A stretch of DNA of 37,593 nucleotides from a virus: the IMG/VR virus record IMGVR_UViG_3300043331_000585, positions 1 to 37,593 of that record, one strand, 5' to 3'. The position numbers were made by a program, and so were the translations under genes. Under the pieces are notes generated by a model that worked only from the letters and a program-made list of their open reading frames with translations, did not search any database and was not told the DNA's origin. The number at the start of each line of letters is the position of its first letter. The stretch's first letter is position 1. This document shows positions 1 through 37,593 of this stretch, piece by piece.

Positions 1-487
1 GCCCACGGACACCGCCGCCGAAAACCAGAACATCATCTTGTCGATGCTCTCGACATGGCGCCACTAACACCGGGAAGGACGATTCGAACCAGCGATGCCG
101 TCGAACACCCAACTCAAACGTGGAACCGCAAAGTACGACATAGTTCGTCATCGGGGCGCCTGGCACGTTCTCAATGACCCAGGGAACCGACGATCCGTCC
201 AGGATCGTCCTCGTGGCCGGTAGTAGGTCTTGGTTGCGGTTAAGCGCGACCCCCAGGCGACTATTCCACGGCGCCGATGCTCGGCTGTACGCTTGACATG
301 GCGGCGAGGCATGTATCAGGTCGAAGTCCTCCAACCGCACCGGGGGAGTGAGAGCGTCGGCTTGGATAAACGTGAATGGATATCGAGGCTGGGAAACGAT
401 ATCGATACCGACGATCTCATCGAACCCGGCCCGGTGATATCCCATCGCCGCTCCGCCGGCACCGCAGAAGAGGTCGAGGAGCCTCAC
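1..487 (-). CDS. DNA cytosine-C5 methyltransferase, C-terminus missing at window edge
   Basis: The reading frame starts at a GTG (485-487) that overlaps the upstream stop as GTGA. It stays open for 162 codons to the left edge, so the gene is partial. The motifs of AdoMet-dependent C5-cytosine methyltransferases appear in order: motif I DLFCGAGGAAMG just after the start, motif IV SPPCQAYS with the catalytic Cys, motif VI ENVPG, and motif VIII RRHRWF. The enzyme would methylate C5 of cytosine in phage or host DNA; a role in protection from restriction is inference. The target-recognition region and motifs IX-X would lie beyond the window. It is the last visible gene of the leftward early operon. 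Joining position 1 to 37593 gives an unrelated tail and a stop, so the contig does not close through this gene. Confidence 0.93.
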   Translation of the reverse strand, partial: MRLLDLFCGAGGAAMGYHRAGFDEIVGIDIVSQPRYPFTFIQADALTPPVRLEDFDLIHASPPCQAYSRASAPWNSRLGVALNRNQDLLPATRTILDGSSVPWVIENVPGAPMTNYVVLCGSTFELGVRRHRWFESSFPVLVAPCREHRQDDVLVFGGGVRG

Positions 488-711
488 TCACCCTCCTGTG
501 GTTGACGGAGGGCAGCTATGAGGCTGCGAACCTGTTCATCGCTTGGGCATTCGCACCACATCTCGGGGGCAGTCGAGCAAGCGACAGAATTGGAATCCGC
601 CCACTCCTCAGCCCGAGAGTCGAGTAGGTCGAGGATGGCGTCTAGGGCATTCTCCGGTCCACTAGAAGCAGCCATCACGGCAATCAAATCCCGGCGTAGG
701 TTCTCTGTCAC
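484..711 (-). CDS. Small hypothetical protein, 75 aa
   Basis: A GTG start (709-711) overlaps the stop of the RusA-like gene as GTGA, and the stop overlaps the methyltransferase start in the same way. This places it firmly in the coupled early operon. The N-terminal half is an amphipathic helical stretch with a run of Leu, Ile and Asp. The C-terminal half carries three Cys (VACS, WCEC) followed by a short helix SDEQVRSLIAALR. I do not recognise the family. The three clustered Cys could bind a metal but no complete knuckle is evident. Longer in-frame upstream starts would run deep into the RusA gene and were not used. Confidence 0.6.
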   Translation of the reverse strand: MTENLRRDLIAVMAASSGPENALDAILDLLDSRAEEWADSNSVACSTAPEMWCECPSDEQVRSLIAALRQPQEGE

Positions 712-1166
712 TCTGCCTCCAACCCCCGCCTCGCCACCGAGGAGTCCTCCCACGCCTCGTCCCAAAACCGAACCCACACTCCCGACCCGCGCCCGACGTC
801 GGCCCATCCCTTTGCCATCTCGAGATAGACCACTTGGGAGTCATCCTTGAAACAGACCGCGGTGAGCGCGTCGAGGACCGATCGCCCGAGCTTGTCGATG
901 TCGGGTCGGGCTATCGGCCAGGTCGGTCGCGTCTTGGGGTGGGACTTGGGGCGATTGAGCTCGAAGCCAAGCGAGATCCCCACCGGACCCTCGAACAAGG
1001 GGCGATCGCCCATCGCCTCCATCGCCGCTCGCTTGACGTCACCACGCCAGTCGGTGAGGGGCTTCCCTCCTGACTCCACCATGATCGGTTTCTTGGTGGT
1101 CTTGTGAAGGAAGGCGCGTTTGGAGCCCTGAGGTTTGGGGGTGCCGGGGACGAAGAACGAGATCAC
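708..1166 (-). CDS. rusA: RusA-family Holliday junction resolvase
   Basis: A 152-aa endonuclease of the RusA family, which cuts four-way DNA junctions formed during recombination or replication. The N-terminus has the motif PGTPKPQGSKR (residues 7-17). The catalytic core is RPDIDKLGRSVLDAL (87-101) followed by FKDDSQVV (106-113), giving the conserved acidic residues D89, D91 and D109. Length is in the family's usual range (about 120-160 aa). The chosen GTG start (1164-1166) overlaps the stop of the 35-aa gene upstream as GTGA. An in-frame ATG at 1184 lies inside that small gene and is less likely. It sits downstream of the RecT and YqaJ genes and probably resolves the branched products of that recombination pair. 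Confidence 0.92.
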   Translation of the reverse strand: MISFFVPGTPKPQGSKRAFLHKTTKKPIMVESGGKPLTDWRGDVKRAAMEAMGDRPLFEGPVGISLGFELNRPKSHPKTRPTWPIARPDIDKLGRSVLDALTAVCFKDDSQVVYLEMAKGWADVGRGSGVWVRFWDEAWEDSSVARRGLEAE

Positions 1167-1270
1167 TCGTCGATCCACCCACATTCCGAATGATCGCCAG
1201 CCAGGTGATAGCGCACCAGCCAGAAGGGGTTGCAGGCACCGAAGCCAAGGGTGCAATGCCAGATCTTCAC
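1163..1270 (-). CDS. 35-aa cysteine-containing micropeptide
   Basis: A very short frame starts at GTG 1268-1270. A strong Shine-Dalgarno sequence, GGAAGGAG, sits about 7 bases upstream, and the stop overlaps the RusA GTG start (GTGA). The peptide begins KIWHCTLGFGACNPFW and ends DHSECGWIDE, with three Cys and three His, so a small metal-bound or disulfide fold is possible. No family is recognised. The ribosome-binding site, the four-base coupling on its 3' side and the absence of any other frame filling this stretch are the reasons for calling it. Confidence 0.6.
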   Translation of the reverse strand: MKIWHCTLGFGACNPFWLVRYHLAGDHSECGWIDE

Positions 1271-1284
1271 TGGTTCTCCTTCCG

Positions 1285-1557
1285 TCAGTCCCCGGTGGCC
1301 GCCGGGTCGGGTTCTCTCTTGCTCCTCTTGAACTCAGCCCGCTTGGGGCAGGTGACGTGGTGGGGCATGAACAGGATCGCTCCCTCCGCTCGCTTCTCGT
1401 CAGCCTTGGCCTTCCCCAGGACCGCCACTCGGTCGCTGTCGTCGATGAACACCACGTTCCCGAGCTCGGTGGGCTCGGCGTCGAGGGGCATCGGTCGGCG
1501 CGTCGTGGCATTGGTCACCCATCGGATCGGGGCGTCGCATCCTCGGCAGCGGCTCAT
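1285..1557 (-). CDS. Small zinc-knuckle protein, 90 aa
   Basis: The ATG (1555-1557) overlaps the upstream stop as ATGA. The N-terminus MSRCRGCDAPIRW carries a CxxC knuckle. A second pair is formed by HHVTC near residue 73, so a single split zinc site (C-C-H/C) is likely. The middle contains VVFIDDSDRVAVLGKAKAD, consistent with a small beta sheet. This type, a short protein with an N-terminal CxxC that reads like a rubredoxin-like knuckle, is frequent in actinophage early operons, but no function is established here. The C-terminus is Lys/Arg-rich, which would suit nucleic-acid binding (inference). Confidence 0.75.
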   Translation of the reverse strand: MSRCRGCDAPIRWVTNATTRRPMPLDAEPTELGNVVFIDDSDRVAVLGKAKADEKRAEGAILFMPHHVTCPKRAEFKRSKREPDPAATGD

Positions 1558-1802
1558 ACGCGAAAGCACGCTTCGGTTAATGAGTGCTCGGCAAATGGCC
1601 GATCACAGATGGTGCAAATCAGCTTGCCGATGCCCTCCGCGGGGGGTGGGGGTGGCTTGGGCTTCCGATGGCGAAGGCGGTACTCGAGCGCGTAGGCCCG
1701 GTTGGCCGCTCGGCAATCAGCGCATCGGCACTTGAGCTTGTTGTAGCTATGCAGGGTGCCGCATTTGGCACCGCGAAGCTCGGTTTGGTCGGCCAGGATC
1801 AC
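1554..1802 (-). CDS. Cys-rich small protein with CGT/YNKLKCRCADCR motif, 82 aa
   Basis: The GTG start (1800-1802) overlaps the RecT stop as GTGA, and the stop overlaps the next gene as ATGA. The N-terminal half has KCGTLHSYNKLKCRCADCRA (residues 13-32), a pattern seen in many small actinophage proteins, with four Cys likely to bind zinc. A polyproline stretch KPKPPPPP follows (about residues 47-54). A second knuckle, CTICDRPF...H...C, lies near the C-terminus. Two putative zinc sites joined by a proline linker suggest a nucleic-acid or protein adaptor, but I cannot name a function. Confidence 0.75.
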   Translation of the reverse strand: MILADQTELRGAKCGTLHSYNKLKCRCADCRAANRAYALEYRLRHRKPKPPPPPAEGIGKLICTICDRPFAEHSLTEACFRV

Positions 1803-2680
1803 GATGGCTCCTCGGCCTTCTCCTCGGTCACTTCCTCGGCGTCGAGCACCGTGATCTCCTCGGAGTCGTCGACGCGAGCTGGTGCCATGAGTTGACCCTT
1901 TTCGGGGACACGATCAAAGACGCGGTGGTCGGCATTGAAAGCGGCGATACCGGCCTCCTCTTTCGGGATCCACTTCCAGAGCCGGCGCACCGCGGTCTTG
2001 ATCGCCATCGCCTCAAAGTCCGTCACCCACGGTCCCTCGGGATCCTCTTTGCCGCCGGCCTTGGATCGTTTGCGAGCTGACTCGATCTCCTCGACCGAGC
2101 AAACCCTGACCACGATCGAGCCATCGGTGAGGACGGCGGTGGCGTAGGTGCCAATCAAGGAGCCCCGATCCTTACCGAGCGGAGTGGGGGTGTGAAAAAC
2201 CTCGTCCTGGCCGTTGACGATCCGATGCAAGAACTCGTCGTTCTGATAGACGGGTCGGCCAACGAGCGTGCGGATCTTCCCGGTGCGCTCGGCGAGTCGC
2301 AAATAGCCCTGATAGCCGACGATCAATTGCAGCCGCTTGACCCACCTCGGATTCTCTCGAGTGCCGGCATTGGCATTGAAGGGCGTCATGTAGATCTCGC
2401 CGTCGAGCCCGGTCGGGTCGAGTCCCATCTGCGCGCACGAGAACAAGGCTCCCAGGAACGAGGCGGGTTCCACCTCGCGCAGTTGTGGCTTGTACCGCAA
2501 GACGTTGAGCGCCAAGCGGGCGAACATCGCTTGGTCGAGACCGCCGTTGGCGGGGAGAACCGCGGCGAAATCGTCGGCGTATTGGTTGATGTAATCGTCG
2601 AGGGTCTTGTTCCGACCCTGCTGCGCGGCGGCTCCTCGCTCCTCGACCGACTTGGCTAACTCACTTGCCATCGCGCTCAC
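1799..2680 (-). CDS. recT: RecT-family single-strand DNA annealing protein
   Basis: About 290 aa, a full-length RecT/Redbeta-type annealase, which coats resected single strands and anneals complementary DNA. The diagnostic middle region is present: FLGALFSCAQMGLDP (about residues 79-93), then a YMTPFNA strand, then VKRLQLIVGYQGYLRLAERTG. The C-terminus (from about 265) is a very acidic tail rich in Glu and Asp. The start is either GTG 2680 or ATG 2671; both overlap the end of the YqaJ gene. It follows directly on the exonuclease gene, the classic RecE/RecT or lambda Exo/Beta pairing. The two very likely work together in double-strand-break recombination and phage genome circularisation or repair. 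Confidence 0.95.
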   Translation of the reverse strand: MSAMASELAKSVEERGAAAQQGRNKTLDDYINQYADDFAAVLPANGGLDQAMFARLALNVLRYKPQLREVEPASFLGALFSCAQMGLDPTGLDGEIYMTPFNANAGTRENPRWVKRLQLIVGYQGYLRLAERTGKIRTLVGRPVYQNDEFLHRIVNGQDEVFHTPTPLGKDRGSLIGTYATAVLTDGSIVVRVCSVEEIESARKRSKAGGKEDPEGPWVTDFEAMAIKTAVRRLWKWIPKEEAGIAAFNADHRVFDRVPEKGQLMAPARVDDSEEITVLDAEEVTEEKAEEPS

Positions 2681-3605
2681 TCGCCAATCGCAAAACTCGG
2701 AACGTCGACTCGGCGACGACGTGCTCGGCTCGCGTCTGCTGTTTCCATGTCACTAGGGGTGCTCCTTTCCACAAGCCGATCTCGGCGTCACCGAGTAAGG
2801 CTTTCAGGCTGTTCTCGAGCCCGTCGATCTTCTTTTTCGTTTTCTGTCGCTCGGCTTTGAGGTAACGAAGCTCGGCCACCGCCGTCGCCACCGTGATCGG
2901 TGAGTCCAAGTAGGTGACCGTCTTGTCATCGAGATCGACCTCGCCACCGTCACCGGGGAATATCTGTGCCAATGCGCTTGACGTGGCTTCCGACTCATCG
3001 ACCGGCGGCTCCTTTCCCGCGACTACTAGATCCCAAAAATTTCTGGCCCCTTCCACCAATGCCGACCACAGATCGGCGTCCCACTCCACGTCGAATATCT
3101 GTATCCGCTTGCGAGCGGTGAGGTTTACGAGCTGCGCCGGGGTCTCGGTCAAGCCGGTCACTCCCTGCTGCCAACAGACTTGGATGGCGTACTTGGGGGG
3201 CACCTCGTCCCATTCGGCAAACTCGTTCTTCACCTCGAGGACCGCAAGAGCCTCCTTGGCTGAGGGGTAGTCGAGGCCCGGCGAATCAAAGATCAGGGCG
3301 TCAGGTGTGGCGAGCGCCCACGGAACCTCGGGATGCTGCCAAAGCTGGTCTCGATGAAGGGCGTAGAGCCCGGACCGCTGCTCCCAAAGCTCGATGATTG
3401 CCGGCTGCACGATCTTGCCCACCAACATCGCGTCGGACGCCTCGACCTCAAGCTGCCCGGTTTTCTCCGCCCACAACGAGTAGCGAGATTGCCAAGGGGA
3501 ATACCCGAAGATGGCGGCGACGTCGGAGGCACCGAGACCCTGCTTGCGCTTGGCTCGCCAATCGTCCTCGTCAGAGGTGGGAACGTGGATCGCGTGAAAG
3601 CTCAT
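2661..3605 (-). CDS. YqaJ-type (lambda Exo-like) recombination exonuclease
   Basis: A 314-aa member of the PD-(D/E)XK nuclease superfamily, YqaJ group, which resects one strand of double-stranded DNA to feed RecT. The signature GASDVAAIFGYSPWQSRYSLW lies at residues 25-45. The nuclease core follows: PDAL with D102, LEVKN with E124 and K126, then YAIQVCWQQGVTG with Q142. The C-terminal part (about 225-300) is helical and probably coiled coil (AELRYLKAERQKTKKKIDGL). The ATG at 3603-3605 was chosen because it overlaps the stop of the 51-aa gene upstream as ATGA. An in-frame ATG at 3662 would sit inside that gene. Confidence 0.93.
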   Translation of the reverse strand: MSFHAIHVPTSDEDDWRAKRKQGLGASDVAAIFGYSPWQSRYSLWAEKTGQLEVEASDAMLVGKIVQPAIIELWEQRSGLYALHRDQLWQHPEVPWALATPDALIFDSPGLDYPSAKEALAVLEVKNEFAEWDEVPPKYAIQVCWQQGVTGLTETPAQLVNLTARKRIQIFDVEWDADLWSALVEGARNFWDLVVAGKEPPVDESEATSSALAQIFPGDGGEVDLDDKTVTYLDSPITVATAVAELRYLKAERQKTKKKIDGLENSLKALLGDAEIGLWKGAPLVTWKQQTRAEHVVAESTFRVLRLASERDGK

Positions 3606-3757
3606 ATGCCAGTGAGCCACCGGAGGAGGCGGAAGAACCCGCGCACCACATGGCCCCGCCAAGAATCGGCCTCACCGAGCTGGCTTAGGCGAAGCAGATC
3701 GGGGCAGATGCGCGAGGGGTTGGTCGTGAACGAATGCACGACGGCGGACGGATTCAC
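3602..3757 (-). CDS. 51-aa hypothetical protein
   Basis: The frame is bounded on both sides by translational-coupling overlaps: GTG 3755-3757 overlaps the upstream stop (GTGA), and its own stop overlaps the YqaJ ATG (ATGA). It fills exactly the gap between two longer genes. The peptide begins VNPSAVVHSFTTNPSR, has a single Cys, and ends in a basic amphipathic helix RGFFRLLRWLTGI that could sit on a membrane or a partner protein. No family is recognised. The support is positional rather than by homology. Confidence 0.55.
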   Translation of the reverse strand: MNPSAVVHSFTTNPSRICPDLLRLSQLGEADSWRGHVVRGFFRLLRWLTGI

Positions 3758-3981
3758 CACTCGACCTCGAGCACCTCGTAATGCGAAGCCAGCTCGCGCC
3801 GCTCGCGTTGCACCTCTACCGCCCGATGTAAGGCTTGGAGAGCGAGTGTGCGCTCATCGGCCTCGACCTTGATCTGCACCTCGTCGGAGCCGTTGCCAGT
3901 GTGGCGATCGGTCGGCATCCATGTCGACGCAACCCACCTCCCATTCTCCGGGTTGCGGGTGATGGTGACGCGGAGCGTCAT
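3754..3981 (-). CDS. Small hypothetical protein, 75 aa; paralogue of the 97-aa gene at 4584
   Basis: ATG 3979-3981 overlaps the stop of the 26-aa gene upstream as ATGA. The N-terminus MTLRVTITRNPENGRWVAS looks like a beta hairpin. The C-terminal half is a helix rich in Arg and Glu that ends HYEVLEVEW. The same plan, with NPE after the first strand and an ending YPKTIEVDW, is found in the 97-aa product at 4584-4877, so the two look like an old tandem duplication. Function unknown. A longer reading from an ATG at 4098 would overlap two other coupled genes and is rejected. Confidence 0.75.
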   Translation of the reverse strand: MTLRVTITRNPENGRWVASTWMPTDRHTGNGSDEVQIKVEADERTLALQALHRAVEVQRERRELASHYEVLEVEW

Positions 3982-4058
3982 TGGTCGTCGGGCCTCGTCG
4001 CCACGATGATCACCATCACCACGATCGCGAACAGGGCGGCCCACACTCCCCACGGCAT
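3978..4058 (-). CDS. 26-aa single-pass membrane micropeptide
   Basis: The frame starts at ATG 4056-4058, which shares a base with the stop of the upstream gene (TGATG), and ends in TGA overlapping the next ATG (ATGA). The peptide is MPWGVWAALFAIVVMVIIV followed by ATRPDDQ: one hydrophobic span (about residues 4-20) and a short charged tail. It lies directly after a two-helix membrane protein and may be its partner. With both ends coupled, translation is plausible. No function can be assigned. Confidence 0.6.
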   Translation of the reverse strand: MPWGVWAALFAIVVMVIIVATRPDDQ

Positions 4059-4330
4059 CAGCGATCGAGGCGCTCATTGAGCAATCCATATCCGGCACCG
4101 AGGACGGCGCCGGCTAGGCACCAAGCGCCCCATCCGTAACGGTCGATGATCCACTCGACTCCCCAGGTCACGAGCATCAGCGAGCCAAAGGCCAGCCCGC
4201 CGGTAATGACGCCCAGGATCGAGTACGAGAGCCTCCGCCACCGCTCCGGTGGGCGAGAAGCCGTAAGCAATTGTGTCGGCTCGTAGGTGAGCCGAGCTAT
4301 CCCAGCGTCGTCGTGGACGACGGTTCTCAT
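4058..4330 (-). CDS. Two-helix membrane protein, 90 aa
   Basis: ATG 4328-4330 overlaps the upstream stop as ATGA, with GGAGG a few bases before it. A cytoplasmic-looking N-terminus of about 33 residues contains a basic stretch PPERWRRL. Two hydrophobic segments follow (about 36-60, ILGVITGGLAFGSLMLVTWG, and 67-84, WGAWCLAGAVLGAGYGLL), ending in NERLDR. It sits in the early operon rather than the lysis cassette, so a role in superinfection exclusion or membrane anchoring is more likely than lysis; this is inference. No family recognised. Confidence 0.72.
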   Translation of the reverse strand: MRTVVHDDAGIARLTYEPTQLLTASRPPERWRRLSYSILGVITGGLAFGSLMLVTWGVEWIIDRYGWGAWCLAGAVLGAGYGLLNERLDR

Positions 4331-4587
4331 GTTGCCTCCGTTTCCAGAAAGATTCCGAGCAAGAAAGCGACCATCCCTCTCGCCTCCTTGCGTGGCCGGT
4401 CACTCCATCGACCGAGCCGCCAAGCCGCCTCCTCGAGCCGAGCGGGGGTGACGGCGATTCGATACTCCTGCCGCCATGGCGGCGGCTTACGCGGGCGTGG
4501 TTGAACTCGAGGGGGATCGAAGCTCTTGCCGGCGTCGGGTCTGCACACTCGACACCAAGCACCAGGACCGCACCCGCAGGACGTCAC
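4327..4587 (-). CDS. Small zinc-knuckle protein, 86 aa
   Basis: The GTG start (4585-4587) overlaps the stop of the 97-aa gene (GTGA), and its stop overlaps the membrane-protein ATG. The N-terminus reads TSCGCGPGAWCRVCRPD, a CxC plus CxxC cluster that should bind one zinc ion. A proline- and arginine-rich linker (about 24-40) follows, then an Arg-rich helical C-terminus. The layout of an N-terminal knuckle with a basic tail suggests nucleic-acid binding. Function is not known. Confidence 0.72.
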   Translation of the reverse strand: MTSCGCGPGAWCRVCRPDAGKSFDPPRVQPRPRKPPPWRQEYRIAVTPARLEEAAWRLGRWSDRPRKEARGMVAFLLGIFLETEAT

Positions 4588-4877
4588 CAGTCGACCTCGA
4601 TCGTCTTGGGATACTCCTCGCGCGCCTCCCGCAAGCGAGCGGCCAATTCCACTTCGTGTTTGAGCACAGCAACCGCGGCGTCGGGAGTCGGACCATCGCC
4701 GTGAAACATCTTTTGCCCGTCGAGCACGACGGCTCGGTAGCCGACTTCCTTACGCCTAGTTTCCGGGTTGTTCAGCATGACGACGCGAATCTGGACGCGT
4801 CTCTTGGCAGCGTCCGGCGGGGCCGTGTCCCGTCGCTTGCGAGCTTTACGAGATTTCGTCGGAGCGTCGACCGTCAT
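4584..4877 (-). CDS. Small hypothetical protein, 97 aa; paralogue of the 75-aa gene at 3754
   Basis: ATG 4875-4877 overlaps the stop of the preceding frame as ATGA. The first 25 residues are basic (KSRKARKRRD). The core RVVMLNNPETRRKEVGYRAV is followed by a helix AAVAVLKHEVELAARLREAR and the end EEYPKTIEVDW. It shares its plan with the 75-aa gene about 600 bases downstream: an NPE motif after the first strand, an Arg/Glu-rich helix and an acidic-Trp terminus. Unlike that paralogue it has a basic N-terminal extension, which may bind DNA or RNA. No function is known. Confidence 0.75.
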   Translation of the reverse strand: MTVDAPTKSRKARKRRDTAPPDAAKRRVQIRVVMLNNPETRRKEVGYRAVVLDGQKMFHGDGPTPDAAVAVLKHEVELAARLREAREEYPKTIEVDW

Positions 4878-5011
4878 TCGCTATCGCCGTTGTTGATGTG
4901 GCTGATCGCCGCTCGGTAGGCGTCGAACGAAAGGATCGAGGGCTCGCCAACGATGGTCACGACGATCGAGTCGTCATCACCACCCGAGACTTCCCCCCAC
5001 CTTGGAAACAT
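4874..5011 (-). CDS. 45-aa frame, probable C-terminal half of a frameshifted gene
   Basis: The frame opens at ATG 5009-5011 without a good ribosome-binding site and ends with a TGA that overlaps the next ATG (ATGA), as a normal operon member would. Its first residues (MFPRWGEV) cover the G6 run at 4993-4998. From there on it reads GDDDSIVVTIVGEP, then a helix, ending NNGDSE. Removing one G from the run fuses this frame to the 54-aa frame upstream and gives a continuous product of about 88 aa. It is most likely the second half of that gene rather than a separate protein. Confidence 0.5.
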   Translation of the reverse strand: MFPRWGEVSGGDDDSIVVTIVGEPSILSFDAYRAAISHINNGDSE

Positions 5012-5141
5012 GACCCTTGATCGCCAAATAGATCGGGTCGCGTAGTGATGGTTCCTTGTCGGCTACGGCTTGCATCCCGCCGTAGCTGATTCGCAGTTTG
5101 ACCCCGACACCTTCGAGGCCTTCGAGAATGGGCTGACCCAT
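4977..5141 (-). CDS. 54-aa N-terminal half of a frameshifted small gene
   Basis: ATG 5139-5141 is preceded by a good Shine-Dalgarno sequence (AAGGAG, 8 bases upstream). The product starts MGQPILEGLEGVGVKLRISY and continues with GGMQAVADKEPSLRDPIYL and AIKGHVSKV, a beta-rich pattern. It then passes the G6 run at 4993-4998, adds GGSLGW and stops. Beyond the run the +1 frame continues as sensible protein (4874-5011) and ends in the usual ATGA overlap. I read this as a single gene of about 88 aa interrupted by one extra G: a true mutation, a homopolymer sequencing error, or a +1 frameshift site. Confidence 0.7.
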   Translation of the reverse strand: MGQPILEGLEGVGVKLRISYGGMQAVADKEPSLRDPIYLAIKGHVSKVGGSLGW

Positions 5142-5186
5142 GAGCGCTCTCCTTCGCTGTTTGTTGTTGGGCTCCCGGCGGGGGAG

Positions 5187-5618
5187 CTAGCCGATCTTGA
5201 ACGTGCTCCCGAGCCCGAGTCCTTTCGGAAGAAAGGGGGGGCCAAACCTCGAAAGGACTCGGCTCAGGAATCCCGCACCCCGCTTGCGCGCATGGCGGGG
5301 AACCGCTCGCCGGGCATTAAGGGAGGGCGGATAAGACACTCTCTCAGGGGCGAACGGGGATACGGGTGCTCCGTCCTCGAGGGGGATCGCAGACGGAACG
5401 GTTGCCCCCACCTCGGAGTCAGGAAGAACCGGGGTGGGGGCTGCCGCCGACGAACCCCCTATAAGAACCTCGGCGGCAAACTTGGTGCAACAGTCGTAGC
5501 AATAGGCGGTGCCGTCGCCGACCGGGGCGCACTTGGTCGATCCACAATCGGGACAGTGGAACCCGAAGTAGGGAGCGGTCGGGCCGGGGGGATCGAACTT
5601 CGAGAAGGCGAGGGTCAC
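5187..5618 (-). CDS. Zinc-ribbon protein with proline-rich middle, 143 aa
   Basis: The GTG start (5616-5618) overlaps the stop of the 39-aa gene as GTGA. A zinc ribbon lies at residues 20-45: HCPDCGSTKC and, 10 residues later, CYDCC. The next 60 residues are low-complexity Ala/Pro/Val. The C-terminus is basic (ARRAVPRHARKR) and then glycine-rich. A ribbon plus a basic tail suggests binding to DNA or to a host transcription or replication protein. The middle region is probably disordered. No family name can be given. Confidence 0.75.
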   Translation of the reverse strand: MTLAFSKFDPPGPTAPYFGFHCPDCGSTKCAPVGDGTAYCYDCCTKFAAEVLIGGSSAAAPTPVLPDSEVGATVPSAIPLEDGAPVSPFAPERVSYPPSLNARRAVPRHARKRGAGFLSRVLSRFGPPFLPKGLGLGSTFKIG

Positions 5619-5734
5619 GCGTGCTCCTCGCAAACCGGGTCACCACCAACTCGAGTGAAGAACGCAGCTCCGCAAATCGAGCAAGCGGGACGGCAAGCGG
5701 AGCAATGGCCGACCGTGGTGCAGGTGCAGGTCAT
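5615..5734 (-). CDS. 39-aa Cys-rich zinc-binding micropeptide
   Basis: The frame runs from ATG 5732-5734, overlapping the upstream stop as ATGA, to a TGA overlapping the next GTG. The product begins MTCTCTTVGHCSACRPACSI and ends CGAAFFTRVGGDPVCEEHA. It has seven Cys and two His in 39 residues, including CxC, CxxC, a second CxxC and a terminal CxxH. That is enough for two zinc sites and resembles a miniature zinc ribbon. Double coupling and a clear Cys pattern support it strongly despite the length. Confidence 0.72.
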   Translation of the reverse strand: MTCTCTTVGHCSACRPACSICGAAFFTRVGGDPVCEEHA

Positions 5735-5946
5735 GTCATGACCCTCAACCAGTAGGCGATGGTGGATCCCGGCGAGCGGCTCAAACCCTCAGTAAGAGAA
5801 GTGATCCGCCTAGCAATGCGAGCGTACGAGAGACCCTCGCCGCGTAGCTGTCTCAGATGAGCGGCTAGTCCAGTGCCGGTCTTTTCAACGAGGACGTAAT
5901 CAATCATCAGACGGAGGCTCGGACTCGGCTTTACTCTTTTGATCAC
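5731..5946 (-). CDS. Small HTH DNA-binding protein, 71 aa
   Basis: GTG 5944-5946 overlaps the stop of the 68-aa gene upstream (GTGA), and the stop overlaps the 39-aa gene (ATGA). The C-terminal half contains LRGEGLSYARIARRITSLTE followed by GSTIAYWL, which fits a helix-turn-helix with the recognition helix near the C-terminus. The upstream 68-aa gene has the same arrangement (GEGLSAASMALELVRLSDG, then GPTVATWADAL), so they form a paralogous pair. As the second gene after the switch region, a regulatory role in the lytic programme, such as Cro or excisionase, is plausible but unproven. Confidence 0.75.
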   Translation of the reverse strand: MIKRVKPSPSLRLMIDYVLVEKTGTGLAAHLRQLRGEGLSYARIARRITSLTEGLSRSPGSTIAYWLRVMT

Positions 5947-6149
5947 GACGCCTTCTCCAACAGAGCGTCGGCCCAGGTCGCAACCGTTGGGCCAGTGATG
6001 CTCACGACTCCATCGGAGAGGCGGACCAGCTCCAAGGCCATCGACGCCGCCGACAGACCTTCGCCTTGCATCCGCAGAAGCTCGACGTCGAGATCGAGTC
6101 CCTTTCGCGCTAGGACATTTGCAACCGTGATTTGAAAGTTGGTAGCCAC
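5943..6149 (-). CDS. Small HTH protein, first gene of the leftward early operon, 68 aa
   Basis: The GTG start (6147-6149) lies only 8 bases after a -10 element (6158-6163), so the transcript would begin within a base or two of the start codon; no Shine-Dalgarno sequence is present. The product has LRMQGEGLSAASMALELVRL (residues 25-44) and GPTVATWADALL, an HTH-like arrangement shared with the next gene. It is divergent from the XRE repressor across a 145-base switch region, the position of a Cro-like early regulator. The function is inferred from position and fold only. Confidence 0.78.
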   Translation of the reverse strand: MATNFQITVANVLARKGLDLDVELLRMQGEGLSAASMALELVRLSDGVVSITGPTVATWADALLEKAS

Positions 6150-6157
6150 GAGCGGTG

Positions 6158-6186
6158 ACCGTACAGCAATGACGAAAGTTCGTCAA
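6158..6186 (-). promoter_or_regulatory. Leftward early promoter (leaderless)
   Basis: On the minus strand, TTGACG (6181-6186) and TACGGT (6158-6163) are separated by exactly 17 bases. The first base of the GTG start at 6149 comes 8 bases after the -10, so transcription would start at or within about 2 bases of the codon. The palindrome at 6171-6184 covers the -35 edge and spacer and would allow repression. Confidence 0.7.
6171..6184. promoter_or_regulatory. Operator-like palindrome in the leftward promoter
   Basis: GACGAA and TTCGTC form perfect 6-base arms around a 2-base centre (AG). The site lies between the -10 and -35 of the leftward promoter, where a bound dimer would block polymerase. 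The divergent XRE-type repressor is the natural candidate ligand; this is inference. Confidence 0.6.
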
Positions 6187-6200
6187 GGATTACGACAAAA

Positions 6201-6227
6201 TCCACACATTCTCTTGACAGGTGTGGA
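6201..6227. promoter_or_regulatory. Second inverted repeat over the rightward promoter
   Basis: TCCACAC (6201-6207) and GTGTGGA (6221-6227) are perfect 7-base arms 13 bases apart. They flank the -35 of the rightward promoter. The sequence differs from the palindrome at 6171, so the two sites may be read by different proteins, such as the XRE repressor and one of the small HTH proteins. Confidence 0.5.
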
Positions 6228-6242
6228 AAACCGCACTAAATC
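6214..6242 (+). promoter_or_regulatory. Rightward promoter for repressor and integrase
   Basis: A perfect TTGACA -35 (6214-6219) is followed after 17 bases by TAAATC (6237-6242), matching TATAAT at four of six positions. It points at the repressor gene, whose ATG is at 6295 with GAGGAGG at 6277-6283. The second inverted repeat spans the -35, so autoregulation is plausible. Confidence 0.7.
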
Positions 6243-6294
6243 CTCCGATTACTACGAAGCGTCGAGGGCGACAACCGAGGAGGTCGGCAGGGCG

Positions 6295-6612
6295 ATGACG
6301 ACGAAGGAATACAGCACCAGCGAGGCAATCAAGCTCGCTCGCCAACTTGTCGGGATGACACCGACTCAGATGGCGGAGGCGCTGACGGCGAGTCTCGGGG
6401 AGGAGATCACTACCGAGGTCTATTACAACATCGAGCAAGGTCGCCGCCGGATCGACGATCGTTTGCTCAAGGCCATCGCCGAGGTACAGCAAATCGACGT
6501 TCGCTTCTACCTCTACGGGCCGGGAGACCTCCTTGAGCCCTTTCGTCTGGCCGTGACCCGCGCTAAGGGCGTTTGGCTCAGGGCGACACCTTCAATGAGT
6601 CCTGCGGCCTAA
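6295..6612 (+). CDS. XRE-type HTH repressor, 105 aa
   Basis: Likely immunity repressor of the phage. The N-terminal two thirds has a Cro/CI-type HTH: AIKLARQLVGMTPTQMAEAL (about 10-29) with the second helix MTPTQMAEAL, then EVYYNIEQGRRRIDDRLLKA in the recognition and dimerisation positions. The remaining 40 residues (VDVRFYLYGPGDLLEPF-like) contain no protease or multimerisation domain that I recognise, so it is short for a CI protein. The ATG at 6295 was chosen for the GAGGAGG upstream; earlier in-frame ATGs (6139, 6169) lie in or before the promoter. It is divergent from the early operon and directly upstream of the integrase. Confidence 0.85.
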   Translation: MTTKEYSTSEAIKLARQLVGMTPTQMAEALTASLGEEITTEVYYNIEQGRRRIDDRLLKAIAEVQQIDVRFYLYGPGDLLEPFRLAVTRAKGVWLRATPSMSPAA

Positions 6613-6619
6613 ATGAGAT

Positions 6620-6640
6620 ACGGGCCAATGGTCCCGTTTT
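6620..6640 (+). terminator. Weak hairpin between repressor and integrase
   Basis: ACGGG (6620-6624) and CCCGT (6633-6637) can pair across an 8-base loop and are followed by a short T run (to 6640). The stem is only 5 base pairs, so this would be an attenuator at best. It could lower integrase expression relative to repressor. Confidence 0.3.
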
Positions 6641-6643
6641 CTG

Positions 6644-7471
6644 ATGGTCGATCGTCGCGAGCCTTTGCAGATGGAGTGGTTGCAATTCCACGATTACCTC
6701 ACTGGCTTGGGCCTGGACGAGCGGACCATCGCCTACTACGTCCGTCACTGTCGGAAGGCTCAAGCCTGGTTGCGAACCCAGGGTTCGGAGCTCGAGACTT
6801 GTCGAGCGGCCACCTTGGCGGAGTGGGCCTCGAGTCTGCCCAACAGCCACTCCTCTCGAGGCCAAGTGGCGGCGGCTCTCACCCACTATTGGGAGGCGAT
6901 CGAGCGCGCCAACCCACCAACCAAGGCGATCCGGGTGCCGCCCCGAATGGAAATGGTTTGCCGAACTCTCGAGCCCAACGAGACTCGAGGACTAGTCAAG
7001 GTGGCCCTCGGCTGGTGGCCGCAGGGAACCGCCGTTCTCGCCGGCCTCTATCTAGCTCTTCGTCGTTTCGAGATCGCCAAGATGGAGTGGGAGCGCTTCG
7101 ACGACGAGCTCAAGTGGTATCGAGTGACGGGCAAACGATCGAAAACCGCCACCTTGCCGGTGCATCCGGTACTCCGCTCGGAGCTCGCACCTCACCAAGC
7201 GGAGGGGTGGGTTTTTGTCGGGCTCAGAGGACATGTCAACCCGGCAACCGTGTGGGAATGGGTCGAGCTGGTGGCCCGCTCGGCCGGCGTTCGCAACCTG
7301 ACCCCGCATCGGCTCCGCCATACCGCGCTGGCCTGGGCGGTCGACGCCGGCAAACCACTACGGGACGTACAGAGTTTCGCCCGCCACTCCGATCCGGGGA
7401 TGACCGCCAAATACACCCGGACCACCACTCGCCGGCTCGAGGAAGTGGTCGATGCCCTTGACTACGTTTGA
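6644..7471 (+). CDS. int: Tyrosine-family integrase
   Basis: A 275-aa site-specific recombinase that would insert the phage at attB. An N-terminal SAM-like core-binding region (about 10-90; FHDYLTGLGLDERTIAYYV) is followed by the catalytic domain. The active-site residues are visible in order: R140 in LALRRFE, K164 or K167 in TGKRSKT, H222 and R225 in PHRLRHT, H248 in ARHSDPGMT and the nucleophile Y257. No arm-binding N-terminal extension is present, as is common in short integrases. An alternative ATG at 6671 (MEWLQF) is possible. It follows the repressor by 31 bases, so the two are probably co-transcribed. The structured region downstream is a candidate attP. Confidence 0.95.
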   Translation: MVDRREPLQMEWLQFHDYLTGLGLDERTIAYYVRHCRKAQAWLRTQGSELETCRAATLAEWASSLPNSHSSRGQVAAALTHYWEAIERANPPTKAIRVPPRMEMVCRTLEPNETRGLVKVALGWWPQGTAVLAGLYLALRRFEIAKMEWERFDDELKWYRVTGKRSKTATLPVHPVLRSELAPHQAEGWVFVGLRGHVNPATVWEWVELVARSAGVRNLTPHRLRHTALAWAVDAGKPLRDVQSFARHSDPGMTAKYTRTTTRRLEEVVDALDYV

Positions 7472-7518
7472 GAAATCGACCGTCCGGGTAGGTCGGCACG
7501 CCATCGCTTCACCAGATC

Positions 7519-7615
7519 GCCTAACCATCGGTGCCGAGTCCGAAGCGCTCCCACCTGCTGATACTGGTGGCGGGGGGGAGCTTGCTCTCCTCAGGGCTCG
7601 GCCCGATGGTAGGCG
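7519..7615. repeat. Structured inverted repeat downstream of integrase (candidate attP or RNA element)
   Basis: The left arm GCCTAACCATCGGTGCCGAG (7519-7538) and the right arm CTCGGCCCGATGGTAGGC (7597-7614) are complementary over 18 base pairs with two single-base bulges. Between them sit two smaller hairpins: CCACC/GGTGG at 7551-7570 and GGAG/CTCC around 7577-7590. The result is a multi-branch fold of about 97 bases. No T-loop is present, so it is not a tRNA. It lies in the gap between the integrase and the next gene, where attP often sits. It could equally be a bidirectional terminator or a small RNA. Confidence 0.5.
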
Positions 7616-7649
7616 GGGACTATTCCCCAACCCTGGCTTTGGGTGTTGA

Positions 7650-7892
7650 ATGAGTTTCGCGATGAAACGAACCGGCTCCTACCTCGTTGTTGCCCTGCTC
7701 GCTGTCCCCTGGTTGGTGGCAGCCGTGGTGTTGTTCGAGCTGCTCATGGGCGGCGGCATCTTCGGGGCCCTGGCCGTGGTCTCTATTTGGGTGGGCGGCG
7801 GCCTGGTGCTTTGGTATTTGGGAGATCTCCTCCGATCAGTCCTGGCACGCCACCCAAACCAGAAGCAGGAAACAAACCAGGGCGATCACTAG
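7650..7892 (+). CDS. Two-helix membrane protein, 80 aa
   Basis: Two long hydrophobic segments (about 10-30, YLVVALLAVPWLVAAVVLFE, and 35-60, GGIFGALAVVSIWVGGGLV) follow a short basic N-terminus, and the tail RHPNQKQETNQGDH is hydrophilic. The start may be ATG 7650 or 7662; neither has a clear ribosome-binding site. It lies downstream of the integrase on the same strand and converges on the lysis operon with only 8 bases between stop codons. As part of the lysogeny cluster a superinfection-exclusion role is possible. A holin-like role is less likely because of its strand. No family recognised. Confidence 0.55.
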   Translation: MSFAMKRTGSYLVVALLAVPWLVAAVVLFELLMGGGIFGALAVVSIWVGGGLVLWYLGDLLRSVLARHPNQKQETNQGDH

Positions 7893-7900
7893 GCCGTCCA

Positions 7901-8224
7901 TCACTCACCATTGATCGTGGCCGGGTCGATGCCGGCGGAATGCAGGGCGGCCTCGAGTCGGTTGACTCTGCGGAGCAATCTCTGTTCCGCATCCCGAGCC
8001 GCTCGAGCTTCCTTACGAGCGCCATCGGCGTCGGCGCGGGCCTCGGCCACCTCGCTATCGAGCCGCTCGAGCTCTCGTCCGAGGCTCGATATGACCTTTC
8101 CCTGGGTCGCAACCGCGATCTCGGATGCCGACTGCCGCCGTGGGCCTTGGACCCGAGCAACGACTATTGCCGCTATCGCTCCAATGAGCGCCGAGATAAG
8201 CGGGACGAGAACATCACGAATCAT
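7901..8224 (-). CDS. Membrane-anchored coiled-coil protein of the lysis cassette, 107 aa
   Basis: One N-terminal membrane span (about 5-26, VLVPLISALIGAIAAIVVA) is followed by a long charged helix with heptad-like spacing (about 45-95, SLGRELERLDSEVAEARADA). It ends LHSAGIDPATINGE. It is the last gene of the late operon and overlaps the preceding holin-like gene by 11 bases. A single anchor plus coiled coil resembles inner-membrane spanins. Spanins are not expected in a single-membrane host, so a holin partner or anti-holin is an equal possibility. An upstream in-frame ATG at 8239 would extend it by five residues. Confidence 0.72.
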   Translation of the reverse strand: MIRDVLVPLISALIGAIAAIVVARVQGPRRQSASEIAVATQGKVISSLGRELERLDSEVAEARADADGARKEARAARDAEQRLLRRVNRLEAALHSAGIDPATINGE

Positions 8225-8516
8225 GCTCGAACAACTCAACTAGGCGACGCGTTTTCAGCCGAGCGTGCAACTCGAGTGCGGCTGGCACGACGATGATCGG
8301 GAGAAGCACGAGAGTCGAGAGCCATGGGGGAATGTCGCCAGCGGCGCCTCCGAGTCGGCCGCCGAGAATCACCCCTGACATGACGAAGGCGAAGGCAAGA
8401 TGACCGTACCCCAAAGCCAGCCACCGATGCCGCCGCCACGTTTCTTTCGCAGCGATTCCCCATACGCCGGCGGCAAAGCCCACCGCCACAAACAGGATCG
8501 CCCGCGTGACGATCAT
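8214..8516 (-). CDS. Holin-like membrane protein, 100 aa
   Basis: ATG 8514-8516 overlaps the metallopeptidase stop as ATGA. Three hydrophobic segments can be seen (about 4-22, 34-54 and 66-84) with basic residues between the first two (KETWRRHRW) and a charged C-terminus. Size, topology and position behind the endolysin fit a three-helix holin that would release the lysins through the membrane. It could not be placed in a named holin family by eye. A longer reading from ATG 8570 would run into the preceding gene and was not used. Confidence 0.7.
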   Translation of the reverse strand: MIVTRAILFVAVGFAAGVWGIAAKETWRRHRWLALGYGHLAFAFVMSGVILGGRLGGAAGDIPPWLSTLVLLPIIVVPAALELHARLKTRRLVELFEHDS

Positions 8517-8986
8517 GCCGCCTCGAGGAGAATCGGCGTGAGCTCTTGCCAGCCGGTGCCGAGCCACCAATCGCGGAAGGCATCAGCGAAGGTCTCCTGA
8601 TATTCGGTCGCCCAATTGCCGGACTGGCCGGAGACCTTGAGCATGAACCAATCCTTTGTCAGTTGATCGAGAAAGCACTGATCGTGGACATGGCCGCACT
8701 CGTGGGGCAACACCCAACGAATCCCCTCGGGGACGAGCCGCCACGAGAGATTGATCCCGGTGGTCCCGGCCCGCCCCAACCAAGGGTCGGTGTCGACAAA
8801 GGCGATCGGCAGATAAGAGCGACCGCGCTCGGCATTGAGGAACTTATCAAGGCGCTTTAACCACTGGTGCTGAGGCGAGCCGAACTCGACCGCCATGACG
8901 TTACGAACGGCCTGCTGCTGCTCGATAGTGCCGGGGTTGTCGAAAGACATTTGCCAGCACTCGGAGAAGCGGCGGGGAGGTTTCAT
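8513..8986 (-). CDS. HExxH zinc metallopeptidase in the lysis cassette, 157 aa
   Basis: The motif HECGH (H95, E96, H99) gives two zinc ligands and the catalytic Glu, preceded by a hydrophobic strand (RWVLP) as in zincins. A Glu about 30 residues further (E128 or E131 in TEYQETFADAF) could be the third ligand, as in gluzincins. The flanking D102 directly after HVH is an alternative. ATG 8984-8986 overlaps the endolysin stop (ATGA). Its place between an NlpC/P60 enzyme and a holin-like protein suggests a role in cell-wall or surface-protein breakdown, but that is inference. I do not recognise the family beyond the metal site, and no signal peptide is seen. Confidence 0.75.
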   Translation of the reverse strand: MKPPRRFSECWQMSFDNPGTIEQQQAVRNVMAVEFGSPQHQWLKRLDKFLNAERGRSYLPIAFVDTDPWLGRAGTTGINLSWRLVPEGIRWVLPHECGHVHDQCFLDQLTKDWFMLKVSGQSGNWATEYQETFADAFRDWWLGTGWQELTPILLEAA

Positions 8987-9585
8987 TGCCCTCGCGCTCG
9001 GTGGAGGTAGGTGATTACCTGCTCGATCGTCGCCGTCTGCCGGGGGTGGCTCCCACGAACGATCGGGTCCGGTCCCGAGATCGCCCAATCCCAAGCCTCG
9101 CGGGCCCAATCCGAGGGAGCGGTGGGATCCGCCACCTTGATCGGGGCTTCCTTGGTGTAGGTGACACCGGGGATGAGCGAGGCATGGGTCCAGCCGCGGT
9201 TGGCGGTAGGGAATTGGCCGACGCCATAGCGAGTCGAGCGGGCCTCGATTGTGCGCCCGTTTCCCTGGCTGATGGCGACGTGAGCGGAGGTTGGTCGCGC
9301 CCTCGACTCCGGAGGGGATCCGAATCGAAAGAGCAACGCGCCCTTGGTCTCGGTCGCATGCGTCACCCCGATCAAGGTGCCGTGGCGCTTGGCGTGTTGC
9401 CATTGGATCCACGAGCCATCGGGGACCGCCGGTCGGATCCCGAGCCGAGCTCCGATCCATTGCACCAGCTCCGAGCAATCGAAGGCTCCGGGGTTGAGGA
9501 GATCGGGAGAGACCTCAACCCCGAAGATGTAACGATCGCCCTCCTGGGAGAGCGCCAGGTCGACAACCTGAGTGGCCGTTATCAA
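8983..9585 (-). CDS. NlpC/P60 endolysin with SLH-like C-terminus, 200 aa
   Basis: A peptidoglycan-cleaving cysteine peptidase. The N-terminal NlpC/P60 domain (about 1-135) has the catalytic Cys37 in AFDCSELVQW, His102 in SAHVAI and a third polar residue E114 in RTIEA. The C-terminal 45 residues (DWAREAWDWAISGPDPIVRG, then a helix ending VITYLHRAR) resemble an S-layer-homology-type cell-wall-binding repeat. The start is TTG at 9583-9585, which overlaps the stop of the 92-aa gene as TTGA; no better start exists. No signal peptide is visible, so export would depend on a holin. The phage lyses its host with this enzyme. Confidence 0.9.
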   Translation of the reverse strand: MITATQVVDLALSQEGDRYIFGVEVSPDLLNPGAFDCSELVQWIGARLGIRPAVPDGSWIQWQHAKRHGTLIGVTHATETKGALLFRFGSPPESRARPTSAHVAISQGNGRTIEARSTRYGVGQFPTANRGWTHASLIPGVTYTKEAPIKVADPTAPSDWAREAWDWAISGPDPIVRGSHPRQTATIEQVITYLHRARGQ

Positions 9586-9860
9586 AGTCGGCCCAGAAGG
9601 ATGAGAACCAAGATGACCAAGATGACGATGACCAAGATCTTCGCCAGGAGATCGAGCTCGCCGGCACCGCCCTCATTTGATACTCGGTCGATAGTCCTGG
9701 TTCTCCGAAGCGGAGTCGGCACCGCTACGCCGAACACATAGCCCAGCACCGTCGAGTAGAGAGCGATGGCGGCATCGGGGTTCACCCGGCCAAGGAAGGC
9801 AAGAACGGTCACGCCGGTCAGCACCAGCGCAGCGATCACGGTCTGATAGAGGGGGGTCAT
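9582..9860 (-). CDS. Small membrane protein before the endolysin, 92 aa (holin candidate)
   Basis: Start ATG 9858-9860 is set by AAAGGAG at 9866-9872; a TTG at 9875 in the same frame would include that site and is rejected. Two hydrophobic segments occupy residues 8-26 and 35-52. A basic loop follows (LRRTRTIDR), and the extreme C-terminus is a very hydrophobic helix (LLAKILVIVILVILVLILL). The stop overlaps the endolysin TTG. Position immediately upstream of the endolysin makes it a good holin candidate. A second holin-like protein (8214-8516) sits downstream, so one may be the antiholin. Confidence 0.75.
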   Translation of the reverse strand: MTPLYQTVIAALVLTGVTVLAFLGRVNPDAAIALYSTVLGYVFGVAVPTPLRRTRTIDRVSNEGGAGELDLLAKILVIVILVILVLILLGRL

Positions 9861-9875
9861 GGGGTCTCCTTTCAA

Positions 9876-10388
9876 CTAGGCACCGATTCGGAACATCTCG
9901 AAGAAACTGAGTGGCTGTGCCGCGCCGCTGACGACCGCGGGATCCGTCCCGGTCGTGTCGTGCTGCACATCGAAGGTGAGGAAGTCGCCGGCGGCTAAGT
10001 CGACGATGGATATGAGGGGCGTGGTGGGCGCGGTGGTGGTATTGCGAATGTGCTGGGCTTCGGCCATCGAGGTCGTGGCGTTCTTGCGTATTCGAGTGAG
10101 CTGTTGGGTGCCATCTGCCCCAACCGCCAGCATCACTTGGCCGTTGACGAGATACTTCCCGGCCTTGCCGGAGGGGACGGTGAATTTGGTCGGCGCCGCC
10201 GCATCCCAAAACCCGTCCGTATCGAACACTTCGGTCGACCACGGGATCGGCGTCCAAGTGTTCTCGGGAACGGTGGCTGCCGAGCTATGGACCCGCACCG
10301 CGACGGAGGTGAAAGCCACCTCAAAGGTCTGCGACAACGGTTGTGGTGGCTCCGCTCGGTCGGTGCCGGGGAGCGGAGGCCAAGGCAT
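9876..10388 (-). CDS. C1q/TNF-like jelly-roll virion protein, 170 aa
   Basis: After about 20 proline-rich residues the sequence becomes a beta-rich jelly roll. The pattern VFDTDGFWDAAAPTKFTVP followed by GKYLVNGQVML and, near the end, GDFLTFDVQHD matches the C1q-like trimeric modules found at the tips of phage fibres and on capsids. The ATG shares a base with the stop of the nozzle-like gene (TGATG). A role as a head or tail fibre knob that binds the host surface is inferred from the fold. Confidence 0.7.
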   Translation of the reverse strand: MPWPPLPGTDRAEPPQPLSQTFEVAFTSVAVRVHSSAATVPENTWTPIPWSTEVFDTDGFWDAAAPTKFTVPSGKAGKYLVNGQVMLAVGADGTQQLTRIRKNATTSMAEAQHIRNTTTAPTTPLISIVDLAAGDFLTFDVQHDTTGTDPAVVSGAAQPLSFFEMFRIGA

Positions 10389-12226
10389 CAGACCACCACC
10401 AAGTCGCGGGCCCGGAGCTCGACCGTGGCCGAGACACGACTGTCGGGGATTAGGGCATCGGGAGAAATGACGTTGCGGACCACTACCGGGATCGACTCCG
10501 GGATCGCCCCGCTCGCCTTCTTGAAGGGAAGCGAGAACGTCACCACCTGCTGAGTAGCGACCAAGGCGTCGAGTCCGCTCAGGAGATCGGTGGTCGATTG
10601 CTCGCCGTCTTTGGAAACATCGACTTCCATGACGATCTGTCGCTCATGGGCGGCGCCATAAGCTCGAGCGGTCCAACCGCGAACGGTGGGAGTGTTGGCG
10701 GTGTTGCTGGTCGAGAGGATGAGCCGGATGGCAAATCGGCGTGCTCTCACCGCCGCGCCGGCGGCCGAGATCACGAAGGTCTTGGAGGTGGCGCCGTCAG
10801 TGTCGTGAGTGCCGGAGGCGGTAACGAAGCTGGCACCGTCGATCGAGTAGGCCACCTGCACCGAAGTGTTGGCCGGCAACGGATCCGTGATGACGATGAT
10901 CTCGATCAACATCTTGGGAATGTCGAAGTAGGAGAGATCGTGCAACCCCGAGTCGAGGTTGGCGGTCTGTGTGGTAAATGCCTCCCGATTGAATCGCTCC
11001 ACCGCCAAGGTGTTTCCGCCGGAGGTGACCGGGGTGATGAACGACGAGGGACCAAGAGTGATGGCGTCCTGAGGGGTGCCGGTGGTCACCTGGCTCGAGA
11101 GCTGGAAGATTCCACCAGCGGTGAAGTTGTAAGCCCACATCGCTCCGTCGAAGTAGAAAATCAGGTCGTCGCCATCGGTGCCGGCGATCAGAATCGGCTT
11201 GGAGGCCGTGGCCCCGCTTGGCGCTCGCACCGGCCCCAGGGTTCCCCGTTGCGCTCCTCGCTGGAAGTAGATGAAGGCATCGCCGGCGGAGGCATGGGTA
11301 GGACCGAGCCGGAAGGCAACAAAGATGAACCCCGATGAAAAGTAGATCGAGTAGGGGAAGGCGAAGTCGACGGGGAGCTTGCCGATCCGAACCGCCACGT
11401 CCTCGGCTTGCGAATACTCGAAGATGAAGGTCTGGCCGTTGTCGAGGCGTTGGAACCAGATCGGCCCCTTGTCCGATACCGACATGCGACCGTAAGACCA
11501 AGGGGTGGCGGCGAGGTATTCATCGGAATCGCCAATCACGTCGGCCACCAGCGTCCTTGTGTCGGCGACGAGTTTGTCGACTAAGTAGAGATCGTCGCCA
11601 TCGAGGGCGTAGAGCAAACCGCCCCATGAGCGAACGATCGGTGCCTTGGTGAAACTGGCGAAATGCTCCTCAGAGGTTCCCGACTTCCAGCGCCAGATCG
11701 AGAGATCCTCGTGACCGGAATACATGAAGGTGTCGTCGCCATCGGTGAGCGAGGTGACGTCGGAGGTTCCAGCCCCGGTGGTGATTCCTGCTCCCCATTT
11801 GGAGTTGGTGACGTCCCACTTGTACCCGGAGCCATCCTCCACCGTCCAGATCGAGCCCTGCCCATAACCGAAGCGGCGGCCGTCGTTGAAGATGCTCGAG
11901 CCGCCGTTGTCGACGGTGGCGATCTGCAAGGCACCGAGCACGATGCCCTTCCCGATCCGCTTGGCGGTCACATTGGTCGATTTCTCGAAGCCGGGGTTCT
12001 CGGGATCCCAACGGTCCTCGCCCTCGCCGGCGTCCCAACGGTCGACCAGCCAGTAGGTCGAGGCTTGGGCCGCCACCAAACCGTCCGATCGGTTGGGAAC
12101 GAAACGGAGCTCGGGGTCGACGGGGATCAGCCGGTCTTGGAATCGTTCGTTGCTCGAGCGCCAGGAGGCGAGCCGGAGGCGGAGTGTCCCCAGGGTGGCG
12201 TAGACGTGGCCTTCCACAAGGCTCAC
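10388..12226 (-). CDS. Large beta-rich tail protein, nozzle/tail-tubular-B-like, 612 aa
   Basis: The GTG start (12224-12226) overlaps the adaptor stop (GTGA). The protein is almost all beta strand, with repeated short blades ending in Trp or Tyr (RFGYGQGSIWTVEDGSGYKW, DTFMYSGHEDLSIWRWKS, RSWGGLLYALDGDDLYLVDK). This looks like a beta-propeller, followed by an Ig- or jelly-roll-like C-terminal third. In short-tailed phages the protein after the head-tail adaptor is a large beta-propeller nozzle, and the position and length here fit. The assignment rests on context and fold; I could not match a named family. Confidence 0.65.
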   Translation of the reverse strand: MSLVEGHVYATLGTLRLRLASWRSSNERFQDRLIPVDPELRFVPNRSDGLVAAQASTYWLVDRWDAGEGEDRWDPENPGFEKSTNVTAKRIGKGIVLGALQIATVDNGGSSIFNDGRRFGYGQGSIWTVEDGSGYKWDVTNSKWGAGITTGAGTSDVTSLTDGDDTFMYSGHEDLSIWRWKSGTSEEHFASFTKAPIVRSWGGLLYALDGDDLYLVDKLVADTRTLVADVIGDSDEYLAATPWSYGRMSVSDKGPIWFQRLDNGQTFIFEYSQAEDVAVRIGKLPVDFAFPYSIYFSSGFIFVAFRLGPTHASAGDAFIYFQRGAQRGTLGPVRAPSGATASKPILIAGTDGDDLIFYFDGAMWAYNFTAGGIFQLSSQVTTGTPQDAITLGPSSFITPVTSGGNTLAVERFNREAFTTQTANLDSGLHDLSYFDIPKMLIEIIVITDPLPANTSVQVAYSIDGASFVTASGTHDTDGATSKTFVISAAGAAVRARRFAIRLILSTSNTANTPTVRGWTARAYGAAHERQIVMEVDVSKDGEQSTTDLLSGLDALVATQQVVTFSLPFKKASGAIPESIPVVVRNVISPDALIPDSRVSATVELRARDLVVV

Positions 12227-13152
12227 CGCCCCAGGTAGGCGTGTGGTTGGTGCCGGCGGAAGGTGCGGCCGGGCCTGATCTCCTGCTCTCGTTTCTTGAG
12301 CGTGTTGAGGTAGTCGGCTCGCTTCTGTAAGAACTTGGCCTCGAAGAATCGCCAGTCTCGGACCGACCCTCCCTCCTCGGCCTCGGGCTTGGCTTGGCGG
12401 TTGGGGTCATGGCGAGCGGGAACGGTGCGGCTGCCGCCGAGGATGAGGGCGCAGACGCCCCAGGGGATGAGATTGGCAAGCTGGTCGGGGAAGCTGGCGA
12501 TGTTCGCCACCTTGGGGATGGTGCGAGCGGTGTAGAACACGGTCTCGGCCGGATCCTTGACCGAGCGCAGGATCAGAGCTTTGCCAGTGGTCTCGACGGT
12601 GGTGGAGATCTGGGTACGAACCTGCCACAACCCGGAGTGGAAGGGGTGAATCCGCTCGTCGGAGTTGATGTCGAATTGGTAGACGGCGACCACATCGTCA
12701 TCGTCGGCATGGAGCTCGTAAGTGCGATTGCCGTCGATCCACGCCAGGGTCCGCTCGGAGTGGTACCAGACCTTCTCGGCCAGCATGTCGGAGATGACCT
12801 CGTTGATGAAGTCCACGATCATCACCCGCGGATAGAGAGGGTTCTTGCGAAGGATCGTGTTGGTGTCAATCGAGGCCGCGGTCGTCCCGCGCTGAGCTCG
12901 GCGAATGTTGGTCGAGCCAGAGGCAGTAGCGGCAAAGATGAAGATCTCCGACTCGGCACCGGCGGCACCCACCACCTCGGCGTAGTCGCCTCGGTGCCAG
13001 AACTCCCCGGTAACGGTCCCCGGCGTGATCGTGGTGCCGGTGGTGGCCGGGGCGGGAGCGGTGGTCACGGTGTCCTCGGCCGGCCGCTCGATCCGAGCCA
13101 TGCCATAGAGCATGTTCTCGATCATCAGGGTCAAGGACGCGACGGTCGCCAC
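12223..13152 (-). CDS. Head-tail adaptor (tail-tubular-A-like), 309 aa
   Basis: Starts at GTG 13150-13152, which shares one base with the preceding TAG. The N-terminus (about 1-30) is followed by an insert of beta strands containing GEFWHRGDYAEVVGAAGAES and FIFAATASGSTNIRRAQRGT. The helical adaptor core comes next: PRVMIVDFINEVISDMLAEK (about 108-127) and, towards the end, long helices (FEAKFLQKRADYLNTLKK). Podoviral adaptors that sit beneath the portal have this helical pattern. The protein is encoded directly before the nozzle-like gene. Function inferred from order and helix pattern. Confidence 0.65.
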   Translation of the reverse strand: MATVASLTLMIENMLYGMARIERPAEDTVTTAPAPATTGTTITPGTVTGEFWHRGDYAEVVGAAGAESEIFIFAATASGSTNIRRAQRGTTAASIDTNTILRKNPLYPRVMIVDFINEVISDMLAEKVWYHSERTLAWIDGNRTYELHADDDDVVAVYQFDINSDERIHPFHSGLWQVRTQISTTVETTGKALILRSVKDPAETVFYTARTIPKVANIASFPDQLANLIPWGVCALILGGSRTVPARHDPNRQAKPEAEEGGSVRDWRFFEAKFLQKRADYLNTLKKREQEIRPGRTFRRHQPHAYLGR

Positions 13153-13694
13153 TAGCGGCCTTCCTGGCCCGGTAGAAGGATCTTCGGGCGCTCGTCGACC
13201 TTGTGTCCGGTCGGCACCAAATCGAGGATCTGCGCCTCATCCCAGCCGAACACCTTGGCTGCTCGAGCGCAGGCGGCTTTGGCCTTCTCCTCGGCGGCTT
13301 GGTTGAGAAAAGCGTCGGAGGTGAGGTAGTCCTCAAGCTGCTGCTGCGTCATATGCGAGAACTGCAAAGGTGAGGTGGCCTTGAGCATCGCCGCCCGTTG
13401 GCGGAAGAACTGCCGGTTCTCACGACACCAGTTGAGGTAGTGCTGTTTGACCGCCTCGAAAAGCTCACGGCCACGGAGGGGTTCGCCAAGCGGGCGGGGG
13501 GCGAGCTGGACGGCGTTTCCCTCCACCACGTCATCGGGACCGGGAAGGGCGAGCTCCTCGTCGGGGTCGTCAAGACCACCCATCCGAGCGAACGAGAAAC
13601 CCTCACGCTGGTGGCCTTCTGGTGGTCGAGTGAGCCGATGACGACGGATCTCCTCAGCCGTCATCGGCTCCATCTCCTCGACCCGGATCCCCAT
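13152..13694 (-). CDS. Virion-module protein of unknown function, 180 aa
   Basis: ATG 13692-13694 lies 3 bases past the stop of the zinc-finger gene. The N-terminal 60 residues are acidic and proline-rich, with MTAEEIRRHRL and a DDPDEELALPGPDD stretch. The C-terminal 110 residues are helical, containing FEAVKQHYLNWCRENRQFF and EEKAKAACARAAKVFGW, with the ending KVDERPKILLPG. No signal or membrane segment. It lies between capsid accessory proteins and the head-tail adaptor, so a head-completion role is plausible. I do not recognise the family. Confidence 0.65.
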   Translation of the reverse strand: MGIRVEEMEPMTAEEIRRHRLTRPPEGHQREGFSFARMGGLDDPDEELALPGPDDVVEGNAVQLAPRPLGEPLRGRELFEAVKQHYLNWCRENRQFFRQRAAMLKATSPLQFSHMTQQQLEDYLTSDAFLNQAAEEKAKAACARAAKVFGWDEAQILDLVPTGHKVDERPKILLPGQEGR

Positions 13695-13697
13695 GAC

Positions 13698-14546
13698 TCA
13701 GCCCATCACCGACTCGACCACCGGCACTCGGCCGGTGATTCCCTGAACCATCTGCCCTTCCATCACTCGGAGGTGAGTCTCCGAGCAATAGCCGCCCCAC
13801 AACCGTTGCCCGGTAACGGGGTCGAGCGCTTCCGCCTCGTCGCAATCGCGGAGTAGGCAACGGATCGGGAAAGCGAGCTTGGCGCCCTTCCGCTTGTAGC
13901 GCTCGATCGGATCGGCAATCGAGCCGGCGCCATTGTTGATCGTTCCCTCGAGGGGGATCTGGCGGATCGAGCCATGCCGGTAGCAAGGCGTCTTGGGGTT
14001 GTCGTCGCAACCGTCGCCAAAGATCGGGAACACCATCTTGGCGGTCCGCATCCGCAGGATCTTCTTGGGGTCGTCGGGCAGAGCTCGAGACCGCTCCTGC
14101 GACATTTCCTGGGCGAGCTTCGCCATCAGGTCGCGGATCAGCTTCTCGTAGTAAGCCTTGTCCTCCGACCAGAGCGGGGGCCGCCCGTCCTTCTGCCGGC
14201 GCTTGTTTTCGATGGCGAGCTCGCCCTCGGCCATCGAACGCAATGCTTCCTCGCCGAAGTGAGCCAGCACGTCATCGGCGGTGCGGATGATCGGCATGTC
14301 GGCATAGGGCATGAACCGCTGCCGGTCGCTCTCGGCTCGAGCCTTGGCGGCGAGTGCCTCGTCACGCTCCTCCTCCGCCTTGGCAAGCGCGGTCTTGAGC
14401 TCCTCGACCGAGAGCTCGACAACCTCGGGGGGAGCGCCGAACTGCTCCACATTGGCCTTGTGAGCCTTGGAGGTGAGATGGCCCTCCCAACCAAAGGTGC
14501 CACCACCAATCGACTTATCGCAGGTGGGGCAGAAGGTGTCGCTCAT
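13698..14546 (-). CDS. Zinc-finger protein in the head module, 282 aa
   Basis: The N-terminus has a C2H2 finger, C6-x2-C9-x13-H23-x5-H29 (FCPTCDKSI, then WEGHLTSKAH), close in spacing to the U1/matrin-type fingers known mainly from eukaryotic RNA- and DNA-binding proteins. A coiled coil follows (about 45-70, LKTALAKAEEERDEALAA), then a helical domain. The C-terminus has a second Cys/His cluster, with CDDNPKTPCYRH, CLLRDC and YCSETH, that could bind another zinc. ATG 14544-14546 overlaps the upstream stop (ATGA). Function unknown; it lies among capsid genes and so may be a virion component. Confidence 0.7.
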   Translation of the reverse strand: MSDTFCPTCDKSIGGGTFGWEGHLTSKAHKANVEQFGAPPEVVELSVEELKTALAKAEEERDEALAAKARAESDRQRFMPYADMPIIRTADDVLAHFGEEALRSMAEGELAIENKRRQKDGRPPLWSEDKAYYEKLIRDLMAKLAQEMSQERSRALPDDPKKILRMRTAKMVFPIFGDGCDDNPKTPCYRHGSIRQIPLEGTINNGAGSIADPIERYKRKGAKLAFPIRCLLRDCDEAEALDPVTGQRLWGGYCSETHLRVMEGQMVQGITGRVPVVESVMG

Positions 14547-14824
14547 TTCTTGGCCGCTTTCTTGGCGGCCGCTTTCTTGGCCGGTGCCTTCTTGGCACTC
14601 GACTTCCGAGCGGCGGCCTTCTTGGTGGCCGAGCGGCGCACCGGGGTCGACGGCGACGGAGCGGTCGCCTCGACCTTGGAAACATCGGGGTTCTGAGCAA
14701 AGTGCTCGGCGAAGAACGCCGCATCGACCTCAGCCACTCCGGTCGGGTCGAACTGCACCTTGCGCCCTCCCACTGAGAGCTTGTCGCCTTTGTGGGACTC
14801 GTGACGGAACTTCACTGTTGGCAT
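14543..14824 (-). CDS. Small protein with histone-H1-like Ala/Lys tail, 93 aa
   Basis: ATG 14822-14824 is preceded by AAGGAAGGG, which fixes the start; in-frame upstream codons lie beyond that site. Residues 1-50 are a small globular part with HKGDKLSVGGRKVQFDPTGV. From about residue 63 the protein is a low-complexity basic tail with repeated KKAAAKKA and AKKAPAKK units, like bacterial histone-H1-like proteins. Located just downstream of the capsid and a capsid-associated lectin-like protein, it may bind packaged DNA inside the head or decorate the capsid. Both are inference. Confidence 0.75.
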   Translation of the reverse strand: MPTVKFRHESHKGDKLSVGGRKVQFDPTGVAEVDAAFFAEHFAQNPDVSKVEATAPSPSTPVRRSATKKAAARKSSAKKAPAKKAAAKKAAKK

Positions 14825-14891
14825 GGTTCCCTTCCTTTCAAGGGCTCGAGGAGGGGTACCAAGGGGCCCGTAGCACCCCTCCTCAAATCGG

Positions 14892-15641
14892 TTATCTCGG
14901 GATCCAGAGCCAAACGAAGTCGACGTCGAGAGCGACAGCATCAGCGCCGCCCGAGTCCTGCCAATGGGCCAGCGAGAACTCGACTTCCTCGTCGTCGTCA
15001 ATGTTGCAAGGGACCGTTGCCAGGTGAACCATCACCGGGCGGCCATTGGCTCCCACCAAGCCGCCGTAGAAGGCCACCGACTTCGGACCGCCCTGGGCGT
15101 TCTGCTCCGACGAGCACTCCACGCGGAATTCGTAGAAGCTGTCGATCGCCATTGTCGTCCCCGAGGTCAGGCCGGCCTTGACGCCGGCTGGCCCCGAAAC
15201 CAAGGCCGCCTCGTCGCCGTGATCGGCGGAGTCGACTTGGCAAGACAGCACCCCGGCATCGGAGTCGACCCACACTCCCACCGTGGGAGAGGTGGCCGTC
15301 ACCGAGTCTTGGAGTCCGACTCGGAAGTTGCCCGAGGCGAGCTCCGTGGGGTAACGGATCTTGGCGCCGAACTTGGTACCCGGCCGAACGATCAGACCGT
15401 CCTCGTCCAAGCGGATCACTCCGCCGTCACCGTTGGCGGTGGCCGCGGTGGTAAGCCGCAGCACGCCATAGGCACCGAGACCCTGTTGGGCCAAGTACGA
15501 GGGGGTCGAGGCATTGCCGATCGTGACCAGCTCCCACCTCAATTCGCTGATGGTCGCATCGGCGACCGCATCGTTTGAGGCGAAGTCGTCTTTGAGCAGC
15601 AATCCCGAGGGGGGAAGCCAGAAATCAATTGGACTCGTCAT
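14892..15641 (-). CDS. Concanavalin/LamG-like beta-sandwich virion protein, 249 aa
   Basis: ATG 15639-15641 follows AAAGGAG. The product is nearly all beta: LKDDFASNDAVADATISE at the start, GVLRLTTAATANGDGG in the middle, then alternating strands (FYEFRVECSSE, KSVAFYGG) and the end VALDVDFVWLWIPR. The order of strands and the aromatic last strand are typical of phage concanavalin-like jelly rolls that decorate capsids or form fibres. It directly follows the major capsid gene, so a head decoration protein is the first guess. Family assignment by fold only. Confidence 0.65.
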   Translation of the reverse strand: MTSPIDFWLPPSGLLLKDDFASNDAVADATISELRWELVTIGNASTPSYLAQQGLGAYGVLRLTTAATANGDGGVIRLDEDGLIVRPGTKFGAKIRYPTELASGNFRVGLQDSVTATSPTVGVWVDSDAGVLSCQVDSADHGDEAALVSGPAGVKAGLTSGTTMAIDSFYEFRVECSSEQNAQGGPKSVAFYGGLVGANGRPVMVHLATVPCNIDDDEEVEFSLAHWQDSGGADAVALDVDFVWLWIPR

Positions 15642-15660
15642 TGACTAACTCCTTTCGATC

Positions 15661-16533
15661 TCAGGCGTCCGTTATGACCGCGACTCCGGTGGCGTCCTCG
15701 ATCTCGCCGACCGCGTAGCAAGCGGTGACAACCGACTCCGTTCCACGGAGAGAGGCGTCACGCTCGAACTCGGGGCGGATGGCCCACTTCATCACGAGGG
15801 CGATCGTCCGGTCCCTAACCGCAATGAACCCGGCTCGGTCCGCTCCGCCGTTGGCGGTGGGGATGAGGGGGTTGATCGCCGTCATCACCCCGTAGAGGTT
15901 GAGCGCCTGCCCACCTCCGGGGTACATGCGGTTGATCTGCTCGGGGACCGTCTGACCCGGCGCCAACTGGCCCGAAAAGACCGTGGTGCCAATGTCATTG
16001 ATCAGGTCGTAGTACTGCCTTTCGTGGAGAATCGAGAACAGATCCTCCGGCGACTTCTGACCGATCAAGCCGACGATGCCGTCCTGCCATTGCGCTTCCG
16101 TCAGGTTGTTGCCTGTCGAGCCGATCACGGTCGAGAAACCGGAACCGAGCGCGCAAAGGTCGGTGGTCAACTTCTCGAGGACCGCCTTGCCTCCCTCGCC
16201 GGCCAGGATCGAATCGCCGAGCACAGAGCCCGAACGTCCGAGGTCGGTGAGGGTGAACTTCAAGCCGACTTCTGACACCGCGAAGGTGGCGATGTCGGGC
16301 TGGAAGGCCGTGTTCGAGGTCAGGTCCGTCCCGTCCGTCAGGCCGGCGGCCGTCAGAGCGGGGTAGAGGGGGAAACGTGCCGAGTCGGAAGGCTGGCTAC
16401 CAATGTCAACGGTGCGGGCGTACTGCCGCACATTGTCGTATGCGTACCTCGCCGACAGAATCTGATCGGTGAGGAGCATGTAGTCGTAGCCGAGCCGTCC
16501 CTCGACCATTGCAAACGTGACTTCATTCGCCAC
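15661..16533 (-). CDS. Major capsid protein, HK97-fold candidate
   Basis: A 290-aa shell protein. The start is GTG at 16531-16533, set by the strongest ribosome-binding site in the window (AAAGGAGG at 16540-16547, 6 bases away), as expected for the most abundant virion protein. The N-terminal arm and helix (LLTDQILSARYAYDNV) lead to VDIGSQPSDSARFPLYPALT. The middle resembles the spine helix and peripheral domain of HK97-type capsids, with GGKAVLEKLTTDLCALGSGF. The C-terminal part has strands ending ERDASLRGTESVVTACYAVG, as in many coat proteins. It follows a scaffold-type gene. No capsid-maturation protease was found. Confidence 0.85.
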   Translation of the reverse strand: MANEVTFAMVEGRLGYDYMLLTDQILSARYAYDNVRQYARTVDIGSQPSDSARFPLYPALTAAGLTDGTDLTSNTAFQPDIATFAVSEVGLKFTLTDLGRSGSVLGDSILAGEGGKAVLEKLTTDLCALGSGFSTVIGSTGNNLTEAQWQDGIVGLIGQKSPEDLFSILHERQYYDLINDIGTTVFSGQLAPGQTVPEQINRMYPGGGQALNLYGVMTAINPLIPTANGGADRAGFIAVRDRTIALVMKWAIRPEFERDASLRGTESVVTACYAVGEIEDATGVAVITDA

Positions 16534-16545
16534 GCAAAACCTCCT

Positions 16546-17085
16546 TTATCGAGGGGCGTAAGGGTTGCCCGGCTGGCTTTCGTAGCGACCTTCCTTGATC
16601 GCCTGCTCGATAAAGGCCCGGTCCCCACGCTTCAAAGCCTCCTTGATCTCAGGTGAGTCAATGGTCAGCTTCGGAGGGGTGGGGGTTGCTCCCGTGTTAG
16701 AGGGAGAGGGCGCTGCTCGGGCGGCTCCTGGCGGTGGCGCTATCGGCGCTGCCGGGTCGGGAGCATCAGTGTCACTCGACTCGACTGGAGCGGCGGGCGG
16801 AGCTCCGAATAGAGACTTCTGCTCCTCCACCCAAGCATCGAGCCTGGCGGGGAGCTCCTCATCCTTGACCTCGGCAAACAGCGAATCGCGGGAGATGGTC
16901 CGGGCGGCGCCATAGGCGTCGGGAACCTTTCCTTTGAGGTGGCTGTATGCCTTGTCGACGAGAAGCATGGAGCGGGCATCCTTTTCGAGAGCGTCGATCC
17001 GGGCCTTGTATTGGTCCCGTTCGCCCTTCACTTGGTCGAAAGCCGTCTTGGTGACGGTTTCCTGAGGCTCGCTAGTCGTCGTCAT
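16546..17085 (-). CDS. Scaffold protein, 179 aa
   Basis: Composition and position mark it as a capsid assembly scaffold: an N-terminal charged coiled coil (about 13-45, FDQVKGERDQYKARIDALEK), a helical middle, a long Pro/Ala/Ser linker (about 93-140) and a basic C-terminal helix (EIKEALKRGDRAFIEQAIK) that would contact the coat protein. It lies immediately upstream of the major capsid gene. Its stop codon overlaps the capsid ribosome-binding site, linking their expression. ATG 17083-17085 has AAGGGAA upstream. The protein should assemble inside the procapsid and then leave it. Confidence 0.82.
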   Translation of the reverse strand: MTTTSEPQETVTKTAFDQVKGERDQYKARIDALEKDARSMLLVDKAYSHLKGKVPDAYGAARTISRDSLFAEVKDEELPARLDAWVEEQKSLFGAPPAAPVESSDTDAPDPAAPIAPPPGAARAAPSPSNTGATPTPPKLTIDSPEIKEALKRGDRAFIEQAIKEGRYESQPGNPYAPR

Positions 17086-17205
17086 TTCCCTTGCAGCCCT
17101 CTCTACGCGCTCGGGTCGGGCGAGTCCCCGAGGACGGGCGTGACTCTAAGCGTTACCGACGTAGAATTACAAGGATTGCCGTAACGGGTGACGGAAAGTC
17201 GCAGG
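17086..17205 (-). promoter_or_regulatory. Gap before the scaffold gene, possible internal promoter
   Basis: This 120-base gap is the largest in the late operon. On the minus strand TTGTAA, 17 bases and TTAGAG can be seen just downstream of the 602-aa gene, and GTCC/GGAC forms a small hairpin nearby. The match to consensus is weak. An internal promoter that boosts scaffold and capsid expression would make sense but is only suggested. Confidence 0.3.
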
Positions 17206-19014
17206 TCAGAGGCCGCGGAGCCCGGCCAAGCGGAGTCGACCTCGAGCGTCTTGGAACCCGGTGAAGGCGTCGAATCCGCCGGCGGCGGCCTGGCGCTCTC
17301 GGAGGATCCGGTTCATGATCTCGAGGTTCTCGGCCGCGGTGCGCCCGGTGGGATCGGGGCGATTGGCGGCGGTCGCCACAACCGATTCCTCAGTCAGCCC
17401 GTAGCGAGATAGGTCAATATCCCTCGAGAAGCGGAGGACGTTGCCGGCCGCGGTCTGAGCGAACTCGTTGGCCGAGTCGGAGGTGATTAACCCCCCGGTG
17501 TCATCCCGAAGCTGGCGGATAAAGCCGAGATCGAGGTTCCTGAGTCCGGCCTCCTCGAGCGCATTGACCATCATGGCGTCGTTGAGCAAATCGAAAAGCT
17601 GCATGGGGTCGTTCCCGGCGAGGAGCTTGGTGAGATCGACCTGGGACATGACTTCGGCCGCTTGAGCCGCTGGCATTTGGTTGGCGGCGATGAGGGCGAT
17701 CGCTCCCACGTTCCCGATCGGCGCCATGCCGCCGGCTTGGAGGAGGCGGTTGAGATCCTCGATCACCCCCGGCTCGCCTCGCAAGGTGGCCTCGGCCGAC
17801 ACGATCGGGGCGATGGTCTCGGGGAGCCAGCCACGCCGAATCAACTCGCCGAGGTACTGCGGGCTGGTGTCGGCTCGCGGTCCTCGAGCGTCGAGAAGTA
17901 CCTCTCGGAACTGATCCTCGAGCTGGCTGTAGGTCGCCATCGCCGCCAGCTCGTCGCCGCCGGATCGCTCGAGCACTACGTCCCAAGCGACAAATCGGCC
18001 CCTGAAACCCTGGGTTTGGCTCTGCATCCTGATCACCCGGCCCGGAGACCACCCCTCGAGGGCGCCCTGGGCGGCGATGAACATGGCTTGGCGGTCGTTG
18101 CGGAGCCAGTCGGGAAGCGCCTCGAGGCCGAAGGACCGCATCTGGGCGTAAATCTGTGAGCCAAGCGACTCGGTGGAGCCCAAGATCTCGTCGACCGTTC
18201 CGAGCTCGAGGCCGCCGATGGCGTCGAACTCGGCCAAGGTGACATTGCGAGTGCTGGCGAAATGCTCGGTCGGGTTGGGAAAGAGGGTGCCCATATCGGC
18301 CTCGGTGCCGATCCGGTAATAGAACTCGATCCCCTCCCAGGTATAGGAAACGTAATAGTTCCTGGTCCCATCGGGGTTGGTGACCGTGTAGAGGGTGCCT
18401 CCGCTCGGGATGACCGCTCCTGGCTGGCCGAGCCCGTAAGAGCCAGCGCCAGCGGCGCCACCGCCACCCATCCCCGGCCACTGATAACCCGGAGTCTGCG
18501 CCTGCACCGAGATCCGGCTGGCTCGAGCGGCGATGTTGAAAGCGGCATCGGGCGGGATCCCGTTCGGATAGGCCGTCCGCATGTTCTGAATGTCTTGTGG
18601 GGTGAGACCGGCGCGGACGTCGGGGCCGAGAGTGGCGAGCCAGTTGTCGACCGTGATTCCGCCGCCGAAATAAGCCTGACCAAAGCTCCCCTGGACATTG
18701 GGAGCCAGCATCCCCGGAACCCCATAAGGATCCTGGTTCTGGTAATCGAGGAAATGCCCGGCGCCGAACTGCGTTTCGGCTGTTCCCTGCATCGCCGAGA
18801 AGGTCTGACCCGCTTGGGGGTTGGTGACCGTCGACTGCACCGGAGCGAAATACTGCACCGAGGCCACCGTTCGTTGACCGCTGTTGACCTCATTGGTGAT
18901 CCGCTGAATATCGGCTTCCGATTTGGTGGAGCCGAACATGGCTCGGACCTGATCAGCGGTAATGGTGTCCGAGAAGGTGCCGGCGGTCTGGCCGTATTGG
19001 GTGTCGATCGCCAT
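17206..19014 (-). CDS. Putative internal virion / ejection protein, 602 aa
   Basis: ATG 19012-19014 shares bases with the preceding stop (TAATG). The N-terminal 200 residues are rich in Gln, Thr and Gly (QYGQTAGTFSDTITADQV, then a glycine-rich GMGGGGAAGAGSYG stretch). The C-terminal 300 residues are helical with repeated segments such as LRNDRQAMFIAAQGALEG and PQYLGELIRRGWLPETIAP. No signal peptide or enzyme motif is seen. Together with the 358-aa and 2003-aa products it fills the space between portal and scaffold. In short-tailed phages internal core or ejection proteins form such a set, although the order here differs from T7. No named family. Confidence 0.6.
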   Translation of the reverse strand: MAIDTQYGQTAGTFSDTITADQVRAMFGSTKSEADIQRITNEVNSGQRTVASVQYFAPVQSTVTNPQAGQTFSAMQGTAETQFGAGHFLDYQNQDPYGVPGMLAPNVQGSFGQAYFGGGITVDNWLATLGPDVRAGLTPQDIQNMRTAYPNGIPPDAAFNIAARASRISVQAQTPGYQWPGMGGGGAAGAGSYGLGQPGAVIPSGGTLYTVTNPDGTRNYYVSYTWEGIEFYYRIGTEADMGTLFPNPTEHFASTRNVTLAEFDAIGGLELGTVDEILGSTESLGSQIYAQMRSFGLEALPDWLRNDRQAMFIAAQGALEGWSPGRVIRMQSQTQGFRGRFVAWDVVLERSGGDELAAMATYSQLEDQFREVLLDARGPRADTSPQYLGELIRRGWLPETIAPIVSAEATLRGEPGVIEDLNRLLQAGGMAPIGNVGAIALIAANQMPAAQAAEVMSQVDLTKLLAGNDPMQLFDLLNDAMMVNALEEAGLRNLDLGFIRQLRDDTGGLITSDSANEFAQTAAGNVLRFSRDIDLSRYGLTEESVVATAANRPDPTGRTAAENLEIMNRILRERQAAAGGFDAFTGFQDARGRLRLAGLRGL

Positions 19015-20090
19015 TACGTCCCCCGGATCCCGAGCCCGGCGATCATCGCTGCAAACTTCTGGCTGAACTCGCCTTGGTTCTGAGCCTGGTAGTAGGCGCC
19101 ACGGCGGATCCGCTCCTCAAAGCCGGCTTGTCCCGCCCCATGCTTGGCACCCGAAATGGCGAGCTCCTCCTCCATCCGCGGGGGAAGGCCAAGCTGGCGG
19201 ACGGTGCCGAGGTACTGCCCGATGTATTGGCCGGCCGACATATGGGCGGGTTTCTTTCCGTAGATCAGTTGGTAACGGGCGGTCCCCTCGATCTTGTCTC
19301 GCACGAAAGTCTCGAAGTCGAGCCGGCCACCTTGGAGCAAAAAGTCGTTGGCTCGAGCCTCGTATTCGGCCGCCAAGCCGGCGGCGTCGGGCGGATCCTC
19401 AAAGAGCAAGGACCGCCACAAATCCTCGATCGAGTTGACGGCCTGTGCCTCGTCAAGCACCACCTGGGGCGGCTCGGCCCTGCCGCCACCGCCGCCGCCT
19501 CCCCCACCCCCTGAGCCCAGGTCGAAAATGCCACTTGAGAAACCCTCGAGGATCTGCCCGATCTCGCGCTCGGAGTAGATCGGGGCGCCGGCCAGCGCGC
19601 CTCCGGGCATCCCACCGGGTCGTATCTGCTGCAACCCTTGCTTCGGGCTGTTGGTGTAGTAGATCGTGCCGCTGGCAGAACGCACACCGAAAACGCTCGG
19701 GAGGGCGTATAGGCCCTGCCCAAACCATGAGAGGGTCTGACCGACCTCGGGCGAGTTGACCACCTGGACAAAGGTGGGAAATGCCCCGGTCCGAGCCCGC
19801 CAATCGTCAGCGATCTGATTCGCCATATCGGAGGCGATCGAGCTCGAGAAGCCAAGATCGCGGAGCCACTGCACTGTGAGTTGGTGCTGGAAGGCGCCGG
19901 ACTGAGTACCCGACCAGCGAGATACGCCGCTCTCGTCGACTTGGATCGTGCTGCCCCCTGCGATTGGCGGAGCACTCGAACTACCGCTAGTCCTAGTGGT
20001 GGTGGGTCTAGTGGTCCGCGGAATCGTGGTCTCCGGTGGCTCCCACTTCGGAGGGTTCATCTCGGTCGGAGTGTTGCCCCTACTCGTCAC
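19014..20090 (-). CDS. Putative internal virion protein with polyglycine linker, 358 aa
   Basis: GTG 20088-20090 overlaps the stop of the 2003-aa gene (GTGA). The first 50 residues are disordered (PPETTIPRTTRPTTTRTSGS). A domain of about 130 residues follows (HQLTVQWLRDLGFSSSIASD, then FPTFVQVVNSPEVGQTLSWF). A run of ten Gly (about 196-205) separates it from a helical C-terminal half with YEARANDFLLQGG and GRLDFETFVRDKIEG. The hinge-like glycine run suggests two modules that move independently, as might suit a protein that must unfold through the portal. The role is inferred from position. Confidence 0.6.
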   Translation of the reverse strand: MTSRGNTPTEMNPPKWEPPETTIPRTTRPTTTRTSGSSSAPPIAGGSTIQVDESGVSRWSGTQSGAFQHQLTVQWLRDLGFSSSIASDMANQIADDWRARTGAFPTFVQVVNSPEVGQTLSWFGQGLYALPSVFGVRSASGTIYYTNSPKQGLQQIRPGGMPGGALAGAPIYSEREIGQILEGFSSGIFDLGSGGGGGGGGGGRAEPPQVVLDEAQAVNSIEDLWRSLLFEDPPDAAGLAAEYEARANDFLLQGGRLDFETFVRDKIEGTARYQLIYGKKPAHMSAGQYIGQYLGTVRQLGLPPRMEEELAISGAKHGAGQAGFEERIRRGAYYQAQNQGEFSQKFAAMIAGLGIRGT

Positions 20091-23000
20091 GGCCCACCTC
20101 TCCGCTCACGCTCGGCCGCCAAGAGGGCGGCGAGATCCTGCACCGTTCCACCGACGTCGGCTCCGGTGGGGTTGGTGGCAGTGAACACGGACGGGTTATA
20201 GAGGGGAACCCCATCGACATAAAGCCATGCAAACACGCGGAAGGTATCGGGCTCGGTTTCTTGGACAAGGGGGAAGGTCTCCGGCTCGAAGATCCCCAAG
20301 GTGATCTCCCTGGCATCGGCAATCACTCGGGCGAGCTCGTCGAAGGCTTCGGCATAGCCGGCTTGTCCCTGCTCGGGAGCGTTAAGTCCGATCACCCGGA
20401 CCCGGACCTCACCCTCTCCCGCTGTCACCACTCGCAGCGTGTCGCCGTCCTCGACCGAGACCAACCGGGGATCCGCAGCGAAGGATGCTGTGAGATCCTC
20501 GAGTGCCGGCGGAGCTGGCGGCTCGTAGTCAAGGGGACCGAAGGCCGCCCGGAGGTAGCGGTCGTAATCGGTGCGGAGATCGGGGTCGGTGGCGACTACC
20601 CGCCCGAGCTCGGTGCGGGCCCACTCCTTGAAGTTCTCAGGCCAGTCGTAAATCGAGGTGATGCCGGCGGTTTGCTCGAGATCATCGCTGGCCTGCTCGA
20701 AGTACCCGACCAGCGTGTCGTATTCGGGTTGGCGGCGGATCTTGAGCCAGAAGGGACTCGCCGAGACCGAGATATCGCGGGAGACCCATTGCTCGAACTG
20801 TGTTCGGAGGATCTCTCGGAACTCCAAGCCGGTGAGCTGGCGGGGAAGCTCGATACCGATGGCGGAGAACTCCTCGAGCGCCACATCGTCAAAGGTGATC
20901 CGCGCTCCCTCTAACGCCTTGGTCATCCCGTCGCCGTACTCCCGGCCGGTGATCTCGAGCCACATCTGGCGGGCTCGGTTCCGCTTGGCGTCGTTGCGAA
21001 TGAAGATCGCATCGGCCGCCACCTCGGACTCGGGGCGAGCCTCGAACCATCCCTCCTCGAAGCCTCGCCGGCGGATCTCGGCGCCACGCTGGCCCTGCAA
21101 GGCGGGATTGCTGGTATCTATCCGTCCGTCCGGGGTGCAATATTCGGCGGGTCCGACCGGGCGGCCGGTGTCGTCGAGCCGACACTGCGCGGTCCCGACC
21201 ATGTTGGCGGCGAGCTCGGGGTTACGAGCGATCAGCCAATCCCTCCACGCGTCGGGAAGGTCGAAAAGGGTGGTGGCAGCCTGGTCGGTGAAAAGCTCTC
21301 GTTCTTTGTCGGTGGCGGTCCCGGCCTCGATCTTCTCCCACCAGTCGCGAAGGGCATCGGCTTGCGGATCCCCGATTACCCCGCTCTCTTGGAGAAGCGT
21401 CAGAGCGGCGACCAGGCCCTCATAGAGCGGGACGACATTGGAGTCGGGAGTGATCTGCCTACGAAACCCGACATAACGGCGCCACGCGCTTGCGTACTCG
21501 GCACCATTCGCCTCGGCCATCGCCCCGTCGACGAGCTGGCTCAGGCGCCGGTCGAACTCGGCACCCTCGGCAACCAAGGTGGGGTTGTCGGCGAGGAGCT
21601 GACCGAGCCGATACTTGAAGGCGTCGGTGTAGCCATAAGGTCGACGTGCCCAATCGAATACTCCCTTGGCCTCGTCGGAGCTAAAGAACTTCTCGATCGC
21701 AGCGGCGCCGGGCAAGTCGGCAGAGGAGTAGCCACGGGCCGCCCATCCCATGACCCCGGTGAGCGAGCGGTTGGTGGTGGGGAGGAAGTAGCGAAAGAAC
21801 GTTTCCGGGGTGAGCGCGGCCTGGCCCTCGATCCACTCGAGGGTGGGAAAGAGCTCGGTGAGCTTCTCGCGGACCGGGTGTTCGGGTGGCATGTAATGAA
21901 TCGCCATCGTCGACCAAGGGCCGAGACCGGGAATGAAATTGGTCAGGAAATTGTCCGGGTCGTCAAGAGCCACCGGCAAGAAGGTCCAGGTCTCGAGGAG
22001 GTTGACCGGGTGCAAGGGTCCGGTCTCTGAGTCCCGTCGCTCGCTCTCGGCGATGAGGTGGAGCCAACGAGCCGCGATCCGAGCATTGACGCCGGGAACA
22101 TGTATCGAGCCATCGGCGAGTCGCTGAATCCCTCGACCGACCGCGGTGCCGCTCCCGCCGGCGATACGGGAAAGGCCGGTGGCGATGCCCCGCAGTGGCC
22201 CTTGCAAGGCGAGGTCGGTCCCCGCCATCAACTGCCGTGACCACCAGCGGAGGAAGTCATATTGGGCGGGGAAGAACGGTGCCAATTGGGCGAGCTTGCG
22301 ACCGAGAAGCGAGGAGGCACCCCCCAGGTAGAGAAGCGATCGAGCATGGCGCTCGGCCCACTTGGCGGCGGTCTGCTCGAGGTAGCCGCGGGTAACGAGG
22401 CCCATCTGTCGGAGCTGCTCGTCGAGCCGGCGGTCCCGCACCGAGATCATGAACTCCGCCTCCTGACGCGAGGAGGCCACGCCGGATTGCACGATCTCAT
22501 CGAGTTTGTCATCGACGATTCGCCCGGCCCACCGAGCCTCGAGGGTGGCGAGCGATTGCTCGTAGAAGTGCTCGTAAAACACTCCGCCGCGGGCTCGGGC
22601 CGGAGCCCCATAAAGAACATCGAAGCCCCTCGAGAAGCCCCTCGGTATGTCCTCGACCTGAGCGGGGACCGCCGGCGCCATGCGGATGATTGGCGGCGGG
22701 AGGGTGCGCTTGCCGGTGGCGAGAGCGTCGAGCACCGCCCGGCGAAACTCCGCCGGCTTCTTGGCGGCATCGAAGAACAACCCAAACCCATTCTCCAGGG
22801 TGAGGTAGGCGCCTTCACCGTCGAGCATCCGTACCTGGCCGGCGCCGGCCAGGGGAACCGCAGGAGCGTTACGACCGCGGGCCCCGACCGTTTCCCACCA
22901 TTCGGTGAAGATCCGGGGATCCTCCTCGAGCACCGCCCGGGCGTAGTAGCGGAACGCATCGTCGTTGAGCACCGACCCCTCGAGCCACCGTTGCGCGGCT

Positions 23001-26000
23001 TGGAAATGGCCTTGAGCTCCGTTCTCGACCATTTCCCAACTACCCCGCCGGCGCTCGAATCCCTCGAGGGTCTGTCGAACCCACTGAGCGGCGTGGGTGT
23101 TCTGTTGGTCAGGGATGAGATTGCGAAGGCCGGGGATCCGGCGAGCGACGGCGGGAGCCGGGGAGACCAGCGATCTCGTGGCTCGGCCAAGCGCTCCGGT
23201 GGCGGTCCCAAACTTCACCACGTCCTCGAGGTGGGCCTTGGCGGCGTTGAGCGGGTTGTAAAGCAATCCCACCGCCCATAGTCGGTTGGCTCCGCGCATG
23301 AGATTGGGGATGATGTCGCGGGTCGCCCGCGAGATCGCTTCCGCCGCTTGCCGGGCGTAGCCGGCTCGCTTGGCTGAGGCGTAGAGCGCCAGCTCGTAGG
23401 GGGAGACCGGGAGCCAGTGCTGCGACCCCGACTCGAGCACGCCGAGTCGTTTCATGTCCTCGGCAAACTCACCAAACGGCTCCACTCGAGCCGCCTCGGG
23501 TCGGTTGGCGCCCCGGCCGGTGAAGGCCCGGACCTCCGACCAGAGCCGACGGCCGTTAGTCCCTACCGGGATCTCGAGCTCGTCGGCCCATTGCTCCATG
23601 AACTCGTCGACGAGACTTGCCAGATCGGCCCGGCTGTGAGGGCGAGTGGCCTCGTAGTTGGCCCGACGAAGCAACTGACGCTGGCGCAGGTTCGCCGCTC
23701 TTTGAGCGATCGCCTCGTCGTATTGCGGTCCCAGATCGGCTAGTCGCTCCTCGAGGGCGGCGATCGACTCCCGCAGGCTTTGAGCGTTCCGCTCCCAATC
23801 GAAGGCTTGGGCGGCTACTTGCTCGGGAGCGAGCTCGGCAGCCTCGTCGCCTATCCGAACCGCCTGCTCGAACTGCTCGGGGCTGGCGGCAAGCCGGGCC
23901 TCCACCTCGAGGAGCTCGCGACGAGTGCGCTCAAGGGATTGTCGGATCAGCGGGACGGATTTGACCTGGCGACTCATCCCTCGCCGAATGGCGATCGACT
24001 GTTGGCGGAGCGAGTCGGAGAGGGCGATCCGCTCGGCGGCCAGGTTGGTCCCCCCGCTGGTGTAGTCGTTGAAGGTGCGATAGGCCCGCTCGAGCCAAAG
24101 CTTTGCGAGCTCGGTGTCATCGGGGTTGGGGTAGCGAGCAACGATCAGCTCGGTCATGTCGTCCAAGAACTCGGATTCGCCAAGGCCGATGGTTCGTCCG
24201 GTGGGCTGGCGCCGCAAGAGCTCGACCACGGCGTCGCGGATTGGGTCGTCGCCCATGTGTTGGCCGAGCTCGCCGAGCCCAAGAATCGACTGATGGTGCA
24301 TCGCCAGGGCGGGGCCGTTCATCATCCACGTCCCGTTGGTGATCTCGTCCTTGAGGACCGCTTGGATCACGTTGTCATCGGTGGCATTGAGCAAGGCGAG
24401 TCGAGCTCGACCCGACATGCCTTGAAGGAACGGTGCGAGCTTGATGGCGTCGTTCGTCGAGCCAATGGCCTGACGAAGCACTCGACCCCTGGAAGAACGG
24501 AGAAACGCCTCGGCGCCGACACTGCCGGTCGCCATGTAGCGAGTGAAAAGGCGGGCACCGTGTTTGCCTCCGCCGGTGACCCAATTGGTCGGGTCGAAAA
24601 GCATGGCTGCACCAAGGTTGATCCACCCCGCCGCGGCCGAGCCCGGCTCCGCCCATCCATACCACTCGGCGATCCCGCCCTCTTTTGCGGCCTCGAACGA
24701 GCGCCGAGCGACTTCCCAACCATCCTCGGCCAGAGCCTCGATCGGTCCCTTGAGCTCGGTCCGGTCCTCGACCAAGTTGGGCAGGATCGAGTGGAGCTCG
24801 TCGATCACCTCAATCCCGATCGAGTACGCCACCGCGTCAAAGACCTCGGCGGCTTCGATGATCTTCTCGAGCACCTCGCCGGTAGTGGACTCGATGGTTG
24901 CTTGCTGCTGCTCGAGCTCTCGGAATTCCTCGATCAATTCCTCGGCGGTCAGCGAGTGAATGTCCTGTAGAAGTCGATCCTGTTGGCTCGGATCAAGACT
25001 GGCAAAGATCTCGCGGGCCATGCCGATCGCCGGATAGAGCGACTCGGCTTGGCCCATCTGCACCAGCCGTTGCCCGATGAGCGAGACCGCCAGATCGGGG
25101 GTGGTCCGGGCGGCGGCCTGAGCTTCGACTGCCGCTCGCTCCTCACGGTCGACCTGGCGAGCGTCCCATTGGCGGCCAAGGAAGGTACCGATGCCCACGG
25201 CGGTCCCCATCACCGCGGCGCGTGAGCCGATGTTGACCGCTCGAGGGAAAAGCTCAGAAGCGATCGCCCACCGCTCCTTTTCCGCCGGCGAGATCTCTCG
25301 AGCTCGGTTGAAGTAGGCGAACCAGCCCTCTTGCTTGGCGGCTCGACTCCGCCGATCGAGCTCGACGCCACGCTGGCGAGCGGACTCGTCGGCGGCGAGC
25401 TCCTCCATCATCGAGTAAGCCTCTTGCCAGAGATCCTCGATGGCGGTCCCCGGTCGGTGGGTCCATGAGGCTCCGGTCTGTGCCATTGCCTCGGTGAAGT
25501 CCTCGCTTATAAGTGCTTTCAGGTCGGGATCGTCGCGACTCCACTCGTACATTCGGTGAGCAACCACCCTTGCCATGTCGTTTGACATGGCGGGCATATA
25601 GGCGAGCCCCAGGGCGGTGAGCTCGGTAATGGCGTTCTCCCGCATCGGATCCCAATCGGTGAAACGGTCCGGCACAACGATCGGGTCAGGTGAATCAAAT
25701 CGAGGGACAGCGATTTCGCCGGAACCTAGATTCCTACGTCGATTCTCGGCCCGGCCCTCTGCACCCGCGTAGGGTGCTCCTGCACCAATGCTGGTTCCAT
25801 AGATGAGCCGAGCCGCGTCGAGCTCTGCACCTCGCATCGTGGTTCGGTTTTTGCGTCGGTTCTCAGCTCGCCCCTGAGCTCCCGAGTACCGCCTCGCATC
25901 GACCAATTGACGGGAGCGGACGGCCCTGCGTGTGCGATCGTCGATCACTCGCTGCGCCTGGTTGAACTGCTCGCGCGCCTGCACTCGTGATCGGGTTTGC

Positions 26001-26098
26001 GCCAGCACCTCGCCCTCGAGAGTGATTTCGCCTCCCGGTCCCTCTGGCCCGGCGTTCAGGTCGCGAAGCCGCTGGCCGCGAACGTCGCGGGTGGTCAT
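20087..26098 (-). CDS. Giant internal virion (ejection-type) protein with C-terminal SNase-like domain, 2003 aa
   Basis: The largest gene in the window. ATG 26096-26098 overlaps the upstream stop (ATGA). The basic N-terminus (1-130) carries a 14-residue direct repeat (71-85 and 110-124, around GRAENRRRN). Long helical regions follow, including a coiled coil near 720-830 (RTRRELLEVEARLAASPEQF, ESIAALEERLADLG) and hydrophobic stretches such as LAQLAPFFPAQYDFLRWW. The last 125 residues (from about 1878) match the staphylococcal nuclease fold: VEDGDTLRV with D1884 and D1886, VRVIGLNAPE with E1909, and FRVFAWLY with R1954. The Asp at the SNase D40 position is Asn here. Position between portal and scaffold, size and lack of tape-measure features point to a DNA-ejection protein. 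No lytic transglycosylase motif was seen. Confidence 0.75.
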   Translation of the reverse strand: MTTRDVRGQRLRDLNAGPEGPGGEITLEGEVLAQTRSRVQAREQFNQAQRVIDDRTRRAVRSRQLVDARRYSGAQGRAENRRKNRTTMRGAELDAARLIYGTSIGAGAPYAGAEGRAENRRRNLGSGEIAVPRFDSPDPIVVPDRFTDWDPMRENAITELTALGLAYMPAMSNDMARVVAHRMYEWSRDDPDLKALISEDFTEAMAQTGASWTHRPGTAIEDLWQEAYSMMEELAADESARQRGVELDRRSRAAKQEGWFAYFNRAREISPAEKERWAIASELFPRAVNIGSRAAVMGTAVGIGTFLGRQWDARQVDREERAAVEAQAAARTTPDLAVSLIGQRLVQMGQAESLYPAIGMAREIFASLDPSQQDRLLQDIHSLTAEELIEEFRELEQQQATIESTTGEVLEKIIEAAEVFDAVAYSIGIEVIDELHSILPNLVEDRTELKGPIEALAEDGWEVARRSFEAAKEGGIAEWYGWAEPGSAAAGWINLGAAMLFDPTNWVTGGGKHGARLFTRYMATGSVGAEAFLRSSRGRVLRQAIGSTNDAIKLAPFLQGMSGRARLALLNATDDNVIQAVLKDEITNGTWMMNGPALAMHHQSILGLGELGQHMGDDPIRDAVVELLRRQPTGRTIGLGESEFLDDMTELIVARYPNPDDTELAKLWLERAYRTFNDYTSGGTNLAAERIALSDSLRQQSIAIRRGMSRQVKSVPLIRQSLERTRRELLEVEARLAASPEQFEQAVRIGDEAAELAPEQVAAQAFDWERNAQSLRESIAALEERLADLGPQYDEAIAQRAANLRQRQLLRRANYEATRPHSRADLASLVDEFMEQWADELEIPVGTNGRRLWSEVRAFTGRGANRPEAARVEPFGEFAEDMKRLGVLESGSQHWLPVSPYELALYASAKRAGYARQAAEAISRATRDIIPNLMRGANRLWAVGLLYNPLNAAKAHLEDVVKFGTATGALGRATRSLVSPAPAVARRIPGLRNLIPDQQNTHAAQWVRQTLEGFERRRGSWEMVENGAQGHFQAAQRWLEGSVLNDDAFRYYARAVLEEDPRIFTEWWETVGARGRNAPAVPLAGAGQVRMLDGEGAYLTLENGFGLFFDAAKKPAEFRRAVLDALATGKRTLPPPIIRMAPAVPAQVEDIPRGFSRGFDVLYGAPARARGGVFYEHFYEQSLATLEARWAGRIVDDKLDEIVQSGVASSRQEAEFMISVRDRRLDEQLRQMGLVTRGYLEQTAAKWAERHARSLLYLGGASSLLGRKLAQLAPFFPAQYDFLRWWSRQLMAGTDLALQGPLRGIATGLSRIAGGSGTAVGRGIQRLADGSIHVPGVNARIAARWLHLIAESERRDSETGPLHPVNLLETWTFLPVALDDPDNFLTNFIPGLGPWSTMAIHYMPPEHPVREKLTELFPTLEWIEGQAALTPETFFRYFLPTTNRSLTGVMGWAARGYSSADLPGAAAIEKFFSSDEAKGVFDWARRPYGYTDAFKYRLGQLLADNPTLVAEGAEFDRRLSQLVDGAMAEANGAEYASAWRRYVGFRRQITPDSNVVPLYEGLVAALTLLQESGVIGDPQADALRDWWEKIEAGTATDKERELFTDQAATTLFDLPDAWRDWLIARNPELAANMVGTAQCRLDDTGRPVGPAEYCTPDGRIDTSNPALQGQRGAEIRRRGFEEGWFEARPESEVAADAIFIRNDAKRNRARQMWLEITGREYGDGMTKALEGARITFDDVALEEFSAIGIELPRQLTGLEFREILRTQFEQWVSRDISVSASPFWLKIRRQPEYDTLVGYFEQASDDLEQTAGITSIYDWPENFKEWARTELGRVVATDPDLRTDYDRYLRAAFGPLDYEPPAPPALEDLTASFAADPRLVSVEDGDTLRVVTAGEGEVRVRVIGLNAPEQGQAGYAEAFDELARVIADAREITLGIFEPETFPLVQETEPDTFRVFAWLYVDGVPLYNPSVFTATNPTGADVGGTVQDLAALLAAERERRGGP

Positions 26099-26421
26099 TG
26101 TGACCGTTCGGCTACTCGGATGGCAGCGAGTCGGAGAAGGGGATTGGTGGTGCGAGCGGCGATCGCCTGCAACCGCTCTTGGGGAGTGGGAATCTGCGTC
26201 AGAGGTGAGAGCGGTTCCATTACCGCGAGCGGGTCGTCGGTCATCGCCGGTTGCGCGATCTGTCGCGCAGGGGTGGGGGTTGGAGCCGGAGGCGGAAGCA
26301 CCGGGCGATTCGGCTCTGGGGGAGTGGTGCTAACGCCAGCCTGACGGTAGGTATCGGCGGTCCGCTGGCGCTCGCCATAGTCCCGTTTGACCGGGAGAAG
26401 GTCACTCGCCATCGTCACCAT
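26095..26421 (-). CDS. Small proline-rich protein, 108 aa
   Basis: Starts at ATG 26421 (or 26412), overlapping the end of the 82-aa gene. The N-terminus VKRDYGERQRTADTYRQAG is charged. The middle is proline-rich (PPEPNRPVLPPPAPTPTPA). The C-terminus is a helix (ERLQAIAARTTNPLLRLAAI). It sits between the portal and the giant ejection-type protein and is coupled to the latter by ATGA. Proline-rich linkers with a helical end are common in small head proteins, but no function can be named. Confidence 0.6.
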   Translation of the reverse strand: MVTMASDLLPVKRDYGERQRTADTYRQAGVSTTPPEPNRPVLPPPAPTPTPARQIAQPAMTDDPLAVMEPLSPLTQIPTPQERLQAIAARTTNPLLRLAAIRVAERSQ

Positions 26422-26650
26422 CCCACTCCGAGACCGAGTTGGAAATGAGTTCGGTCAGCCCGGCATGGATCACCCAGGGTGTGGAGGAAGTAACCGCCGT
26501 CATCGAATCGAGCGTGGATAGCTCGGTCGAGAAGGTGAACCCGATCACCACATCGGACACCATGACCGGACCCTCCTCCTTGAGCTTGGCGACTTGTTGG
26601 GCCGCGTCAAGCAGGATGGCGTCTATCCGCTGGTCGACGGTCAGATCCAC
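26402..26650 (-). CDS. Small hypothetical protein, 82 aa
   Basis: GTG 26648-26650 starts directly after the TAG of the 19-aa frame, so it is probably translated by reinitiation. The protein begins with a helix (QRIDAILLDAAQQVAKLKEE). Beta strands follow (MVSDVVIGFTFSTEL, TPWVIHAGLTELI) and the C-terminus is acidic (EWDGDDGE). Many phages carry a similar short protein after the portal that may handle immunity or portal completion, but I cannot identify it. Confidence 0.6.
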   Translation of the reverse strand: MDLTVDQRIDAILLDAAQQVAKLKEEGPVMVSDVVIGFTFSTELSTLDSMTAVTSSTPWVIHAGLTELISNSVSEWDGDDGE

Positions 26651-26710
26651 CTAGTACCTCGGGGGACGAGGCTTGGGCTTCGGCTTCGGCTTTGGTTTCT
26701 TGATCGGCAC
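26651..26710 (-). CDS. 19-aa Lys-Pro repeat peptide
   Basis: GTG 26708-26710 is preceded by a textbook Shine-Dalgarno sequence (AGGAGG at 26715-26720) that overlaps the portal stop codon. The frame encodes MPIKKPKPKPKPKPRPPRY and stops at TAG, one base before the next gene's GTG. The (Lys-Pro)5 stretch would be an extended, very basic chain. With this ribosome-binding site it should be translated. Whether the peptide matters or the frame is a leader that couples the portal to the 82-aa gene cannot be told. Confidence 0.55.
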   Translation of the reverse strand: MPIKKPKPKPKPKPRPPRY

Positions 26711-26719
26711 GATTCCTCC

Positions 26720-28561
26720 TCACTGGTTGAGAGCTCGGTTGGCGGGCATCAACTGGCGGAGTCGGCCGCCGAGCCGGCTCAATCCGCCTTCGGTCCCGGC
26801 TCCGCCGGCCTCGAGTGAAGCCACCTGGCGGAGCGGGTCGATCTCGTTGCCGCCGCCGGCGGTCGGGCCTTCGGTGGGGACCGGCGCCTGCGTTTCGCGG
26901 ATCACCTCCATGACGGCTTGGCGCGCGGTCATGGTGTCTCCGTCGACCTTCTCAGCCAACATCTGCAAGGGGGCGAGATTGCCGGCGGCCGCTTGCTGCA
27001 AGAAGAATTGGATCCCGCCTTGGACCGCGTTCTCCAAGAGCATGTCCCGCTCCTCCTGCAAGGGATCGTCGACCAAGCCGGCTTCGGTCATAAAGGTCCG
27101 TTGCGAAATGGCATTCATCGACCTCGAGAGAGCCAGCATCGACAAGAGGTTGTGAACGTCGAGCCCGGCCGCCGAGCCGTAGGTGACCACGTTGCGGTAG
27201 TCGCCTTTGAACAGGACCGCCGGGTCATAGGTCTCGATCCATGCCGCCTTGCCCTCGTGGCCTTCGATGGTCTTGCGGCCGGCGCAATGCACCTCGTCGT
27301 ATTGGGCGGTGAGAACGTTCCCCCAGGAGATCAAGTGGGCAATGTCGATGTGGGCCAGCCGGAGCTCGGCGTCGTAGCCGCCCTCGAGCTTGTCTTGGCC
27401 GCGGCCGGTCGTCCACCCACCGGAGCGTGAGCCGGACCGTGACTCGGGAAACTTCCCTTGTCGGCGTGCCATTTCGAGCTGGTCTTTGACCGCTTGGATC
27501 GCCTCGAAATTCATCGGCTTGCGCGGGTAAATGACGTTGGGGTCGCCCTGGCCGTCACCGCGGAGGTGGGCATTGGGGCCGTAGTCCTCTTCGTTCTCAA
27601 TGTTCTGGAAAACCACCGGCCCGAAGATCGAGTCGCTCATGTCCTCGAGGTAGCGGGCCATGATGTTTTGAGCCACCTTGAGCCGGGGAATCACCGAGTC
27701 GACCGGGGCTCGGTACTCGCCGTCGTTGGTCTTGCGCTTGGCTTCGGCCACCGGGCACCAGTCGAGACCGTGGGGCATCGGCTCCACCAACCACTCGTCG
27801 ATCGAGGTCTTGGGAGCGGCCACCGGGGCGACGTAGCGCCAAGTGTCATATTGGGGGCGGATCGGGCGCAGCGAGAGCGACACGGCGATGGTGGTCTCGT
27901 CGTAATACCAAGTCTCCTCGACCTGGCGCATCCCATCCTCCTTGCCGTGGCTGAGGCGGTGCCGGTACTCGAGGTTGAGGATGCCGGGGTGAGTCGCCCC
28001 GTACTCGTTCTTCACATCGGTCAGCTTGCGGAGCCGGGTGAAGATCACCGAAGTCAGCCGGCCGGTGTTGTTATGGGAGAGGGGATAGACCTGGCGGGGG
28101 TCGACCCGGACCATGTAGGGGAAGCGAGCCGCCGGCGGCCGCACGTTCCCATCGGCGTAATAGGCGTCGCAATGGGGGGTGAGATAGGCGGCGGCGTGGC
28201 CGAACCAGTCGAGGAATAGCTGGACCCGGTTCACCTCCATCATCGAGCGGTCCTCGTAGCTCTTGAAAACCCGCCGGCGCTGTGCCGCCACCCGCTCGGC
28301 CCGATCGGAACGAGTCCCTCGAGTGGGCCAGACAAAGATCTTGGGGGCGACGGAGGCGGCCTCGGCGGTCTTGTCCTCGAGCATTTGCAGGACCGTGTTC
28401 TCGACCAAGGGCTCGCCGATCTCTGCGGTGAGATCATCCCAAATCGTCTGCCACTGGTCGGCGGCGATGGCGTCGAGGGTCAGTGATCGCCGTTTCCACG
28501 ACTGGTGTTGGCGGATCGCTTCCTCCCGCAAGCCCGTCAATTCGGTTATGTCAGTCAGCAT
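26720..28561 (-). CDS. Portal protein, 613 aa
   Basis: The head vertex ring through which DNA enters and leaves. The helical N-terminus (ITELTGLREEAIRQHQSWKR) leads into a beta-rich region with the wing (RFPYMVRVDPRQVYPLSH) and the stem/clip region. The C-terminal barrel-forming helices include GNVLTAQYDEVHCAGRKTIE and, later, QGGIQFFLQQAAAGNLAPLQ. The protein lies directly after the large terminase gene, the usual terminase-portal order. ATG 28559-28561 overlaps the terminase stop by 11 bases. Length is at the upper end for portals. The C-terminus is rich in Ala and Gly. Confidence 0.85.
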   Translation of the reverse strand: MLTDITELTGLREEAIRQHQSWKRRSLTLDAIAADQWQTIWDDLTAEIGEPLVENTVLQMLEDKTAEAASVAPKIFVWPTRGTRSDRAERVAAQRRRVFKSYEDRSMMEVNRVQLFLDWFGHAAAYLTPHCDAYYADGNVRPPAARFPYMVRVDPRQVYPLSHNNTGRLTSVIFTRLRKLTDVKNEYGATHPGILNLEYRHRLSHGKEDGMRQVEETWYYDETTIAVSLSLRPIRPQYDTWRYVAPVAAPKTSIDEWLVEPMPHGLDWCPVAEAKRKTNDGEYRAPVDSVIPRLKVAQNIMARYLEDMSDSIFGPVVFQNIENEEDYGPNAHLRGDGQGDPNVIYPRKPMNFEAIQAVKDQLEMARRQGKFPESRSGSRSGGWTTGRGQDKLEGGYDAELRLAHIDIAHLISWGNVLTAQYDEVHCAGRKTIEGHEGKAAWIETYDPAVLFKGDYRNVVTYGSAAGLDVHNLLSMLALSRSMNAISQRTFMTEAGLVDDPLQEERDMLLENAVQGGIQFFLQQAAAGNLAPLQMLAEKVDGDTMTARQAVMEVIRETQAPVPTEGPTAGGGNEIDPLRQVASLEAGGAGTEGGLSRLGGRLRQLMPANRALNQ

Positions 28562-30614
28562 CGGAGCTCCCGATGACCAGTTGGGCGAGATCGACGTTGG
28601 CGTACACGTCGGCCCGAACGTTACCGCGCCGACCCTTCTTCTCCTGACCGTAACGCTTTTGCTGCCAGCGACGGGTGACGTTGGCCGGAACCTTCTGCTC
28701 CATGCCCCGACCCTTGCGCTCGAACCGCTTGAACAGGGCTCGAGCCTCGAGAACCCCCATCCATATCGCCATTGCCAGGTCGTCGGGGTGGGCGGTCCGC
28801 ATGTTCTTTGACCTGATCTTCTTGGGGGCGGAGTCCCAATTCTTGAAGTGCTGGCGAATGGTGTAGGTCTTGGTCTGATCGGGCGTGGTGGCGGTCGGGA
28901 ACAGAAGCCGGCGGTCCCGCATTTCCGAGGCCACCGAGGCCACCCCGATCTCCCGGTCCATCCGGTTCTTGTGGGTTTGGTGCCGCACCACCGTCACCCC
29001 GAAGTCCGAGATCGCCTTCTGTGTCTCGGAGTCCTCGAGCACGCCCTGCTCGTGGTTCACCTCATAGACCAGATAGGTCGGTTGCCAGACGGTGAGGGGG
29101 TTGATGATGAGCCGCTGCTTGATCCCCACCACTCCGAGCCCGGAGAAGATCTTGTAATCCAAGACGGCGATGGTCTGCTCCTCGAGATTGACACCGAGCA
29201 TCACCCATGCCGCTCCGCCAGCTCGGGCCGGATCCACCGAGAGAATCCGCACCTCTTTGGGCAGAGACTTCCCATAGCTCCGGCGGGGATCGGAGCAAAG
29301 GTCGAGAATGGCATCGGTGAAGTCGAATTGAGCGGCGTCGGCGGAGGGGTTCTGTTGATAGGCGGTCTCGAACCAATCGGGATCTCGCTCTCGGATTTCC
29401 CGCAGGCCGAGCACCCGCTTGCAACTAGCGGCGGCCGCCTCGTCGATCGACATTGAGGAGAGCTCCACTCGCTCGCCGGTCGGAAGCTGCCACTTCCCGT
29501 CGAGGGGGAACCGAGCCTCGTCATAGCTCCGTTCGTCGCCGTCCTCGTCGACCCAAATCGCTTGGCAGATGATGACGCAAACACCGTTGGTGTAGACCGT
29601 CTTGGTCAGCGGCCCGACCTGCTCGGTGTCCCAAATCTCGGCACCGCCGATGTAGTGCTCCATGAGGCGCTCGTGGTTGTCATCGGCACCGACTCGAGTG
29701 CCGAGATCGACCAAGCGCCCCATCGCGTCGAGCCGGGAGTCGGCAGTCCCGACGCACCATTGAAAGTCGGATTCCTTCTCGAGCTGGCTCCGCTGGTTCT
29801 CTTTGGTCACCAAGTCGGAGAACACCATCAGCCCGACTCGAGAGCCGTAGAGGGCGCCGCCCATCCCCGTTGCCCACAAGTCGGGCTCGGCTTCGGGAGC
29901 GGCCGCCGATTGCAAGAAGCGGAGCTCGTGCTGAGTCCAGGTGGTCTTGGCGACCGGGGTGCCATCGGGGTATTCCATGCCGGGCTCGGCCTTGAAAGGG
30001 CCGTAATCCTCTATCAGCGAGCCGGTGGGCTTGGCCCCGCCGGGGGTCTGATAGGGCTTGACCCGATAGACCTGGGGATCGGTCAGGTAGGGCTCGAGCC
30101 GTTGCGCGATCCGGCGCACCGAGAAGTTGTCGTTCTCCATGATCCACGCGCATCGGAGGTAGGAACGGTCGTCGCACTTGAGGTAGAGCAAGACGTCACC
30201 GACCGTGGTGTCCTTGCCGCCGCCGGGCGGAGCGAGGATGAAAGTGACCCGGTTGGTCTGGTTGAGGAGGCCATCGGCGATCGCTTGGCCGAGGAGCGTC
30301 GTCGGCCGGCCGAGATACTTCATCCGCCACTCGGCGAACTCGGCCTTGGGTGGCACCGGGCGATTGGGGTCATAGACGCTGTGCTTGCGCGCCGAGACCC
30401 GGCCCTTCAAGTGGGTAATCGCCTTGATTGCATTGTCGAACTCCACATCGTTGAGCCGGAGTCGCTGCATCACCGAATAGGAGACCTCGAACTTTCGATA
30501 GACCTCGCGCAAGGTGTGGCCGGCGTCGAGGTACCTGAGCATTTGCTTCTTCTTGGCGTCAAGAGTCGGGCCGTGAGCTCCTGTGCGATTGGCGGTGGAG
30601 TTGATACGGGTCAT
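28551..30614 (-). CDS. terL: Terminase large subunit with N-terminal HTH, 687 aa
   Basis: The DNA-packaging motor. Residues 21-55 (MLRYLDAGHTLREVYRKFEV, then SYSVMQRLRLND) look like a helix-turn-helix. The ATPase follows with Walker A APPGGGKDTT at 128-137 and a Walker B candidate VFSD (264-267). The RNase-H-like nuclease has D461 in ILSVDPARAGG, E518 in LVYEVNHEQG and D611/D612 in HPDDLAMA. ATG 30612-30614 overlaps the stop of the 547-aa gene (ATGA); longer in-frame starts lie inside that gene. No separate small terminase gene was found, so the N-terminal HTH may do part of its job. That is inference. Confidence 0.93.
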   Translation of the reverse strand: MTRINSTANRTGAHGPTLDAKKKQMLRYLDAGHTLREVYRKFEVSYSVMQRLRLNDVEFDNAIKAITHLKGRVSARKHSVYDPNRPVPPKAEFAEWRMKYLGRPTTLLGQAIADGLLNQTNRVTFILAPPGGGKDTTVGDVLLYLKCDDRSYLRCAWIMENDNFSVRRIAQRLEPYLTDPQVYRVKPYQTPGGAKPTGSLIEDYGPFKAEPGMEYPDGTPVAKTTWTQHELRFLQSAAAPEAEPDLWATGMGGALYGSRVGLMVFSDLVTKENQRSQLEKESDFQWCVGTADSRLDAMGRLVDLGTRVGADDNHERLMEHYIGGAEIWDTEQVGPLTKTVYTNGVCVIICQAIWVDEDGDERSYDEARFPLDGKWQLPTGERVELSSMSIDEAAAASCKRVLGLREIRERDPDWFETAYQQNPSADAAQFDFTDAILDLCSDPRRSYGKSLPKEVRILSVDPARAGGAAWVMLGVNLEEQTIAVLDYKIFSGLGVVGIKQRLIINPLTVWQPTYLVYEVNHEQGVLEDSETQKAISDFGVTVVRHQTHKNRMDREIGVASVASEMRDRRLLFPTATTPDQTKTYTIRQHFKNWDSAPKKIRSKNMRTAHPDDLAMAIWMGVLEARALFKRFERKGRGMEQKVPANVTRRWQQKRYGQEKKGRRGNVRADVYANVDLAQLVIGSSDAD

Positions 30615-32254
30615 GTCAGATCCACTCCGCCGGGCGCTCGATAGCCGGCGTTCTGTAGGCGCTGATCGGCGGCGGCCACCAGCGTTGCTTGTGAGGAGCC
30701 GGAGTGTGCCGCCCATACCGCACTCATCAGGGCCATCACTTCATCGTGGGTGCCCTGCTCCATGACAAAGACCGAGGAGGCGTTCTCCCAGGTCTCGGTT
30801 TTCTTGAAGCCGGAAGGTTGCCCATTGCCGAGCGGGACGAGCGAGAGCCTCGGGACGGAGGGGTAGCGCTTGAAGATGGCCGGAAGCCGCTTGATAATGA
30901 TCAAGGCGCCTGTCGTCGCAGAGGCGACGGCCTGCGCCTCATCGGTCTCGGTGGCCTGATCAATCGCCTCCCTTAACCTGACGAGAGTCGCAGTGTCGAT
31001 CTCCGTCGCCTGACCAATCGCCACCGTGACGATGACGGGTTGGGCGGTGTCGGTCTCGACAACCTGCTCGATTCCGGCCAGGGTGGTGACCATGATCGGC
31101 GGTCCCCAATCGGTGACCAGCTTGGCGAATATCTGGTGAGCCGTATCGGTCTCGGAAGCGAGGCCAATCGCATACGTCAATAGCGCCGAGAGGGCTCGAG
31201 CGAGATCGGTTTCGGAGGCAAGGCCGATCTGCTCGACCTTCGCTGTGCCGAGAGCCTGCGCGAGATCGGTTTCAGCCGATTGGCCGATAACGGTGGTAAA
31301 GGTGGCGGTTACGGCCTGCGCGAGATCGGTCTCGAGCGATTGGCCGATCGCAACCCTGACCCCGAAGCGGAAAGTTACGGCCTGCGCGAGATCGGTTTCG
31401 GCGGCAGTCGCGATCGCGTAGAGCTTCCGAGCGGTGATGGCGCGAGCGGTGTCGGTCTCGGAGGCTTGGGCTACCTGCTCGGTTTTCTTCCAGGTAATCG
31501 CCTGGGCGAGATCGGTTTCGGAGGCAAGGCCGATGGCTTGACTGATGGCAGGGGCGGCGGGCCGAATAACAACGGTGTGGGCGGCGTGGCGGTCACCACC
31601 TGTCTTGGTAAAGGTGCCGGGGTTGTCAGTGGCCGCCGCCAGTCCGCGGGTGGCGATCCCGTAGGAAACGGTGTCGCCTTCTGACCCAGTGGAGTTCTGA
31701 CCGGCGTATTGGTTCGATGAGTAGTTGGTGGGGTAGCCGCTGGCTAGGCCACGGCGGGCCTCGCAGCCATAGAGGGCGATGAAGAGGTTGTCTTCCGCCC
31801 CCCACGAGGCGGTCTCGCTTGGGGGGTCGGGCAAATCATTGGCGGCGATCGACGCCGCCGTCACCTCGGCCGCTTGAGTGGCGTGGGAGCCGGAGATGAG
31901 GAAGAGGCGGTTTACCGAGCATTCCGAAGCTGAGGAGGTGAACTGAAAACTCGACTCAGAGCCAGTGCAGTCGAGCTTTTCCCAGAGCTCGGTGGTGAAG
32001 TTGGCGTGGGTCGTCCTGATCAGTTGATTCCAACCCGTCGGGAAGTTCGACAAGGTGGGCGCCGCGTCGATAACCACCAGAAGGAAGGCGCGATCTCCCG
32101 CGGCCACTCCGGTCATATCGACATCGTGGCTAGTGGTGGCAGAATCCTCAACCGATTCGGTGGTGGCGTGAACGTCAGGGAATCCTTCGAGAAGAAGAAC
32201 CCCCGAGCCGTCCTCGAGAAGAAGATCGTCGCCGCTCTCTAGCAGCAGCGTCAT
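30611..32254 (-). CDS. Tail fibre-like protein with ten ETDxAQ repeats, 547 aa
   Basis: Residues 25-232 are a beta-rich domain that is also present at the N-terminus of the 744-aa protein. Shared landmarks are GWNQ, ISGSH, WGAEDNL and YGIATR. Residues 241-446 hold ten imperfect 20-residue units with the core [IV]xQAxETDxAQAV (IGLASETDLAQAITW, IGQSAETDLAQALG, IDQATETDEAQAVA). The last 100 residues (IIIKRLPAIFKRYPSVPRLS...) are different and may be a tip or attachment domain. ATG 32252-32254 directly precedes the end of the 213-aa gene's stop. A receptor-binding or fibre role fits its repeat architecture and neighbours. Confidence 0.7.
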   Translation of the reverse strand: MTLLLESGDDLLLEDGSGVLLLEGFPDVHATTESVEDSATTSHDVDMTGVAAGDRAFLLVVIDAAPTLSNFPTGWNQLIRTTHANFTTELWEKLDCTGSESSFQFTSSASECSVNRLFLISGSHATQAAEVTAASIAANDLPDPPSETASWGAEDNLFIALYGCEARRGLASGYPTNYSSNQYAGQNSTGSEGDTVSYGIATRGLAAATDNPGTFTKTGGDRHAAHTVVIRPAAPAISQAIGLASETDLAQAITWKKTEQVAQASETDTARAITARKLYAIATAAETDLAQAVTFRFGVRVAIGQSLETDLAQAVTATFTTVIGQSAETDLAQALGTAKVEQIGLASETDLARALSALLTYAIGLASETDTAHQIFAKLVTDWGPPIMVTTLAGIEQVVETDTAQPVIVTVAIGQATEIDTATLVRLREAIDQATETDEAQAVASATTGALIIIKRLPAIFKRYPSVPRLSLVPLGNGQPSGFKKTETWENASSVFVMEQGTHDEVMALMSAVWAAHSGSSQATLVAAADQRLQNAGYRAPGGVDLT

Positions 32255-32896
32255 TTAGGCCGTCCTGATGACAACCAGTGAGGAGCCAAGCTCAACAGTG
32301 GTCGAAGTGGCAGTCTCCGACTTGTGCCACAACTCCAGGTCGCCGCTGTCTGACACCACCATGATCCCGCGGATTACGACAAGGAAGTCCGAGTTAACGA
32401 CTGCGACACCGGAGGTTGTGCCGGTGGGAGCGGTGGTCGTGTGCTCTGCGTTCTGTGCCAGCGACACATGGAAACCGCCGGTCGCCAGACCAAAAACATC
32501 GTCCATGATTCCGCTGGAAGCGGTGAGAGCGGTGGCAGCGTCCGAATACTCCATCCAGTAGTTGAACTCGGTGGCGGTGCCGGTGTAGTTGACCCCGAAG
32601 AAGATGCCGACCGTGGTGGTGGCGGATTGACAGATCAGCCGGTAGTCGAAGCAATAGGTGCCCGCCTCCAAGGTGATAGAGAGGTCGGTGACTTCGGTGG
32701 CAGTAGTGGACGAGATGGCGTGATCCGAAGCCAGCCGCTTGATGCGAGGCAACCCGTAGGACTGCTGGAGCTTGGTTACCAAATCATCCAGGGCCAGTGC
32801 ACGATCCGAACCTCCGTCGTTGACATGCCACTCGGTCGCCCCGTCGAGATCGGCAACCGCAATGTTGGTTAGGGCTGAGACTTTGCTATCGGCCAT
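32255..32896 (-). CDS. Jelly-roll-like tail or capsid fibre protein, 213 aa
   Basis: ATG 32894-32896 has AAGGAG just upstream. The first 45 residues (SKVSALTNIAVADLDGATEW, LQQSYG) look like the N-terminal capsid/tail attachment piece seen in many phage fibre proteins. The rest is a beta-sandwich (SITLEAGTYCFDYRLICQSA, TVGIFFGVNYTGTATEF, DFLVVIRGIMVVSDSGDLEL). It sits in a three-gene adhesion module with the 744-aa and 547-aa proteins. Function inferred from neighbours and beta-rich sequence. Confidence 0.65.
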   Translation of the reverse strand: MADSKVSALTNIAVADLDGATEWHVNDGGSDRALALDDLVTKLQQSYGLPRIKRLASDHAISSTTATEVTDLSITLEAGTYCFDYRLICQSATTTVGIFFGVNYTGTATEFNYWMEYSDAATALTASSGIMDDVFGLATGGFHVSLAQNAEHTTTAPTGTTSGVAVVNSDFLVVIRGIMVVSDSGDLELWHKSETATSTTVELGSSLVVIRTA

Positions 32897-32908
32897 CTTT
32901 GCTCCTTA

Positions 32909-35143
32909 TCAGCACGCCGCGTAGTGGAGAAGGCTGTTACGGATCGTGGCGCCAGGGTCGAGGGTGAGGTTGTTGTAGTGGATATCGCAGTTGGGGCGGG
33001 TGGGGCCGTTGTCACCGTTCTGGGTGGCGCCATGTCCTCCGTTGAGCCCGGCATCCCAACCGGGCCGGTTGAGGCGAGTGACCCGGCTGTCGTTGATCTC
33101 GATGTTCTCGTTGCCCAAGAGCCTCGAGTCGATGAAGGTGAAGTTGAGGGCGGGATGGTTCCAGAAGAGGATGGTCATTCCATGCCGAGTGACGCTCGAT
33201 GGCCCGCCGTCCACGAACACGTCGTTGGCGGTGACGTCGGGAGTCAGTGCCAAGAGGAAACCGGCATAGGCGGGGTAGGGGAAGGGGGCGCCGGGATCCT
33301 GTACCGAGGCGCAGCGGAGAATGTCGGCCCCGTTGACCACAAAGGGGCCGTAGGAGACCTCGAAGAAAAGGCCAGTCCGGGGGCAGTCCTCCGCCCGGAA
33401 GCGATTGATTTCGATGTTCTCGTTGCCGAGGTCGTACCAGAGACCATGCAGCGAGTCGTGGACGAAGAGATCGTCGACCACCATGTTGCCGGTGAGGGCG
33501 AACTTGCAGCCGCCCCGGTCGGAGCTGGAAACGGCGGTGATCCCGTCGTGGGTGGTGCCGCCGTAGGCCCACTCCACTCGCTCAATCCGCTTTTGGGCGC
33601 CCTTGCCGCCACCGCTCATGCAATGTCGGCCGCCGTGGTGGAGATAGGAGTCTCGAACCGTCCATCCGTCTGCCCATCGCAAGACGCTCTCACGGGTGTG
33701 AGACAACTCGCAGTGATCCACCAGCCAGCCGGTAGCCGAGACCCCGGTGAAGGCTTGGATCATGGCGCCGTTCTGGCTGTTCTGATCGGGGCCGAAGTGG
33801 CGAACGATCAAATGGTGGAGCTGGCAGTTGTCGTCGTTGGTGGCGACAAAATGCCCGCCGACCACATTCCACCCCGGTCCGGTGATGGTCGGCTCGTTGC
33901 CCGGCGTTCCCCAATATTGATTTCCCGGCTTGGTGGGGAGTTTCTGGGTACTCGACCAGTTCATGTTCTGAGTGAGGAGGAAGATCGAGCCCGGCGGGTT
34001 GTTGGCAACCGCGGTGACGAGGGCCGCGTGGGAGGAGACCGGAATCGCTCCCGGCGGCGCCCCGAAGCTCACCACTCGAGCAAAGGTGCTCTCCACTGCC
34101 TGACCAATCGTGACCACGATCGGCGGCGAGAGCTCGGTGGTCACCGGGAAGGCCACATCGGTCTCCTCTGCCTGCCTGATGAACGGCAGCACTCGGATCA
34201 CCGCTCGGACCCGATAGGTGTAAGTGGTGTCGGGATTGAGGTCTCGATCCACGAAGGCGGGATCGCTCAAGTCGGTGGCGACCACCACCGAGTCGCGCTC
34301 GAGCTCGTAGACCACCGGGCGGCCTTGAGGATCCTCAACCGCGGTCCATTGCAGGACGATGCGGTCACCAGAGACCGGGGTGCCTTGCAGGCCGGTCGGC
34401 GGGTTGGGGAAGAACCCGCCTTGCTCGAAGAGAACGGGTTGGGCGGTGTCGGTCTCCACCACTTCGGCCACGACGGCGGTGACGCCGCCGGCTGACGGGC
34501 GGATAACAAAGGTGAACGCACTCTGGCGATCGTTAGCACCGGAGGTGAAGGGGCCGGGGTTCTCCGAGGCGGCGGCCAGTTCCCGAGTGGCGATCCCGTA
34601 GTTGACGCGGGTGCCGTCGTTGGTGGTGGAGGCAAGGGTGAGTTGGTTGGCTCCGTAGTTGGCGGGATAGGCATGGGCATCCATGCGGAGATCCTCTGCC
34701 CCGTAGAAGGCGATCCATAGGTTGTCCTCCGCCCCCCAGGGAGCGGCGAGGTTGTCGGGGTCGGGAGTCGTGACCCCGCCGCCGAAGGCGCCGGCCGAGG
34801 CCGCCATCGCCTGCGATTCGTGGGAGCCGGAGATGAGGAGGACTCGGTTCATCGACTTTTGCGCCGACGAGCTCGAGTATTGGAAGCTCGATTCCCCCCC
34901 GGTGCAGTTGACCTTCTCCCAAACCTCGATGGTGTGCCCGGCACCCGAGGGGTTCTCTCGCCGCTTGATCTGGTTCCAGCCGCTCGGCATCCCCGAGATC
35001 GTGACCGAGGTGCCGTCGTTGTCGATGATGGCGAAGAGGACGGCGCGGTCGCCCGCTTGGATCCCACTGAGGGAAACGTCGTGGGCGGTGACGTCCGCCG
35101 TTTCTTCCGAGAAGGTGGTGGCTCTGACCGAGGCGAAGGCCAT
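32909..35143 (-). CDS. Tail spike-like protein with fibronectin-III and beta-helix domains, 744 aa
   Basis: Four parts can be seen. Residues 1-215 are a domain shared with the 547-aa protein (GWNQIKRR, LLISGSH, WGAEDNLWIAFYG). Residues about 240-325 form a fibronectin-III module (PTGLQGTPVSGDRIVLQWTA, DLNPDTTYTYRVRAV). Two short ETD-type repeats flank it (VVETDTAQPV, AEETDVAFPV). From about 375 to the end there is a right-handed parallel beta-helix with repeated NxxI/NxEI steps (NENIEINRFRAED and NENIEINDSRVTR). Beta-helices of this kind bind or cut surface polysaccharides. The start has AGGAAGG at 35149-35155, overlapping the stop of the 29-aa gene. No catalytic residues are assigned. Confidence 0.8.
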   Translation of the reverse strand: MAFASVRATTFSEETADVTAHDVSLSGIQAGDRAVLFAIIDNDGTSVTISGMPSGWNQIKRRENPSGAGHTIEVWEKVNCTGGESSFQYSSSSAQKSMNRVLLISGSHESQAMAASAGAFGGGVTTPDPDNLAAPWGAEDNLWIAFYGAEDLRMDAHAYPANYGANQLTLASTTNDGTRVNYGIATRELAAASENPGPFTSGANDRQSAFTFVIRPSAGGVTAVVAEVVETDTAQPVLFEQGGFFPNPPTGLQGTPVSGDRIVLQWTAVEDPQGRPVVYELERDSVVVATDLSDPAFVDRDLNPDTTYTYRVRAVIRVLPFIRQAEETDVAFPVTTELSPPIVVTIGQAVESTFARVVSFGAPPGAIPVSSHAALVTAVANNPPGSIFLLTQNMNWSSTQKLPTKPGNQYWGTPGNEPTITGPGWNVVGGHFVATNDDNCQLHHLIVRHFGPDQNSQNGAMIQAFTGVSATGWLVDHCELSHTRESVLRWADGWTVRDSYLHHGGRHCMSGGGKGAQKRIERVEWAYGGTTHDGITAVSSSDRGGCKFALTGNMVVDDLFVHDSLHGLWYDLGNENIEINRFRAEDCPRTGLFFEVSYGPFVVNGADILRCASVQDPGAPFPYPAYAGFLLALTPDVTANDVFVDGGPSSVTRHGMTILFWNHPALNFTFIDSRLLGNENIEINDSRVTRLNRPGWDAGLNGGHGATQNGDNGPTRPNCDIHYNNLTLDPGATIRNSLLHYAAC

Positions 35144-35153
35144 TTCGGCCTTC

Positions 35154-35243
35154 CTACATCACGAGTGCGATCGGCTCAGACCACTCCGAGATGAATCGAA
35201 CCTTGAGCCGGGCGACAACTCCATCGACGACCACGCGGATCAT
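35154..35243 (-). CDS. 29-aa micropeptide
   Basis: ATG 35241-35243 overlaps the upstream stop (ATGA), and the TAG at 35154-35156 lies within the ribosome-binding site of the 744-aa gene. The product MIRVVVDGVVARLKVRFISE plus WSEPIALVM has the alternating pattern of a short beta hairpin. It may be a real small structural protein or simply a coupling device. The four-base overlap is the main support. Confidence 0.5.
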   Translation of the reverse strand: MIRVVVDGVVARLKVRFISEWSEPIALVM

Positions 35244-35530
35244 GCCTGCACCGTGATCTCGAAGGCCCAGGTATCGCCACCTTGGGACACCGGGGTCGTG
35301 GCGGTGACGGTCAGCGAGGGATCGGGGTTGTGGATCACCACCGAGGGCTCGGGGTTGTCGATCTTGACGTTGAATCCCACCGAGACCTTGGAGGCACCGA
35401 CCGAAACATCGACCGCCTGGGCGACCGTGGTGTCGGCGGGGACTCCCGCGACCGTCGCCTCGACGATGGCCGGTGCACCCCCTGGCACCACCGAGACTTC
35501 GGTGGGGTCGAGCGTGACCGTATGGCTCAT
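35240..35530 (-). CDS. Small Ig-like beta protein, 96 aa
   Basis: ATG 35528-35530 overlaps the stop of the 154-aa gene (ATGA). The product is all beta. PTEVSVVPGGAPAIVEATV is the start of an Ig- or BIG-like fold, and VKIDNPEPSVVIHNPDPSL contains a pair of near-repeats (NPEPSVVI, NPDPSLTV). No signal peptide. Ig-like modules often decorate tails and capsids and bind surface sugars weakly. The exact role is not known. Confidence 0.65.
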   Translation of the reverse strand: MSHTVTLDPTEVSVVPGGAPAIVEATVAGVPADTTVAQAVDVSVGASKVSVGFNVKIDNPEPSVVIHNPDPSLTVTATTPVSQGGDTWAFEITVQA

Positions 35531-35991
35531 GACGCTCTCAGAAGCCCGGCGGAGTCGACCTGCAAGGTGAGGTCGGAGCCATCGGTGGTGGGAGTGAAAT
35601 CGTGCTGTGAGATCGGGATCAGGGTGTTATCGGCGCCCGAGCCGGAGTTGTCGTAAGCAAAGACGGCATCGGTCATGGTGTTATTGGTGCCGTTCCCCGC
35701 CGAAGTCCAGGTCTGATCGGGAATGTCGATGTCGACTCGGTTATTGGTGTCGTCGACGGTGACCGTGATCGAGCCATCGGCAATGTCCTTGCGGACGTAG
35801 TTGGTGAAGTTGGCCTCGTTCGAGGTCCCGGCCAGGAGGGCTTGGATCTCGTCGAAATCTCGTTGGGTGGCATCGGCATCGGCGGCGGTGATGAGCAAGC
35901 AGACGATCTCGGCGGCAGCCACGTCGCCGGCGGCGTCATCGGCAAACTCGCGGATGCGCCCGAGCGCCTGGTTGAAGATGAAGTCGGCCAT
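35527..35991 (-). CDS. Virion-associated hypothetical protein, 154 aa
   Basis: ATG 35989-35991 shares a base with the preceding stop (TGATG). The N-terminal half is helical (FNQALGRIREFADDAAGDVA, AAEIVCLLITAADADATQRD), followed by NFTNYVRKDIADGSITVTVD. The C-terminal half is beta (NNRVDIDIPDQTWTSAGNG, DLTLQVDSAGLLRAS). A similar helix-then-beta arrangement is seen in small minor-tail or head proteins of actinophages. I do not recognise the family with certainty. Confidence 0.68.
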   Translation of the reverse strand: MADFIFNQALGRIREFADDAAGDVAAAEIVCLLITAADADATQRDFDEIQALLAGTSNEANFTNYVRKDIADGSITVTVDDTNNRVDIDIPDQTWTSAGNGTNNTMTDAVFAYDNSGSGADNTLIPISQHDFTPTTDGSDLTLQVDSAGLLRAS

Positions 35992-36428
35992 CAGCGCCCT
36001 TTCTTCTTGGCTGGCTTTCCCACCTTGTCAAGATCGGGGAAGAGGGCGCCCTCGTAGTAGTGGATGACTTCGTAGCCGGCCTCGTGCTCGTCCATGTCGT
36101 TCGGGCTCTTCTGGCAAGCTCGCACATACTCTCGGCGCAGGGCCGCCGCCTCCGGGGTCCGAGCGGGTCCGTCCCCGATCCGATCCTTGCAATAGAGGCA
36201 ATAGGCGCCGGGGACTCGCTTGATGAGATAGCTGATATCGCCATCGGTGGCGTGGATGGTGAGGGTTCCTCGACCGAGGGAAACCGTCCCCGCCCCGATC
36301 TCTCGAGTCACCCACTTCTCGTCGAAGTTGAAGTGCTCCGGTGGCCCGCCCTCGATACCGCCAGCGACGGTCTCTCGAGAGCCGACGACGATCCGACCAT
36401 CCTTGTATTTGCGGATGAACAGTCCCAT
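35991..36428 (-). CDS. First gene of the late operon, 145 aa, with CxxC
   Basis: ATG 36426-36428 comes 8 bases after a TATAGT -10-like element (36437-36442) with no ribosome-binding site, suggesting a leaderless message. The N-terminal half is beta-rich (LFIRKYKDGRIVVGSRETV). The middle has YCLYCKDR (CxxC), and a third Cys follows about 27 residues later (RACQKSP). The end is basic (VGKPAKKKGR). It precedes the tail module. A small virion or regulatory protein is possible. The function is unknown. Confidence 0.68.
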   Translation of the reverse strand: MGLFIRKYKDGRIVVGSRETVAGGIEGGPPEHFNFDEKWVTREIGAGTVSLGRGTLTIHATDGDISYLIKRVPGAYCLYCKDRIGDGPARTPEAAALRREYVRACQKSPNDMDEHEAGYEVIHYYEGALFPDLDKVGKPAKKKGR

Positions 36429-36436
36429 CGGCGGCG

Positions 36437-36442
36437 ACTATA
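36437..36442 (-). promoter_or_regulatory. TATAGT -10 element upstream of the late operon
   Basis: TATAGT on the minus strand matches TATAAT at five of six positions and lies 8 bases before the ATG at 36428, the same spacing as in the early leaderless promoter. No convincing -35 is seen at 17 or 18 bases (ACAACT or CACAAC), so a phage or host factor may be needed. Confidence 0.45.
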
Positions 36443-36534
36443 CGCCACCCGTTACGAGAAGTTGTGGTTTTCCCTAATCCGTATCGCTAGCTTCGCCGAG
36501 CCGGGGTTTCTGCTGTTTACCCTCCTACTCGGTC

Positions 36535-36564
36535 TGGCCGGCACCGGGGGCACCAAGCCGGCCA
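36535..36564. repeat. Inverted repeat between the 71-aa and 145-aa genes
   Basis: TGGCCGGC (36535-36542) and GCCGGCCA (36557-36564) are perfect 8-base arms with a 14-base loop. On the minus strand no U run follows, so it is not a classical terminator. It could be a regulatory hairpin or a protein-binding site upstream of the late promoter. Confidence 0.4.
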
Positions 36565-36570
36565 ACCTTC

Positions 36571-36786
36571 TCAGAGGGCTCGGAGCCAGCCGCTATCCGT
36601 GATCTCGACTTGGATCGAGTCGGCGGCGATCGCATCGGTCATTGGTCCCTTGATTACGACCAGCGCCGGTGAGCGCCACGCGGGAACTAGCCAGCTCAAG
36701 CGTTGCCGCCAGCTCTTGGGCCTTCCGTCATCCCGGTAGGCAATGATCCTCTCGACAGGGCCGTTCATCAAGCGAAGGGTAACCAT
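36571..36786 (-). CDS. Small basic protein, 71 aa
   Basis: ATG 36784-36786 lies in a tandem heptamer repeat, without a ribosome-binding site. The product is MVTLRLMNGPVERIIAYRDD followed by a basic stretch RPKSWRQRLSWLVP and a C-terminal strand pair (ALVVIKGPM, SIQVEITDSGWLRAL). It is separated from the late operon by 142 bases holding a hairpin and a promoter-like element. Protein-like composition supports it, but no family is recognised. Confidence 0.6.
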   Translation of the reverse strand: MVTLRLMNGPVERIIAYRDDGRPKSWRQRLSWLVPAWRSPALVVIKGPMTDAIAADSIQVEITDSGWLRAL

Positions 36787-36804
36787 GATTCATGATTCAT
36801 GATT
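36784..36804. repeat. Tandem heptamer CATGATT, three copies
   Basis: Three perfect copies of CATGATT at 36784-36790, 36791-36797 and 36798-36804. On the minus strand each supplies an ATG, seven bases apart and so in three different frames; only the last starts the 71-aa gene. Confidence 0.7.
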
Positions 36805-37106
36805 CGCGATCGAGCCGCTATGGTCTCGCTCGACAACAAGAGCCAGTACCGCAGAGCCTTGGTCGCCGACCCATGACGCCAAGCAGCCGAGCCGAAAGCT
36901 CCCCGGACGACGTACACATAACCAACCAAATCGGCGCCGGCAGAATCTCACTCACCGCCCACGGCGGAATTTTTTGTGCCCGGATCGGGAAAATCGACCT
37001 CTCGACGCTACAACTTTGCTTAATGCTTGCTCCCGTTAAACGGCGATACCACTTTGAGCAAGCACTCGCCCCTCCGAACGCCGAAATCTGTAGCGTCGAG
37101 GTGTAG
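36792..37106 (+). CDS. Doubtful plus-strand frame, 104 aa
   Basis: A frame opens in the heptamer repeat; an internal ATG at 36873 is also possible. The C-terminal 70 residues look somewhat protein-like (ITNQIGAGRISLTAHGGIFC, LCLMLAPVKRRYHFEQALAP). It would be divergent from the late operon. A minus-strand frame of similar length covers the same bases, no ribosome-binding site is visible, and its end runs into the CGCTACA cluster. It may well be chance. Confidence 0.25.
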   Translation: MIHDSRSSRYGLARQQEPVPQSLGRRPMTPSSRAESSPDDVHITNQIGAGRISLTAHGGIFCARIGKIDLSTLQLCLMLAPVKRRYHFEQALAPPNAEICSVEV

Positions 37107-37187
37107 CGTCGAAATCCCCTAGAGGAACCTGCCCTTTTCAATGGTGACGCTACAGCACGCTACACCTATATAACACCTTTCGCTACA
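37006..37187. repeat. Cluster of six CGCTACA motifs
   Basis: CGCTACA occurs on the plus strand at 37006-37012, 37148-37154, 37158-37164 and 37181-37187, and on the minus strand at 37089-37095 and 37102-37108. Three copies extend to CGCTACACCT, and three carry TCGA on the 5' side. An AT-rich patch (TATATAACA) lies between the last two. Such clusters are typical of iterons, partition sites or multi-copy operators. Confidence 0.7.
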
Positions 37188-37205
37188 CCTTGCGGGGGGG
37201 AGGGC

Positions 37206-37307
37206 TACGCGAGGGAGCAAGCGCGACAGTGGGGGGTGGGGGGTGAAACCCCCCCCACTGATCGCGTCTTGCGACCGAGCCCTCGGACAGCTCCCCCGCC
37301 TCGCGTA
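37206..37307. repeat. Large GC-rich interrupted palindrome
   Basis: Inner arms: GCAAGCGCGACAGTGGGGGG (37218-37237) pairs with CCCCCCACTGATCGCGTCTT (37251-37270) with two single-base bulges. Outer arms: TACGCGAGG (37206-37214) and CCTCGCGTA (37299-37307). A small hairpin CCGAG/CTCGG lies on the right side. The whole could form a cruciform or a very stable RNA. Confidence 0.65.
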
Positions 37308-37593
37308 ATAAGGGGAAGGGGAAGCATCAAAGAGAAAGGGAGAGCAGAGTTAGTCAGAAGGGGAACGGGGATCGCGTAGATAGGTCAAAGAAGGGACTTT
37401 CGGCGTCAGAATTTTTCGTGGTGACTGTCCGTAGGTATGCGGTTGGGCGGATTGACGACCCCCGGTTCGCCACTCTCCGCGGTCATCGTGGGTAGGGGTA
37501 CCCAGGTTTTCCAAGCGGGCTCACCGCGGACCGTGGTGGGTGGTGGGTACCCGGTGATTGATTCGCTCGAGCCGATCGGCCGGCGGTGGAGGG

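Follow-up and report, generated by a model that had tools for sequence, protein, structure and literature searches.

P0001, a 2003-residue protein encoded beside the portal gene in the 37,593-base IMG/VR record analyzed here (the window), is best read as an internal protein that a short-tailed actinophage ejects from its virion, carrying a probably active staphylococcal-nuclease (SNase)-type domain as a cargo acquired once. We assign this reading as a whole a probability of roughly 0.6. What sequence comparison establishes is homology, synteny, a fusion whose catalytic residues are kept in three diverged phages, and cargo swapping in relatives.

A giant gene beside the portal gene

The P0001 frame comprises 2003 codons without an internal stop. 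The gene is real and lies on the minus strand, with the coordinates and size given in the first-pass annotation. Its start and stop overlap the neighboring genes by 4 bp (ATGA with the upstream 108-aa gene, GTGA with the downstream 358-aa gene), and P0001 is therefore one translationally coupled gene; judged from the sequence, the overlap pattern is that of a tightly coupled late operon. On the minus strand, the gene order is terminase, portal, 108 aa, giant, 358 aa, 602 aa, 179 aa, and 290 aa. The first-pass annotation had nothing but the giant in the interval from portal to scaffold, which needs correction, as the 108-aa gene precedes it and the 358-aa and 602-aa genes come after. Features of this region are listed below, with L161 and L200 denoting two sister phages.

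28551..30716, minus strand: terminase large subunit, 721 aa (phrog_38, E 1.9e-20; Streptomyces Beephvirinae terminases, E 4e-11)
26720..28561, minus strand: portal protein, 613 aa (SPP1_portal, E 0.005; Immanuel3 portal, E 2e-3; conserved in both sister phages)
26095..26421, minus strand: 108-aa gene between portal and giant (homolog L200:4020-4346)
20087..26098, minus strand: giant portal-adjacent protein P0001, 2003 aa (ATG at 26098, stop at 20087-20089; full-length homologs L161:3944-10420 and L200:4346-10471)
19014..20090, minus strand: 358-aa gene after the giant, conserved in both sister phages
17206..19014, minus strand: 602-aa gene, conserved in both sister phages
16546..17085, minus strand: 179-aa gene, scaffold-like by position (29% identity to L161; slot of Immanuel3 gp62)
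15661..16533, minus strand: probable major capsid protein by position, 290 aa (conserved in both sister phages; slot of the Immanuel3 major head protein)

The window also encodes an SU10-adaptor-like protein (E 0.004), and no tape measure gene was recognized in it. The window terminase is matched by that of Manuelvirus Abafar (Beephvirinae), a podovirus by TEM (PMC11536984). The window phage is probably short-tailed and a phage of actinobacteria, the host assignment coming from one MAG bin. Given a podovirus relative, an adaptor-like protein and no recognized tape measure, podovirus biology leads us to predict a giant internal ejection protein. Single-sequence IMG/VR searches with P0001 or its terminase found nothing, as did tblastn of P0001 against phage records, which places the lineage far from everything cultured.

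Outside this cluster, in the regions 6139-7471 (plus strand) and 708-3662 (minus strand), the window holds a tyrosine integrase gene (PF00589, E 1.1e-14) and an HTH gene, together with RecT, YqaJ exonuclease and RusA. The phage is therefore probably temperate. Two probable tail-fiber genes with a similar N-terminal region lie upstream of the terminase gene on the minus strand, one at 30611-32254 with degenerate ETDxAQ repeats and one at 32909-35143 with fn3 and beta-helix matches.

Two sister phages carry the same fusion

The same C-terminal SNase domain ends the 2158-aa giant of L161 (IMGVR_UViG_3300005253_001075), found via an SNase-alignment search, and the 2041-aa giant of L200 (QQVI01000008.1, a contig binned as Actinobacteria bacterium MA_ANB_1), found by genome scan. 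The match of the L161 giant to P0001 (E 2e-68) covers residues 372-1726 as well as the SNase region, and overall identity among the three giants is 25-28%. Both sister phages keep the gene order terminase-portal-giant-358-602-(179)-capsid, with identities to the window of 42-44% for the terminase, 38-40% for the portal, 45% in the capsid slot, 33% and 32% for the 358-aa and 602-aa genes, 32-37% for the adaptor, and 29-38% for a 612-aa protein. Between the window and L200, the SNase domain is the most conserved 100-residue stretch of the giant (52-59% identity vs. a median of 26%), and between the window and L161 its identity is 39% vs. 24%. Constraint on the domain is therefore stronger than on the greater part of the body.

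No second giant-bearing host genome was found among 198 relatives of the MAG, and scanning genomes with an alignment of the whole giants gave no giant either; known members of the SNase-fused lineage are three, all uncultured. The MAG that holds the L200 phage also has an SNase-containing ORF of its own (G002 contig C14:15064-15222, 376-aa open frame). A further difference in layout concerns a 249-aa protein, encoded once in the window, on the downstream side of the capsid gene (14892-15641), and in L161 as three adjacent paralogs between portal and giant (L161:1364-3560).

The C-terminus is a divergent SNase domain

P0001 contains one recognizable enzyme domain, joined to a virion-type body.

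20090..20485, minus strand: C-terminal SNase-like domain, residues 1872-2003 (PHROG_452, hhalign, viral-SNase HMM, AF2, PDB fold matches)
20486..20548, minus strand: Pro-rich linker, residues 1851-1871 (from sequence; directly after segment 1823-1849)

The SNase motifs, which span residues 1884-1960, had been read from the sequence in the first-pass annotation, and profile searches show that they are not a chance resemblance. In the PHROG search, PHROG_452 (endonuclease) matches residues 1881-1962 with E 1.5e-4, and hhalign of the domain from the three giants against 20 standalone viral SNases yields a probability of 97.8% with E 1.3e-12. Likewise, an HMM built from standalone viral SNases alone picks out the window giant at E 2.8e-7 from ~6,100 ORFs. 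The 114-aa domain, searched by tblastn against 50,697 phage records, matched 111 of them, 102 being from Staphylococcus phages; most of the matches listed fall on annotated nucleases, and the best is the standalone SNase MT839542 (E 3e-4).

AlphaFold2 (AF2) predicts an OB-fold barrel with SNase topology for the domain (pLDDT 81.1, pTM 0.76), from an input alignment of fetched relatives that included SNases; an earlier low-confidence model from two sequences (pLDDT 54) was superseded. A fold search with this model returned SNase in all 50 PDB matches listed (best E 1.1e-6, TM ~0.5), a family over-represented in the PDB, with no non-nuclease barrel among them. Pfam searches of P0001 or its domain gave no SNase match (the score stays below the PF00565 cut-off), NCBIfam scores for the domain were trivial and far below cut-off, and a PDB sequence search missed or barely saw it. 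A whole-giant profile run against 198 actinobacterial genomes matched 79 of them, and among the matches listed all but the source phage lie in the SNase part of the model.

By these sequence criteria, the last ~130 residues of P0001 are a divergent but genuine SNase domain. It resembles the SNase/thermonuclease family (PF00565, phrog_452), especially actinobacterial cellular members, in DGDT, R35, E43, R87, and the predicted OB fold, and shares Asn40 with the actinobacterial cellular clade. Unlike this family, it is fused to a giant, stays below the Pfam cut-off, has a long insertion before the R87 strand, and has remodeled C-terminal helices.

Asn40 is a feature of the clade

Active-site positions are numbered after S. 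aureus nuclease.

20438..20449, minus strand: DGDT, residues 1884-1887, equivalent to D19, D21, and T22 (invariant in three giants and 23 viral SNases)
20396..20398, minus strand: R1901, R35 equivalent (invariant)
20372..20383, minus strand: N1906-A-P-E1909, positions D40, T41, P42, and E43 (Asn for D40; E43 kept)
20237..20239, minus strand: R1954, R87 equivalent, start of strand RVFAWLYVDG (invariant in giants and the trimmed SNase alignment)

None of the three giants deviates at the equivalents of D19, D21 (D1886 in P0001), T22, R35, E43, and R87. Each of them has Asn at position 40, where the Asp of S. aureus nuclease is a Ca ligand, and the window giant has Ala at the T41 equivalent. Both substitutions would fit a catalytically dead domain, its OB fold retained as a binding module for DNA or for protein docking inside the capsid, as would the remodeled part past the R87 strand and the Asp40 of all 20 standalone viral SNases recovered by search. 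We consider such a loss of catalysis unlikely: D21, T22, R35, E43, and R87 stay unchanged across the three giants at a body identity of only ~25%, and Asn40 is common in relatives. It occurs, with the other residues kept, in 12 of the 14 cellular SNases examined in genomes of actinobacteria akin to the MAG, a set that leans towards the giants because it was gathered with their own profile, and in the majority of SNases that ct2KA10-like actinophages encode as separate genes. A tree built from 74 columns of 37 sequences groups the giants as one lineage (99/91) within the cellular clade of actinobacterial SNases (99/97), and the Asp40 viral SNases lie apart from this clade.

Asn40 is therefore a clade feature rather than decay, and D40 is not diagnostic of the SNase family. 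On this sequence evidence, the change is normal for the actinobacterial SNase clade, whose members may be active, and no sign of lost activity, which revises the earlier reading of it as a warning. Beyond the R87 strand, P0001 could not be aligned with standalone SNases; since this region differs from classical SNase, full activity cannot be assumed. A MAFFT alignment with full-length SNases placed the WLYVDG strand on the wrong SNase segment and was discarded; once the SNases were trimmed, R1954 fell opposite R87.

SNases depend on Ca and are often secreted, and a strictly Ca-dependent enzyme would be weak in the cytoplasm. These properties, and the derivation of the giants' domain from a cellular clade, leave some room for a nuclease acting outside or at the cell surface, where Ca is plentiful, on extracellular DNA or envelope nucleic acid and not on the chromosome. 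We regard this as more doubtful still than a dead domain, as the gene lacks a receptor-binding or depolymerase context and sits in the portal/capsid cluster, away from the tail-fiber genes at 30611-35143.

The body is distantly related to a family of portal-adjacent giants

Loci fetched by terminase and portal similarity contained 79 ORFs >1400 aa, 49 after reduction, and these 49 all fall in one similarity cluster. Two collinear segments connect P0001 to this family:

22190..22420, minus strand: family core, residues 1227-1303 (AQLAPFFPAQYDFLRWWSR; family HMM E 1.1e-4; hhalign E 2.1e-5 for P0001 alone)
22958..23056, minus strand: second collinear family segment, residues 1015-1047 (family HMM; weak alone, collinear with the core)

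The family HMM matches P0001 alone at residues 1015-1047 and 1227-1288, the E-value of 1.1e-4 applying to the latter, and hhalign of the three-giant profile against a 23-member family profile gives 93.5% and E 2.2e-7 over 168 columns. A ~1650-aa phrog_10618 protein of unknown function (gp9/gp10) is encoded next after the portal in Immanuel3 and Manuel, two Streptomyces phages of the Beephvirinae, and P0001, >1500 aa and directly downstream of the portal save small genes, fits such a family. The link is visible by profiles only: phrog_10618 does not match P0001 at E<1, and BLASTP of P0001 against Immanuel3 gp9 is insignificant. The PHROG search also returned a weak phrog_8809 match. Homology of the body rests on few collinear segments (E 1e-4 to 2e-7), by which P0001 belongs, distantly, to the giants of 1500-2200 residues beside the portal gene in Beephvirinae-type actinophages. 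The "virion-type" label first given to the body thus agrees with its placement, by sequence, in a giant portal-adjacent family of at least one podovirus, as expected for an internal or ejection protein. P0001 and the phrog_10618 giants share the portal-side slot, size, and a collinear conserved core; the latter, at ~1650 aa, lack the SNase, and peptidase and glycosylase genes adjoin them where the window has unrelated-looking 358-aa and 602-aa genes instead.

Related giants exchange cargo at a fixed site

Among the giants of ct2KA10-like phages, whose backbones are 79-100% identical, a single site (backbone residue ~821-828) varies: it is empty in 13 of 21 contigs and holds an ADP-ribosyltransferase (ART) or a ParB-like domain in four each.

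ART at the cargo site: L155:13261-19035, L140, L238, L240
ParB-like domain at the cargo site: L139, L154/L235, L234, L239
Empty cargo site: L128, L151, L002, and others

The best ART cargo matches ADPrib_exo_Tox at E 4.5e-15, with R, S-S-T, and E-x-E motifs visible, and the ParB-like cargo shows an EGNHRL motif, with a phrog_1033 match (E 0.0016) for one. L238 and L140 carry ART domains that look almost the same, yet the L238 backbone is only ~80% identical to the reference, which suggests that this cargo moved between giants by recombination. An independent ParB-like insert (EGNHRL) occupies residues 1063-1247 of the L036 giant (L036:11869-17265), compared with sisters of 40-67% identity.

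The terminal SNase of P0001, following the Pro-rich linker, fits as another such cargo on sequence grounds. Residues 1823-1849, just before the linker, weakly match the end of cargo-less giants in a C-terminal profile comparison (E 0.04), a resemblance to their C-terminal end that is suggestive only. The viral-SNase HMM found no fused SNase in the other giant-bearing loci searched; whereas the SNase is fused to the giant in the window lineage, it is a separate gene in ct2KA10-like phages. These encode a standalone, mostly Asn40 SNase of ~145-153 aa away from the virion genes (L002:24788-25222; L151 and L147:4014-4472, minus strand).

The position of the P0001 gene between portal and capsid genes might also point to a role of the domain in virion assembly or genome processing, such as trimming or packaging of phage DNA. 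Related giants, however, assemble without SNase or with ART or ParB-like cargo, so that members of the family can be built without SNase activity, and we judge this role highly improbable. With swappable enzymes in its relatives, the giant looks instead like a delivery vehicle for enzymes entering the cell with the phage DNA.

Discussion

In the ejection reading that we prefer, the ~1850-residue body would be a structural or ejection chassis, distantly homologous to the Beephvirinae-type portal-side giants, to which an SNase domain from the actinobacterial cellular clade was presumably joined once via the Pro-rich linker. The giant would be packaged in the virion and leave the capsid with or before the DNA, bringing the nuclease into the cell envelope or cytoplasm. 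There, the domain, most likely an active metal-dependent nuclease, may attack nucleic acid of the host or of a competitor as infection begins. The virion would have to shield its own DNA, possibly through metal dependence or tethering.

A broader proposal, to which we give somewhat less than even odds, is that actinophage podoviruses use the portal-adjacent giant as a general chassis for cargo. It would have at least two cargo sites (internal and C-terminal), at which recombination swaps SNase, ART and ParB-like enzymes that then enter the cell together with the DNA. A nuclease encoded separately in related phages would here be a pre-loaded, virion-borne weapon.

Known parallels exist. Polyvalent proteins (Iyer et al. 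2017), as described in the main text of that study, are large proteins encoded near late or virion genes and thought to be injected with DNA, with ART and ParB-like domains among those listed (PMC5512222). P0001 is likewise a very large phage protein with an enzyme domain, encoded among virion genes; polyvalent proteins are strings of domains, whereas P0001 has one that is recognizable as an enzyme. The sequence data are best read as an SNase-bearing variant of this theme. SNase has 0 occurrences in the main text of the polyvalent-protein paper (PMC5512222) and is absent from the main text of a jumbo-phage survey, and text searches of the open-access literature for SNase with ejection, internal, or polyvalent proteins returned nothing relevant. 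Across the loci, libraries and texts searched, no SNase-giant fusion appeared outside this lineage, in keeping with the initial remark that no standard phage ejection protein is known to have such a fusion. Phage T4 Alt, SPP1 gp7/MuF proteins, and N4 virion RNA polymerase are also head-carried enzymes delivered with DNA (in part covered in PMC5512222). They are different enzymes, for which no sequence relation to P0001 was found, and delivery has been demonstrated for some of them, whereas for P0001 it is proposed.

For the biology of actinophages, the large and mostly unannotated giant family (phrog_10618 and relatives, "unknown function") emerges as a set of probable enzyme carriers, with sequence evidence for cargo exchange at a fixed site. 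SNase joins the candidate virion-delivered enzymes, and an "inactivating" Asp-to-Asn change turns out to be the usual state in one clade of actinobacterial SNases. With Beephvirinae phages in culture, the ejection idea can be tested at once.

Follow-up and report, generated by a model that had tools for sequence, protein, structure and literature searches.

The window, that is, the whole stretch of DNA analysed here, is the 37,593-base contig IMGVR_UViG_3300043331_000585, an incomplete phage genome without terminal repeats and with a GC content of 63%. Its genes form a leftward block, in which a C5 DNA methylase is truncated by the left edge of the contig; this block also contains the recombination genes RusA, RecT and RecE and tail/fibre-like genes. 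Two small genes (35527-35991 and 35991-36428) close it at 36428. The second of these, on the minus strand, is the first gene of the leftward structural block and, by codon score, the nearest firmly coding gene to the repeat array described below. The terminase large subunit (28551-30716) is very divergent, its best phage matches being about 25% identical. An ORF of 2003 aa (20087-26098) gave only a weak endonuclease match (phrog_452), near its C-terminus; it is far too long for an endonuclease alone and possibly encodes a polyvalent or tape-measure-like protein. We recognised no initiator, helicase or primase among the genes inside the window. For these functions the original prediction that no replication gene is visible holds, with the qualification that the recombination genes RecE, RecT and RusA are present. 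A ParA/ParB/FtsK/TraB-type gene was likewise not recognised inside the window, and the contig stops to the right of the array at 37593. Close relatives were sought by DNA and by protein (with 35527-35991, 35991-36428 and the terminase), which returned only distant homologues of one gene, all of them lacking the array. No close relative sharing the array, as the prediction had proposed to look for, was found, and among the collections searched this phage seems to stand alone.

The array consists of six exact copies of CGCTACA between 37006 and 37187, in the order +--+++. Units 1 (37006-37012, plus strand), 2 (37089-37095, minus), 3 (37102-37108, minus, 13 bp from unit 2) and 4 (37148-37154, plus) carry GACGCTACA, unit 5 (37158-37164, plus, 10 bp from unit 4) carries CACGCTACA, and unit 6 (37181-37187, plus, 23 bp from unit 5) carries TTCGCTACA. 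The extended unit is ACGCTACA in five of the six and GACGCTACA in four. Units 1 and 2 pair as a 17-nt inverted repeat that is 88% complementary. The other 37.4 kb hold only two copies of the word (13895 and 24535, both on the minus strand), and the total of 8, against a whole-window expectation of 1.6, was reached in none of 100 shuffles. Among 600 genomes simulated with a third-order Markov model, none had six copies of any 7-mer within 182 bp (the maximum was 5). The array is statistically real and above chance, and the six copies predicted within 182 bases in both orientations were confirmed at their exact positions. Among the 7-mer clusters of the window, the next in density consists of five CCAAGAA within 182 bases from 14547 onward, near the boundary of ORFs 13698-14546 and 14543-15001. 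An imperfect direct repeat (CGGCGGAATTTTTTGTG at 36962-36978, CGTCAGAATTTTTCGTG at 37404-37420) flanks the array.

By codon score, the array lies in a non-coding region at the right end of the contig (36787-37593). Two ORFs span most of the array stretch, with codon scores of -12 and -52 bits, compared with +52 for the next real gene; the ORF 36792-37106, which crosses the array, was rejected on this score. Since the motif is unevenly spread and the stretch is non-coding, neither the even spread through the genome nor the coding conservation that would speak against the original prediction was found. The array region has a GC content of 52%, against 63% for the genome. The AT-rich patch is also as predicted: the lowest-GC 50-nt windows (44%) lie at 36990-37058, immediately ahead of unit 1 and in the gap that separates it from unit 2, and rank in the bottom 0.2% of the genome. 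The lowest-GC stretch inside the array in the GC scan (37008-37057, 44%), between unit 1 and units 2-3, is a candidate unwinding element. The cumulative GC skew of this incomplete contig lends no support to an origin at the array: the minimum, which the prediction had named as a check, is at 5155, and the maximum lies near the array (36265).

Folding revealed a long imperfect hairpin of about 113 nt adjoining the array (37192-37304). Its free energy as RNA is -76.6 kcal/mol (z -5.3, and z -6.5 in a 120-nt scan), and the hairpin, which has a G-tract/C-tract core, is far above shuffles in stability on both strands. It includes none of the six CGCTACA units; it may be a terminator or contribute to the structure of the origin. 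A search of Rfam returned no family at gathering score, and the search for tRNA and tmRNA returned none.

CGCTACA arrays in other genomes

Our first scan of public collections demanded three direct copies of CGCTACA, and later scans used the inverted arrangement. The direct-copy scan led to several phage contigs of high GC content, on which 7-11 copies lie in both orientations. With the inverted pattern, bacterial and archaeal genomes gave 113 stretches of up to 13 copies, mostly in Streptomyces and other actinobacteria, and also in Rhodobacterales and others. Many of these stretches have 8-13 copies in a near-constant geometry (9, 18, 30, 40 bp). Applied to viral contigs, the inverted pattern matched 35 loci, the largest having 13 copies, and the reversed word matched 9, each with only the three copies demanded; this is a thin comparison of specificity, with reversed CGCTACA as its one control word. 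The public collections hold more than 80 distinct loci with arrays of 5-13 copies, in both orientations and with 9/18/30-bp spacing. The podovirus-like loci L344, L346, L349, L355, L359, L363, L367, L370 and L373 have a common CGCTACA array geometry (140, 13, 28), and at L344 this array adjoins terminase and P22-like portal genes. One-direction arrays inside long ORFs, with spacings that are multiples of three (e.g., L386 and L175), were set aside as protein repeats. The match at L228 is probably unrelated, because the neighbouring gene is a sugar kinase.

The same-strand spacings in the window (10 and 13) fall inside the range of the class (8-13). The window array is looser than most others with CGCTACA, having six copies and gaps of 83 and 46 bp. 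The base preceding the word is mostly A in the window units and C in 86% of the units of the other arrays; A precedes part of the units in L352, L311 and L371.

To describe the genes beside the arrays, we counted positions for 86 distinct arrays with at least five copies in both orientations, taking the nearest large ORF within 1.5 kb. In 60 of the 86 cases it is the 3' end of this ORF that lies at the array and in 15 the 5' end, while 11 arrays have none within that distance. Most actinobacterial arrays overlap or come after the 3' end of a DUF3631 gene (RepAM, PF12307), and PF13148 is also among the array-adjacent replication families. Elsewhere, arrays are preceded by genes for DUF3987 proteins (L249, L238, L252), Prim-Pol+AAA_25 proteins (L356, L234), VapE-like helicases (L358, L362), a CHC2 primase (L353), a BT4734+AAA_25 protein (L352) and a DnaB_N+AAA_25 protein (L345). 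A comparison by hhalign did not support a single C-terminal DNA-binding domain common to all initiators, the best probability being 7%.

DUF3631 loci chosen by protein

Because choice by motif was to be avoided, we sampled DUF3631 genes, protein first. They came from 198 genomes belonging to one phylum, together with four genomes to which motif hits had led. Inverted arrays of a 7-8-mer are frequent 3' of the domain: at about two thirds of the 24 loci with a located domain, a single 7-mer occurs at least four times, on both strands, in the roughly 250 bp on that side. The word is CGCTACA at L399, L400, L401, L403 and L404, all from genomes reached through motif hits: four of the five come from two such genomes and the fifth was reached likewise. 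The evenly drawn genomes yielded CGCTACC and other words, which differ from CGCTACA by at least one letter. Arrays of CGCTACC lie 3' of DUF3631 at L402, L417, L419 and L420, and CCGTCCC-like words at L398, L406, L410 and L415; other words in this place are CGCAACA (L421), a CCGCCAC word (L407) and AGTGCTT (L409). At L408, L411, L416 and L418 we recognised no array on the 3' side. CGCTACC arrays also lie 3' of DUF3631 in two small circular replicons of Streptomyces that were selected only by their protein. A DUF3631 RepAM is encoded, for example, by the 13.5-kb Streptomyces plasmid NZ_CP108827.

Phage loci chosen by protein carry CGCGACA, CGTTACC, GGTTCTG and GCTTACA at or near the corresponding place, and at one of them, L342, no repeat word was recognised. 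In the cultured Pseudomonas phage Phipami28 (L339, 6895-7025) five CGCGACA in both orientations form a candidate origin, located where an unannotated DUF3631-like gene has its 3' end. On a tree of DUF3631 the repeat word broadly tracks clades and its last letter flips between A and C, with 9 changes, a count made with no shuffle control. Since the loci chosen by protein carry other words in the corresponding place, the architecture is more general than the word, and beyond any one word it fits pairs of initiators and iterons.

Interpretation of the array

We think it probable, at roughly 70%, that the array is an iteron-type origin of phage replication and that the initiator reading it is a primase/helicase whose gene lies past the right edge of the contig. 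The comparative evidence favours one of the functions originally proposed, an origin with its replicator off the right edge, although the initiator itself is unseen. We infer that an initiator of the RepAM/DUF3631, DUF3987, VapE/D5 or Prim-Pol+AAA type would bind the inverted clusters formed by the six CGCTACA units and, once bound, would assemble a helicase at the array. The AT-richer segment beside the units would then be melted and replication would start, a scheme modelled on the alpha protein of phage P4, whose winged helix binds the origin repeats before the protein unwinds and primes (PMC4234260). The hairpin may take part as in pRN1, or act as a terminator. If the genome is circularly permuted, the recombination genes of the left edge would lead leftward through the missing part to the right edge, and the array would then lie on the 3' side of this missing part, the usual position of such arrays. 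The points that count against an origin are the initiator missing from the window, the lack of a relative sharing the array, the GC-skew maximum, the A before the unit, the loose spacing, the location of some arrays near terminase/portal or FtsK-like genes, and the negative hhalign result.

The operator and partition readings of the original prediction have less support. As a multi-copy operator, the six sites would bind a phage repressor or activator controlling the leftward structural block, the genes beyond the right edge, or both. This role would suit the place of the array in non-coding DNA upstream of the leftward block and the presence of sites in both orientations. However, other arrays of this exact word sit by the 3' ends of replication genes rather than chiefly at promoters, and no sigma-70-like promoter was found in 36400-37593 (for a host of unspecified type); we consider an operator unlikely. 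For a partition or transfer site, a protein of the ParB/FtsK type would read the array as a centromere-like or clt-like element. Such a site has a counterpart in clt of Streptomyces, where TraB recognises 8-bp repeats through its C-terminal HTH in a transfer function (PMC5365140), and at L224 and L334 arrays of 5-6 copies directly follow the 3' end of a gene whose product resembles FtsK in its C-terminal part, judged by eye only. Yet the proteins of these two loci have no Pfam family match, most arrays with a recognised neighbour adjoin primase or helicase genes, and the window, unlike clt, has no recognised TraB/FtsK gene, nor one for ParA/ParB, so we regard such a site as quite improbable.

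The array might also serve packaging (pac/cos), as a site to which the terminase small subunit binds, given that terminase and portal genes are close to some CGCTACA arrays (L344, L135, L110) and that the window array is near the contig end. The terminase large subunit of the window is nevertheless 6 kb from the array, and at L355 an array with the geometry of L344 has terminase/portal genes on one side and, on the other, a DUF3854+DUF5906 primase-like gene, which it also abuts at the 5' side; packaging is very unlikely. Six short words could be a cluster without function, but their density unmatched in the simulations, the low-GC non-coding setting and the match to a recurrent iteron word make chance hardly credible.

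An iteron-type origin at this place can be compared with several known systems. Like the window, the RepAM modules of actinomycete ICEs (pMEA300 type) have a core CGCTACA in inverted clusters, located 3' of the initiator gene or inside its 3' end. RepAM (DUF3631) was reported to be responsible for the autonomous replication of the integrative element pMEA300 and is predicted to act by rolling circle (PMC3218068). In contrast, the units of the window are fewer, looser and preceded by A, and it comes from a phage rather than an ICE and lacks a DUF3631 gene. The origin of pRN1 and phage BIP-1 has a long stem-loop (about 100 nt for the pRN1 type) beside a primase-helicase gene; in the window the hairpin at 37192-37304 is present and the gene is unseen. 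In pRN1 this stem-loop lies 3' of the gene and there are no iterons (PMC4234260), whereas the window has iterons plus hairpin. The P4 origin resembles the window in its short repeats, which are read by the primase-helicase gp-alpha, while the initiator for those of the window is unseen. The sequence of the P4 repeats differs from CGCTACA.

As an iteron-type origin, the window array itself would belong to a known kind, and the part worth following is the recurrence of the word beside several initiator families. We tentatively suggest, at somewhat less than even odds, that CGCTACA is an origin code common to DUF3631, DUF3987, VapE/D5, Prim-Pol+AAA_25 and DnaG-like initiators of actinobacteria, proteobacteria and phages, the phage of the window included. 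These initiators would use the word in inverted arrays placed 3' of the genes that encode them, through either exchange of a DNA-binding module or convergence. We found no description of a CGCTACA signature common to different initiator families in the literature searched, which lay mostly outside subscription papers; the one match for CGCTACA iterons was a Lactobacillus plasmid paper. With this signature, candidate origins can be located in the raw DNA of uncultivated phages and mobile elements, including cases where the initiator is off the contig, and it raises the question of why different initiator families appear to read one 7-bp word. If the DNA-reading module is exchangeable, the compatibility of origins among phages, plasmids and integrative elements could become predictable from sequence.
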